Part shown: positions 1 through 64,000 of the stretch, piece after piece
Position numbering within the stretch: position 1 is the stretch's first letter
How the letters are laid out: each line of letters opens with the position of its first letter
Source of the DNA: Sialis fuliginosa
Taxonomy: Eukaryota > Arthropoda > Insecta > Megaloptera > Sialidae
DNA: 64,000 nucleotides
NCBI GenBank assembly: GCA_961205875.1
Contig: OY540818.1
Location: 12,436,761 to 12,500,760, forward strand
Direction: 5' to 3'
The notes under the pieces: model-generated
The model's database searches: none
What the model was told of the DNA's origin: nothing
The model's input: the letters and a program-made list of their open reading frames with translations, nothing else
Translations under genes and position numbers: made by a program

Positions 1-1708
1 ATTAGAAAATATCTAAGAATTTAAAATAGAAAAAAATATAACCATTTTGAATTGTAAATTTTAAAGTAATTTTATACTTGTGGGCTTAAATGCTTGCATT
101 CTTCTTTTTGATGGACCCTAAACATTCTCTTCTAAATTTGACTTCTTTGTTGATTTCAACATTTAACAGACATATCATAATTTATATGATTTTGTACATT
201 TTATATCATTTTATATCATTTTAAAATTTACATATTTATTGTAGTGACGAATTTTTAATAAAGTAATTTTTTACAATTAACTCCGAGCTTTATATCTAGT
301 GCACAATTAAAGAACGCACATTATTAATGAATTTGGACTGAATTTTTATATATATACATATATATTCGTTAAATTTATTCTGGTAGTCAATATTTATTAT
401 GTCTTAATTAAATAACATTTGACAATTTGTTCATAATTTTAATATAATTTTTACAACAGAGTAAGTTTAGTGCTTATATATAGTTTAATTTATTTTCGTT
501 TTTGAACTGGTGTTTTGTTTTGTGATATTTTGTACAGGGGTTGGTTTTACTTTTGTCTGAAATTGTGTCGATAACATTTTTCTGCAAGCTATCACAGTTA
601 TTGTCTGTTAAGTATTACGTGTTATGTGATATTTATACATTTAAGATTTGTATAAATTTGTTATTTAATTAATGGGTACAATGAAATTATTATACTCACG
701 GTGTCTGGATGGAAGCGATATTTCAGAAATGAAATCATGTATGCTTTAATCATATTTCAGTTTTAAGCGATACTTTTTATAAGTTGTTTGACATAAAAAA
801 AAATTAGTTTTTAACGTTTTATTTTGACTTAATATCAATTTAGTCAATAATATTGCTTTTATCTGGGCACATTTTAAGGAATTTTAGTGCTAATATTTTG
901 TAAATAATTTTATGTGTTATTACACTGTTTTTGAAGAACTATATTTTATGTATAAGACAATTTAAAATATAGTTTATTTTTTTCATAAAATTTCATTTTA
1001 TTAATAATTATTTATAACAAAATAACCGTATGTCGTGATTTCGCTGTGGGTTCATTAAAATTTTAAAATTGAATCTCATTTACGTCTTAGAAATCTTATA
1101 AAAAGTATTATTATCAATATCGACAAATATATATTATTATTTGTGTGTTTGTCTTCTTCTATCATTATTTGTCAAATTTATTTTGTATATTTTTTTTTAA
1201 ATTAAATTATCTTATGTATGTTTCGTATTTTTATTTTATTATATTTTAAAAGTATGGGTACTTAATTTTGTAGGTAATATTAACATAATCTATTAAATTG
1301 AATTGATTTTACATTCATAATATTTTTAATTATTTTTTATTGATTGTAGGAAATAGAAAATTTAAAAAATTTATTATTTTCAAAACTTTGTTTTATTTTA
1401 TATAATTTTGAATCTTCATCTGTTAGACTGAGGCCACACGTACTACTCGCAGACACAATATTTACAGTTACAAGTTAGAAATTTATCTGAGAAAATAAAA
1501 TCTATCTGGCATTTTATGTTTGTCTGGTTAGTTAGATTTGATTTCATTGGGTGAATTTTTAACTTGAAGTAAATACTGTTTGTACGAGTAATACACATAG
1601 CCACAGTCTAATGGTATTTTATTTATTTAATTATGAAATAATACTCGTACACCGATTTAATATTTATTTTAATTAATTCATTTATTTCATCTCATGATAT
1701 TATATTCA

Positions 1709-2124
1709 TTAAATAAGTTTACTTTCTCTCTTCATACATGCTTGCATTGGGATTTCGTTTGAATTTAACAATAATGCTGTTAATGATTGGCTTAAATTTG
1801 GATTATCAGCAACACTTGAAGGATCTAGTAGACTCTGATTATGAATGATGATTATTGGTGAAGATTTTGTCTCATCGTGGAGCAGCGGTGGTTTGTCACA
1901 GTGTAATAACACTATATTACATTGTACGCTACGTTTAATAGTTACGTTGTAAATATATTTACTATTTACACTTGCAAACATTTGTTGACAAATAATAAAA
2001 CGGCAGGGTTTTAGGTGTTTTATTTATTTATATAAACTTTAATAAGTTGTTTAGGTTTGTCTATAAATGACTTTACTTTTTGTTTCACAATAACAGAATT
2101 TAAGTATTCTTCGGTAGCGTTCAT
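1709..2124 (-). other. coding-like minus-strand segments, unrecognised
   Basis: Two open segments with protein-like composition lie end to end on the minus strand. The first (2,124 down to 2,020) starts with ATG and encodes 34 residues, reading MNATEEYLNSVIVKQKVKSF at its start. Its frame is also open for about 11 codons upstream. The second (1,981 down to 1,709) encodes up to 90 residues, including SLLDPSSVADNPNLSQSLTA, and ends at TAA with AATAAA-like signals beyond. Codon content is less AT-biased than the surroundings. I do not recognise a family, and I found no convincing splice pair joining the two. They could be terminal exons of a minus-strand gene, a decayed gene, or chance. Confidence 0.2.
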
Positions 2125-5100
2125 TATGTTGTGGTTAGAGTAATCGAAAGTTCTTTGAATTACGTTTAATTATTAGTAGTAGCCCTGCATTAAACAGTAT
2201 AACGAATTGTAGATTTTGTAATATTATATATAAAGTAGTCATAAAAATGACTGAATATACCTACTCTAATAATGAATATATTTTTATGAAAAATTTTCTT
2301 CGGAATGTCTGTAAGTGTAAATAATGATGCCAACAAGTTAATAATAATTACTGTTTTTTTTTTTAAATTGAAATAATTTTACTTCAAAGTGTTGTTTATT
2401 CTAACAAAACATCTAATTGTGATTTAAAATGAACTAACAAAGTTGCACTTGATATTTTTGTTAATTATTATTAATTAAACATACTAATATGCACTTTATA
2501 TTATAACTATTCACATAATTATATTATAAATGTTTAAAAAGAACTATTTCTCCTTTTGTTTGCAGCATTCCGTAAAGTATGTGCATTTTGAAACTAAAGA
2601 ATATTCATATATTCAAAATAAAGAACTGTATTAATTATTATTATTATTATTATGGATATTAATTTTATTTATAAGTATTATTAGAATTTATCTGTATCAA
2701 TGCTTTTCTTACTATGACTTTTGATACTACTTTGAATACTTTATAATCTCAATTATTTTTTATATACCAAAGTCAGTATGTGTCATAAAATTGATTCGAA
2801 GTTAATAATTTAGTCAGGAAATTTTTTATACTTTAATTTAAAAGTATTTTTTATCATGTAAGCATGATGGTAAAAATGTATTTTTTTAAATGTATACGTT
2901 GTACAAAATTGCTTATTCAATTATAGTAATGAATTTTAAATGATTAAAATTTTTGATGTTAACTAAAAACGATTTTCTTATACATACTTACTCATTAATT
3001 AAGTATCAATTATGTAAATTGTATATTTATAACTTTACCTAAATGTGTGCGACCGCAGTGTTCAATAGATGTAGCTTCAATGCGGTGTAATTTTCATAGA
3101 TTAAGTAGTTAATTATTATTATTTGGATTTTATTTTATCATAACGGTGATGCTAAAAGTGTGTTCTCTTCTAAAAAAATAATAAACTAAAATATTTTAAA
3201 TGTAAAATACGTAGAATCTATACAATTAAATTGATGATTAATTTCTGGTTGTATATTTTTAATGTTGAATGTATGTACTTATGTACATTATGTAAAAATG
3301 CGACAAAAATATTTTATTTAGAGTAGGTACTAATTTGTTGATTATATGATTGTATATATTATTTTATGAGGAATTTTTAAAGTTATTTCAATTGGATATC
3401 ATAAAATCTTTAGGCGGATTAAATTTTTAATAGTATAAGACATTACAGTAAACTTTCGGTATAAATATTTTCTAGAGAAATCGCATATGATTGTTTTAAT
3501 TGAAAAACAGAAATATTGGTGCTAACATTTAATATTAAATATTGAAGAATAAGGAGAAACCTATAAAAATAACATAACACTGGAATGTACCGTAAATAAT
3601 GTGGCTATATCTAGAATTTACTGTATTTTCTTAACTTAAACTTACAGTTAAAGATTGTTAATTTTAAAATGTAAATTCCTCGAGTGAAAATTAAAATAAA
3701 TATATTATAAATGTAATATAAAAATACCCAATATTATTTTTGAATATTGGGCTAAAGCTGCTCATCCTGAGAAGGGAACAAAATAAAAATTAAAGTAGTT
3801 TTATTACTTTGTGTAGTTACCAAGTGTACGTAAAATCATGAAAATTAATTTTTTTGTGTGTTTAAAAAAATATCAATGGAATATCAATCAAATGAAGCGA
3901 TAAGGTAGAAGCATGTATCATGTAATTATCACATATTCTAAAACAGAATAAAAAATTACTTATTATAAAGTTTATCTGAATATCACTAATATCAAACGCA
4001 ACTAAGATCTTCATAATAACTAATTTATTTATAGTAACACCTGGGGTATATGATAATTATTTAATATTTGATAGAAGTCATAACTTTTGCGCAATATATA
4101 TCATGTCTGGGCTTCCAAAGACGCCTTATACAGATTTACAAAATCTGATATGATGTAACGTTTCTTCAGTGTTGAAATGCATACTTCTAATATCACCGGA
4201 CATTGAGAAAAAATTGTATATAATTATTTTCTTTATGAAAATATAAGTTTGAATTCTTGAATATAATTAATTATGCGAATACTTGAAATAGTAAAGAAAA
4301 TTAAATATGCAGCCAAACAGTTATTTAAATACATACAAATGTATTATAAAGTATGTAAATAATTATATATTACTGTACTTTTTTTTGTTCTATTGATTTA
4401 ATTAATTAATTATTCATTTTTTTGTGTTCACACATATTATTTAACGCTGCATATTTTTAATTTATCTTTCAAACATTTCATAATTTTGGAAACTCCAAGC
4501 GGAACTGAAAATAATTTAAATGGTTATCTAAATTACTTCGGTAATTGTTCGGTTCTTGATTATACATGTCATTAAATGTATTGTTAAATTTTTTAAATGA
4601 CGTAGTGAAGTCTCAATTTAAGCTATTGTATTATATACGTAACCTTGTTAGTAATTGTTCCTGTATTATATTTATACTTCAGTATTTCATTATTGGTGTT
4701 TATATGGGATACATACTAATAAGTATATTTTATAATAACGATTTTTATAATTATTTGTACTTAAATATATTTAATTGTTTTACTATATCATAGTAAAGGG
4801 AGCTGAATTTTTGTATACACTTTCATTTTAGTCTTTATAAATATGGTGCCAAAAGTCCTCATTAATCCATTGCGAGCATAATTTTTTACAGCCCATAAGA
4901 GGTGTTAGCAATTAGTTTAAAATAAATATCTGTATTACAAAGGAAATATGAGAACATTCTCTACGAGCTATAATTTTCGTGGAAACTTGATGCAAAATTT
5001 ATGATCCAAGTAAATATTACTAACCCACCAGGTAATAGAATTTTTTATCGGTGTGAATATTATGACAAATGCATGAGGTGTCAAATTTTGTCAGTAGTTA

Positions 5101-5797
5101 GAACATACTGAGATGTATATTTGATGAAAACTCCCTAGCAAAGATTTATTGTATAAGGATTTTGTAAACATACTGTATCTAATAAACAGAATGTCTGATC
5201 AAGTTCGTCTTTCATAGTTTAGAGTGTAGAAATTTGGCATGCTAGTCCTGAATCGTTCTATATAGATTATTTCTTGTACAAAAAATGGTATACGATCTTT
5301 GCTGTAGATAATTTTCTAATCTTTATATTTTATAACTATCAGAATAGAACCAACAGATATGGAAATATTTACTTAAACTTTTAGTACCTTGTTTAAAAAA
5401 ACAATATGAAAGTGTATACATAAATTCAACTCCCTGTGAATTTTTTCTGTAGTGAAATCCTAAAGCTACTGGGCTATCGTCATGATCTTTATTATTATCA
5501 GAATCATTTTACATTTTGTATATTAATTAAACAAATAATTTATTATATTTTATTATACTCGATTAAGTGAAATATTGAAGTATTGACTTTTATCTAAGTG
5601 TAATATATTATTGTTGTTGGTTAATGAAATCATAATATTGAACTGTTCTTTAAATAATTATTTTGTGGTGATATTTATATTTCTTATTAAAAAATGTTTA
5701 AATAATATAATACAAATTCATTTTATCAGAAATCATTTAATTGTAGGTAGTAATACTTCAGTTTGAACATTAAAAAGAAATGTTATCTAATGTAAAG

Positions 5798-5983
5798 TCA
5801 TATTATTTGTATCGTAATGGGCGAAACAACATTATTTATATGTGACTCTGGGTCTGTCAGTATATCTTGAGGTGTATAGAGACTAATGTCCATTACAATT
5901 GTAGGTGATTGTCGGACTATTTTTGTGCCAATATTATACATCTTTATAAAGATAACGTTTTTCATAACTGCCTCCTGAACCAA
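5798..5983 (-). other. possible minus-strand terminal exon, unrecognised
   Basis: An open frame of about 60 codons follows an acceptor-like sequence (TTGGTTCAG, with AG at about 5,978-5,979 on the minus strand) and ends at a TGA at 5,798. Its residues look protein-like (for example TPQDILTDPESHINNVVSPI), and the segment is less AT-rich than its neighbours. There is no upstream ATG in frame except internal ones, and the other frame just upstream also reads like protein for about 25 codons. No family is recognised. It might belong to the same unknown minus-strand gene as the segments at 1.7-2.1 kb. Confidence 0.18.
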
Positions 5984-8639
5984 GTGTCTTGCAATGTGTA
6001 GTAGAAAATGCTTTTAATAATTTATATCATACTATATAAATATCCTGTAGAATTATGTAAATTCATTTAATGGCCTAATTAGAAAACAGTTGTGTATGGT
6101 TAATATTGTTTGATTGTATGCAGTATGATACAATATTGTGTATGATATGAAAAGTTATCATTAAGTCATCATTTTATGATTTGTCAGAGTTTAATTAACG
6201 TAATGTCATCGATGGTGGCAATGCGTGAAATAAGGGTTCAAGAAAAAGTTAAGAAATTATTTATATTATTTTGTTAACAATACAACATTTACAAAATCTT
6301 CTTATGATGATTATTATAATAAGTAATATAAGCAATATAAAGTATATAAAAATAATTATTATTATTATAAACAATAAATGCACATCTTCATATGGGATTT
6401 TTTAATATAATTATTTGCTGTTAGTGTAAATAAAAAAAAATATGCAATTTCTGACCATGAATATTTAATATAATATATGTTATTATTACCTATACTTTTA
6501 AATGTTTTATAATTGTCTTTTATTAATGTGACTTGTATATTTGTTGATATTTTTTTATTATTAGTATTATCAATATCTATTTATTGTCATAGACAAATAA
6601 TGAACCCAACTTTCAAAAATTTTGTATTGTTAACAATATTGTTGTTTTATTTTTTCTAATAGGATTAACATATTAGCTCATCTGCTTTAAAAATTTAAAT
6701 ATATTTATCACGTATATACCCTAGCACAACATATTTATAGCTCCTAACAGTTCTGTCTATTTTTTAATTGTATATGTAAAATAATAAGAGCTTGTTTAAA
6801 AATTTGAGATAAGTTGTTTCCTTTTATAATTATTTTATATTGTTATTCTAGTAATGAGTTAAAATAAACTAGAAAATAAATAATGAAAATGATTGTGATA
6901 GTAAAATATTTTTGATGTATTGTAATGTAAATAGAGTGTAAACTTTAAAAGAGCAAAGGTAAAAAAGATAGATGGAATTGTTATTGTAATTATAATAATC
7001 ATATAAATAATGTACAATTCACATGATTTATATATATATTATATAAATACGTACATATTAATTCACGTCTACATTTAGATGTATATACAGGAAATATGTA
7101 GTTAGAATTTTTGATTAGATACTCCAATATGTAAAAATATATTATACTCATTTATTGATTATAAAAAAAAAACTAAATGCTATGTTGTTGGATATAATGT
7201 CATGCTTTTGAAAAATAAATTACTTAAAAAATAAAAACGATACTATTTGAAGTTATTGTTGAAATTTATCGATCTACGATTTATTTATTAAAAAATGTTT
7301 TTTTGATTATTTGGGGGTTTATTTTTATATATTTAGATGAAATTCCTCTATGCCGAAGTTTTGTATTTTAAAACTAGGTAAATATGTTTTGAATTTTTGT
7401 TTTTGTATGTATTTTTTGGTTTTTTGTTTATGGGTGTATTTGGTAGCTAAATATTTGTATATAATATATCTTACAATTAGTATAGATCATATTTTTTACT
7501 TATCTTTTGCATGCATCATTAACAATACCGTAAAGTAAATAAACATTTTTCATTTATTTACTGTGTAAGTATATTAACATAAATCTTGCGAATTTTGTGC
7601 CAAATCAACTTTATTGTCTGATATATTAAAAAAAATTTTAAAAGATTGATAACTCATATACAAAGCGAAACTATTAATAATTTAGACTATATAAGCATGA
7701 CGCATGTATTACTGCAAATGTTCTTCAATTTACAAACTTGATATGTGTACTTCATTAATTCCTTCTAGTTCAGACTTCTATTTAAAGTTAATTTAAATAG
7801 AAATATTTCTTTTTTTTTCTTATTCTGTAAATATAAAACCAGTTTTTTCTGTTAATTTTTATTGGGTTTAATTTTCTATTGAACAAAAAATATTAATACA
7901 TATTAGTTATTTGTTTGGTATATTAATTTAGTTTTTTAATACATTTACACTTAATTAGATTTTTTTTGAGTAAACATTTTTGTTTGATTTATTTTTCAGA
8001 CTCATCTATAATTCATGAAAGAAGTTATGAAAAGATTGAAAAAAATCTATATACATAGTAATCGTACCACAATCATCAGAATGTTATGTAATTAACGTCT
8101 TTATATTTTATCTTCAGTGATAATTTATTTAAAGATATATAGTGTTAGCAAAAGTCTAGATAATATTGACGTCGAACAATATTTAAAATAGATGATTTTG
8201 CATTTAAACTAGTCCCTTAAATTATTAATTATTATTTAAATATAATTTATTACCTATACAGATCAATAAAATATTCATGATTGTTATTTAATTTAAACTC
8301 GTTACCAGTATTTCAAAAATATAAGACAATTGATTGTAAATTCCTTATAAGGTCTTTTACTTTTTAATAAAAAATTGTGTAAAGTACTGACTGGATTTGC
8401 TAATGTTGTTTTATGAATAATTTGTAATAATATAAAAATATAAATTAATGATATGAATTGTTAAAAACTAAAAGATCTTAATAATTAATATAAAATTAAA
8501 ATAAAATCCTGCCAAATAATATCATTCCAGAGTCTCATATGTAAACAATTATAATTGGGAAAGATTATATAAATTATTTATAATTTTAATAAAGTATATT
8601 TTGAATTAAAATAATTGTTTATTTATTTTATATTAAATT

Positions 8640-9180
8640 TAACATTAAACAAGTGTCTAAGCTCTCTACCTAAAGGGGGGAGGGCCTTAACAACATAGAT
8701 ATATATTTTTTATTAGGAAAATAAATATTGAAAAATAACTTTTTTGATCAATATTTTTCAAAATTTTGTAAAGGATCTCCACGAGGGGGGGGGGGGGTCA
8801 ATTATTTTCTGCTATATAGAGCCCCTAAACGCTATATAGTGCGCCACTACCAAAAACATTAATTTAAAAAAAATATTTAAGCGGTTTTCCCTTGTTCCCA
8901 CCATACACAAACCTATTTACATTGATAAATATGTAATTTAGTATTTACATATTACTAAATGAACAATTCAACCGACATTTTTGTAATTCATTCAAGTATG
9001 TATGTATATCTAGTTATGTTACGGTATAATAAAATGAGAATTACTAATAATTACCAGTTATTATTAATACAAATTACGTTAGGTTAGGTTGCGGTTAATA
9101 TTAATACATACCGGTAATTATTAATACTAACTGCATTTATTACATTGACCGCAACATATATACATATTCATAAGCTACAA
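8640..9180. repeat. degenerate repeat DNA upstream of the ABHD2-like gene
   Basis: The sequence changes character here. There is a GGGGGG-AGGG block near 8,676, a run of 13 G at 8,785-8,797, and a GAGCCCCTAAACGC fragment of the type often left by hAT elements. An inverted pair of TTATTAATAC-type blocks at 9,045-9,130 flanks TTAGGTTAGGTT, two units of the insect telomeric repeat, which is too short to be telomeric. No element ends could be fixed. Confidence 0.3.
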
Positions 9181-9566
9181 ATATGCATTGTTATTATGGC
9201 ATTGTTACATATCTACAGATTTCGATTTCCATAAGGTTCAAAATCCATTGTTTAATTTGTGATTTACCCCCACTATAAGCGATGTAACAAATATGGCGTC
9301 TAGTATGCATTTGTGAAGTCTGGAACGTCAAATCAATTTGAAATGCGACGTAAGACGGACAACTGTGTTTCAAGTTGATTAATAGATATAAAATTGTGAT
9401 TTGAATCGAGTGAGCTTAGAGTAAGATGCATAATACGAGTGAATAGTCAATATTTACAAGAACTTTCGTTTTTTTAAAACGAAGTAAGGTGTAGTTTGTG
9501 AGTTTACAATTGTCAATAATCGTGTTTTCGTTCAAGAACGTTATCTTTGAATACGGTTGGGCGATT

Positions 9567-12500
9567 ATGTCCACTGCACTTTTAGCCGCATTTGCGGTTA
9601 TTTTGTGTATATTATTCAGAATATTAAATGTGAACAGTCAACCTCAAAGACCTGGAATTTGGTGTAGCGATACTAATTTTTTAGATACTATTTTAAAAAT
9701 AGCGCCCTTAATACAAGAACCGTAAGTAATAGTAATATATTTTTTTAATAATTAAAGATATAATCTAGGTAATAAGCCCTATATTGGGAACGTAGCCCTA
9801 GGTAGTAGCCTAATTTAGGCCAAAACATTGGATCATTATATTATATCATATAAGGTTATATGTTTTAAATGTATGAATTTTTCTGACAGTTTAAATTATC
9901 AATGAATTTATAATTTATTTAAATGCAATTGCAGTAGTAAACGATAAACAGAAAAATTATCTGTATATTTATTAATTTACATTTTTTCGTCTGGCAATAA
10001 ATCACAATAAAAAGAAACATATTTTAACCGGCAACGATGATGTCATATTTACATTAAAAAAAATACTATACCTACTTTTTTATCGCACCTTGAACGTCTA
10101 TGACACATACATGTCCAACTCAAATAAACGTACCTAATGGAAGTTTACTTGTATTTATTAGTAATTCAACAAGAATTTGCTTGAAGTATTCTGGAGATAC
10201 AAAAAAGTGTTAATAATAATATGTATTATCAGTAAAATGATAATTTTATCAACCTATTTTATATGAATTAATGTCTGCTTTATTCAACAAAAGTCTGGTA
10301 ATTCAATATACAAACTTCTTTTATTGACAGTTGTGTATTAATGTATTATGTGTATGTAAGAGTGAGAGAGAGACAGGTTGAAATGGAAAATGCTATAGAG
10401 TGTAGAAAATAAATAGGATAACTACTAGCGATTGTCCTGTTCCTGTAAATAAAATTAGGTGCAAACGTTTAGTTGTTTTTGTTCAAAGCAGTTCAAAGAA
10501 ACCAATCATTTTGGGGTTTATTTTGACAGAACAAATGTCAACAAAAGGATGTATTAATTGGTATTAATTATAGTTTTAATTGATTCAAATCAATAATTAA
10601 TGAGGTAGTTTCATATTCATACATTTATTGTATGGCAATTATTCGTTTATTGTTCAATGTATGAATAGAGGTGTTTATTTTGATACCGACCGGTGTCATA
10701 TTTTGTTACTTTAAACTTGGTCTATTACATAGGGAAAATATAACGATCATAAATATGTAGCACCACAATTTATAGCAAAATATCAAGTACCTCATGTTTT
10801 ATCTTTTATTCGAAATGATTTTATATGTAATATTTTATTTAAAAAAATATTAATGATGATAAAAAGTAGATTTGGTGTAGTTCCGGGAGTAAAGGTTATT
10901 AATAACATTTTTACTTATATTTTATTATCAAAATCAAAGTTCATATTATAGTAGCTCTTATTTTAACTCCTAACTCTCTTATACATATATGCGACATATG
11001 TTCTGTAAATCTTTCTATGAATTCATAATGTATTTACTACACGTGTGTATATTTAATCATTGATATATTTAGATGAAAACTTGAATCAAGGTTTGACCGT
11101 GAAAAGGTACGCGTGAGTAGGGGTGTATTAAAGACTTGAGGCTTTACGAAATAAAAAATGATATAAATGAAAAATATATGTCATATACAGGGTGATTTAC
11201 AACAAATTTAACAGTAGATCGAGGATGTTATTTTAAACAAAAAATTAATGTAAACATGTGTCCAGAAATTCTTTGAGAGGGAGCTACACTGCTACAGCCT
11301 CCCAAAGTTTTACCCAAAATTAGTGTTTATTTAATAACTAGAGAACCTATAGTGATACAGTTATTAAATTTGATAACCAGTTAATTATTAATAAGTGTTA
11401 TCGATTTCCAGTATCAAACAATAATAAATTAGACCAGGGGTGTATGGGCGCTAGTGAGCCCGCCGAGTTTAGATTTGTATAGATTTTGTATAAGATTATA
11501 TGACACAAAATACACAAAAATATACTTTGTTCATTTGTCATAGGATCAACCGTTTTCGCGCTTTAAAAAAATTGCACCCAAGTACCGACTGGCACCTTGA
11601 CTTTTTAAGTTCTTTGAGGTCTCAGGTATACGAATCTGAACATAGTTGCCGGTTGTTTCATATTATGTCCACTCACTTCCTTCTAGCTCCCGGTCTAGTA
11701 ATAGTTGTATTTTCAAACTGTTTTGTCGCAATGCCATGGACATCTTTAGAGTTCTCTAACTACGACGAAGAAATGCAATAACGAAAAACATGTTATGATA
11801 AAATTTATATCAATTTAAGAAATTATTAAATTTCATTCTATCGTGATTCATACGTGCTTCAATTATTTCAATTTGCCGGCAGTAGTGAAACGATATGAAC
11901 TTACAAACAGTACCGGCTTTAGGGGGGGAGGAAGCGAACCAGAGCGACCGCCCGGGGTGCCAGGCCAGGTGGGGCGGCGTACAATGGAGCATAAGTCACT
12001 TTTTTGGTTCAAATCAGTGTACAGGCTGTAATTTTTGAGTAAACTTTTTTTTATCATGAAATTTTTTGTTGATCAGTTAAATCCGATTAATCAAAAAATA
12101 TAGCTAAATATAAACAATGTTAATTTGTAAAAAAAATCGATTATTTAATAGCTGCTAACTAACAAATACTTATTCAGCAATCCAGAAAACCTTTAATAAG
12201 GTACTTATTAGCTGAGATACTAACTAATCAACTTATTTGTTGATTTATTAATTTTAATTTGTTCATAATAGGGGAAGGAGGTCTCGACGGTCTTAGGGCA
12301 TTTGATAGTCTTAAAGTTAGTGATGTAAGCTATATTTAAAAAAAAGTTTGAGTCTGTAGGATCGCGCCAAGCTGAGATATGAATTATTCAACTTATTTGT
12401 TAATTTATCAATTTTAATTGGCATTTTCGGTGATTTTTTAACATTTTTTATGGGGATAGAGGGTGGAAAAATGAATCTCGCCCAGGGCGCCAGATTTGCT

Positions 12501-15500
12501 AAGGCCGGCACTGCTTACAAACATACATATGTTGTGCAGAATTGATTTCAAGGTGGGGTGAATGTATGTATGTGTGTTATGTAAAGTGCGATTAATGAAA
12601 TTAAATTATACGCGAAACTATTGAAAATGCCGACGACTCAAGTCACGGTATGGCTCTAATTTAGGACCGGATGATGTACGGATTGCTTCATATTACACAG
12701 TTTCATTTTAATTTCAAATTTAGTATTCTTAGAACAATCGTCGGTTTAATTTTCAAACATCGTAACCTTTTGTTTGAATTTTAGGTTTTAATATCATCTG
12801 GAAAAAAAACATCTGTCAAGTAAATGAATGTAGTGTTCAGATAAATGGTGAACAATTTAATTTTTATACAATTTTACTTAAAAATATTAGTACGAAATTT
12901 TTCTTGTAACGGGATATTTTACAACAAACGTTGTAGACCTATATTATAGAAAATTGAATGCTCTACAAAAAAGATTCTATAAAATTTTCACGTAACATAT
13001 GTCGTTTGAGATATCTTGAAAAAATTAATATTTTGGGATTTCACCCCTCTCCCTTACACACGATTTTGAAATAGGACCGTCCTCAAGCCAGACTCAACCA
13101 ACCAATCAAGTTTAATTAATATCGGTTCAGTATTTCATGAGTTATGCGTGTGACAAGAATTCAGGGTACAGACAGACATGGAAAAGTGTTTGTCTTGACC
13201 TGGAACGGAAATCAATTTAAAATTTTGAAATCGGAGAACAATTTCTTACAAAGTGTTCCGTAAAAATGTAAAATAGTGATATTTAAATGTTCACTTAGGG
13301 ATAGGCACCCTTTTATCCCCGGGTGTGGGGGTTGAAACTATTTTTTCTATGATGAACACACGAATAATATTAATATGTTTGGGAGATGTTGGTAAATTAT
13401 TTAACTATGAAAAGTACTTACTCTTTAAATACATGTAGCTAAATAATTACAATTGAGTTTGGTTTAGTTGCAGTTATCGATCGTTTTACTCTTTAACAAG
13501 TGCATGGTTTTATTTTATTTTCTACATAAATGGCACTTCAGTTTTTTAATGTCATTGACTTCGGTCGGTTTGCTTTGTTCATGTTAAACAGTAATCACAC
13601 TATTGTAAATATTAAAAAAAAAACTGCTATGTACAGTTTTTAATCGATCGAACTATTCAACTAGAAAACGGTAATAGCTTTGTTGTTCATAGATGCTGTC
13701 AATTTAATCTATATTTTTATCAACATTATAGGTAAGTAGTAGGTATCTACCCATCTTTGGTTTGTTTTGGTTTAAAATATGTTTTTGGGGTAGAAAAGGT
13801 ATTAAAATAGAAATTCTTAAACTGTATATCTTATTTAATTAGTAGATTGTTTAGCTTTTACATAGCTTAGCTTAAATAATTAAACTAAATTATAATATAT
13901 GTATGTGGGGTATTACAATTCCGCAGACTATTACAATTGAAAACCGGAAACGGAAATTATGAGCATTTATGTGAAAATTTATTAAATAATTAATTACAAT
14001 CATTTTAAGTGAAATTTTTTTTGTGATTTTTTATTTGTTAACTAATACATTAGGTATGTAAAATATTCGTTACACATCTAATTATGGGCACGTCTATGAA
14101 AAATATCACGTAGAGCTGTTCTTAATTTTTTATCATACTTTTCTATAATCTACAATCCATTAAAAATATAATTTAGTACAACCTAAATCTGATGATTGAT
14201 TATTTTTATTCTATACTTGTAACTGTAAATATGTATGTATGTAAGTATGTACGTACCTACATACTTTTTTTGCGAAAGAAAGTTTTATAGATGTAGACTT
14301 TATTATTTGAATACACTCTTACTAGTTGTAAGTAATTAAAATACAATAATATTGTAAAAAAATTGATGTATGGATTTTATATATTAACTCATTATTCATT
14401 TATTCATATGGTTTTTTTATTGCACTCAGACACTCAGACCCCATTTTTGCATCGTTTCGGTTTGTGATGTAAAAATAAATTAATACATTACGCTTTTAGT
14501 TGTAAACTATATTTGCATCGTTCGAAATATCTTTTTTCTACTTCACTGAAGTAGGTACATACACATGAGTCAGGGAAAATTGATTAGAATGACTTCATAA
14601 CTGCGAATCAAAGAAGAAAATCGTTCAAAAGCACCGTTGAGTTTTTCAAAATCAAAAGGATTATATTATATAGCGTACATACTAACGTATTTGATAACAC
14701 TTTAATTATCATAAGTGTACTACGCATTAATTTTAATTCAATGGTATTCAGCTGATAATTTGACTCCTCCGCAGAAGAATCGTGTCGTTGGCTAGTTTTT
14801 ACTATGTGCTCATTCGCATACCTGACAATAGTTTATTAATGACAGTTTTTAATGCTTTAGGTCAAACCTGGGCAAAAACCTGCCCCCGGCAACATCTGAG
14901 TAATTAGTCTAGCCCGCGATGTTAGTTAGCCCCACCGCCGTTTTTTATAAAAACAGTTGTGCTGTATTGATCATTAATAATAAAATTGTATAAAAATTAA
15001 ATGATTAAAACCAATGACAGGCAGTTCATTTGAATACTTGATCGGCGTTTATTAAAATTATTCGATAATTAACTACCTTTAGTACGAGGAAGCACTGTGC
15101 ATTTACTTAGTAGATGTTTTTGTATTGGCTATATAATGATTTATTCAAAACAGCTGTAGTAATACATAACACAATACAGCATAATATTTTTTACAAAATT
15201 TTTTAAGCAAAATCTAATTACATCTTATTCCTCGTTTTTTTTGATTTCGTTAAAAGTATGTTTATTGTATAGAAAATGACGTGAAAAGTTGAAATTTTCA
15301 AACCGCAGGTCTGTATCTCAAACCATTCTCGAGATATAGCCTCTCAAAGTTTTAATTTTTTCAAATTTTTGGAGAAAAAAGGCCATAACTTTTGAACGCG
15401 TAGTCGGAATTGATTTTAGTTGATGGATTTGAAATCAGCGTGTCAAAATCTATGTAATGACATGTATAATACTTTAAAATCCGACAAAAAAATTTTGGCC

Positions 15501-18500
15501 AAAAATCGATATTTTTTTAAGGTATACCCCTTTGAATTTTTTCGATTTTTCGTGAAATTTTTTTTTTCGAGTTTTAAGGTATTATACATGTCATTATATA
15601 GATTTTAACACGCTGATTTCAAATTCGTCAACTAAAATCAATTCCGACCACGCGTTCAAAAGTTATGGCCTTTTTTCTCCAAAAATTTGAAAAAACTAAA
15701 ACTTTGAGAGGCTATATCTCGAGAATGGTTTGAGATACAGACCTGCGGTTTGAAAATTTCAACTTTTCACGTTATTTTCTATCCAATAAACATACTTTTA
15801 ACGAAATCAAAAATTCGAAATTTTTTAGTGAAATTTCCTGCAGTGAACTTCAACCCGTCTTCACCACTGATATAGAAGTATATAACTAGTAGATGAATTT
15901 ATTTGTATGTTAAAAAATAAAAATAAAAGTGTTTGATATACAAAAAAATATATTATAATGTTTTAATTTGATTTAGAACAGTGTTTTTCAACTGGCGAGG
16001 CATGGGGGAGGGGGCATAAACGGTTTTCAGGAGTTCTATGCATTTACATTTTTACTACACCCTGAAGAACACGCTCTTATAAATTTTAATAGTATAAATA
16101 CTTTAATTTATATATTGACAAATAAATCTAAATTATCAATATTAACAGTAGGTGTTCAATGAATTAAATTAACACATATAAATTAATATAATAATAATTA
16201 TTAGTTAATTATATTAGTATATTATTTCTTAATTATTTTTTGTCCACTCAGATTTTACCACAAATGGAAAATATAGGTCCGTAATTCAGGATTACTAAAA
16301 TAAAATTCTTTTTGTTTTTATTTTGTTTCTTTTTATCATCTTTTCTTTCGTATATTTAATTGAAACGAATATTATATTATGCACATTATACATACAGTTA
16401 AACAATATGTATTGTTTTTTAATTGACTATTAGTACTACGAATTGTATCAAACATAATGAACCCCCTCCTACTTATTTGTATCGCGCTTCGTCATCAAAT
16501 ATATTGTTAAATATGTAAAATAATTGTATTGGTTCCTACCCTTGACAAAAATAAATCCCTATTATGTCATGTTTAACAAAGGACGAGTTTTAATTATAAT
16601 AATTTATCACTATATCTTTTTATTAGTATTTATTTCTATTTTGGTAAAAGGAATTACAGATTTTTTTACCAATAATGAAAAATGTAATACAGAATCGATA
16701 AAAATTTAATTAGTTGTTACGGTTTCTGAATTAGTTTACACAAGGTGTTAAGGAACAGTTACTGACAATTACGTACCCTGATTGGTTAATTTGTTTGTTA
16801 TAGGTACACAAGTTTATTGTAAAAAAGAGACAAATTGACTGACACATTCATTATATTATCAACTGTATCGTAACTAACAACGTAAACTACGTGTATGTCA
16901 CTTTTTTATAGAAAATGTCTAATATCAATAATTAATTAGGTCGGTTATTTATGTATGTACAAAATTCTATGAAAATTAACTTAATTTTTTTATATTTAAG
17001 GATTGAGAGATGGAGAGTTGAAACTCATTTTATTTTAAATAAGTTATCTAAATAGTTGGCTATTTATTCATTACACGAAATCGTAAATCCTTTGTGAGAT
17101 AGGGGATAGATTTTCCCCTAGAATTCCCAAACCCCTTTAAAAAAATTTCGCCGGATCAAATTACACTTTATCTGTGACAGGAGGCTTAATATTGAAGGTA
17201 GACTATATGTACAATATTTATGAAATTCTACTGTATTTAAGGGTTGGGGGATGGAGGGTTAAATCTATCTATTGAGCTTTCAAAGTGTGACATATATATA
17301 CTATATATGTACCTACGTCAAAATATATGTTATTGTTTAATCTATGTGGAAGCCAAAACTGCAATTTTATTTAACTTTAGTTGATTAGTAAAACAAAACA
17401 ATTGTTTAATTAATTATATTTATTTTCTTCCAGTGCTTACAAAATTGTTTTCTGATTTTAGTCGTTACTTTTGCCTTGTGGACTATTAATTTATTATAAT
17501 TTAATAAAAAGCCTATGAAACATCCAGATATTATTAATTAATAATGTTCATGCGGAGAAAACAGTGCCTACTAGGTTGTATGAATATTGCACTAGAACAA
17601 GGGTCACCAAACTTTTCGTGAAACGGGCCGGATCGATTTTTTTTAAATTTGGGGAACCGGACGAAAAATATTCTTGCTGGAATCCTATTAGAACTTATTT
17701 ACATGTGCAATGTGCTATGTAAATAGAGTACATGTCGGAATTTATAATGGAAAATATTTTTAAAAATGTAGATAAATGATAAATACATATTATATGTACA
17801 TTAAATCATTGAATTATATAAAATTAATATTTCTTATATGTATATAAAAAATCGTTTGGTGACCGCTGCACAAGAACATGTACTGTGTTGATTGTTGTGA
17901 ATTTTCACTCGACAGCAGCTTTACATTTTTAAATAGCAGATTCTGATACAGACCATTTATTTTACAATACAAGAGCATGTGTATCGTATATGTATATATT
18001 TGTTGTACGGGCATAGATAAATTTCTCTTTAGAATTTGTACAGAATGAACACTCATAAATAGCTTCAGATGGATACAAGATGAAGGGAGTTGAGAAATTT
18101 TAACTCTTTGTGTTGACATTCTTCTGCAATGCGGAGATCTGTAGGATACAGTTTCGTTCGTTATTTTATTAATACTCGGTTTTACTAAAGTCCGTCATTT
18201 CTAACAGCCTAGTCAATCGTACAATACAACCATACCCCGAATTAACGTCACGTTTGGTTTTGGTCTAACGGTGACCTTAATTGCCAAATTATGATTAATC
18301 TTTATGTTTCAAAAACTCGGAAAAGAAATACATAAATTGGGTATAGTTTTTGCTCTAGAGCCGCATAGACAACCTAAAATTATTCGAGGGCCGCACATAA
18401 ATAATAACATAAAAAATAATTTAACTTACAATTTAAAAAAAAAAAATCGTAAAAACATTTTGTCCTTTGCCATAAGTCGGTTTGGTTTCTGAACGGCTTA

Positions 18501-21500
18501 GCGATTACGAAATTAATATAGTGTAAAGTAAAAAAGTAAAGTAAAATACAAATGATCCTCTAATCTGTATTCTTCAAGGGCATATTTTACTATATTTGTA
18601 GTGAAACACTTGGCGTACATCCAGAAGATTAAAAACATTTTTGTAAATAGCTTAAAATTATAATAATATATTGTCTCTATATGGTTTTTTCAATGGGGAT
18701 GTTTTTCAGTGTTACAATTTCAGGACAACCGAACAAAATAATGTTTGACCCGCGCTTTTCTTATTTCTGATAAATAACAGTTTTATGAACTTATTAATCA
18801 ATTATTTTCTTATTTTTTATAGTTTAGTGCAAGCCTGGCCCACCCAAATTGCACCGCGGGCCACATTGACGACCTAAAATTTTCCGAGAGCCGCACATAA
18901 ATAAGAAATTTTGTAAAAAAAAAATAGTTTTTCTGGTTTTGAATTTTTTTCTAATCAATTTCCATTTTCTTTTTAAAGTAGAGCTACGTCTTCCCCGGCA
19001 ATATTAAGGAATAACCTCGGAAACACGAATGTAACGAAAATATGTCACACTTTAAAAGCGTATATCTCCGGAACTAATAATCATAGAGAAATAAATAAAA
19101 AGCCAATAGATAGCTTATAAATATAATCTATTTGGTGGGGAAACCTACATAAGTGCAAGAGTTTTAGAGAAAAAATTACCCTCTACATCGCATAGAAACC
19201 GCGATATTTACGATTTTGTATAATTAATAAATAACGAAAAAATCTCAATATTTTACTCCGTCACAGATAAAGGGTTGTAATTTGTCTCATTTAACTAACC
19301 AACAACAGAATATATCTCTATGGTTTCAAGTATTTAAATTCTAATAAATAATGACTTTATTTATTCACAAAAATACTTCAACTTCTAATTTTGTATTATA
19401 TTATAAAACAAAATTATCAATTAAAATGAGTAGTTAAGTCACATAAATATAACAATATTTCGATGAAAACAACGGGAAATTAAAACCAACCTCAGTCATT
19501 GTGAAACACCTATAACACATAAATAAAATAAACATTATAAAAGCATAATTTGTTCATATGGTCATCCCTGTTCGTTGTGTTCGTCTTGTTCCCACAATTG
19601 TCTTGAGTTTAAAAATAAATTTAAGTGTGATAACAGCTGCTTTTTTAGTATTATATAAATTAACAACAATTCAAAAAAATGCAAGGAAAGTTTGGCAACG
19701 GATATTGTTTTCTCGTGCATCATTTTTTATGTATATATATACTATTATATACCTATTTAAATTGAGACAAGCAAATACCTCGAAAACTAAGATTTAATAA
19801 ATAAACCTATTAAACAATGTTTAATAGGTTTATTATAGATAATATTTATATCCTCGGTTAACACCGAGTTCAATGTGCTAGTATTATATAAATGTTCATA
19901 AAAACGAATGCAACGTGGGTGAAGCCGCGAGTAGTATACCTGTAAATAATAAATAAATAACTAAAATCAATAAAATTGTATAAATATATCACGACCTAAA
20001 ATTGAATTGACATTTATTATCTTTCCATTTAATAATTAACAACACATATGTTACATATCCAGTAGTATGAGTCATAAAATTACAGTGTGTATCTTATTCT
20101 AGCTAGAATCAAGAATATTTAATATACCTACATAAAAAATAGACAGTATATCTAGTTCATATTTAATATGTACTTACAGTACGTGACGTATAGTATTAAA
20201 TTATCATAATATATTATGTAGACATGTCAATTTTCACCGAATTCTTCAGGAAGCTTTCAAGTTCGATGTGTATAAAATCAACAGTGTTTTTATGAACAGA
20301 TATATACTTTCACTATTTTCTCACGTTTTGTACTGTCAAGCATTTAAATTAATTATTCGTAGGTAATTTTTATTATTAAATCGACACGGAATAAAGTTTC
20401 AGAGGCGTATCGTGAAGGATTATATTCAAATAATATTTTTGCTTCCTCGCAATATCGAAGATACGAGAGCTTTGTGATCGTTTTAAAATGAGACAAAAAA
20501 ATTGTTCTCCGAATTCAAATTTTTTTCCGTTTCAGATCAAGACAAACACTTTTCGTTACGTGTCTGCCTGTCTGTGTGTCTGTCCCCTGAATCCTTGTCA
20601 CACGCATAACTCGTGAACCACTGAACCGATATTAATGAAACTTTGTTGGATGGTTGGGTGTGGCTTGAGCACGGTCCCATTTCAAAATCGTGAGTAAGGA
20701 GGAGGGGTGACATCCAAAAATATTTAATTTTTCAAGATATCGAACGACCTTTACATATTAAATGTCATTTCGACGTTTGCATAAATTTAGATTTAGATTG
20801 AAATTGTCAAAAAATTAAAAATATACAAAAAAATAATTAGGTGCGTCTTAAGAAAAATTTTGAACTAATATTTTTTAGTAAAATTGTATAAAAATTAAAT
20901 GGTTAACCAATTAACTACCTTTGGAGAATTTAGCACGAGGAAGCACTATGCATGTGCATTTACTTGGCAGATGTTTTTCTGTTAAATTCACCTAAAAAAT
21001 TAGCTATCTGCCTATGGTCGCTACATTATGAAAACTAAAATAAATTCATATTATCATAGCATAGTGAAAAATATTAATATTCTTATTTTGATTAAAATAT
21101 AATAATATATTGATATTTCTATTTTATTAAATGGTTTTTACATTTATCTGCTTATTCAGAGACCACACCACATAATAATTATCTATTCTGTATTTTAAAA
21201 GGGAAAATTATCACACAATTTTTCTAATGGCATTGGTAATTTTGCTATCGTTCGTGTAAAAAGTTTAATTCATGATAACAGTGCTATTAGCTTATCTCAT
21301 ATTTTATTTGTTTTGTATTTGAACATTTTCTTTCTTGTATGAAATGCATGCATAAGTTTGTCCAAAAAATTCCAGAAATATCTCAAAGGGGTTGAGTTTT
21401 TGGTAAAAATGTTCCATACAAAAATATCAGTGCTTAAAAAATGATATTTATCTAACTTTGGAATGGCCTTGAAAGATTAAGTTTTTTTTAACGTAAGTTC

Positions 21501-24500
21501 TATTTTATTGCGGAATAAAACTTTTGTCTGAACGTTTTTTCGTCCGATTTTATTTCAGAAAAATTTCCTATAACTTTTTTATGTATTTTTATTAAAGTGT
21601 AATACAGGTAAACGTCGTTTTGCGCCGGTTCGATTTACGCCAATTCACAATTACGTCGGTTGGTGCCGGTGTGGGATTCCCCGGTTCGGCCGACACCAGA
21701 CGACAGTAGGCGCCGCGATTCTAATAGCAGACACACTTTTACACGTTGTTTTATTCTATTACCGTGTACGCGAGCAGCCTATTGTGTGTGTGAAATTGTT
21801 TCCGAGTTAGTTTTCGTTTTGTTTTTAAGAAAAATAAAAAAAATTTATATCGTCCATTATATTTGTGTTCATTTTACGCCGGTGTCTCTCGGAACGGAAC
21901 CCCGGCGTAAAACGACGTTTACCTGTATATTGTAATTTTAAATAATTTTTGTCATAAATGCATGTTGGAATAATTTCCTAATATCTTAATAAGATACATG
22001 TGCCACAAAAATGCTTAATTGCGTATTCGTGAGAATAAAATATGTATTTAAAATTCTAAATTAGTACAACATAATATTAATTAATTGATAATTTTACAAT
22101 ACAAGAAACCAACGATGTTTTCTTTTTTCTTAAAAAAAGTTAATCGTTTTTTAACCTGTAGTAGAAAATACCTGTAAAATAAATAATAAAAATGGTAAAT
22201 GTTACCTTTATACAATTCCTGGATATCACTAATTCAGAGGCGTAGCTAGAACTCCTTGCGCCCCACGCAAAGATCCATTATATACAAAAGGGCAACAAGG
22301 GTCGTAAAATAACGAACGATTTACTGATCACGAACAAAATTGTGTTTTTTGTCTAAAATATAAATCAATGGATTGTTATCAGTAAATGATATTTTTGATT
22401 ATTACTTACTATGAAGTTATATTGTTTAGTTAGTCATTCTATGTGTTAAATTGGATATATTGTTTTACTGTTTATTTTATGATAAAGTACGTTTAGGTAC
22501 TTATAAATGACCTTCTTAAGTATAAACTCACAATTTGTAGACAGTAATTGGGAAATGTATTGTTAAAAATAACTATGACCAATAATTCTATTGAGAATGC
22601 AATTGAAAAATGTATCAAAATTTATCGTTATGTTACGTAAAAATAAATACAATCAATAATATTTAATAAAGAATGTGGAAGTTATAATTCATCTGCAATG
22701 ATCTTTACATGGCTATTGGTTTCTGGGTATTAACAGTGACTTCATGGACAATGTTTCGACCCATTTTTATATGGCTATTGTTGGATAAAAATCATATTAC
22801 ATATGTATAATAAGAAAAATATATTTTAGTCTTTTATTAATGTATTTTATAAACCGTTTGTATGTTGCTTATGTTATTGATAAAATATAAATGCTTATAA
22901 TGTATTATTATACTTATTACAATGGATCGATAAAAGCTACGTTACTTTTTAGATTTATCTACGAATAAAAAATGCTAGCATGAATATTTAATGTCATTAA
23001 CTTTATCGGTAACTACCCACGTATGCAATTATTTATACAGGCATGTAATATTATGTTTTAAGCAGTATATTTTACGAAATTTTAATAATTATAACATGTA
23101 TAATATTAAAAATTGTTTTCAATAATTTATACTGCTCCACTCGTAATGTTCGACGTTTCTTCAAATATTACAGTAGGAATCATATTATTAAGAATATTAA
23201 TCTAAAATAATTGAATTAATTATTTATTATTAAAAAATTAAGATAATATCTACATAAATAAATTTGTATGCTCTGTACATATAAGATAAATATTTAGGGT
23301 TTTTTTTTTATGTAAACATGATTTAATTTGTTACGTACTTTGGCTTCAGAGCAAATATTATGACTCAGTCAGATTTAAATCATAATTAATTAATATTGTA
23401 TATTTTACAGATACATTCCAACGAGACTGTGGGGGTTCAGTGGCCATGTACAGACAATCATCCACAGTGTGGTTGGAAGGGTGCGCTGCCCCTGGCCAAT
23501 CGGTAACCGAGTGTTTATCAAGCTCAAAGACCAAACCACTCTCACTTATGATTTATACCAACCATTGGAAAATGTACACGAAGGTGGTTTAATTTTTATT
23601 AATTATTATTATAAACATTTATGCTGTAATCAAAACCACAGTAAAATCCTATCTTAATATTGGTTATGACACTTTCTATTTATTTTTAAGGACGCTAAGA
23701 ATATGACTCTCCAAAAATATTAGACCTTAGGATTTTTCGTAATAGTTCATATTAATTAATGATAAGTATTTATTCTTCTATGTAATTTTATGAGCATAAT
23801 TTGTTTTTCAGATGACGTGACAGTAGCGATATGTCCAGGTATAGGTAATACTTCAGAAAGTATATATATAAGGACGTTTGTGCATTGGGCTCAAATACAC
23901 GGTTACCGCGCTTGTGTCCTGAACCATGTTGGTGCTCTACAGTCAGTGCCTGTTACTTCCCCACGCATATTCACTTACGGTATGAATATAAAATGTTTTC
24001 ACCTGATTTTTTCCTCTTCAAAATATAATATATGCATTTCTTTTTGCTTGTAGCTTGTATGATTTGTAGATTTTTATTAAACGATGCGATTGTTTTACTA
24101 ATATTGTCAAATAATTGATTTAAAAAATGAATGAGACACATTTTTAGGTATATTCGCCTGAGTTTTTATTTTATTTTGTGTGTTTTTGTTTCCATTATTT
24201 GTCAATATTGCAGTGGTCATCTTTATTAAACTTCAATGACGTGTGAAATTTAAAATTCTTGGTGTCGTAACATAATAAAAAATCGTTTTAAAATACTTAA
24301 ATATACAATTTTTGATATATCTCTAGGTCATACAGCTGATTTTAATGAAATGCTACAAAGTTTATTGGAACGGCATCCTGACACCAAGGTAGTGTGCGTG
24401 GGTTTCAGCTTGGGGGGTAACATCGTTACCAAATATATGGGGGAGACGGATCGCGCCCGCTCGCCCAACATTGTCGGCGCTGTATCCATTTGTCAAGGGT

Positions 24501-27500
24501 ACTGTGCCATTGAGTAAGTGACGTTATCTCGTATGTATATATGTAACACTACTGGACGTCTGATTTAACTGTTTGTTTTTATTTACTTCTAAGTACTTCT
24601 TAAATATATTGTTAGATATTAATTCTATTTATTTAATTACTTAATTAAATTGATTTGCCTGCTACTGAGATACAATCAATCAAAATAAATAAGTAGATAT
24701 TACAACAGATAGGTACTTTGAGAGATATAATTGGAAAAAATCATAATACGATTGTAAAAAATACTATTATAACTATGTTAGCTGCTATTGTTTAATATAA
24801 GTGATACTTGAACCTTGCACGGTATACAGAATTTAGTTGTGTGTTAGTTTAAACTAAAATTATTATAAAATATATTGTATTTGGTCTATTCCCAATTTTT
24901 GATTTAGTTCTTTGAGTTATCAAAATAATAATATACATATGATTAAATTAACAATATTTAGGAATTACTACTTAGATAAATAAAAACAAAAGTAATAGTA
25001 ACTCCATTTTTATTACATGGAATTTTAAGGAAGTATATAAAAATACAGCTAAAGTAGTAATAAACATGTATTGGAATGTTTTGTAAAACATTAATTTAAG
25101 TACACAATTTAATGCCAATTAATTACTCACAATTTTTTTAGTTAGTTTATTTAATTTAATAGCTTTATTTCTTTTACTTTTTTCTTTACTATTATCGTGT
25201 CCTTTGATATTTTTAAAGTTATCTTTGGTATGCAGGCTTTTTTTAATTTTATTTTTTAATAATGAGTGTTTAAAAAATATTATAAAGTTAACGCTGTTTT
25301 TTATTGTATACACCAGGGGTGTCAAATAATTTCTACATAAATGAGTCTAAAATATAAAAATGCAGTAGAAACAAATATTGGTACAATACTCAAATTTTCA
25401 CAAGATCGCGATTGATATTATTGACACCCCTGATATACACCAAGACCCTGTTTTGCCAAATGCATTTTTCAAAAATGCATTTGGCAAAAAACTTGGGTTT
25501 AGGTGTTTAAATAAAAGTAATCAGATATCTTTTTCAGCCTGCAATTTTGAAAAACATTTTTACTGTAGTAGATTTATTTTTTTGTAAACTTTAAAAAAAT
25601 ATATATCACCGCTTAGCATTGCTTAGTTTAAATTGCAATTTATAATTGTTTTTTGATTAAATTTTCATTCCTTAAAAATATATAATATTGAAGATAACTT
25701 TGAAAGTAATTTTCACTTCTCTTTAAAAATCAACTAATTATTGCACATTGCACTGATGTTTTCTAAGTAAATAAATTAAATAATAGTTATATAACCAACT
25801 TAATTCGGCACTGTTTTATTTTATAATTGCTTTATTCTTTTTTTGTGTATACTACCACTATTGTACTACATATTTTCTAGTCCTTATCTAATTAAAGTTG
25901 TTCTATTTATTTAATATTAACAAATAGTATGTCGTTTTTCAGTTTCATATTTTAATACAATGTTTTTTTTAAATATAACCATTAACTTTGTTATTACTTT
26001 AGTTTAGAATAAATAGTGTTTATTATCCAAGAGTAAAAGTTGAAACAAACTACTTCTAATTATATATGTTATGATAAAATGGCTGTTGCTAAATAGATAA
26101 CTAAATAATTTAATGTTTTTAATATGCGTATTGATTAGAAAGAAAAAAACTTTAAATTGGTTGATCAGATCCTGAGATACGAGCAAAAAAATACTGAGTT
26201 AATTGAAGCGTATTATATTTGAAACTATGAATTCTACATGAAATAAAAATGTTGAAACATCCAAATAGTAGGATATTAAAACCGAATCTAGATTTCTGTT
26301 ATAAAATATGAAACTGACATGCACATGCACTCTGTACTGTACTGGCTAGTGTGACAGTAACAGCACCTGTATTTTATATACTACTCCTGTGATGTGTGTC
26401 TTAACGGAGGCGCGCGGTTTTCTGCGCCTGTCGCGCGTGTTCTAGGTCGGGCGTGGATTCGGGCACCAGCTTCTCGCAGTTGATGCGTGCTTCGGACCGT
26501 ATACTCTGGTTGCCGTGGTTGTATAAAACGTATGCCTTTTTTTTTCATGCGCACGCTATAATCTAATTATTTATTGTCGTGGGTGTTTTGTTAACTTGGT
26601 CTAGTACAGTGGTCTTAAACAAAAATTGTCAGAGGTGTTTTCATTATTTTGATTTTGATGAAATGTAGTTTTGATTTCGTAAGATGCAAGATGATTTTAT
26701 TTGTTTAGGAACCACTGTTCTAGATTGTCTGTTTACTAAGAATATATGTTTGAAACATTATCAAATCAAAATCTCTTTGCGAGGTATCAAATTATATTAT
26801 GCTGTCTATGTAGTTGCACTGAAAATACCTTGTAGAAAGATTTTACTTGTGAGCAAATTCTTCATGATATCGGGCATAAATTATTTTTTTATATTTGTTT
26901 TTAGTTTTTCTTAATATACAGACGGTACTTTTTAAATATTGTAGGTTATTGTACATATGCCCAGGTCTAAGTATTTGTTATTTTTTATTTCAAAACTTAT
27001 GTTTTCCTACCAACTAAAGATATAATAGAAAAAATAATTCAGTTCCAGTTTAGGTTTACTTTTATATTTTATATAGCTTGGTGCATGTCTTATTCACATA
27101 AAGACTTTATAAAATATAAAAATATTTATACTGGATTTATTTGGAATATTGTGAAAAATATATACATGCAAAAAATGATTCAGGGCTAGTTCTATCAAAA
27201 CATAATTATTTATGCCTTTGCAATAGTGTTTCCCTTTTCTCAAAAAAGATTGTTTAAAATTTAGTCAAAACAAATTTTTTATAATCAATTTTACAGGTAA
27301 CAGAAAAATGTATTGGATTTAACAGTGGATAAACTAAACAATGGAATACAGTAATACAGGGAAAACTATTTTATCCAAATTAGAGACGAAGAATTTTTTG
27401 TATTTATATTCCATTAACATTTATTTGGTTCTAGTATTATATTTAAAAATAGGAAATTAAATTCAGAAATAAACACATTTTTAACTGTTTCTAAACATTA

Positions 27501-30500
27501 AATTTCTTGAGAATTAATAAAATTTCTCAGTGAATCAAAAAGAAGCACTATGCCTTAACAATGGCTTTTTTATGCGGCTTTCTTTGATATACAATAGTAT
27601 TGCATTTTTATGATCACTGCAATCGAGAATATATTTGCTTTTGAATATTATCCATAATATACATACATTTATTTATGTATATATATAATAAATTTTTATA
27701 AATGTATATAATTTACGTAATAAAAACATTTTATGGAATTAAGTTAATATGATATTTAATTAAATTACTTAAATATCTGAGACCTGTTTTTTTAGAGTAG
27801 TGAAAATTTGCATGTTTTTTAACTTCTTTAATTCATAGCAATAAGGAAGTTATTTATCAATTTTTTTGCATGAATCAGGCATATTTTCAAAGTTCTAGAA
27901 AATGTATATATTTAAAGTAAGGATGAAAATTGTTGTATTTAGACTTCTGGGTATAAACTATAAACTACATCTTCTTAGTTGCCATGACATGTTGTAGAGA
28001 TCATCTTTATAGAAAGTGTATTATAAAATTATAGATCATTTATACCCAAAAGCTTAAATATATTCAAAGATTGTTACATGTATTTAGCTTCTAGCATTTT
28101 ATTATTTTTTACATTTGTAAGTAACATTGAACAAATTTCCTAAAATTTTATCAAAACCTATTTTTTAAATTAACATGTTATACATTGAATATACTATTTT
28201 AATGTATACAAATTTAAAAAACGCCCACATAAGTGAAATATTTCTTATTTCAATTTATACTGACGCCTTTATAATATTAATTATAATTATAAATACAGTC
28301 ATACCCCATTTTATGGCTCTTTGATTTTATGTATTTCAATTACTACCATTCCCTGTAGTTCCAGCGCTTGCTTCGGAGTTACGTTTCTTTAGCGGCATGA
28401 TGTTACCATCAGATCAGCTTCCAACATGAAAATGATGTAACTTTGGGATATGACTGTATTCTAATATAATAATTCTATTTAAAATACACTGTAAATAATT
28501 TTTTATTTACACCAGTATTTTCTAATTCGTAAATATTAATGTAATAAAATCAATTTAGGTGTTGATTTTTAAACAGTGAGAAGTTTATGTCTTATTTCAT
28601 TTGCATGCATTTAACATTACTAATATCGTATGTTTTACATTATATTCTAGTGTTCATTTTTAGCTTTATTTATAAATTTTGAGTTTAATTATTTTAATAA
28701 CACTCATTTAGTTTACATTATTTATATTTATAGTTTTTACTTAATTCATGAAACGTATCTTTTGATAGTTTTAAGATATATCTTGTCTCATAATGTTTTT
28801 AATATACATGAATTAAGATACTAATTAAATATAATTTGTATGTATGTACTATGTGTGTGCGGATATACATAAATATGTAGACAAACGTGTGTACATATTT
28901 TTATTGTGAAATTTAATAATACAGCAATACCCTATTTAAAAATACTGATACATTTTACTTTAGTTTATATTTTAATTGTATCATCTGTTCTCAGGATGGT
29001 ATGATATGTATTTTCATACACAATGACGCACTAATGGGGTCTTGCTGTACAGGTCATTAACAAGTAAACGTAATTAAACATTTAGCTTAACACCTTTATT
29101 ATTGTACACTAATTATGATTTCTAACAGGGGTACTAAATGGCTGTTAAATTGGCAAAACTTTCGTCGATTTTATTTGTATGTAATGACAGAAAGTATGAA
29201 AGCGATTATACTAAGGCACAGACACGTGCTGCTGAGCGAGGAAGTCAAGCAACGTCACAATCTTAACGAGCATGACATCATATCAGCCGCAACACTGCCA
29301 GAGTTAGACGACGCGTACACAAGGTAAAAATGACTATTTCTTATTTAAAATTTTGCTTTGTGTTACAATTTGACAATCTATTATATGCAAATAACCCCCT
29401 CCCTTCTCTCTCCTTGAGGTACATTATGTATTTTCTCTAGGGAAGTATGGTTACCCTATTTATTGTTTGGTTAATGTCCGGTATTATAAAGGAGCTAACA
29501 AAATTTGCTAGCTAGAAAACACTTTCAAATGAGGTTTCTAACTTATCTGACAGTTCTCCTTTAATTTCATGAAATTTTTAACAATTTTCGCGCATGTGTG
29601 GTATGTAAACACCAATGGTATTAAAACAGTGGCGATATTATAAAAATTATTTTGTACGGTCAGAGTCGCCAACTGTGTTACAATACGTTGAAGAATCACT
29701 GCTCTCACAGAATTAATACCCCATTTGAAAGTGCTTACTAGCTAGCAAATTTGCTAGCTCCTTTATAATACCAGACATAAATGTTAATGTTCTATATTTG
29801 TGTTACAGAAGAGTGCATAACTTTAATTCTGTAAATGAAATGTACACATGGAGTTCTTGTATGAATTATTTACCGAATATAAACATTCCAATGGTGTTTA
29901 TTAATGCCAAAGATGATCCAATTGTTCCTGAACCTTTGTTGCAACCTATTAGGAAGTTTGCAGGTATGTGAAACTTCTGAAAAATATCCAAGTTAAAATA
30001 TACTTATGTAATTTTTGTTTGTTAAAATTTATCCCTTAATGTGATATTTTTGGTGCACGAACAGTTATGTGCCATTTGTGAGACTAGTAATTTTGTGGAC
30101 GATATTCTATCAAAATATCTTAAAACTCTTTATTAAATCTTGAAAAAAAAAAGTCATTTATGGTGTTACAGCATCTACTGTAAAGTGACAGATTGTACTA
30201 AACCAATTACGGTTGATTTTTCAAACATAGGCAATTTGAAGGTGAAAATCGGGTGGGGTTGGAGGTCCAATAAAGCGAGGATTAGATCATAAGTTTCAGG
30301 ACCAGTTTCTTCAATCTCACAGACGGCTCGTGACCGATTAAGGGTTAAATAAATAATTTTTTGTGTTGTTTGTTTTCCATAATTTCAACTAACTTAGCAT
30401 GTAAAATAATGGACATGTTTTAATTTGTATTTTAGACGAGCATGTTAATGTCCTTTACTTGGAGGTAGCTCATGGTGGTCATTTAGGTTTCTATGAAGGT

Positions 30501-30605
30501 GGTTTAATTTATCCAAATCCAGTCACGTGGCTTGACCGCACGTTGGTAGCTCTGATCGGAAGTCTCGTAATGCATCACAATACCAATATTGTTAAGGGTT
30601 TCTAG
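9567..30605 (+). CDS. ABHD2: ABHD2-like alpha/beta hydrolase (7 exons)
   Basis: Exons: 9567-9721, 23411-23586, 23812-23979, 24327-24513, 29129-29323, 29809-29963, 30436-30605, giving 401 aa (human ABHD2 has 425). Seen: an N-terminal hydrophobic anchor (residues 3-20), the family block WGFSGHVQT (about 59-67), the nucleophile elbow GFSLGGN with Ser about 194, NAKDDP with the acid residue about 329-330, and the histidine block AHGGHLGF (about 357-364). Phases agree at every junction and no premature stop appears. Exon 2 has two possible donors three bases apart (after 23583 or 23586); the longer gives EGDD, as in human VGDD. The family is membrane-bound serine hydrolases of the AB-hydrolase 4 clan; mammalian ABHD2 hydrolyses monoacylglycerols and other lipid esters. 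The start at 9567 is chosen because the anchor follows directly; open frame upstream lacks an ATG. Intron 1 is 13.7 kb and repeat-laden. The first downstream AATAAA is at 30845. Confidence 0.93.
11188..11325 (+). repeat. fragment of a repeat shared with 38.4 kb
   Basis: TA followed by CAGGGTGATTTACAAC begins this piece, like the terminal inverted repeat of many TA-targeting elements. At 11,253-11,287 it contains ACATGTGTCCAGAAATTC and a GAGGGAGCTAC block that recur at 38,458-38,491. No right-hand terminal repeat was found, so it looks like a partial copy. Confidence 0.45.
11908..12513. mobile_element. non-autonomous hAT element, 606 bp
   Basis: Ends are CAGTACCGGCTTTAG on the left and, reverse-complemented, CAGTGCCGGCCTTAG on the right. 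They are flanked by a perfect 8-bp target duplication, CTTACAAA (11,900-11,907 and 12,514-12,521). The interior is GC-rich at both ends (GGGGGGGAGG, GGGGTGCC) and AT-rich in the middle, and it has no transposase frame. Eight-base duplications and CAG-type ends are the hAT signature. The perfect duplication suggests a fairly recent insertion. Confidence 0.85.
13003..13250 (-). repeat. dispersed repeat, inverted partner of 20,492-20,755
   Basis: Reverse complement of the repeat at 20,492-20,755. Shared blocks include ATATCGGTTCAGT, GAGTTATGCGTGTGACAAG, AAAAGTGTTTGTCTTGA and TCGGAGAACAATTT. Identity looks like roughly 80 percent by eye. It has no coding capacity. The TE class is not determined. 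Confidence 0.7.
14985..15125 (+). repeat. dispersed repeat, direct partner of 20,880-20,985
   Basis: Shares AAAATTGTATAAAAATTAAA, TTAACTACCTTT, CACGAGGAAGCACT (ACGAGGAAGCACT here) and GCAGATGTTTTT-type blocks, in the same order, with 20,880-20,985. The second copy lies next to the 20,492-20,755 repeat, so both may belong to one larger, unclassified element. Confidence 0.55.
15237..15814. mobile_element. near-perfect foldback (arms about 245 bp, loop about 85 bp)
   Basis: The left arm (about 15,237-15,488) and the right arm (about 15,570-15,814) are reverse complements with only scattered mismatches. Both contain, for example, GACCTGCGGTTTGAAAAT or its complement, and CTCGAGATATAGCCTCTC. The arm part nearest the loop (ATCAGCGTGT, then CATGTATAATA) matches the repeat modules of the large foldback at 50.8-54.3 kb, so the two are one family. 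No protein-coding frame of interest and no clear target duplication were found. If transcribed through ABHD2 intron 1 it would form a long double-stranded hairpin. Confidence 0.85.
15979..16075 (+). repeat. hAT-type left-end fragment
   Basis: Begins CAGTGTTTTTCAACTGG, a widespread hAT terminal motif, followed by a G-rich subterminal block (GGGGGAGGGGGCATAAAC). No matching right end was found, so it is called as a fragment. Confidence 0.45.
17598..17868. mobile_element. hAT-type MITE, 271 bp
   Basis: Left end CAAGGGTCACCAAACTTTT; right end reverse-complemented CAGCGGTCACCAAACGATT. Flanks CACTAGAA (17,590-17,597) and CACAAGAA (17,869-17,876) form an 8-bp duplication with one difference. There is no coding capacity. 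Slight decay of the duplication suggests an older insertion than the element at 11.9 kb. Confidence 0.8.
18360..18904 (+). repeat. 45-bp direct repeat pair (18,360-18,404; 18,860-18,904)
   Basis: Both copies read approximately GCCRCATWGACRACCTAAAA, then TTWTYCGAGRGCCGCACA and TAAATAA, spaced 500 bp apart in the same orientation. The second follows CCTGGCCCACCC and CGCGGGCCAC, typical of hAT termini. They look like the same end of two hAT-like copies, or of one element inserted twice. Confidence 0.55.
19801..19833. repeat. perfect 33-bp palindrome
   Basis: ATAAACCTATTAAACA (19,801-19,816) is followed by a single A and then by its exact reverse complement (19,818-19,833). It stands alone in AT-rich DNA, with no sign of transposon ends around it. 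Confidence 0.75.
20492..20755 (+). repeat. dispersed repeat, inverted partner of 13,003-13,250
   Basis: Contains the complement of the blocks listed for 13,003-13,250, including ATAACTCGTGAACCACTGAA and a TGTCTGCCTGTCTGTG tract that is expanded relative to the partner. Nearby CTTCCTCGCAATATCG and ACGAGGAAGCAC (about 20,445 and 20,940) suggest that the parent element extends on both sides. Confidence 0.7.
21605..21925. mobile_element. pogo/Tigger-like MITE, 321 bp
   Basis: TA target duplications (21,603-21,604; 21,926-21,927) bracket inverted ends CAGGTAAACGTCGTTTT-GCGCC and its complement. The interior is unusually GC-rich for this window, and the open frame inside it is incidental. TA duplication together with a CAG...TTTACGCC-type end is the pogo/Tigger pattern of the Tc1-mariner superfamily. 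Confidence 0.8.
22235..22310 (+). repeat. hAT-type end fragment
   Basis: Starts CAGAGGCGTAGCTAGAAC and runs into GCGCCCCACGCAAAG, a very common hAT terminal and subterminal pattern. No opposite end could be found. Confidence 0.45.
25314..25432. mobile_element. hAT-type MITE, 119 bp
   Basis: Ends CAGGGGTGTCAAATAAT and ATTATTGACACCCCTG, flanked by GTATACAC (25,306-25,313) and ATATACAC (25,433-25,440), an 8-bp duplication with one difference. It lies in ABHD2-like intron 4. Confidence 0.82.
25451..25489. repeat. perfect 39-bp palindrome
   Basis: TTTTGCCAAATGCATTTTT (25,451-25,469), one C, then the exact reverse complement (25,471-25,489). It lies 10 bp beyond the hAT MITE duplication. The structure (long exact arms, 1-base centre) matches the palindrome at 19.8 kb. 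Confidence 0.8.
26401..26530 (-). pseudogene. GC-rich minus-strand coding fragment inside ABHD2-like intron 4
   Basis: About 120 bp of CpG-rich sequence stands out sharply in AT-rich DNA. On the minus strand one frame reads VLYNHGNQSIRSEARINCEK, then LVPESTPDLEHARQAQKTAR, and ends at TAA (26,401-26,403). It looks like a real protein C-terminus (helical, charged), but I do not recognise the family. The frame is closed by a stop just upstream, near an A-tract at about 26,536-26,545. It could be an exon of a nested minus-strand gene, or a piece of a processed or transferred coding sequence. Confidence 0.35.
26607..26716. mobile_element. hAT-type MITE, 110 bp
   Basis: Ends CAGTGGTCTTAAAC and GTTTAGGAACCACTG, with flanks GTCTAGTA and TTCTAGAT that agree at the central TCTAG expected for the hAT target. 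It lies in ABHD2-like intron 4. Confidence 0.65.
28296..28456. mobile_element. TA-flanked MITE, 161 bp (Tc1-mariner/pogo type)
   Basis: TA (28,294-28,295 and 28,457-28,458) flanks CAGTCATACCCCATTTTA and, reverse-complemented, CAGTCATATCCCAAAGTTA. A related copy with diverged ends lies at 63,710-63,885. Confidence 0.7.
28922..29047. mobile_element. TA-flanked MITE, 126 bp
   Basis: TA duplications flank CAGCAATACCCTATTTAA and, reverse-complemented, CAGCAAGACCCCATTAG. It resembles, but is distinct from, the CAGTCATACCCC family. It ends 81 bp before ABHD2-like exon 5. Confidence 0.68.
29475..29777. mobile_element. PIF/Harbinger-type MITE, copy 1 (303 bp)
   Basis: Inverted ends TGTCCGGTATTATAAAGG and, reverse-complemented, TGTCTGGTATTATAAAGG extend about 40 bp into GCTAGC-rich subterminal DNA. 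Flanking TAA triplets (29,472-29,474; 29,778-29,780) fit the 3-bp TWA duplication of PIF/Harbinger. It lies in ABHD2-like intron 5. Confidence 0.8.
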
Positions 30606-31626
30606 TATTACATAAGCTAACCTTTTTTAACATTTATATATTTTAATTTATATACATATATATTTGTTATATATAATTGAAATTCGTTGTTTATATAAAG
30701 TGAAACTTTAGTTATTGTTAAAAAATGTGATTCTTTTATTGCTATTTATTTTTAAATTTATTTAAAAAATTAAACTTTATAACTGACAATAATTAATGTT
30801 TCATTACAGATTAAAATAGTGATTCTTAATTTTACCAGAGGGGAAATAAAAATGAGTGTCTCTTAATTTTGTCATATCTGTAAAATTTTACTTTCATTTT
30901 AAAAATCAAATTGATGTGATATTTTTAAATCAAAGAAATAAGATCTTAATTATGGCATAAAGTTTTTTGAAAAATAAAATTTCTGTAGCAATTTTGTGAT
31001 AGGTATATATTTATTTGTACATTATATAAAAAGAAATATTTTTCATAAACTTATAAAATGGATAGTGTTTAAATTCAGTGATTTATATGGACTTGATATA
31101 AATAAGAATCATTAATTTATGTCTCATTGAAAAATATGTTACCAATTGTATTTATATACCATCGAAATTTCAGAATGTTATATAAATGTATGGATAATTT
31201 ATAAAATATTAACTGTAACTCAATAAAATTATCAATGTCAAACGCTTTTTTAATAAATGAAGGTCACAAATTTTAAAAATAGTAATTATATAGAACGGTG
31301 CAAATTCACTGAATATTGACAAATGCCGTGAATGGAATAGAGATTGCATATAAAAATGTATGCAATGAAGCAAAGAATAGAAATATATGAAATATATCAG
31401 AAAAGAACGTACTCAGAATTGTAATAAATAATATAATCTTTCTTATTTAATAAAAATTGAATTTTTTAACGATATTTTATAAATTATCTATGGCTACGAC
31501 AATATAAAATATATTATTCAAATAATTCTCGAGTTTCTTTTTAAATAAGTTAACCTTGTTAGAAATATATTTCATATAATTTTTTATATTGAGAAATATT
31601 TTTCATATACTATATGAGTGTGCGAT

Positions 31627-31643
31627 TGTGTGTGTGTGTGTGT
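31627..31643. repeat. short TG microsatellite
   Basis: A run of about eight TG units. Other simple tracts in the window are AT runs at about 50,691-50,709 and 61,780-61,803. Confidence 0.8.
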
Positions 31644-34240
31644 TGATTTTTGCATTTAAATTATAAACTAGGGTTTCTCTAACATATGTTTTTTTACCAT
31701 TAATTACCAAAACATTTTTTTTATCTAAATTATCTTGTTGGCAACTAAAACATTAAACAATATAGATTTAACCTTTGGGAGGGTATTAAATATACTCGTA
31801 GATATTAAATTGACTATTTTAAATAAGTTATCCTCTAAAGGTTAATTACAAAATATTGTTATGATGCTTTTGTATTTACAGTGTGTCTAATAAGAATGCG
31901 ACCGTTAAATTTTAAACTATGTATTATTAAAAAAAAAATTAAAAAGTACTTCATTTTTACCGGTTTCCAAACATAAACTTTTCCTGGTTGCACTTATTAG
32001 ACAGATGGTATTTGTATCTTCAATTCAATTAAGTTATTAAAAATTGATCATCTTAAAACATGTGAAATGTATATTTCTTTGAATAGAATGTACATAATAA
32101 TGAGGATAAAGATACTGAGAAACTCTGTAGACTGTTATATTGCATTTATGTTTGTTAATATTTAAATAATTTATTAAATTCAAAGATTTATTTTACTATA
32201 TTACATTTAATTTATGTTCAGATATTTAGGCCCCCATATGTTCGTAGTTTTTAGATCAGCTTTAACCATACCATGTGATACTATTGTTTTAAAGAAACGG
32301 TCGTTTTATCCACACTTACTGTGTTGTTAAATTGCTCTTATTTTCTCTGCACACTTTCTGTTTTAGTTAGTATTGAGGAATAAAGAATATAACAAAGAAT
32401 AGAAAAATTGTGAATGTTAAACGTGTTTCTTCCTAGTTCCAGTCTTTCTGCTTGGTTTTAAATGTTACAATTAAAGCTAAAAGTATATGGGAGGCCTTTA
32501 TTGTAATTTATGTTTATTTGATATGAGATGTACTTTTCTAAATGTCATTTATTTATAAACGTGTATAAAACAATAAAATAATAAAAGATCTAGACAAAAC
32601 GAAGTATGTATTAAAATATCATCATTGTAAAATATAATAGTAATGAATGGGTAAATAATTTATTGATATAATAATAAATATTTTCAATCTGAATATCTTT
32701 AATCCGGTTCATTGTAATTACTAATGACGAACTGACACAAAAATACATTTTTCCCATAAATTTTTTTTAATATTTCAGTATTTTTATTAATATAAATAAG
32801 GAGAGTAAAATATTAAAGGGGCCATACTTTTATAAAATGTATTTTAATAATAATATCGAGCCCTAAAAGTTAATTAAAAATACCTCCTTGTGTAAAATTA
32901 TCATTTAAATGTTGATTGAAAATCTTCCCAAAAAATTGCTGTTAGGGCTTGATATATTAATATGAAAGCGTGAATTTACTCTTTATGTATGTATTTGTAA
33001 ACATTCAATTAAATAATACCTTTAAAAATTTATTTTCAGTTTATATAATAAAAAGCTCTTTCATTTAAATAGTAAATAAAATATTATTTTGATTAAATTG
33101 AAGTAAATTAACCTATGAATTTCATATATTTATATACTTTAATTTTTAATTCTAAAATAAATAAATATAATAACTGTTGAATGTTAATGTTTTTCGTGAT
33201 TATTTTCAATTTATTTTGTATTTAGCAAATGTTTTTCATAAGAGCTCTTAACCATTTAATCGAATCTTAGTCATAATCCAGATTGGTTTCAAAACTTAAT
33301 AAAGCACGGGATTGTGATTATTTTTAGGGTATTTGACTGTTACATGGTGGAAATCACAATTCTATGCATTTTATAGTTCAATGTTTGGTCTAATTTGATA
33401 TGTTAGTGAGTTTAATTCAATTAAAATATGATTAAAATTGTTTCTTGTGACGAAGATTGAGTCCACGTTTTTATTTAAAATAACCTCCCAGCTTTGTCAT
33501 CTGAGATTGTTGATATGTTAATGGTTGAAAAGAAAAATCTTTCTAAAATGTATTTTAGCAATCTGGGTTCAATACAAAACAAAAATTAAGTAAATATATA
33601 AACAGCTGTTTGTTCTTTATTTTGTTTTTGCTGAGGGTTGGCATATTTGGTTAAAAGCACTTATTTTAGATATAAATATTTCACGTTTTGTATAAAAAAA
33701 ATTACACTGCAATTTGTTGTACATCTTATAAATCAGGGTAATACAATAATGAAAAAATATGTTGAAATAAGATTATTATAATACAAAAAATATTTATTAA
33801 CGTTCTTATTATTTATTTGTTTTTGTGTTAATACATATTTTTCAACATAATACTTTTATTGAAACATATTTTTAGTTATAGTAATATAATATATAATATT
33901 AGTTTAAAAATATTGTATTAATTCTGGTTGTATTTGTATGTAATGGTTGTACTAATACATACGTGTTCATATTTTAAAAATGTGTACAATTTCACATAAT
34001 CGTAATGGATGATACCTAAATTAACATAAATAATAACTTAACAAATTGAGAAATCATTTTGTTAATAAAATGTCTGCAATAATTATAATTCAAAAATAAA
34101 ACTTGTGTACGTTAATTAAATATTTTCCGTTAAGATTATGTTGTAAAAGCATTATTTGTTTAATTTGTTACACTGTTTACAACCATTTGTCAAAGTTAAT
34201 ACAACAAAAATCATTTATCCAAAATAAAGAACAGTTTAAT

Positions 34241-34550
34241 GCCCGGTATTATAAAGAATTTGCTTGAGTGTAAATGCTAATTAGCTACCAGCTAATGCTA
34301 TATGCTAGGTATCAAATATAAATGACAACCGCTCACAGATGTAGTACATACAATGATTTTGACGCATGCGTATTAAGTAGAAATCAGCGACTTAAAATAA
34401 GTGCTGCCAAGTGTAACTCATAAAATGCATAGCATTTACATTATTGTTATACATTTATTACCACTGCTTTAAAATATTGAGCAATTTCATAACAATTTGA
34501 TATCTAGCAGATAGCGTTAGCTGGAAGCTAATTCTTTATAATACCGGTCA
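34241..34550. mobile_element. PIF/Harbinger-type MITE, copy 2 (310 bp)
   Basis: Ends TGCCCGGTATTATAAAGAAT and, reverse-complemented, TGACCGGTATTATAAAGAAT, with TAA on both sides (34,238-34,240; 34,551-34,553). The interior matches copy 3 at 58,756 in reverse orientation, for example the GCTGCCAAGTGTA block here and TACACTTGGCAGC there. It is non-coding. Confidence 0.85.
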
Positions 34551-36754
34551 TAAATCAAAGTTTCTTTTTGTTTATTGGAGAGATAAGGTTCTGGATAAGT
34601 GATTTTCTATTATAGTTGTATTAAAATCATTAATTTGATAAATTTTATATAAAAATATACAAAATATGATTCAAATAAATGAATTTTAGTTGAAAATAAT
34701 TATACAATGAATTGTATGATACTTATATTATTTATTCTGTCATTTATAAAATAAATATATAATTCTGAAAATCCGTATGTGACAAATTTGAGTTTATTTA
34801 AATTATCTTAAGAAATAGTGGTATACAAATATGAATATTTAATATAATTAATACAATAATTAATGAGTGTACTTATTTTTTTAAATTACAAATTATTTTG
34901 GAAAAAATAAGCACTTTTTATGAAAAGTAAAAACAAGCAACGAAGTAACAGTAAATTTATTGGTAAAATTTAAAAAAGTGCCTTTTGTTATAAAGATTTT
35001 TCATTCTAAAAATGTCTCACTTTAATTGGTCAAGTGTTTTTTTATTTTTCTACTAATTTGGTAACTGTAAAAGTGGTTTTCCATATTAAGCAACAAAACG
35101 GAAACTTCTTTTGGTAAAATTAGCAACTTTTTGAAGACTGTTGGCTTTTTAAAAACAATAACATATTCTGATAGTAAAAATGCCAAATTGAAACACAATT
35201 GTTTTTTTTCAATTTTTTTTTGATGAATCAAGAACTAAAAATAAGTTTGGAAGGTATCATTTCACAAAGCTCAGAACAAAATAGCAACGGTTCCGTTGGG
35301 CTTGTGAAAACAGAGTTTCAGTTTTATTTTAAAAAATTACTATTGTTTTGTTCCTATTTTGTTTTGGTTTTTGAAAACAAAAATTTGTTGCTTTTGTGGA
35401 AAACTCCCTTAATGTTTATAAAGAAATATTTCAATTTTGTTTACAATTGGTATGAGATATTATATAATTGCATTATAATTCAGAAAATTTAAATAAACAT
35501 ATTTTGACAATGTAAATAATTATGACAATAAAAAATCAAAATCTGAAAATTTTACATGTATATGTATTTTAAATTTACATTTTATATAATATTCATACTA
35601 AATTGTATAACATAATTTTGTTTACAATGTTGAAAATAAATTTAGCATTTGCTATTTTCTAGATACATTAAAAAATGTTTAAAGAATTGAGTATGATATA
35701 TTTTGAAGCACAAAGCCAAACGGTCCATTTTTTGCAAAAATATATCAGTAACTCAGACGGTTGTGCAGAATCATTTATTAAGAATAATTTTTACTCAATG
35801 GTGAAATTTAATTGACATAAAATAAGATTACTGGTATAAATCACGAGAGTGCAAAAATAAGTGATTAAACACGTTAAAAATGAACATTTTATATTTAAGA
35901 ATATGCGATACTGTTATTTTACTACTGAGTGTTAATTCAAATAAGTTTTTGTTAAAATAGTGATCAATTTCAGCAGTATTGTTGCAATTATATTTTTGTA
36001 TTTAAGAATTATTTAGTTAGAAAAGCAAATGTTAAAAATATACATAATTTAATTAATATATAGTCATATTTGTACCAATGTTAATATTTTTCATAACTTC
36101 ATGTATAATTTAAAAATACGCTTGTACATTTGATTGTTGTGTATGTGGAGCCGTCGATATTTAATAAATATATGTTTAATATATTTGTAACATTTAATTT
36201 ATGTATATTTTACTTCTTACCTATTTTTGATATTAATTCATTATGAACAAAAATATAGGAGTTTTAAGTAAAATAAATGTAAGTATGCCAAGTAAAAAGA
36301 AAGTCTCAGTAGAACATCTATTAGTTTATTAAGTCTTATTCAAATTTGGTATATTATGTTCTGTGAAATTTATGATCAGTAATATGAAATAATAGTTGAA
36401 AGTATAAAATATTTAGAATTACTTATAAAATAAAAGGATTAAAAAGCATTAAAAGTATAGGTTGTAGAGGTTATGACTGCTCACAGAATAATTATCTGGT
36501 AGTATTCACTGTTCTCTTTCTGTTTAATTCGATAAAACAAAAAACCGATTTATTATACGTAGTTATTTGTAAAACAAAAATGTAAGTAATTTTAAAATCT
36601 ATAAAATACATTCTTATTTATTACACCTGAATTTTTGTAAATGAATAATTGTAAACAAACAACTTCATTCACAAATCGTCATTAACAAAGCTTGACAAGC
36701 AACGCTTCAAACATACGATTTCAACGATTTTTGAGTTTTAGTTAAAGTTAAAAA

Positions 36755-39700
36755 ATGAGTGGTAACAGAAAAGATTTTGCTACAGGTGATAAGGTTTTTG
36801 CGAAAGTAAAAGGTTACCCACCTTGGCCAGCAAAGGTAATTTTAATTAAGTATATGAATTATAAAATAACCTCAAATATAAAATATATTTTTGTAAACAC
36901 TAATGAAAATTATTATTTTAGATTGATAATGTAAATGGTAAAAAATATCATGTAACATTTTATGGAACGAAAGAAACGTAAGTATTTTTAAAATTAATCA
37001 TTTTTATATATGAGTATCGGTTTTGCAACGATCTTCTGTTTTAGAGGGGTTTTAAAAATTACTGATTTATTCCCATACCGAGAATATCGTCAACAGTTTA
37101 CAACTAAATATCTAAAGAAAAGAGATTTTTCAGAATCTATTGATGAAATTGATGCTGATCTTTCAGACGATGAAGATAAAAATAATTCTAAGGAAGTAAG
37201 TCGTTTATTCTATAACATAAAGTGACTGTTATTAGGATGATGTTAACTATATTTTTATTAGATAAAAATTATCAAATGTCCCAGATTTTAGTATTTTGTT
37301 CTGTAATCATCTGGCTGTCGTACTGCTGAATCAGTTAGAAATGTATATGATGGCCAGTTAAAGTGTTGAGATTCTGAGAATTTGGTCACTATTTTAGATT
37401 GATAATAGTTTTTTAACTTTAAATGTTTTTAGGATGATACACATTATACGAATAAACATGTAAATAAAATAAAAACAGTAGAAACTGAAGCATCGAAAGT
37501 TGTAGTATCACCAAAAAGAGAAAAGTCTACTCCATCCAGTCGTAAATCCATAAAAAGGAAATTAGATACAGCAAATGAATCACCACACGCAAAAGCAAAA
37601 ACGCAAGTCCTTGAAAATTTTGGATTTACAAAAATAGCAAACACTCCATCGGTATTGCAAGAAGTGATAGAAGAACCAAAGTGTAATGAAACCGATAATG
37701 AAGTGGAACAAGGCGAAGAAGGTGAAGAAGAAATTGAAGAGACGGAGGACCCAAATGATGTAGATGATGACATGTCTATGATGGAAGAATCAGAAGAAAC
37801 TGAATACAATGAAAAGTAAGGAAATTACATATGAACTCTAGTTAAAATTTTTAAAATAAAATATTAAATATTTATTTTAAATCTGCTTTGTTTGTAACCA
37901 AGCTGATTATTCGGAGTATCCTAATTGTAATTAATTACAGTTAATTTATTACAGTGACTTAACCAATGTTAATCATTGTTTCTGTTCTTAAAATTTTGTC
38001 TTATTAAAGAAATAACTGCCCAAATTACTTTATTATTTGGAACTGATTATTGTGTACTAATGAAGTATATCTATTATACAATAAATCAGAATGTTCCAAG
38101 ATTAATAGAAATTGCCGAGAGAACTTCTCGTAGCTTTGAAGTCTTCTGCGATTATTTCTTACATATTTTCAATGTCTTCTAACATGTTGAGTCCTGCTTG
38201 TGGGTCACTCCTGTACTACTCTACCACGGATGGGCATACAGCATTGATTTAAATACAATTTATGTACAATAGTCTTTTTGTCAGTCCCTCAAAAAGATAC
38301 AGAACTCATTTTAATTGCCGGTCTGTACATGTGAAATACAATTTTATAGTGCAGGGAACAACGTGTTAATTAATGTGTATATGTGTATATTGATAATATG
38401 TATGAATTTGAACAAATTTGATTGAGAAAAATATTTCAAGCAAAAAAGTTCGAAGGAACATGTGTCCGGAAATTCTTCGTGAGGGAGCTACTAACTCCCA
38501 AAGATTTTGCCTAAATTTAGATTTTTAAGCAAATAAAAAAAAAATTTTTAGCACCCTCACAAATAGTTTCTGGACACATGTTCATATGACATTTTTTACT
38601 TGAAATATTTTTCTCGACTCACTCTGTATAATATACTTTTAAAATAATTTATAAATTTATTTTTTAGTGAAGAAATATATGAAATAATATTGAGTGATAC
38701 ATTAGAAAAGAAATTAAAGGTAATAAAAATACAAATTATGATTATTATTGTTAGATCTTTTTATTTTTTAAAATTCATTTTTTCAGAATGAAGAATATAA
38801 TGCAGAAAATAAAAATGGTGAGTGTTATTACAAATTACATTACTTTGTATGAATATTAGAATATTGATTGCATCAAGGCTTGAAAGCAGTGATGCCAATC
38901 TATTACGGCATTACGGTAACGTTCTGAGAATAGCATTTCATATATCAACAATATGAGAGATTATCTCAAAATTGTTTTTTTCAAATTGTCTCATGAATGA
39001 CACATGTTATGTAAAAATTTCATAGAAACTTTTTTCTAAAGCATTACAAAGTCATCACAAAGTTTGTAGTAAAATATTCCCTTACGAAGATATATCTACC
39101 TTTGCAGATTTTTTAAAAAGTATATGTAATTAATTAAGTTATTTATCATATGAAGGTCGAAGCCAAAGGCTGGGACCTAAAAAACTTTGGAGTTTTAGTA
39201 TTGTTTGAATGTGTAGTGTATTAACTATGTAGTATAATGTATTTGTGAGAATTAGACAAAATTTAACTTAATAATCACATAGTATAAAACAAAGTAACTA
39301 CTGAACAGATTTTATTTCGGTTTTCACTAAAAATAGTATTTCACAAGGAAGGTTTAGGTGTATACTTTATGTAAATTTAAAAGTAAGTCTGAAAAAAAAA
39401 CAATTGTCAGAGAGGTATGTAAATTTAAAAGTAAGTCTGAAAAAAAAACAATTGTCAGAGAGGTATCTTCGTGTGACCTGCATAAATAGTTAACAGTAAG
39501 TGAAAATAATAATAGGTTTGTTACAAATAAAATTTATATCCCTGGGTAAAATCGGATCCCATGCACCACTAAATATATAAGATATACAGCCAATTAGTTT
39601 ACCTACTTAACAAAAAAAGGAAGTATGTATTACTTTTAAATAATATACTGTTAGGAAATATTTTTAAAATAAAACTCTTTTATAATAAAATAATAAATAA

Positions 39701-42700
39701 TATTTAATTGTTCAATATTAAAAACATAAGCTCGCAAGCAATCTTGCATACAGGTCCTCTGATAATCAAATGTGTCTTTCTTTGTGCATCTGCATCTCAG
39801 ATCCACTTCACAAAATGTAAACATTATCACCAGGGCTAGGGTGAATAGACTAAACAAACTACTCTTATCTTATATAACATTATGTGTATTGTGTATATTA
39901 TGTACCTATGTATTAAAATAATTTTAGTATTTAAATCTTCTTAACAATACCGTGTATAAGACAATTTTTAAAATCCATAATATACACCTGTAAATCAGAG
40001 AGTACAAGGACAGGGACAAGATGCTTATAAGTTTTATAACTACTCATGTCTATTTTATTTATCCATTTTTCAAATCAAAAAACAAATTTTTTTAACTGCT
40101 CTTGAGCAGAGTCTTCTTTTGCTCTATTGCTAAAACGGCTCGTTTGCGGACATGGATTTATTAACAAAAAGCGATTGTTTTAATTAATGTTCTCGGCAAC
40201 TCTTGAAAGTTTGTAATATCTGTACATACCTATATGGCTTTGAGGAATGGGGTTTCACAGTATGGAAAGTACCGTGCCCTACCGGTTTCACAATATGGAA
40301 CGTCTACTATATATGTATGTACATATGTTTTATGCAGGGTTTTATGTTATCATTTGACATTATACGCAGTGGCAGCACTGGTAGTAATCATGTAGTAATA
40401 TTTTTTTAACAAAGAAATTTACATATGAATTATAAATTTTTAATTATTGCTTGAAATAAATCAGTTTAAATAAAACCAGCAGAACTAGAAGATTCATTCG
40501 TTTGGCTTTTCTATTTTACGCATTTCAATTGTGGATTCTCTGTTACAAGTGTTTTAATAATGGAATTTACACAATATAACTATGAAGATAAAAATAATAC
40601 TGAATTAGAAATAAACTATGAAAATGATATTGGTATGAATTATTCGAAACTACCAGATATTTCCGATTTATTAAATGGAAATGAAATGCTGGAACTACCG
40701 ATTCAAACACATCCAAATACAGTGAACAGTTCAAATAATGTGCCAAGTGATTTAATAAGTACAGTTAATCCTGAACATTTTCCTTTTAGCAGTTTTTCAC
40801 ATCCTACTAATATAATTAATCCTATAAATATCTCAAACCCTGTTAATAATAATTCTGAATATGAAGCAAATGCGTGTGATGAAAATAAACAAATGTTGGA
40901 AATTCTACCATATTTCAATTTTGAAAATCTTATTGAAGATTTGGCCAATATTAAAACCGAAGATTTAGAAAAAAATTTATTAGATTTAGAATTTCAAAAA
41001 AAGAAGCCAAAAAGACGTTATAGAAAACGTGTTAAAAAAAATTTTGACTCCGATAATTCTTCGCACAGTGACGAGTGGCATCTACCGAGAAAGTACAAAC
41101 GACATAAAATTAAGAAAAGAATGATGGAAAAAGAAGATGTTACAAGGGTTATGCCTCACAATGAAAGGGTGAAATTCTTAAGATGTCATAAAATATTTGA
41201 AGACTGGATATTTCATCAAATAAAAAGCACTGGGGAACTTTTAGTTCTAGATACACCTAATTATCGAAATCATAATAACTATTCATTTTGTAGTCAAGAA
41301 GTTATTGAAGAATTGAAAAGCATTCAAGATTTATCTGAAGTTTTAAATAAAATATTAGAACGACAAGTAAAACAAGAAGTTACACAAACTGATACTAATT
41401 CTAATGATTTAGAAGTTCAGAACTTGAAAGATTTTGCAGGTGATAACACAAATTCAGAAAATCAATCTTTGATTAAATCAACTGAGAAGCGTGTCTCAAA
41501 AAGAAAGCAACAACTTATTCCAGTAGAATATGAAGCTGATATAATGTCTGAAGAGATCGATACTTTTGAAGATGCTTCTTCAGATGACTTAAACTGTCAA
41601 ATGATCGAATATAAAGAAGAAATTATCATTGAATACAAAGAAGAAATGACTGAGAATAATTTGAATAATGTAATTGAAGATATTTCAGAAATTTATATTA
41701 AATCTGATTATACGGATATTAAAACGAATGCTTCCGATTTAGAAATGAAAGAACGTGGAGTCACAAGTACATCATATGAAAGCTGCAATGACTTTGACAA
41801 GAATAGTGATATCTGTGGTAAAGAAGTTATTTGTGTAGATGCAAAATTATTTGATGATTATGAAACCTCAAATAAAATATTAGTAGTGATGACCCAAGAT
41901 TCTATTATTGAAAATATTGGAAGATCAGACAATGACGTGATTGTTGAATACCTAAACGAAGATACTGTTGATAGCGACATTGGCGACATACTTGAACAAC
42001 CTCAACAAAGCGAAAATTGCAATTTTGAATGTACCAATCATAGCGATTCTACGGAGTTCATTGTAGAAAATGAAACAGCTGATAATATTTTTAAATTAAC
42101 TGACGAAAATAATGCGTTGGAAAATGTTAAAACTGATTATTTTAATGTATGTTATAAAGATAGTGACAAGCAAACTAATAATTTTACAAATGAAAATGAA
42201 CAATATAATAGTACAGTGAAAAGTGAATTGTTAGCAAGTTATGTTTCGGATGAATTTGGACAAGACAATATAAAATTTGAACTTATTAATTGTTGTGATA
42301 ATAAATTAACCGGCAATAATATAAGTTGTAAATCAGAGATATCTGAGATGTCGCCGAAAAATGTTAAACCCAACAATGACGAAATTGAATCAGATATATC
42401 ACCAGATTTAAGCTCGATTGAAATAAATAAAACACAAATAGAATTACACACTACATCAAACAATAATGATGAAAGTGTAATATCTGTATCAAGCGAATCT
42501 TCTAAAGAAAATAATATTGAAAGTGAAGTTTTTAATGAAAATAAACAAAAAAAAGTATCTCAGTGGATATCACATGCTTTAAATCAACCCGAAACATCAA
42601 AAAAAATGAATCTAGTGTATAATCCTTTTTGCAAAAAAAATAATGTTAAATATCAAAATAGTTTAATAGTACCAAATCCATTCGCTAGAAACAAACATAT

Positions 42701-45700
42701 TAAATGTTATAGAAATAAAAATAAATGCATACAAACTTCGTGTTTTAAGACCAAAGCGGAATTAAAATATTATAACTCAAGTGATGAATCAATAAGTGTA
42801 TTTAAGAATAGTTGTTCTGATAGTGAAGTAGTCAATAATGATTACAGTCATTTTGTTTCTGACATTGATAATCAGGATGCGATTGAAAGTTCAGAATCAA
42901 GCGTGTCTGATTCAAGCATAGATAGTTCTCCAGTTGGTGTTTCAGAAACAATAAATCATGTTGAAGTTCCTAAAGATTTATTAGATGCTGGTTATATAGA
43001 TAATACCAGAAGTCCACAAGATAAACTTTCAAATGTTGACATCAAACAAGAGCTTACAAATTCACAGAGTGATGAAGGTATTATGATGTCGCAAGATTTA
43101 TTTTCAAATGAATCGCAATCATACTCACCAATCGTTAAAATTGAAAACGAAACTATTAATAGAAAAACCGATGCACACAATTGTAGTTCTACATATATTA
43201 ATCCAATGCAAGGGTCTACAGACAAAAAGTCTCATATTGAATTTATTAGAGATCTTAACACAAATACAAATGTAAAAATTGGAACTCAACAATTATACGA
43301 AAGAAGAAATATTGCAAATATATTGCATGATTCTTTATTTTTAAACAAAAAGGCTACATTTCTCGAAGAGGTTGAAAGTATTTGTAGAAATAAAAAAATA
43401 AAAATTGAACCAGTGGAATATTCAAATAAACGTAAAATAAAGACTGAAATTAAAGATTTATTAAATAGTACTGCCAATTATTTAAACACATTTCCAGCTA
43501 ATGTAGGTAGAATAAACGTTTATGATAGAATTAAGTTGCGTTCTTCATCTCTTGATAGCACTCTTGCAAATAAACGATCTAATGATTTACCCTACCTCGT
43601 TTGTACTCGAGTTAAACAAGAATTAATATCTGATGATGAACTTTCCACAACTGTTAATATTCCTGTTCAAAAACCTTCAAAAAATAAAAGAAAGAAACGT
43701 GTTTATTATGATCAATACTTTGGTGAAAATTCTAATTTAGAGACGATTAATTTCAAATCTGAACCTATCATACGTCCTCAAAAAGGAGATACATGCGCTA
43801 TTGATGTTAATAATATTATCGATGATGATATTCACATAACTCGCCCTTTAACAAGGAAATTGGCACAATCATTGATTGAATTAAATATTGATACAATAAA
43901 TTTATCTGATAGAAAATCAAAAGAATTAAGCAAAGGAAATTTATTTAATAGAAAATCAAAAGAATCAAACAAAGTACAAGATAATAAAACTAAAAAGAAC
44001 GCTATTGGTATGAAAGATAAAAAATCGCAGATCAAATCAACTCTAAATAAATTTAAAAACATAACAACAAAATTCATGGGAAAGTTAAAAAAAAGTTATG
44101 CTGAAAAACTTGATAATCAAGATAAAGAAAAAAGCTCAAAAGAGTCTAAATCAAAAAAGAAAAAATTGGTAAAGAAAGAAAAAGATAAATCTTTTAAGAT
44201 TACAAAGAACATCAATAAAAAAGAACAACCTGTAAAAATTCCTGTACGCAGGTCTCTAAGACTACAAGAAGCAATAATCTTGAAAGAAAAACGTGAATCT
44301 GTTAAAGTAGATTCAAATATGAATTCAAATGATACATTATTGTTACCTAAAAAGGAAGCTACCAATTTTGATAATCGTATGTGTGAGAAGATTGAAGCAA
44401 AAATATCTATTGATGATATTTTATCAAAAAAACAAAAAGAAATTGATGAAGATCTAGAAATTATCAATCAATATAAATCAACAGATTTAACAGAAATATA
44501 TAATACGAGTACTATAGGAAAAAATGAAATGTCAAGAAGATCAAAGGTATTTAAAAGTTACAAACTAGAAGATTTGAATGATGAAAGTATTCTGCCCCAA
44601 AGAAGAATTACCAAAAAGAAAAAGAAGTTTAATTTTAAGTTACCGTTAACACGTAGACATTACGTTTATATAAAACCGATCAAAAATGTTTTTAAGTTTC
44701 ATCGCAGGAAGAGTTTTCCAGCAAAAATATGTACAGTAACTCAAAAGTATTCAAATCCAGAATTTGATGATAAAATAGAGACACTTACTGCCAAAAATCA
44801 AGAAAAATCTTTGAATTTAGAAAGCAACGATAACATAATTAAAAATGTGGATATAGCTATAAAAGAAGTCAGTACAAAATATAATTTACGGAAAAGAAAA
44901 CTTGATAATACTGAAAATAAATATACACGACAAGAACAAAAGCCAATAAGAAATATTAAAACACGTAAACGAGGAGTTTTAGTAAACAGAATAAATAATA
45001 AAAATAAAAAAATACATCATTCAACATTGTTAAAAAGTATTGGATGCACAAAGAAAAGATATAACAGTTTTAAAAATAAATCTGCATCGCCGACAAAAAA
45101 ACTGAAAATTCAGTTAGATGTTAAACAACCAAAAAACCAAACAGACTCTACAGACACATCAATGACAAGCAGTTCTTCTGATTTGGTTGATTACCTAATG
45201 CAACCTAATTCACACGGCTCATTCAAGAGAAATTATGATGTTTATATGTTAACACAAGTGGTATATTTTAACAAGTATGCGTTGCTTGAAAATAATAAAA
45301 ACCGTTTCTTCAATTTTGATTTTTACATCAACCTAAAACATCAACATGAAGATTCCTTGAAAATGGCAGAAATGAAAAGTGGTAATTATTTAAACGTATT
45401 ATACATTACTAATTTCTGTATAGTTTACTTCTCAGATAATTTTTGTTCAAAATATATATTTAATTCATTATATTTTTGCCTTTTTTGTTTTTCTTGTTAT
45501 AATTTTATACATGAAAAAAATCAATAACTAAATCTTTTTATGCATTTTTATATTAAAAAAAATAATTATATATTATATAAAAGGGGTGATCAAAGTTTAT
45601 GCCAATAATTTGAAAACATAGATATATTTTATAGGGAAACAGAAAGTAGGTATTGAATAGCAATTTATTTATTGCATATTGTTCACAATTGTGTAGTACG

Positions 45701-47331
45701 CAAAATTTAAAATTGGGTGACAGCACATGAGTAAAGAAAAACATCATGTATTGTTAGTCACCAATTGTATTTTAGTAAATTGAAGTACTACTGTTCTAAA
45801 TTCCAAAATAAAATCATAAAGAATATCATATAATTAATACACCGTTGTTAGCAAACAAATTTTTGTCAATTTCAATAAATTAAAAAATTTATCTTAACAG
45901 TTTTTGCTAACAGTAAAATTTGTTTTACAGATGAAGATAAAACATCGGAAACACCCCAGATATTAGTAGCTGTTATTCCTGATGGTACTTTTGCAGGAAT
46001 CAAATATAAACCGAATGTAAATGAAATATCTGATTCTGAAGAACGTCGTGTGCATATGTTGGAAACTATTCGGAACATTTTGAAATTTAAAGTTGATTTG
46101 GAAGAAGGAGTGGCAGATGTTAATGACTTTAAAAGTAGTTTGATAATTAAACCTCACTTGTCAATTACCCAACGTATTAAAATTCTAGAAGCACATATTA
46201 TGAAATATCGGTCACGAAAATTGGATTGGCTTCGAATTGAATCAAAGCTAATTAAACTGGAAGGTGAAATAAAGGTTTGCATATTTTTATTATAACATTG
46301 TATTTTTGTTTTAAGAAGTTATGTAATCATTTCTGAAAGTAGAACAATTAAGTTTTCTGCATTATTATGGTGATAATTTCCAGTTAAAACGGAAGAAAAT
46401 AAAATTTATAAATAATATATATATAATAATAATATAATATAAATAATAATAAATTAATAACGAATACATTAAGATGTTAAAATGTTGTGTATTTGTATTT
46501 TTCAGTCACATTTAGGTTTAGAAAAGGCAAATACAAAATTGGCATTGCAATGCTTAAACCAAATTGATGAATTACAAATAGAACAATTGATGTTGGTAAA
46601 ACACCCCTTCGTAATTGACGTAATAAAGAGGTTGCGTAGATACATCGGTAATCTTCAGTTATGGGGACTTTCACCAGCCGAAACCAAAGCCTTTCTGTCC
46701 GATTCAGAAAATATTAGAAACAAAGCTGATGAAATCTATCAAAAGTTTAAGGTTAATATTATATATTATATATATATATATGTAATTCATCTTTGATAAA
46801 AATTTTAACAAATGTTTTTTATATACAGGAATTATTTACAATAGAAGCGGGTCAAACATTTGCAGATGTTTATCAAGCAAAGATTAGAGATTTCAAAGCA
46901 AACATTAAAGATTTATCAGAAACTGATCGATTTACTCTCTGTGAATGGCCAGGTAATTATTTATTCATACTCTTATTAGACAAACTACTTTGTACCTACC
47001 AATTTTAATATACTTGTTTATTTTAGGTACGCCAAAATTTTTACATGATCGTATTATCGATAATTTATTATCTGAATTAGAACAGTTACGAAGAAGATTA
47101 TTTGAAACAAATGTAAGTTAAATATATTATGTATAAACAGTCGTCCACTATTATTTTTAAAATACCATTCTGTAGACGTATTTTTGCATTACAGCGTTCT
47201 TAAACTGGTGAGAATACCATTCAACAAAAACGCATTAATATCCTTTTACGCAACAGTTGATTTATGCAAATTAGTTAAAAACCATTATGTATTTAATTTT
47301 ATTTTTTAATTTTCAGAATATCAGACAATAG
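36755..47331 (+). CDS. PSIP1: PWWP and integrase-binding-domain protein (LEDGF/PSIP1/JASPer-like), 11 exons
   Basis: Exons: 36755-36835, 36922-36977, 37045-37195, 37433-37815, 38668-38719, 38787-38817, 45931-46274, 46506-46751, 46829-46952, 47027-47112, 47317-47331, giving 522 aa (human LEDGF/p75 has 530). Seen: a PWWP domain at residues 5-95 (motif PPWPA, then YHVTFYGTKET), an acidic and basic disordered middle, and a C-terminal helical IBD at about 345-450 (LRIESKLIKLEGEIK, KRLRRY). The family binds H3K36-methylated nucleosomes through PWWP and tethers partners through the IBD; the Drosophila relative JASPer anchors the JIL-1 kinase. Human IBD residues Ile365-Asp366 and Phe406 correspond by my alignment to Leu-Glu and Tyr here. 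If the last donor (47113) is not used, translation stops at 47121 and gives 520 aa. Intron 6 hosts a large open frame (40,560-45,527). The orthologue symbol is a family-level assignment. Confidence 0.88.
38415..38626. mobile_element. foldback MITE in PWWP-IBD intron 4
   Basis: The left half (GAGAAAAATATTTCAAGC..., then ACATGTGTCCGGAAATTC) is the reverse complement of the right half, which ends CTCGACTCACTCTG before TA (38,627-38,628). The left end lacks the matching CAGAGTGAG. It shares a 35-bp block with 11,253-11,287. The TA flank suggests a Tc1-mariner-like mover. Confidence 0.65.
39368..39463 (+). repeat. exact tandem duplication, 2 x 48 bp
   Basis: The unit starts TATGTAAATTTAAAAGTAAG and ends TTGTCAGAGAGG. 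The two copies are identical, including a run of nine A. This is either a very recent duplication or an assembly artefact. Confidence 0.9.
39719..39857 (-). CDS. possible exon for a small secreted cysteine-rich peptide
   Basis: The minus-strand frame reads LFSLFTLALVIMFTF, which resembles a signal peptide core. It continues with a short segment RCRCTKKDTFDYQRTCMQDC and then LRAYVF. The cysteine spacing is C-x-C-x11-C-x3-C. There is no upstream ATG in frame: the frame opens at an AG (ATAAG) that could be an acceptor, and the first ATG is inside the hydrophobic stretch. Local GC is above the surroundings. I do not recognise the family. The C-x-C...C-x3-C spacing superficially resembles peptide hormones such as endothelin, but no homology is claimed. 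It may be an exon, a decayed gene, or chance. Confidence 0.25.
40560..45527 (+). CDS. large intronless open frame nested in PWWP-IBD intron 6, unknown nuclear-type protein
   Basis: 1,655 codons, ATG at 40560, with an in-frame stop about 90 bp upstream. I do not recognise the protein. Seen: low complexity rich in N, D, E, S and K; basic clusters at about 147-160 and 177-188 (KKKPKRRYRKRVKK) that look like nuclear localisation signals; an acidic middle; and a basic, lysine-rich C-terminal third. There are about nine SUMO-type psi-K-x-E sites (IKTE about 131, VKQE about 270, VKSE about 553, IKQE about 827, VKIE about 858, IKIE about 947, IKTE about 959, VKQE about 1017, FKSE about 1064). The last 47 residues are hydrophobic and unlike the rest, starting exactly where a G|GTAATT donor occurs (45381|45382). 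That donor is phase 1, as is the acceptor of PWWP-IBD exon 7 (45931). It may therefore be an alternative first coding exon of the host gene, or a separate nested gene (AATAAA at 45808-45813). Confidence 0.75.
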   Translation: MEFTQYNYEDKNNTELEINYENDIGMNYSKLPDISDLLNGNEMLELPIQTHPNTVNSSNNVPSDLISTVNPEHFPFSSFSHPTNIINPINISNPVNNNSEYEANACDENKQMLEILPYFNFENLIEDLANIKTEDLEKNLLDLEFQKKKPKRRYRKRVKKNFDSDNSSHSDEWHLPRKYKRHKIKKRMMEKEDVTRVMPHNERVKFLRCHKIFEDWIFHQIKSTGELLVLDTPNYRNHNNYSFCSQEVIEELKSIQDLSEVLNKILERQVKQEVTQTDTNSNDLEVQNLKDFAGDNTNSENQSLIKSTEKRVSKRKQQLIPVEYEADIMSEEIDTFEDASSDDLNCQMIEYKEEIIIEYKEEMTENNLNNVIEDISEIYIKSDYTDIKTNASDLEMKERGVTSTSYESCNDFDKNSDICGKEVICVDAKLFDDYETSNKILVVMTQDSIIENIGRSDNDVIVEYLNEDTVDSDIGDILEQPQQSENCNFECTNHSDSTEFIVENETADNIFKLTDENNALENVKTDYFNVCYKDSDKQTNNFTNENEQYNSTVKSELLASYVSDEFGQDNIKFELINCCDNKLTGNNISCKSEISEMSPKNVKPNNDEIESDISPDLSSIEINKTQIELHTTSNNNDESVISVSSESSKENNIESEVFNENKQKKVSQWISHALNQPETSKKMNLVYNPFCKKNNVKYQNSLIVPNPFARNKHIKCYRNKNKCIQTSCFKTKAELKYYNSSDESISVFKNSCSDSEVVNNDYSHFVSDIDNQDAIESSESSVSDSSIDSSPVGVSETINHVEVPKDLLDAGYIDNTRSPQDKLSNVDIKQELTNSQSDEGIMMSQDLFSNESQSYSPIVKIENETINRKTDAHNCSSTYINPMQGSTDKKSHIEFIRDLNTNTNVKIGTQQLYERRNIANILHDSLFLNKKATFLEEVESICRNKKIKIEPVEYSNKRKIKTEIKDLLNSTANYLNTFPANVGRINVYDRIKLRSSSLDSTLANKRSNDLPYLVCTRVKQELISDDELSTTVNIPVQKPSKNKRKKRVYYDQYFGENSNLETINFKSEPIIRPQKGDTCAIDVNNIIDDDIHITRPLTRKLAQSLIELNIDTINLSDRKSKELSKGNLFNRKSKESNKVQDNKTKKNAIGMKDKKSQIKSTLNKFKNITTKFMGKLKKSYAEKLDNQDKEKSSKESKSKKKKLVKKEKDKSFKITKNINKKEQPVKIPVRRSLRLQEAIILKEKRESVKVDSNMNSNDTLLLPKKEATNFDNRMCEKIEAKISIDDILSKKQKEIDEDLEIINQYKSTDLTEIYNTSTIGKNEMSRRSKVFKSYKLEDLNDESILPQRRITKKKKKFNFKLPLTRRHYVYIKPIKNVFKFHRRKSFPAKICTVTQKYSNPEFDDKIETLTAKNQEKSLNLESNDNIIKNVDIAIKEVSTKYNLRKRKLDNTENKYTRQEQKPIRNIKTRKRGVLVNRINNKNKKIHHSTLLKSIGCTKKRYNSFKNKSASPTKKLKIQLDVKQPKNQTDSTDTSMTSSSSDLVDYLMQPNSHGSFKRNYDVYMLTQVVYFNKYALLENNKNRFFNFDFYINLKHQHEDSLKMAEMKSGNYLNVLYITNFCIVYFSDNFCSKYIFNSLYFCLFCFSCYNFIHEKNQ

Positions 47332-48989
47332 GATAGATAGGATATTATTAAAAACTATGAATTCTACTACGTACAATTTTAATATGTCTGTTTTCTTTTT
47401 ATGTTATTTTATTTTTATTTTACGTAATTTGTTTCCTTTTTAACGAGTTAAGATAAAATCATTTAATAGAAATAATACAAAAGTGAAAGAATCGTTAAAT
47501 CATACGTTTATTTAAATCAAGGATGCAAACTAAACATTGAATAGTTTTAAAAAGTGTGGAGTTTTGTCATTAACCCCTTCCGCGTGATATCCTCAACTTA
47601 TTTACCAATTACAAAAACATAATCTGGATAACTATAATTGGAAATGCAATGGGTTGAAACTTATAAACGTTATAAAGATATTTTTTACAAAAAACATTTT
47701 AACTCTAACTACGGCTGTCGTTAGTAGAAAATTTTTATGAAACACGGCTGTCGTCATTAAGAAATTTTATGATGATTGATATTTTCATTTTCTATACGTA
47801 GTTAAATTTAGTTTAAATTTTCCGTAAACTAACTTATTTATTTAATGAGGAATGATTTTTTTTTTAATGTGCAGAGGAATTTATATTTGTACAGCTTTGG
47901 TTCAGTTTGCATCCCTAATGTAATATTAATTTTAATTTTAAAAAAATGGTTGGTTTTATGAACATTTATTTTATGAGTTTTGTTTCAGTTATTAAAAACT
48001 AAAAAAAAAGACAATTTAATATATTGTAATAAATGTTATTTTTTTTAAAGTAAAATTGGTTTTCATAAAAAGAATTGCAATTTGTTATTCGATAATAATT
48101 TTAGATTTCATTTTTTCAAAGGAGCTTTTTATTTTTATTATTAATTAAAAATTTGTTTTTAAACTAATTTACAATGATTCTTTATTTTTTAAATGATTTT
48201 GTAGTAATAGGTCAGGTGCTAAGTATTTTGTAGTACATTGTACTTTTGAGCATCATTAAGAAATCTCTTAATGTGGTCAGACAAGTTGAAAGAAAGCCAT
48301 GGAATTGCAAAAATTTATTTTTGTTCTTTTTCCTTGTTGGAGGGGAGAAACTTAAGGATTTCTTAGAACTATTATATGAAAATAATATCCAGTCAGAATT
48401 ATTTCTGAATTTCATAAATTTATCCGATGGCATCTGGTCTAAACTGAAATTTATTTTTTAATATTTAAAAGCATTTGTTAAAATTTCACGGTTTTATTTG
48501 TAATTAATTTGGTGCATATAATTATACTTGTGAAAACGTAATTTCTATATAGTAGGTACCTAATTAATATTTTATTATATACAATATTAGTAGTTCTCCA
48601 CTTTCTGTTATGTACAACGTTATATTATATTTCTGGTATAGTTACCGTATTTTTCATTTTATGTAACTGTTTAATGTATAAGTATGTATGTTGCTGTCTA
48701 ATTTTTTGTAATGTTCAATATTATATGTGAAGCTGGATTAATAAGTTAATTAATATAAACTATAATTTGTATTTTTAACGTTTAAATCTTTACAAAAGAA
48801 TCTAAATTCAGTGACTTACGTTAGATTTTAGTGTAAGGTAATTCAGTATGAAGTATTTTTGTATAAAATTTATTTACTTTATTATCGATATATTTTTTTT
48901 TTACAATATATTCAATAAATACGTGTATTTTCATTTTGTAAGGAATATACTTAATTAAATACAAACATATTTCAATTAGGCAATCTTGT
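47332..48989. other. convergent gap between PWWP-IBD and SNRNP35
   Basis: The 3' UTRs of the two convergent genes should lie here. AATAAA occurs at 48,028-48,033 and 48,914-48,919 on the + strand. A 71-codon open frame at 48,246-48,461 has little protein character (FLFFFLVGG) and is not called. No mobile element was recognised. Confidence 0.6.
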
Positions 48990-50137
48990 TTATTTTTTTC
49001 TTAAGGACTCTAGAATTATAGGTTTCCTGAATGGACGGTCTCTACCTCCGAAACGTAACTGTCCTGATTCTTTCCGACCACCAAATCCACCTCCTGAGAA
49101 TACAAACAAATCTGTTGAATATTTTATAATTAAATATTTTGAACAAAATAAATTGGATATTTTAATTTATGTACGTAGACTTGTATTTAAATTAATAACA
49201 GTTACTCCTGAGAATGATATTTTCAAATAAAGTTTTGGTAATTACCTAACCGTCTTGGTTTCCATCCCTTCAGTAATCTTTCACATTCAAAATCTACAAA
49301 TATTTCATTTCCATCAACTCTTTGTTTGTACATCTGTTTATAAGCTTCTTCTGCATCTCTTTCATGCTCGTATTCTACAAAAGCATATCCTTTTGGTGTT
49401 CCAGTTACAATATCTTTTACTAACCGAAACCTACGAATAATAAAATCAGATTATACTAAAACAACAAATTTTTCAATACATACTAGATGATTTACCTGCG
49501 TATTTTGCCACACTGTGAAAAAAGATCTTTTAATGTTTCTTTTGTTGTTTTAGGGTTTAGGCGGGATACAAATATCGTATTTTCCGGTTTACCTTTCACG
49601 TGACGGTTAGGGTAATATTCAGAATGTAATGCTCTTAAAATACCATGATCATGTGGTTCGGTATCTGTGCTATCAATTGAACCAACTTTTATTGGGTCGT
49701 AAACTTTTGCAAACGGTGACCAATTCTTTAAGGTACCTTGGGAATCCTGTAAAAATTAAATTATGTATTGATAATACATACTTTGGTTAATACGGAGTGT
49801 TGTCAGAATTGTCAAACATCACGTACATAGTTATTCAGAATAGAGTTGATGCTCTACTAATATACATGTTAATTGTCCCTGGTTAGAGCAATCTATTGGG
49901 GCAAATTCAAGTTGATTTGTTTTGGGTTATGGGAATTCAATCTCCGCCGCAACAAACTGTTTAAAAAAAATAAAATAAACATTATAATGGTATAATAAAT
50001 GTTCTAGTCACAAATGCACATGAACTCTATTCTAAATAACTAATACGTGATTTTTGACAATTCTGACAGCTTCCACCCATACACTCCGTATTAATCCATA
50101 CTTTTAAATACCTTGTTTTTATACTTACCTTACTCAT
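48990..50137 (-). CDS. SNRNP35: U11/U12 snRNP 35 kDa protein
   Basis: Exons (minus): 50137-50129, 49746-49496, 49430-49246, 49093-48990, giving 182 aa. Seen: [20 protein letters not shown] at the N terminus, matching the human N-terminal block; one RRM with RNP2 IFVSRL (61-66) and RNP1 KGYAFVEY (100-107); then [20 protein letters not shown] and the family C-terminal box [18 protein letters not shown] (158-175). This protein belongs to the U11/U12 di-snRNP, which recognises the 5' splice site of minor (U12-type) introns in the nucleus. All exon phases agree. The first exon codes only MSK. Intron 1 holds a 302-bp MITE. An AATAAA on the minus strand overlaps the stop codon. It lies head-to-head with RBMX2, and its upstream region is the foldback array. 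It implies that this species keeps the minor spliceosome. Confidence 0.96.
49790..50091. mobile_element. MITE family A, copy 1, in SNRNP35 intron 1 (302 bp)
   Basis: Inverted ends ATACGGAGTG... and ...CACTCCGTAT, with a second inner inverted block (TGTCAGAATTGTCAAA and TTTTTGACAATTCTGACA). TA lies on both sides; TAA cannot be excluded. It shares internal blocks with 54,844-55,154 (AGTTATTCAGAAT, CGCAACAAACTGTTT). It is non-coding. Confidence 0.82.
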
Positions 50138-50244
50138 TTTAAATTAATATAATATTAAAATGTAGCAAATAATAAATACTTTCATTCAATAAGTAAGTTG
50201 TGATTTTTTAATATTGACGCTCGTTTTCTAGCGTCAAATCTTGT

Positions 50245-50250
50245 CACGTG
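50245..50250. promoter_or_regulatory. canonical E-box (CACGTG) in the SNRNP35 proximal upstream region
   Basis: TTGTCACGTGGCC lies about 110 bp upstream of the SNRNP35 ATG, within a short GC-richer stretch that also has AGCGTCAAATC and TTGACGTTTAAGCG. CACGTG is bound by bHLH factors (USF/Max type). Use as a promoter element is inferred from position only. Confidence 0.35.
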
Positions 50251-50438
50251 GCCTATTTTGAGGTTAGCTGTCATCACCTGTTTGACGTTTAAGCGTAAAG
50301 CAAGCAATATTATATTCATTTATTAAAAATTGATTTCATTTGAGTAATTTTGAGCACAGTATGAGATATATACATGATGTATAGTGTATACAAGTATCAG
50401 GCATGGATTATTCAATAATACTCAATTGATACACTTAA

Positions 50439-50692
50439 AAGAAAGAGAACGTTGCGAAAAAGAATTCTGGCGACTGTAGCAATCATGGAAATATTGAATC
50501 AGATTTAAAAGAGTTTTTGGGGGTTCATCCATTATATCAGCCACGACATAATATCATGGACTTTATGAAGCCATTCTCCCTTTACGTGCATGGAGACAAA
50601 ATCAAAAATTATTTGCGTATGATCAATTCATTTTGAAGAAATGCTGTATTTAGTAGGTCCTCTTGTTTCCAAACAGAATACAATAAGAGATT
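50439..50692 (+). pseudogene. decayed PIF/Harbinger transposase fragment
   Basis: One frame reads KEFLGVHPLYQPRHNIMDFM and then DKIKNYLRMINSF before a stop. A shifted frame continues FEEMLYLVGPLVSKQNTIRD. This matches the N-terminal region of Harbinger nucleases, whose family pattern is (W/G)VHP(I/L)YQ.R, followed by a YFRM-type motif, then (F/E)EELL.LV.P.I.KQDT. Upstream codons are basic (KKENVAKKN). Only this part is present, with at least one frameshift. It is cut off by an AT repeat (about 50,691-50,709) and by the left end of the foldback array at about 50,770. Confidence 0.72.
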
Positions 50693-50863
50693 ATATATAT
50701 ATATATATTATATTTGCTGCAGCATGACTATGATGTTAAAGTTAGTTTTTCAAAGCAATTTTAATTAAATGTGTGTCTCAACAGTGACGCCATGTAATAA
50801 GTTCGTAAATGATAATATTTATTAAATAAAAGGTAAGTAATTTTAAATTGTACAAAACTTTAT

Positions 50864-50983
50864 ACCTGTGTAAATAAACAGGTAACAAAGAACTAATTAA
50901 GAGCATCTATGTAGATAAATAGATGTTTTAAATTCAATCAGTTCACAATCACGCATATCATATCTGTGTAGATAAACAGATAT
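50864..50983. repeat. left trio of same-loop hairpins
   Basis: Three hairpins share the loop GTARATAA but differ in stem: ACCTGT/ACAGGT (50,864-50,883), CATCTAT/ATAGATG (50,904-50,925) and ATATCTGT/ACAGATAT (50,960-50,983). The stems are perfectly self-complementary although their sequences differ. Confidence 0.8.
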
Positions 50984-51157
50984 ATTATAAAATTAAATCC
51001 AATATAAGACTGTATAGATTTTTGTACTGAAAAATACACCCTTTTCAATTTTTAAAGTATAATACATGCCATCGTATGTAAGAGGAAACGCTGATTTAAA
51101 ATTTATTCTTAATCGGAATGGCTTCTGAAAAAATTATTGAAATTTAAAAGGTTTATA

Positions 51158-51240
51158 TGGCGCCATCTAGCAGAAACAGCTTGAACTATCAAACACTGAC
51201 TGAATGATATTTTTAGTTCAAGCAGTTTCTGCTAGATGGC
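51158..51240. promoter_or_regulatory. inverted pair of CTCF-like motifs (left arm)
   Basis: TGGCGCCATCTAGCAG (51,158-51,173) and CTGCTAGATGGC (51,229-51,240) face each other across an imperfect hairpin. The first, reverse-complemented, fits 14 of 16 positions of the CTCF core consensus as I remember it (CCASYAGRKGGCRSYV). The second loses the last bases. Confidence 0.4.
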
Positions 51241-51299
51241 AAAACATAAAAATTTTAAATTTCAAAAAAATTCAGAAGCCATTCCGACTAAGTCAATGT

Positions 51300-53010
51300 T
51301 TTTAACAAATTAAAGACACTATCATATGTATTAGGGTATCCTGAGTACAAAAATGCACATAAGAATTATCGCTCGGATCGATAAAACAATTTTTTATCAA
51401 CATTTGCCTAAACAATTTGTTTGAAATATTTAACAAATGAAGGAATTTTAATCTGGTGTAATATATGATATCAGCGTGTTATTTTACATACGATGTCATG
51501 TATAATAATTTCAAATTAATAAAGAGTGTATCACTTACCGTACTGAAAAACTCATCCTTATTGAATTTGAAAATAATTGACACACCATCGTATGTAATAT
51601 GACGCACTGATATCAGAAATGATATTAGATTTTAAATCAATTAACTGGTTCAAAATTTGATGAAATTTTTTAAGACAAAAGTTGATAAAAAACCGTGTTA
51701 TAGATCCGAGCGCAACTTTTGATGGGCATATTTGGAATCAGGGTGCACTAATACATACGATAGCGTCTCTAACTCGCCAAAAAAAAATTTTTCCAAAAAA
51801 GAAGCAAGGCTATAGTATGGCTTAAAAAACACCCGAAAAACACTTTTTTCGATTTTCAAAAAATTAGATACGTTATCGCATGTAAAGGGATACGCTAATT
51901 CGACAATTTTTATCTGTTGTGAAATTCATCAAAGGGTTCAAAAGTTACAGCCATTTTACGACGAAAAATTGATAAAAAACGGTGATAGGGGTCCGAGCGG
52001 AACTTTTTATCAACATTTTTGGATTCACCGTGCTGTTATACATACGATAGCGTGCCTAACTCGACAAAAAAAAATTGTAGCGATGACGTAACATGACGGC
52101 GCCTTCACCAAAAAATAAAAATGTACAAAAATAATATAAAAGTGGTATTTTTGAATAAGGAATACAAAAAAATCAAAAAATATTTTATTCTGTATATTTG
52201 GTGGAGGTGCCGTCATGTTACGTCATCGCTACAAATTTTTTTTGTCGAGTTAGGCACGCTATCGTATGTATAACAGCACGGTGAATCCAAAAATGTTGAT
52301 AAAAAGTTCCGCTCGGACCCCTATCACCGTTTTTTATCAATTTTTTGTCGTAAAATGGCTGTAACTTTTGAACCCTTTGATGAATTTTGCAACTGATAAT
52401 AAAAGTCGAATCAGCGTATCCCTTTACATGCGATAACGTATCTAATTATTTGAAAATCGAAAAAAGTGTTTTTTGGTCAAAATTTAAAGAAGACTATTAC
52501 CCCTGTTAATTTTTGAGAATTTTTTTTTGTGTCGAGTTAGAGACGCTATCGTATGTATTAGGGCACCCTGATTCCAAATATGCCCATCAAAAGTTGCGCT
52601 CGGATCTATAACACGGTTTTTTATCAACTTTTGTCTTAAAAAATTTCATCAAATTTTGAACCAGTTAATTGATTTAAAATCTAATATCATTTCTGATATC
52701 AGTGCGTCATATTACATACGATGGTGTGTCAATTATTTTCAAATTCAATAAGGATGAGTTTTTCAGTACGGTAAGTGATACACTCTTTATTAATTTGAAA
52801 TTATTATACATGACATCGTATGTAAAATAACACGCTGATATCATATATTACACCAGATTAAAATTCCTACGTTTGTAAAAAATTTCAAACAATTTTTTTG
52901 GACAAATGTTGATAAAAAACAGTTTTATCGATCCGAGCGAAACGTTTAATGTACATTTTTTTAATCAGGGTAGCCTTATACATACGATAATGTTTCTAAC
53001 TCGACAAAAA
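51300..53010. repeat. central near-palindrome of the array
   Basis: Arms of about 0.85 kb meet near 52,155. Examples of matching blocks are GATAGGGGTCCGAGCGGAAC (about 51,983) with its complement (about 52,310), and TGATGTAAC-like ends GATGACGTAACATGACGG (about 52,081) with CCGTCATGTTACGTCATC (about 52,211). The unpaired centre, about 52,099-52,206, is AT-rich. Confidence 0.85.
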
Positions 53011-53144
53011 AAAATAACAGTCGAAATGGCATCAGAAAAATTAATTGAAATTTTAAAAGTACATGTAACAAAATCTAGCGTGAAAAGCTTAAACGGCTTA
53101 AACTATCAAAAAAAACTGAATTATATTGTTAGTTCAAGCTATTT

Positions 53145-53160
53145 CTGCCAGGTGGCGTTT
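53145..53160 (+). promoter_or_regulatory. decayed CTCF-like motif (middle copy)
   Basis: CTGCCAGGTGGCGTTT fits about 12 of 16 CTCF core positions. Its expected inverted partner near 53,073 (AAATCTAGCGTG) is degraded, so this module looks older or relaxed. Confidence 0.25.
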
Positions 53161-53264
53161 ATGAACCATTTAAATTTCAATATTTTTTTCAGATGCCATT
53201 TCGACTAAGTAATTTTTTTTTGTTGAGTTAGAAACACTATCGTATGTATAAGGCTACCCTGATA

Positions 53265-53640
53265 ATTTTTGAGAATTTTTTTGTGTGTCGAGTTAGAGAC
53301 GCTATCGTATGTATTAGGGCACCCTGATTCCAAATATGCCCATCAAAAGTTGCGCTCGGATCGATAACACGGTTTTTTATCAACTTTTGTCTTAAAAAAT
53401 TTCATCAAATTTTGAACCAGTTAATTGATTTAAAATCTATTATCATTTCTGATATCAGCGCGTCATATTACATACGATGGTGTGTCAATTATTTTCAAAT
53501 TCAATAAGGATGAGTTTTTCAGTACGGTAATTGATACACCCATTTTGAATTTGAAAGTATTATACACACCATCGAATGTAATAAGACACGCTGATATCAT
53601 ATATTACACCAGATAATAATCCATTAATGAAAAATTTCAG
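53265..53640 (+). repeat. direct duplication of 52,512-52,870 within the array
   Basis: Both copies begin TTTTTGAGAATTTTTTTGTG-like and run through GTCGAGTTAGAGACGC, CACCCTGATTCCAAATATGC and ATAAGGATGAGTTTTTCAGT, ending near CACGCTGATATCATATATTA. They are nearly identical for about 280 bp and then diverge. This is why the right half is longer than the left. Confidence 0.8.
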
Positions 53641-53818
53641 GCAAATTGTTTAGACAAATGTTTATAACAAACTGTTTTATCGATCCGATCGAAACTTTTT
53701 ATGTGAATTTTTGGACTCAGGATGTCTTAGTACATACGATACATCTCTATCTCGTTAAAAAAAATTGAATTAGTCGGGATGGCTTCAGAAAAGATTATTG
53801 AAATTTAAAGGGTTCATA

Positions 53819-53905
53819 TGTCGCCATCTAGCAGAAACGGCTTGAACTAACAATATCATTCAGTCAGTGTTTGATAGTTCAAACTGTTTCTGCTAGATGG
53901 CGCCA
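53819..53905. promoter_or_regulatory. inverted pair of CTCF-like motifs (right arm)
   Basis: TGTCGCCATCTAGCAG (53,818-53,833 region) and CTGCTAGATGGCGCCA (53,890-53,905) form the mirror of the left-arm pair. The second site fits 14 of 16 core positions. The pair again flanks a GTTCAA-containing hairpin. Confidence 0.4.
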
Positions 53906-54100
53906 TATAAACATTTTAAATTTCAATAATTTTTTCAGAAGCCATTCCGATTAAGTCAAATTTTTAATGAATAAATTTAGAATCAACGACCTCTTACATA
54001 CGATGGCATGTATTATACTTTAAAAATTGAAAAGGATGTATTTTTCAGTACAAAAATCGATACACCCTTATATTGAATATATGCAATTTAATTTTATAAT

Positions 54101-54224
54101 ATACCTGTTTATCTACACAGATATGATATGCATGATTGTTAACTGATTGAATTTAAAACATCTATTTATCTACATAGATGCTCTTAATTAATTACTTCTT
54201 TGTTACCTGTTTATCTACACAGGT
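54101..54224. repeat. right trio of same-loop hairpins
   Basis: Complement of the left trio: hairpins at about 54,101-54,124 (one stem mismatch), 54,159-54,180 and 54,205-54,224. The last two keep perfect stems with loop TTATCTAC. Confidence 0.78.
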
Positions 54225-54552
54225 ATAAAGTATTGTAGAACTGAAAATTACTTACCTTTTGTTTAATAAATATTATCATAAACGTATGTACTTATTACAT
54301 GGCGTCATTGTTGAGACTCACATAGTACTATGTATCAGGCTATGTATATTATTGCATCTATTTATTGTATTGCATATAATAAAAAAATAAAATAAAACAG
54401 ACAGCTTTGGGATTCGAACACCAAACAAATTGGTAAACAGCATAAACAGTTCGTTCTTAACCTCAGTTTTTTTTTTAACAAATGTTGATTTGACGTTTAC
54501 TCGTAATATATTTTTGTTTATTTATCGTGTTATCACTAATTATTTTACAAAA

Positions 54553-56486
54553 ATGAATCCCTTAACGTAAGTATTTTTAAAATCTGTATCTTAATTAGCA
54601 ATCTAATACTTAAATTTAATTACACATGTTATTTTATTTAACAGAAATATGAAAAATGTTAAAAAATTAAGCGATCAAGAATTAAAAGGAAGTAATAAAA
54701 CATCATGGCACGACCAGTATAAAGATAGTGCATGGATATTTATTGGAGGACTTCCATATGATTTAACAGAAGGCGATGTAGTTTGTGTATTTTCACAGTA
54801 AGTTTTTATATTTAGGTATATGCAGATAATAATCTCTGGGCTAATACGGAGAATATGGGTGTCTCGTCGTCACAGCTGTCAAATACACATATGTAGTTAT
54901 TCAGAATTGAGTTGATTCTTTAATAATATACGCTTTAACTGTCCTTGGTTAGGACAATCTATTGGGACAAAAGGGGGTTAATATAGTATAAAAACAAGGA
55001 TTCAATCTCCACCGCAACAAACTGTTTCTATTAAATAATTGTAAAATAAAAATTCCTACATGTTACAATAGATACAGCACATTCTATTCTATTCTAGCAT
55101 ATCAACACATGATTTTTGATAGTAGTGACACCAGGATACCCATATTCTCCGTATTAACCATCTCTGATCTCGATCTGCAACTTCTTAATTTTTGAAAATA
55201 TCAACTCGCCAGTGGTTGGCGACCTAACTTCACACGAAATACATGACAGTTTGACTTAAAATTGAACAAAATCAATTTAATCATTACTGTCATAGCTGTT
55301 AAAACTGATTATGTTTGATCTAATCGTAAACTATGCTATGTATTATATAAAGTTAGTCTGTCAAGCATCATTGTAATGTGTAATATAACATTATATATGT
55401 AATTTGTAGATACGGAGAAATTGTGAATATTAATTTAGTACGAGACAAAGATACTGGGAAATCTAAAGGATTCTGTTTTATATGTTACGAAGATCAACGT
55501 TCAACCATTCTTGCAGTGGATAATCTAAATGGAATAAAAGTAATTGTATTTAATTTATTATAAAAATAATTTTTAAACTAATTTAATTTAATTATTTATA
55601 GTTGTTAAAACGAACCATTCGAGTGGATCATGTAGCTGATTACAAAGTACCTAAAGAATCAAAGAAAATTGATGAAGAAACACGGCAATTACAAAAAGAA
55701 GGATGTGCTCCTGGATCAGAAATAATAAAAAAATTGTCATTTCATAATAATTCTGACGTTTCAATGAACAATGATGATATCAAATTGCCTGAACGGTTAT
55801 CAATAGGCCCAGTAAAGGTAAAGAGTGAAAAAGAAATTAAAAAGTTAAAAAAGGACAAAAAGAAGACTAAAAAACTTAAAAAACGGGCAAAAAAATTGAA
55901 GAAAAAATTAAAGAAATTAAAGAAGAAGAAAGATTCTAAAGAATCTTTAAGTAGTTCAGACAATAGCAGTAGTGATGGTGATTCAAGTAGTTCAGGGTCA
56001 GAAGATGAAAAAGATAAAAATGAAAAAGAAAAAGAGGATGTAGTAATAAAAGTAGAAAAGGAAGACAAAGTTGAGAATAGTCAAAAAAATGTTAAAGATG
56101 TAATGAAAACTGATAGAGATGAAGAAAGGAGAGATGGTTCTTACAAAAATTACAGAAGTGATACTTCAGATAATAGAAGAAATGATATAAAATATTCAAG
56201 AAGAAATTACAATGATGATAACCGAAGTGATAAAGATTATAATAGAAAAGACGTGGATGTAAGAAATAAGTATAACTATAAAGATGATAGTAGCAGAAAT
56301 GTAAGGCATGATAGAGAAAGAAGGGAAGATAATAAAGATAGAAATAAATATGGTAATTATAGAAGTCAAGGTAGCAGTGGATATGGTGATCGATATAAAA
56401 AACATGAAAAAGATAAATTTGATAAACGTAAATATGACGATCAACGAAGATATGATGATGGCGATCAAAAAAGAAGTAGAATCTAA
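54553..56486 (+). CDS. RBMX2: RNA-binding motif protein, X-linked 2 (RES complex, Snu17/Ist3 homologue)
   Basis: Exons: 54553-54566, 54645-54797, 55410-55539, 55602-56486, giving 393 aa. Seen: MNPLT start as in human; WHDQYKDSAWIFIGGLPYDL with RNP2 IFIGGL (36-41); one RRM with RNP1 KGFCFI (75-80); the block YEDQRSTILAVDNLNGIK (82-99), almost identical to human; and RTIRVDHVADYK (103-114). Then comes a conserved TRQLQKEGCAPGS and a low-complexity tail: lysine-rich (KKLKKKLKKLKKKK), an SSSD acidic patch, and an R/D/Y/N-rich end. The family protein joins the activated (Bact) spliceosome as part of the RES complex with BUD13 and SNIP1. All phases agree. AATAAA lies at 56523-56528. Intron 2 contains a 311-bp MITE of the same family as SNRNP35 intron 1. 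It is convergent with TRMU. Confidence 0.96.
54844..55154. mobile_element. MITE family A, copy 2, in RBMX2 intron 2 (311 bp)
   Basis: Inverted ends ATACGGAGAATATGGGTGTC and GACACCAGGATACCCATATT-CTCCGTAT, with TA on both sides. Internal blocks are shared with 49,790-50,091. Its ends pair over about 28 bp, longer than in copy 1. Confidence 0.85.
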
Positions 56487-57093
56487 TATTCCGTGTCTAA
56501 TTAAAATGTCATTAATTTTTGTAATAAATACAGTAAAAATTATTTTGATGTTTTTTCCGCCGGCCCTGATCCTATATATTACAATATGGTTTATTAAAAC
56601 TATTTCAGCATGAAGTAATTATAATAAATATCTGTTAATCTTCCAACAATGTTGTTTTTATTTGATTTTATTTGTGGAATGAATGTTACATAATATTTAC
56701 GACCCCTCCATCAACCATGTAACGTCATTGTTATAACAATAAAGCTGTACCTCCCTCTCCCCTAAAAGCGTTAAGTGGTTTATGGATGTTCCCTAACTCT
56801 GATTTTTGGGTTTCTTTCATTTTGTGATTTGCGTGTATGTTCAAATTAATTAACTCAATGTGTAAATGGAAAATAAAATCTTCAGTATAAAACTAAATGG
56901 AGAGATTGCAGTTTGTTTTTTTCAGGAAATTTAAACATAAGATCCTCAAGGAAATTTTAAAACAGAGTAATAGAGCGTATCCCATGCTATTTTATATTTC
57001 TTGTTTGTTTCTTACCAAGTTAGTAACTTTGTTTTCTTATTTAAAGGATCAAAACAAAAATGTAAATACAAAATATACTGTCAAAAAATTACA
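56487..57093. other. convergent gap between RBMX2 and TRMU
   Basis: Contains the RBMX2 polyadenylation signal (56,523-56,528). At 56,700-56,800 a block with CTCCCTCTCCCCTAAAAGCG and TTAAGTGGTTTATGGATG looks like an old transposon remnant. No gene is seen. Confidence 0.6.
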
Positions 57094-58511
57094 CTAGCAA
57101 ATACCATTAAGTAAAAATAAACTAGGACCTGGATGAATTATCCTGGTACTACCCAAACATTCATTATCTAAATAAAATACAGCATACTGTCCAGCAGTCA
57201 CAGCTCGTGTTGGTTTATCTAAATTAATTAATAGATGTCCGTTTTCGTTTTTCACTACTTTGCATTCTAATAAAGGTTTTGTATGTTGAAACCGGAATTT
57301 ACAATTCAATACAATGTTTTTTTGAAGACTTTTTGGTTCTTCATGAATCCAGTAAGGTTGCGATGTAAAAATTAATTGAGTGTACAAGATGGGATGATTT
57401 GTTGTAAGTGCCTAAAACAAATTAAAATACGGTCGGGATTTGCATTTATTTTTAAATACTCCTAAATAAATAAAAATTATTATTTACCACATATATTGTA
57501 TTTGACAAAGGTTCTTTCCTAGCAATAAAATATTTATGTTTAAATCCACCCAATTTTGCTCCTTGTCCTAACGTCCAGTGATGAAACCCCTTATGAGTTC
57601 CTACGATTTTTCCATCACTGATATCTACAAACAATCCGGGTTTATCTTCTATATACTGTAAAATATTTCATTAATAAAAATTATAGAAAATTAAGATATT
57701 TTTTATTAAAAAAATATCATTACTTCAGATATAAAATTACTAAAATTTCTTTCTCCAATGAAACATATTCCTACACTATCTGGTTTGTTCGAAACAATGT
57801 TTAAGTCTTGTTCTATAGCTATTTGTCTCACTGACGATTTTACTAAATTTCCTATCGGAAACATTGTCCGTCTCAGTGCGTGTTGTGGTATTTGCGACAG
57901 GAAAAATGTTTGATCTTTGTGTTTATCTTTAGACATTAATAACTTCACTTCTGAAATTTTTATTTGTAAATTAATACATTAAATATATTAATATGCAAAC
58001 ATAACATATATTTACTTTTATTTTCTATAAAATTTTCTAAATAACAACCAAAACTGGAACATGCGTAATGGCCTGTAGCAATTGCATCAGCACCTAATTT
58101 TTGTATAGCATATCGATAAAAATGATTGAATTTTACAAAACGGTTACACAAAATATCTGGATTTGGTGTAAGGCCTAGTTGATAATCTGTTATTAAATTG
58201 CTGAAAATCATATTTAAAATGTATATTATTTATCTTGAGTAGAGTATGAAAAATTGTATTATGTACCTAAACACATTATTCCAATATTCTTTAACAAAAT
58301 TAACATGGATTAAATTAATTCCTAATTTCGAACATATTTTTTCAGCATCTTCCGCATCTCTATCTGCTGAACATCTCCCAATTTCATCTGGAATATCCCA
58401 ATTTCTCATAAAAACCCCTGTCACATCATAACCTTTACTTTTTAATAACAAAGCACTAACAGCACTATCTACCCCACCAGAAATTCCAACTACTATTTTT
58501 TTAAATATCAT
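57094..58511 (-). CDS. TRMU: mitochondrial tRNA-specific 2-thiouridylase 1
   Basis: Exons (minus): 58511-58267, 58200-58016, 57950-57724, 57655-57488, 57411-57094, giving 380 aa (human has 421). The enzyme makes 2-thiouridine at the wobble position of mitochondrial tRNAs for Lys, Glu and Gln. Seen: the PP-loop GISGGVDSA (9-17), FMRNWD, the NPDILCN block with the first catalytic-type Cys, [21 protein letters not shown], the second Cys in [23 protein letters not shown], and C-terminal [18 protein letters not shown]. All splice phases agree. The annotated Met precedes the PP-loop by only eight residues, so no mitochondrial presequence is evident; the human start is equally short. It is convergent with RBMX2. 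Confidence 0.96.
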
Positions 58512-58755
58512 TGCATAAATATTACGAATAATTTATTCATCGTTTTTTAAAATTAATACAGTTTTAGAACATAGAAGAAGAATTGTCAAGAAACGTCACA
58601 AATTGTTATACATAAATTGAAAATGATCAGCTGAGTAAACAGCTGATTGTGTTTGAATTTTGAATGGCGGGAATTTTTCAGAATACTATTGCCACTATTG
58701 CCGTCATTGCTACAAAATAAGTATGGCAAAGTAAGTATTAAGTATATATGTCTAA

Positions 58756-59030
58756 TGCCCGGTATTATAAAGAATTTGCTCGCAAATTTTCTTCCAGCGA
58801 ACGCTATCTACTAGGAGTCAAATTGTTGTGAAATTGCTCGATATTTTAAAGCAGTGGTAATAAATGTTTAATAATGTAAATGTTATGCATTTTATGAGCT
58901 ACACTTGGCAGCACTTATTTTATGTACGATTTCATTGGCTACATCTATGAGTGGTTGTCATTTATATTTAATACCTAGCAGATAGCATTAGCTGGAAAGT
59001 AATTTTAATTTGCTCAAATTAGCTCCCAGC
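58756..59030. mobile_element. PIF/Harbinger-type MITE, copy 3, one end missing
   Basis: Starts TGCCCGGTATTATAAAGAAT after TAA (58,753-58,755). Its interior is the reverse complement of the copy at 34,241-34,550 (TTAAAGCAGTGGTAATAAAT, GAGTGGTTGTCATTTATATT). The distal end degenerates near AAATTAGCTCCCAGC, and no terminal GGTATTATAAAG complement follows. Confidence 0.72.
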
Positions 59031-61045
59031 TATATGGTGGAGGTGCTGTCAGATTATAGAATGCATTTTATTGTAATTGTTTTATTCATTTATTTTAATC
59101 TGTATGTCGTAGACGCAATTAATGTATAAGGAAATTATTAAAAAATAACGAAATAACAGGAAACACATTTCAAAATTTATTAAATTTAAAGCATTAACAA
59201 ACATTGTTCACACGTTTGAATGGTCTTTAAGAAACAGTGCTTTTATAGCAACAAGCTAAATTTCATAATAATCTCTGTAAATAAAGAATAAACTTCAATA
59301 AGCAAGCATGAACTGTGTAATTTAAATTTAATATAACTATTTTTGCAATAAACATTTTAATAGTCATACGATCTTTCTTACTTTTCATTTCAATTTTGTC
59401 TTTGATTATTTATATTATTAAAGTAGAAGATTAAAAAATGGCCAGAAACTGTTTTTCTTAGTTTCCTATTTAAATTTTCTGTATCCATTTCATTATAATA
59501 ATAAATGTTTAAATAATATATAATAATAATGTTTAAAGAATTACTTGCTTCATGAAGTTTAAAATATTTAATATTGGACCAAAAAAGTCACCTTTTAAAA
59601 ATACACCTGTGCTACTTACAAAGCTAAAATCTTCAATAATTATAAATTTAATATTTATTATATCAAAAAACATTTCTATATATTATAAAAAATTGTATAA
59701 CACATATCAAACATTGTATATGATAATTATTTATTTTAAATATATATTTTATGCCTTTCGTGTGGAATAATTTGTGATTGACTTATTTTAAAATCTTGAT
59801 TTAATAAATTTAATTACTTATACAAAAAGTATGTTCAGAAAAAATAATATAATATTAACAGTAACATAAAGAATGTAAAATAATTAAAATCTAGTTTACA
59901 TATTTATAAATAATTATAAATTACACGTTTCAGGTTTCATTTAGTTAATTTTTTTATGGTGTAATATAAAAAATGGAATAACAGAAGACAAGCTACGTTT
60001 ATTGTAACTATAAAAAGATTTACAACTTTTCCATTTCACAAAGAGTTATAATACCTACAATATACAAATAAATAGAAATATAATATTTAATAGCTTTTTA
60101 AATATTAAATGGTGTTAATTTTGATATGGCATAAGTGAAACAATGCTAAATGCTATGTTTTAAATTTTATTATCTAATGCAGTAGTTCCACAATTTTTCT
60201 AATCAGATCCGCACAAACATAATCATAATGTGTGTTCTAGTTACAGAAAATGTATTCATGTAACTCAGGTCCCCAGGAGTCCACAAACCACTGTTATTAT
60301 AAATAACATATTATATTATTTGAACATACTTTTTGAAAGTCTAAAAGCTAACAATAATTATAAAACATGGTTAAAGTGAATTTGTGTAGGTGTAAATTAC
60401 ATTCCATACTAGATTTTGTAATGCACTTATAATAATAAATACTTCATATTTGTGCTCCAAAGACGTAAACAGTCAATGCACTTTAAATCAGTTAAGAAGT
60501 AGATACATTATTTAAAAACAGGGGTGTGTATTAAAAAATATTATTATTTATTCCTTTAGAATAGTAGTTGCGTAAAAAATGATATATTTTTTATTGAACT
60601 TGATATAAAGTTACGATATTTAAACTTTTATATGATATAATTGTTATACTAATAGAAAATATATCAAAATATAATCTTTAATTAGCAACTACTAAAGAAT
60701 ATTTTTTAAAACAAAAAATATTTCTTATAAAACATCGGCTAAATATTTTATTTATACACCGATGAATATATTTTCTTATATTTAATAATTTAATTTAAAT
60801 AATTAAAATACCAACCCCTTTATAAATTTTAAACACTAATTATATGTATATAGGGAGATTATAGAAATTTAAATATTCATTATATTTATTTATGTATAAA
60901 TAATAGAATATAGATAAATGTGCAATTTGTCAATCTATATTAAATATTTTTTATTTAAAATTACACTAACCATTCAGAGACAGAGTGAAGAAAAAGTGAT
61001 ACACACACACAAATCTAAGTATTAAATATATATTAATTCATAACC

Positions 61046-61149
61046 TAACTTCAGAGGAGGCATGGTAGGAATCGAATTTAGATTAGACTCATTATGTCAA
61101 CACAATGACTGATCTAAACTAATATATTCAGCTGCCTCCTGTGAAGTTA
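61046..61149 (-). repeat. short inverted-repeat element with tRNA-like features
   Basis: TAACTTCAGAGGAGGCA (61,046-61,062) and TGCCTCCTGTGAAGTTA (61,133-61,149) are inverted with one mismatch. On the minus strand the inner part begins GGAGGCA, ends TGCCTCC (a perfect 7-bp acceptor-type stem) and contains TTCGATTC as in a T-loop. However, the T-stem does not pair and the anticodon stem is irregular. It is best read as a tRNA-derived repeat or decayed tRNA-like sequence, not a functional tRNA. Confidence 0.4.
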
Positions 61150-61272
61150 TGTCACCAGCCACCATTGAAACTTGCTATAATAAAATGCTAAACAGAAATG
61201 CAAAAACGTACACTCATATTAGTATACATGTGTTTCACAACCGTTAATATCACAACTAATGAAATATATTTG

Positions 61273-62410
61273 AATCGGTGAGAAGAAGAACAATACAAGT
61301 CCAAATTCTGCCTTTTTTGTTTTTTTACATGAATCGGTTCGAAAAATGTAGATCTAAACATTGAGTGTAAGAGCAATATTATACCAGCCTTCCTTCATTG
61401 GTTTCAAGCATGTTTTTTTGTGTGAGTGGAAGAACAGTCTCTGTCCAGCACTATAGTCTGTTTTTCTACTCAGTCGTTAGGATGAATTTGGGTCTGACTG
61501 ACTACACTTGCTATACCCAGATAGAGGGGGGGGGGGGGGGGGGTTAGGAGGACCATATGGCCTGGACTCTTGAACTTCAGGGGTTTTGAAAATTGTTTAT
61601 ATTTTACACAAATATTTATAATTTATATTATTTTACATAATATGAGTTCAAATTCAAACAAAATTTAAGGATAATACAGAATTTGTTAGAAATTTCCTTA
61701 AGCTCACAAAATGGAGAAGTATGGGTACCACGAAATGTTGTTTGGCCCGGGTCTCATTGAAGCTCTCTCAGGGCCTGCTAATATATATATATATATATAT
61801 ATTATATAGAGTGTTCACATGTTTGACTGAAGTAATCTCAATAACTACTGGACTAATTTTGATAAAACCTGCACCAAAGTGTTCCTTAAAATCTCATGAG
61901 TTCTATAGGCTACATATAATCACGCTATCGCTCAAAAGAGCTGAGCAATGAATAAATTAGCTACAAAAAAAAAAGATATTAAAAAGCTAGAGAGATACAT
62001 ACCCACAGAAGCAACGGATTTTTATCAAAATATCTATTCGTGGAAAACCACCAGTGTGGAAAAAGTTGGTTAATAAGTGTCTCGCTTCTTTTTTTCAAAT
62101 TCTTTAACTTGTAATGTTTATAGTATAATACAACTTTTTGTTCAATTAAAGTGACTTTTCAGATAAAGTGCGAAGTTGAGAGGAAGAACAGTACTTGTCC
62201 AATGATTTAATAAATTTTTTTTTTACACAAACAAAATATTTTTAATGACCGTAACTACATTAACAGATTCTTGGGAACTGTGCAGAAGCAGCCGTAAAGT
62301 TAGCTGGCTTTCAAAATCAATAAGTTGTAACTTGCAAATTTTTTAAACTTAAAACTTGATTATCTCGAATTGATAATTTTGGACTAGTACTGTTCTTCTT
62401 TTCACCGATT
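61273..62410. mobile_element. possible TIR element with repeated terminal motif
   Basis: The left end AATCGGTGAGAAGAAGAACA and right end, reverse-complemented, AATCGGTGAAAAGAAGAACA continue into GTACWAGTCCAAA, about 36 bp with few mismatches. Related internal copies lie near 61,428 (GAGTGGAAGAACAGTC) and 62,170 (GAGAGGAAGAACAGTACTTG). No transposase was seen. Target duplication is unclear. Confidence 0.45.
61526..61543 (+). repeat. run of 18 G
   Basis: An uninterrupted G tract in otherwise AT-rich DNA; a similar 13-G run lies at 8,785-8,797. Length may be unreliable because such runs are hard to sequence. Confidence 0.85.
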
Positions 62411-62500
62411 AATTTGTAAAAATAAAATTATAATTTTTTCATTGTATCATTATAATTACTTCTACTTACATATAATATAATAAAATGATTTTCTATTATA

Positions 62501-62739
62501 CAGGATGTTTTAAAAAAGACGCATGCATGAAGAGATTAGAACTTATACGTAGGTATTTAATACATTAGTGTGCCACAAGTTCAATAAGTCTCAAAAATAA
62601 ATACACAAGTTTATTTCAATGACTAGATGCAGATAACCTTGATTACAGTGTTGCCATCTGACTGATATTATGGTATAAAATTTATCTACGCAGTACTACT
62701 CTTTTATCTTCAGGGTTGTGTACTTTTTAAAACACTCTG
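62501..62739. mobile_element. TA-flanked MITE, 239 bp (mariner type)
   Basis: TA on each side (62,499-62,500; 62,740-62,741); ends CAGGATGTTTTAAAAAAG and, reverse-complemented, CAGAGTGTTTTAAAAAGT. It has no coding capacity. Confidence 0.72.
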
Positions 62740-63709
62740 TAATATTGTTAATAATACTCTAATTAAAATATTTTCCTAGGCGCCAGGGTTAATAACAAAT
62801 ACCGCTCTAAACATTATTACAGCAAATGTATTAAGTTTTGTGTTTAATCGCTTTATAGAATATGTAATGTGATTTCGTTAATACAAAATATCTTCACTCT
62901 ATCTCTTTTTAATTTAATTTAAGATATTACATATTAACGTAACTATTTATAATTATATATGCAATATATTTTATTAACTCATTGTTTATTCATATTCATT
63001 CCATTTTTATTAAAAAAATAATGAATGTATAAAATTTCAATAAATTAATAATAAATTTAATTTTGTTGATAAATCATAATTTTAACAAGTTGACTGCCAG
63101 CAATATTTCCAATGTTTATGTTATTGATTGCACATATCTAAATATAATTTTGCAACAGACTTTTAAAATTTCAAAAGTTTTAACAAAATATGTCAAAAAA
63201 TATCAGAGTAAGAAAAAAAGACTAATCCTTGAAATAAATCGAAGGGATCAAGTTTTAGAGCAAAATGTTGATTGTAAAAGTTTTAGGGTTTATATCCGCG
63301 TGTTCTTGGGATGACCTTGAAAGGTTTTATCAATTAAATTGAAACCTATATTTTTTACTGATTTAATTTTTTTAACATATTTAAAAAACGGTGGGATAAA
63401 TATTGGTGGTAGTCTACCTGTTAATAGATTATAATAATAATATTAAAATAATAAGTTATCTTTAAATAAATAAAATTTATAGAAGAAACAATGAGTTACC
63501 TATATTCTCTACATCCCTGATTTATAAACAAAATGAAAATAATAATTTTAAAAATCTAATATTCCGATAAACAAATACGACAGGTTTATAATAAAAGAGA
63601 GACAAAAATGGAAGGCAGAAAGTGCAGTCTTGTATACAATAATTGTTTTTGTATGTAATTTAAGAATATAACTAGAACTAGGATTTTAATTAATGTGATA
63701 AATGTTATA

Positions 63710-63885
63710 TAGTCATACGTCCAGAGTTACGTTACTTTAGGTTCCAAACTAATTCTGTAATTCGAAAATGTATGCAAGTTCAAGTACTCTTATTTTATAT
63801 ATGAATCATGCCTCTGAAGAGCTGTAACTCCAACGCAAGTGCTACCAACTTTGGCAAATAATGATAATTGAAAAGGGTATGACTT
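63710..63885. mobile_element. decayed TA-flanked MITE related to 28,296-28,456
   Basis: Left end TAGTCATACGTCCAGAGTTA and right end, reverse-complemented, AAGTCATACCCTTTTCAAT resemble the CAGTCATACCCC family with eroded tips. The inner AACTTTGGCAAATAAT and GAGCTGTAACTCC do not match closely. Confidence 0.5.
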
Positions 63886-64000
63886 TTATTTTCCACATAT
63901 TATGACAAAAATATTTTAAAAACTGTAGCTACGTATATCTTACTTATTTCAAAATGTAATTGTTCAAATATTGATAATCATAAGTACCGTTGTTTATTTA

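Follow-up and report, generated by a model that had tools for sequence, protein, structure and literature searches.

The sequence analyzed here is a 64,000-nucleotide stretch of Sialis fuliginosa contig OY540818.1, referred to below as the window, which is without N and has a G+C content of 20 to 35% per kb. Two divergent genes for splicing proteins, SNRNP35 and RBMX2, enclose the foldback block that is described below. SNRNP35 has its RRM in open stretches 49226–49450 and 49495–49755 (RRM_1, E = 5.9 × 10−12 and 4.1 × 10−6), with a best PDB match for the second stretch to the U11/U12 35 kDa protein of 8r7n (E = 1.2 × 10−21), and 54607–54798 matches RBMX2 of 5z56 (E = 1.7 × 10−17). These matches agree with the initial annotation, in which the block is placed between the SNRNP35 and RBMX2 start codons; from these, as set by eye, it is separated by 631 bp and 229 bp, respectively. 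SNRNP35 on the minus strand and RBMX2 on the plus strand are both transcribed away from the block, which is upstream of both. Scanning the sequence upstream of RBMX2 for bacterial promoters is uninformative in a eukaryote.

The surroundings contain other genes and repeats. Downstream of RBMX2 and in the opposite orientation, open stretches at 57094–58532 (minus strand) are those of a tRNA 2-thiouridylase (MnmA/TRMU-like), where 58233–58532 matches tRNA_Me_trans at E = 9.4 × 10−28 and the remainder is assigned by eye. A 1685-aa open frame occupies 40470–45527, with no Pfam match at E 0.01 in 40551–45524. Two copies of a repeat different from the block, 71% identical over 308 columns, are found at 49799–50099 in the first intron of SNRNP35 and at 54866–55161 in the second intron of RBMX2, with exon limits set by eye; the first copy has inverted ends.

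The block itself had been said to encode nothing recognizable, and this agrees with the frames scanned. The longest stop-to-stop frame is 109 aa, and the 6 frames compared with Pfam, out of 37 with at least 40 aa, have no match at E 0.01 or at E 1. Rfam has no match in the window at the gathering score, and ARAGORN finds no tRNA. The tandem repeat finder gives no array in 50769–54323; presumably it cannot join units that have diverged so far or are inverted.

Fold and internal anatomy

Local alignment ends at 50769 and 54323, on paired ends of the form ATGTG(T/A)GTCTCAACA(G/A)TGACGCCATGTAATAAG, at most one base from the limits in the initial annotation, and the architecture outlined there is recovered in each of its parts. 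The outer inverted arms (50769–51798 and 53266–54323) are ~1.03 kb long and 87.2% identical over 1065 aligned columns. The near-palindrome of about 1.7 kb at the center measures 1712 nt in an ungapped comparison, with 814-nt arms (51299–52112 and 52197–53010) that are 92% identical on either side of an 84-nt spacer, and with gaps allowed it covers 51098–53217 at 85.8%. The internal direct duplication pairs 52501–53217 with 53257–53965, at 83.9% overall and 97% in the first 300 nt. RNA folding had been proposed as a check, and the top strand of the block gives a minimum free energy (MFE) of −2175 kcal/mol with 1552 pairs, versus −654 to −719 for 12 dinucleotide-shuffled versions and −665 to −793 for 8 other window pieces of the same length. 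The fold-back of the block is beyond chance, with an MFE about 3 times that of shuffles or neighboring DNA.

Table 1. Coordinates of the foldback element, its parts and the two flanking genes (positions in the window).
Feature	Position	Strand	Remarks
SNRNP35 (U11/U12 35K)	48990–50137	−	start codon at 50137; start codon and exon limits by eye
Whole foldback element	50769–54323	.	3555 bp; layout A P X Y Z c Z' Y' X' P' Y'' X'' P'' A'
A, left terminal domain	50769–51097	+	3 short hairpins, loop GTA(G/A)ATAA; 93.0% to A' over 327 aligned bases
P, ~190-bp mini-palindrome	51108–51292	+	paired CTAGATGGC motifs; 80% self-complementary
X unit d1	51321–51495	+	inverted matches: 87% to d6, 82% to d8
Y unit d2	51586–51762	+	inverted matches: 99% to d5, 98% to d7; overlaps the 306-nt identical run
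Z unit d3	51875–52049	+	94% to d4, inverted
c, center of main palindrome	52113–52196	.	84 nt
Z' unit d4	52260–52436	−	
Y' unit d5	52547–52723	−	
X' unit d6	52814–52989	−	
P', diverged mini-palindrome copy	53017–53213	+	70% self-complementary; 71–75% to P and P''
Second copy of the Y' X' P' segment	53257–53965	−	direct duplicate of 52501–53217; holds d7, d8, P''
Unit d7	53303–53479		inside second Y' X' P' copy
Unit d8	53570–53741		inside second Y' X' P' copy
P'', third mini-palindrome copy	53770–53959	−	81% self-complementary; inverted, 88% to P
A', right terminal domain	53966–54323	−	inverted copy of A; 3 hairpins, one stem mismatched
RBMX2	54553–56486	+	start codon and exon limits by eye

The interior is made of eight ~175-bp units (d1 to d8) and three ~190-bp mini-palindromes, the latter positioned outside the X units. 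Once d4 to d8 are inverted, the units fall into three groups, which are X (d1, d6, d8; 81–87% identical), Y (d2, d5, d7; 98–99%), and Z (d3, d4; 94%). Identity between groups, taken in the better orientation, is 66–79% overall. X and Y match best when one is inverted (75–79%), Y and Z without inversion (71–72%), and X and Z score 66–72%. Since units compared in the worse orientation, or with their own reverse complement, already give ~59–68%, the kinship of X and Y is clear, that of Y and Z is modest, and that of X and Z is weak. All eight units presumably have a single common origin. Between P' and Y'' (~53213–53263) there is a short inverted X-unit start, part of a palindrome at 52964–53263; hence, the array around P' may once have been longer, before a deletion or an unequal exchange.

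Each terminal domain has three hairpins of 20–24 nt (50862–50983 and 54101–54226) in which the loop is common and the stems vary on both sides together. The left stems differ by paired changes (ACCTGT/ACAGGT, ATCTAT/ATAGAT, and ATCTGT/ACAGAT), and the right three hairpins are inverted copies of the left three, the mismatched stem being the one at 54101. By itself the loop motif has 34 occurrences across the window, and the block accounts for 6 of them. The hairpins are perhaps transposase sites, or perhaps products of hairpin-templated repair.

The paired segments of the arms are unevenly alike. Identity between B and B1 in 50-nt bins goes from 0.70 to 1.00, and includes an identical run of 306 nt (51441–51746) that is found beside arm segments at 70–86% identity. 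When the mismatches are reshuffled 2000 times, a run of that length is never reached. The same calculation gives 0 of 2000 for the 110-nt identical run of C and C1, 1 of 2000 for the 79-nt run of B1 and B2, and 21 of 2000 for the 76-nt run of B and B2; A and A1 have no unusual identical run (836 of 2000). The simplest option for the cause of the mosaic would be local conversion between the arms or repair templated by the hairpin.

Related repeats and the target site

A profile was made from 19 aligned half-units around a TACATACGAT-type motif. It finds a second foldback at 15238–15813 with 23.9 and 23.2 bits (E = 6.8 × 10−7 and 1.2 × 10−6), compared with at most 8.3 bits in 20 shuffled versions of the remaining window sequence. 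This foldback is 576 bp long and 91.7% self-complementary, with arms of 285 nt at 92% placed 6 nt apart. Its ends are unlike those of the main element, and it is a relative by the internal module. With the half-unit module found twice within 64 kb, at separate sites, a mobile repeat fits better than a unique regulatory locus. Miniature inverted-repeat elements (MITEs) are non-coding and short (<~800 bp), with inverted termini. The smaller foldback would suit a MITE by size, and the block at 3555 bp is too long for one.

Searched against the rest of the window at E 1 × 10−3, the block has no match beyond this smaller foldback and 36564–36606. The latter is a 43-column partial match (81%) to terminal domain A, which has no second copy in the window. 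Exact-pattern scans with the ends and units give 0 matches in the viral_contigs and genome_contigs collections, which says little because these are viral and prokaryotic. A text search of papers for five stretches of the element finds none. Papers on foldbacks, on hairpin and small RNAs, and on CTCF with transposons provide systems for comparison, and the element itself is not among them.

Foldback-type transposons characteristically have target-site duplications of 7–10 bp, and none was found at the ends of the block. The search covered symmetric shifts of up to 12 bases with an extra right slip of at most 1 base, for lengths of 2 to 12, exact up to 6 bases and with one mismatch allowed from 7. 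The best candidate for the main element is a dinucleotide, and 498 of 500 random position pairs score at least as high; for the smaller foldback, 413 of 500 reach the best score. By this search, neither has a target-site duplication. The lack of a duplication at the block could be due to any one of decay, misplaced ends, and exchange between copies. Because of it, we claim that the block has the build of a foldback and probably the past mobility of one, and assign no superfamily.

Several other repeats in the window are recorded here. Copies of a short repeat at 34279–34551 and 58755–59004, 75% identical and in opposite orientation, contain CTAGCAGATAGC-type motifs resembling motifs of the mini-palindromes. 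Another repeat has copies at 12839–13247 and 20496–20916 (73%, opposite orientation), part of which also matches 38963–39045. A short element at 29471–29781 has 65-nt inverted ends (89%) and a candidate 8-bp duplication with one mismatch. Adjoining the main element, GGATTCGAAC at 54410–54419 is similar to an inverted tRNA B box, perhaps from a SINE remnant.

Candidate explanations

The block is probably a non-autonomous foldback-type DNA transposon or what is left of one. Among the readings in the initial annotation, the plain foldback transposon fits best, given the paired ends, the lack of coding found, and the related smaller foldback. Long inverted termini form most of the element and sub-repeats are found inside the arms (the eight units in three groups), both of which are features of foldback-type DNA transposons.

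Known elements with which the block may be compared are Tetris and Galileo. Tetris is a foldback transposon of Drosophila virilis, and as described in PMC4079207 it resembles the block in structure, being without protein-coding capacity and having inverted termini of great length (up to 1735 bp, versus ~1.03 kb here), a terminal domain followed by internal repeats (~220 bp, versus ~175-bp units spaced ~265–290 bp here), signs of homogenization, and a smaller related element, DAIBAM. The same description gives Tetris target-site duplications of 8–10 bp, of which none was found in the block, and internal repeats that are tandem and ~94% alike, whereas the units of the block are partly inverted (X versus Y), 66–79% alike between groups, and interleaved with mini-palindromes. 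Galileo, of the P superfamily in Drosophila, shares with the block variable inverted termini, termini-only copies, and termini lengthened by internal repeats and by recruited internal sequence, according to the account in PMC4168063; it differs in its target-site duplications, which are 7–8 bp long, and in its segments that encode a transposase, and neither feature is seen in the block. The Tm1 Mutator/foldback family of root-knot nematodes, in the description of PMC3169594, likewise has composite inverted termini of variable length and includes MITE-like members, but its target-site duplications are 9 bp long and it has members that code for a putative transposase.

The question raised by the missing duplication is whether the two ends come from the same insertion. 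Ectopic recombination between two foldback copies would have joined foreign flanks, in which case the block would be a rearrangement breakpoint whose ends stem from different insertions, and the SNRNP35–RBMX2 pair would have come together secondarily. That would account for the missing duplication, and the order Y' X' P' Y'' X'' P'' suggests an exchange or duplication within the element. A part in the origin of Drosophila inversions is reported for Galileo, BuT5, and DAIBAM in PMC4079207. However, a second copy with exchanged flanks was not found in the 64 kb, and a decayed short duplication would look alike, and we consider a breakpoint unlikely.

The fold of the block also invites comparison with hairpin RNA (hpRNA) loci, in which a transcript of the block would fold into long double-stranded RNA, be cut by Dicer-2, and result in endo-siRNAs. 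The block has the long stable inverted repeat expected of an hpRNA or endo-siRNA locus, with an MFE well below the lowest of the 12 shuffles. In the accounts of PMC10317233 and PMC10292708, Drosophila hpRNA loci are likewise long inverted repeats that give long double-stranded RNA if transcribed, some of them close to their targets (PMC10317233), but an hpRNA locus also has a transcript, siRNAs, and a complementary target, which for the block would be predictions. The initial annotation had proposed that read-through from either promoter would make the double-stranded RNA, and that mechanism is rejected by the orientation of the genes. As SNRNP35 and RBMX2 run away from the block, promoter read-through cannot make double-stranded RNA of it, and transcription could enter only as divergent antisense transcription. 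hpRNAs typically match one or few targets, as described in PMC10317233, and the block has no match to the neighboring genes at E 1 × 10−3. Nor do the arm differences have a bias that preserves G-U pairing, with 22 of G-U type versus 33 of A-C type (p 0.18) when A/A1, B/B1, and C/C1 are pooled, and 11 versus 15 in B/B2, which is outside the pooled test. We regard an hpRNA locus as very improbable.

We also considered a palindrome that homogenizes itself at every scale by repeated hairpin-templated repair and that, in the divergent promoter, gives double-stranded RNA or insulation for the two splicing genes. Palindromes in the block are indeed found at scales of 20 nt (the hairpins), 190 bp, 300 bp, 1.7–2.1 kb, and 3.5 kb, and we regard the compound proposal as highly improbable.

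As a chromatin boundary, the block would have CTCF-like sites in its mini-palindromes that shield each of the two promoters from the other. To a CTCF consensus, the window has 20 matches with up to 3 mismatches (7.9 expected in the whole window), of which 5 are in the element. The pattern CTAGATGGCGCC, also with up to 3 mismatches, has 13 matches in the window (5.7 expected), of which 9 are in the element, two of them exact. But the five CTCF-consensus matches, at best with 2 mismatches, are all in copies of one amplified sub-repeat and hence are not independent, the CTAGATGGCGCC pattern was derived from the element itself, and similar motifs are found in other repeats of the window (34504, 58801, and 58975). 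The endo-siRNA and insulator readings make a weak case from the shape of the block and a weak CTCF-like motif, and a boundary is scarcely credible. Least credible of all is an assembly artefact from fold-back chimeric reads, suggested by the perfect inverted identity of up to 306 nt, since such reads are expected to give near-identical arms throughout, whereas the paired segments here differ by 7–12% overall in a structured mosaic and one segment is present twice on one side only.

Proposed origin and growth of the element

For the foldback transposon, which remains the preferred explanation, the following history may be proposed. The element would have inserted into an interval of ~860 bp between the two divergent genes, moved by a transposase supplied in trans by another element and acting on terminal domains A and A'. 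The arms may have grown by inverted and direct duplication of the ~175-bp unit and the ~190-bp mini-palindrome, after which local gene conversion or hairpin-templated repair would have made parts of them identical. The element is now probably immobile. No evidence for a host job was found, and the argument so far for a role in gene regulation is the position of the block; presumably it serves no host function.

The block is ordinary in kind and unusually recursive and elaborate in structure. In a single copy, it shows how a foldback possibly grows, by adding copies of a ~175-bp unit and of a mini-palindrome in one orientation or the other. With neighboring arm segments that are 100% and ~75% alike, it lends itself to measuring conversion between inverted arms. 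The block would also mark a rearrangement if exchange between copies is the reason for the missing duplication.
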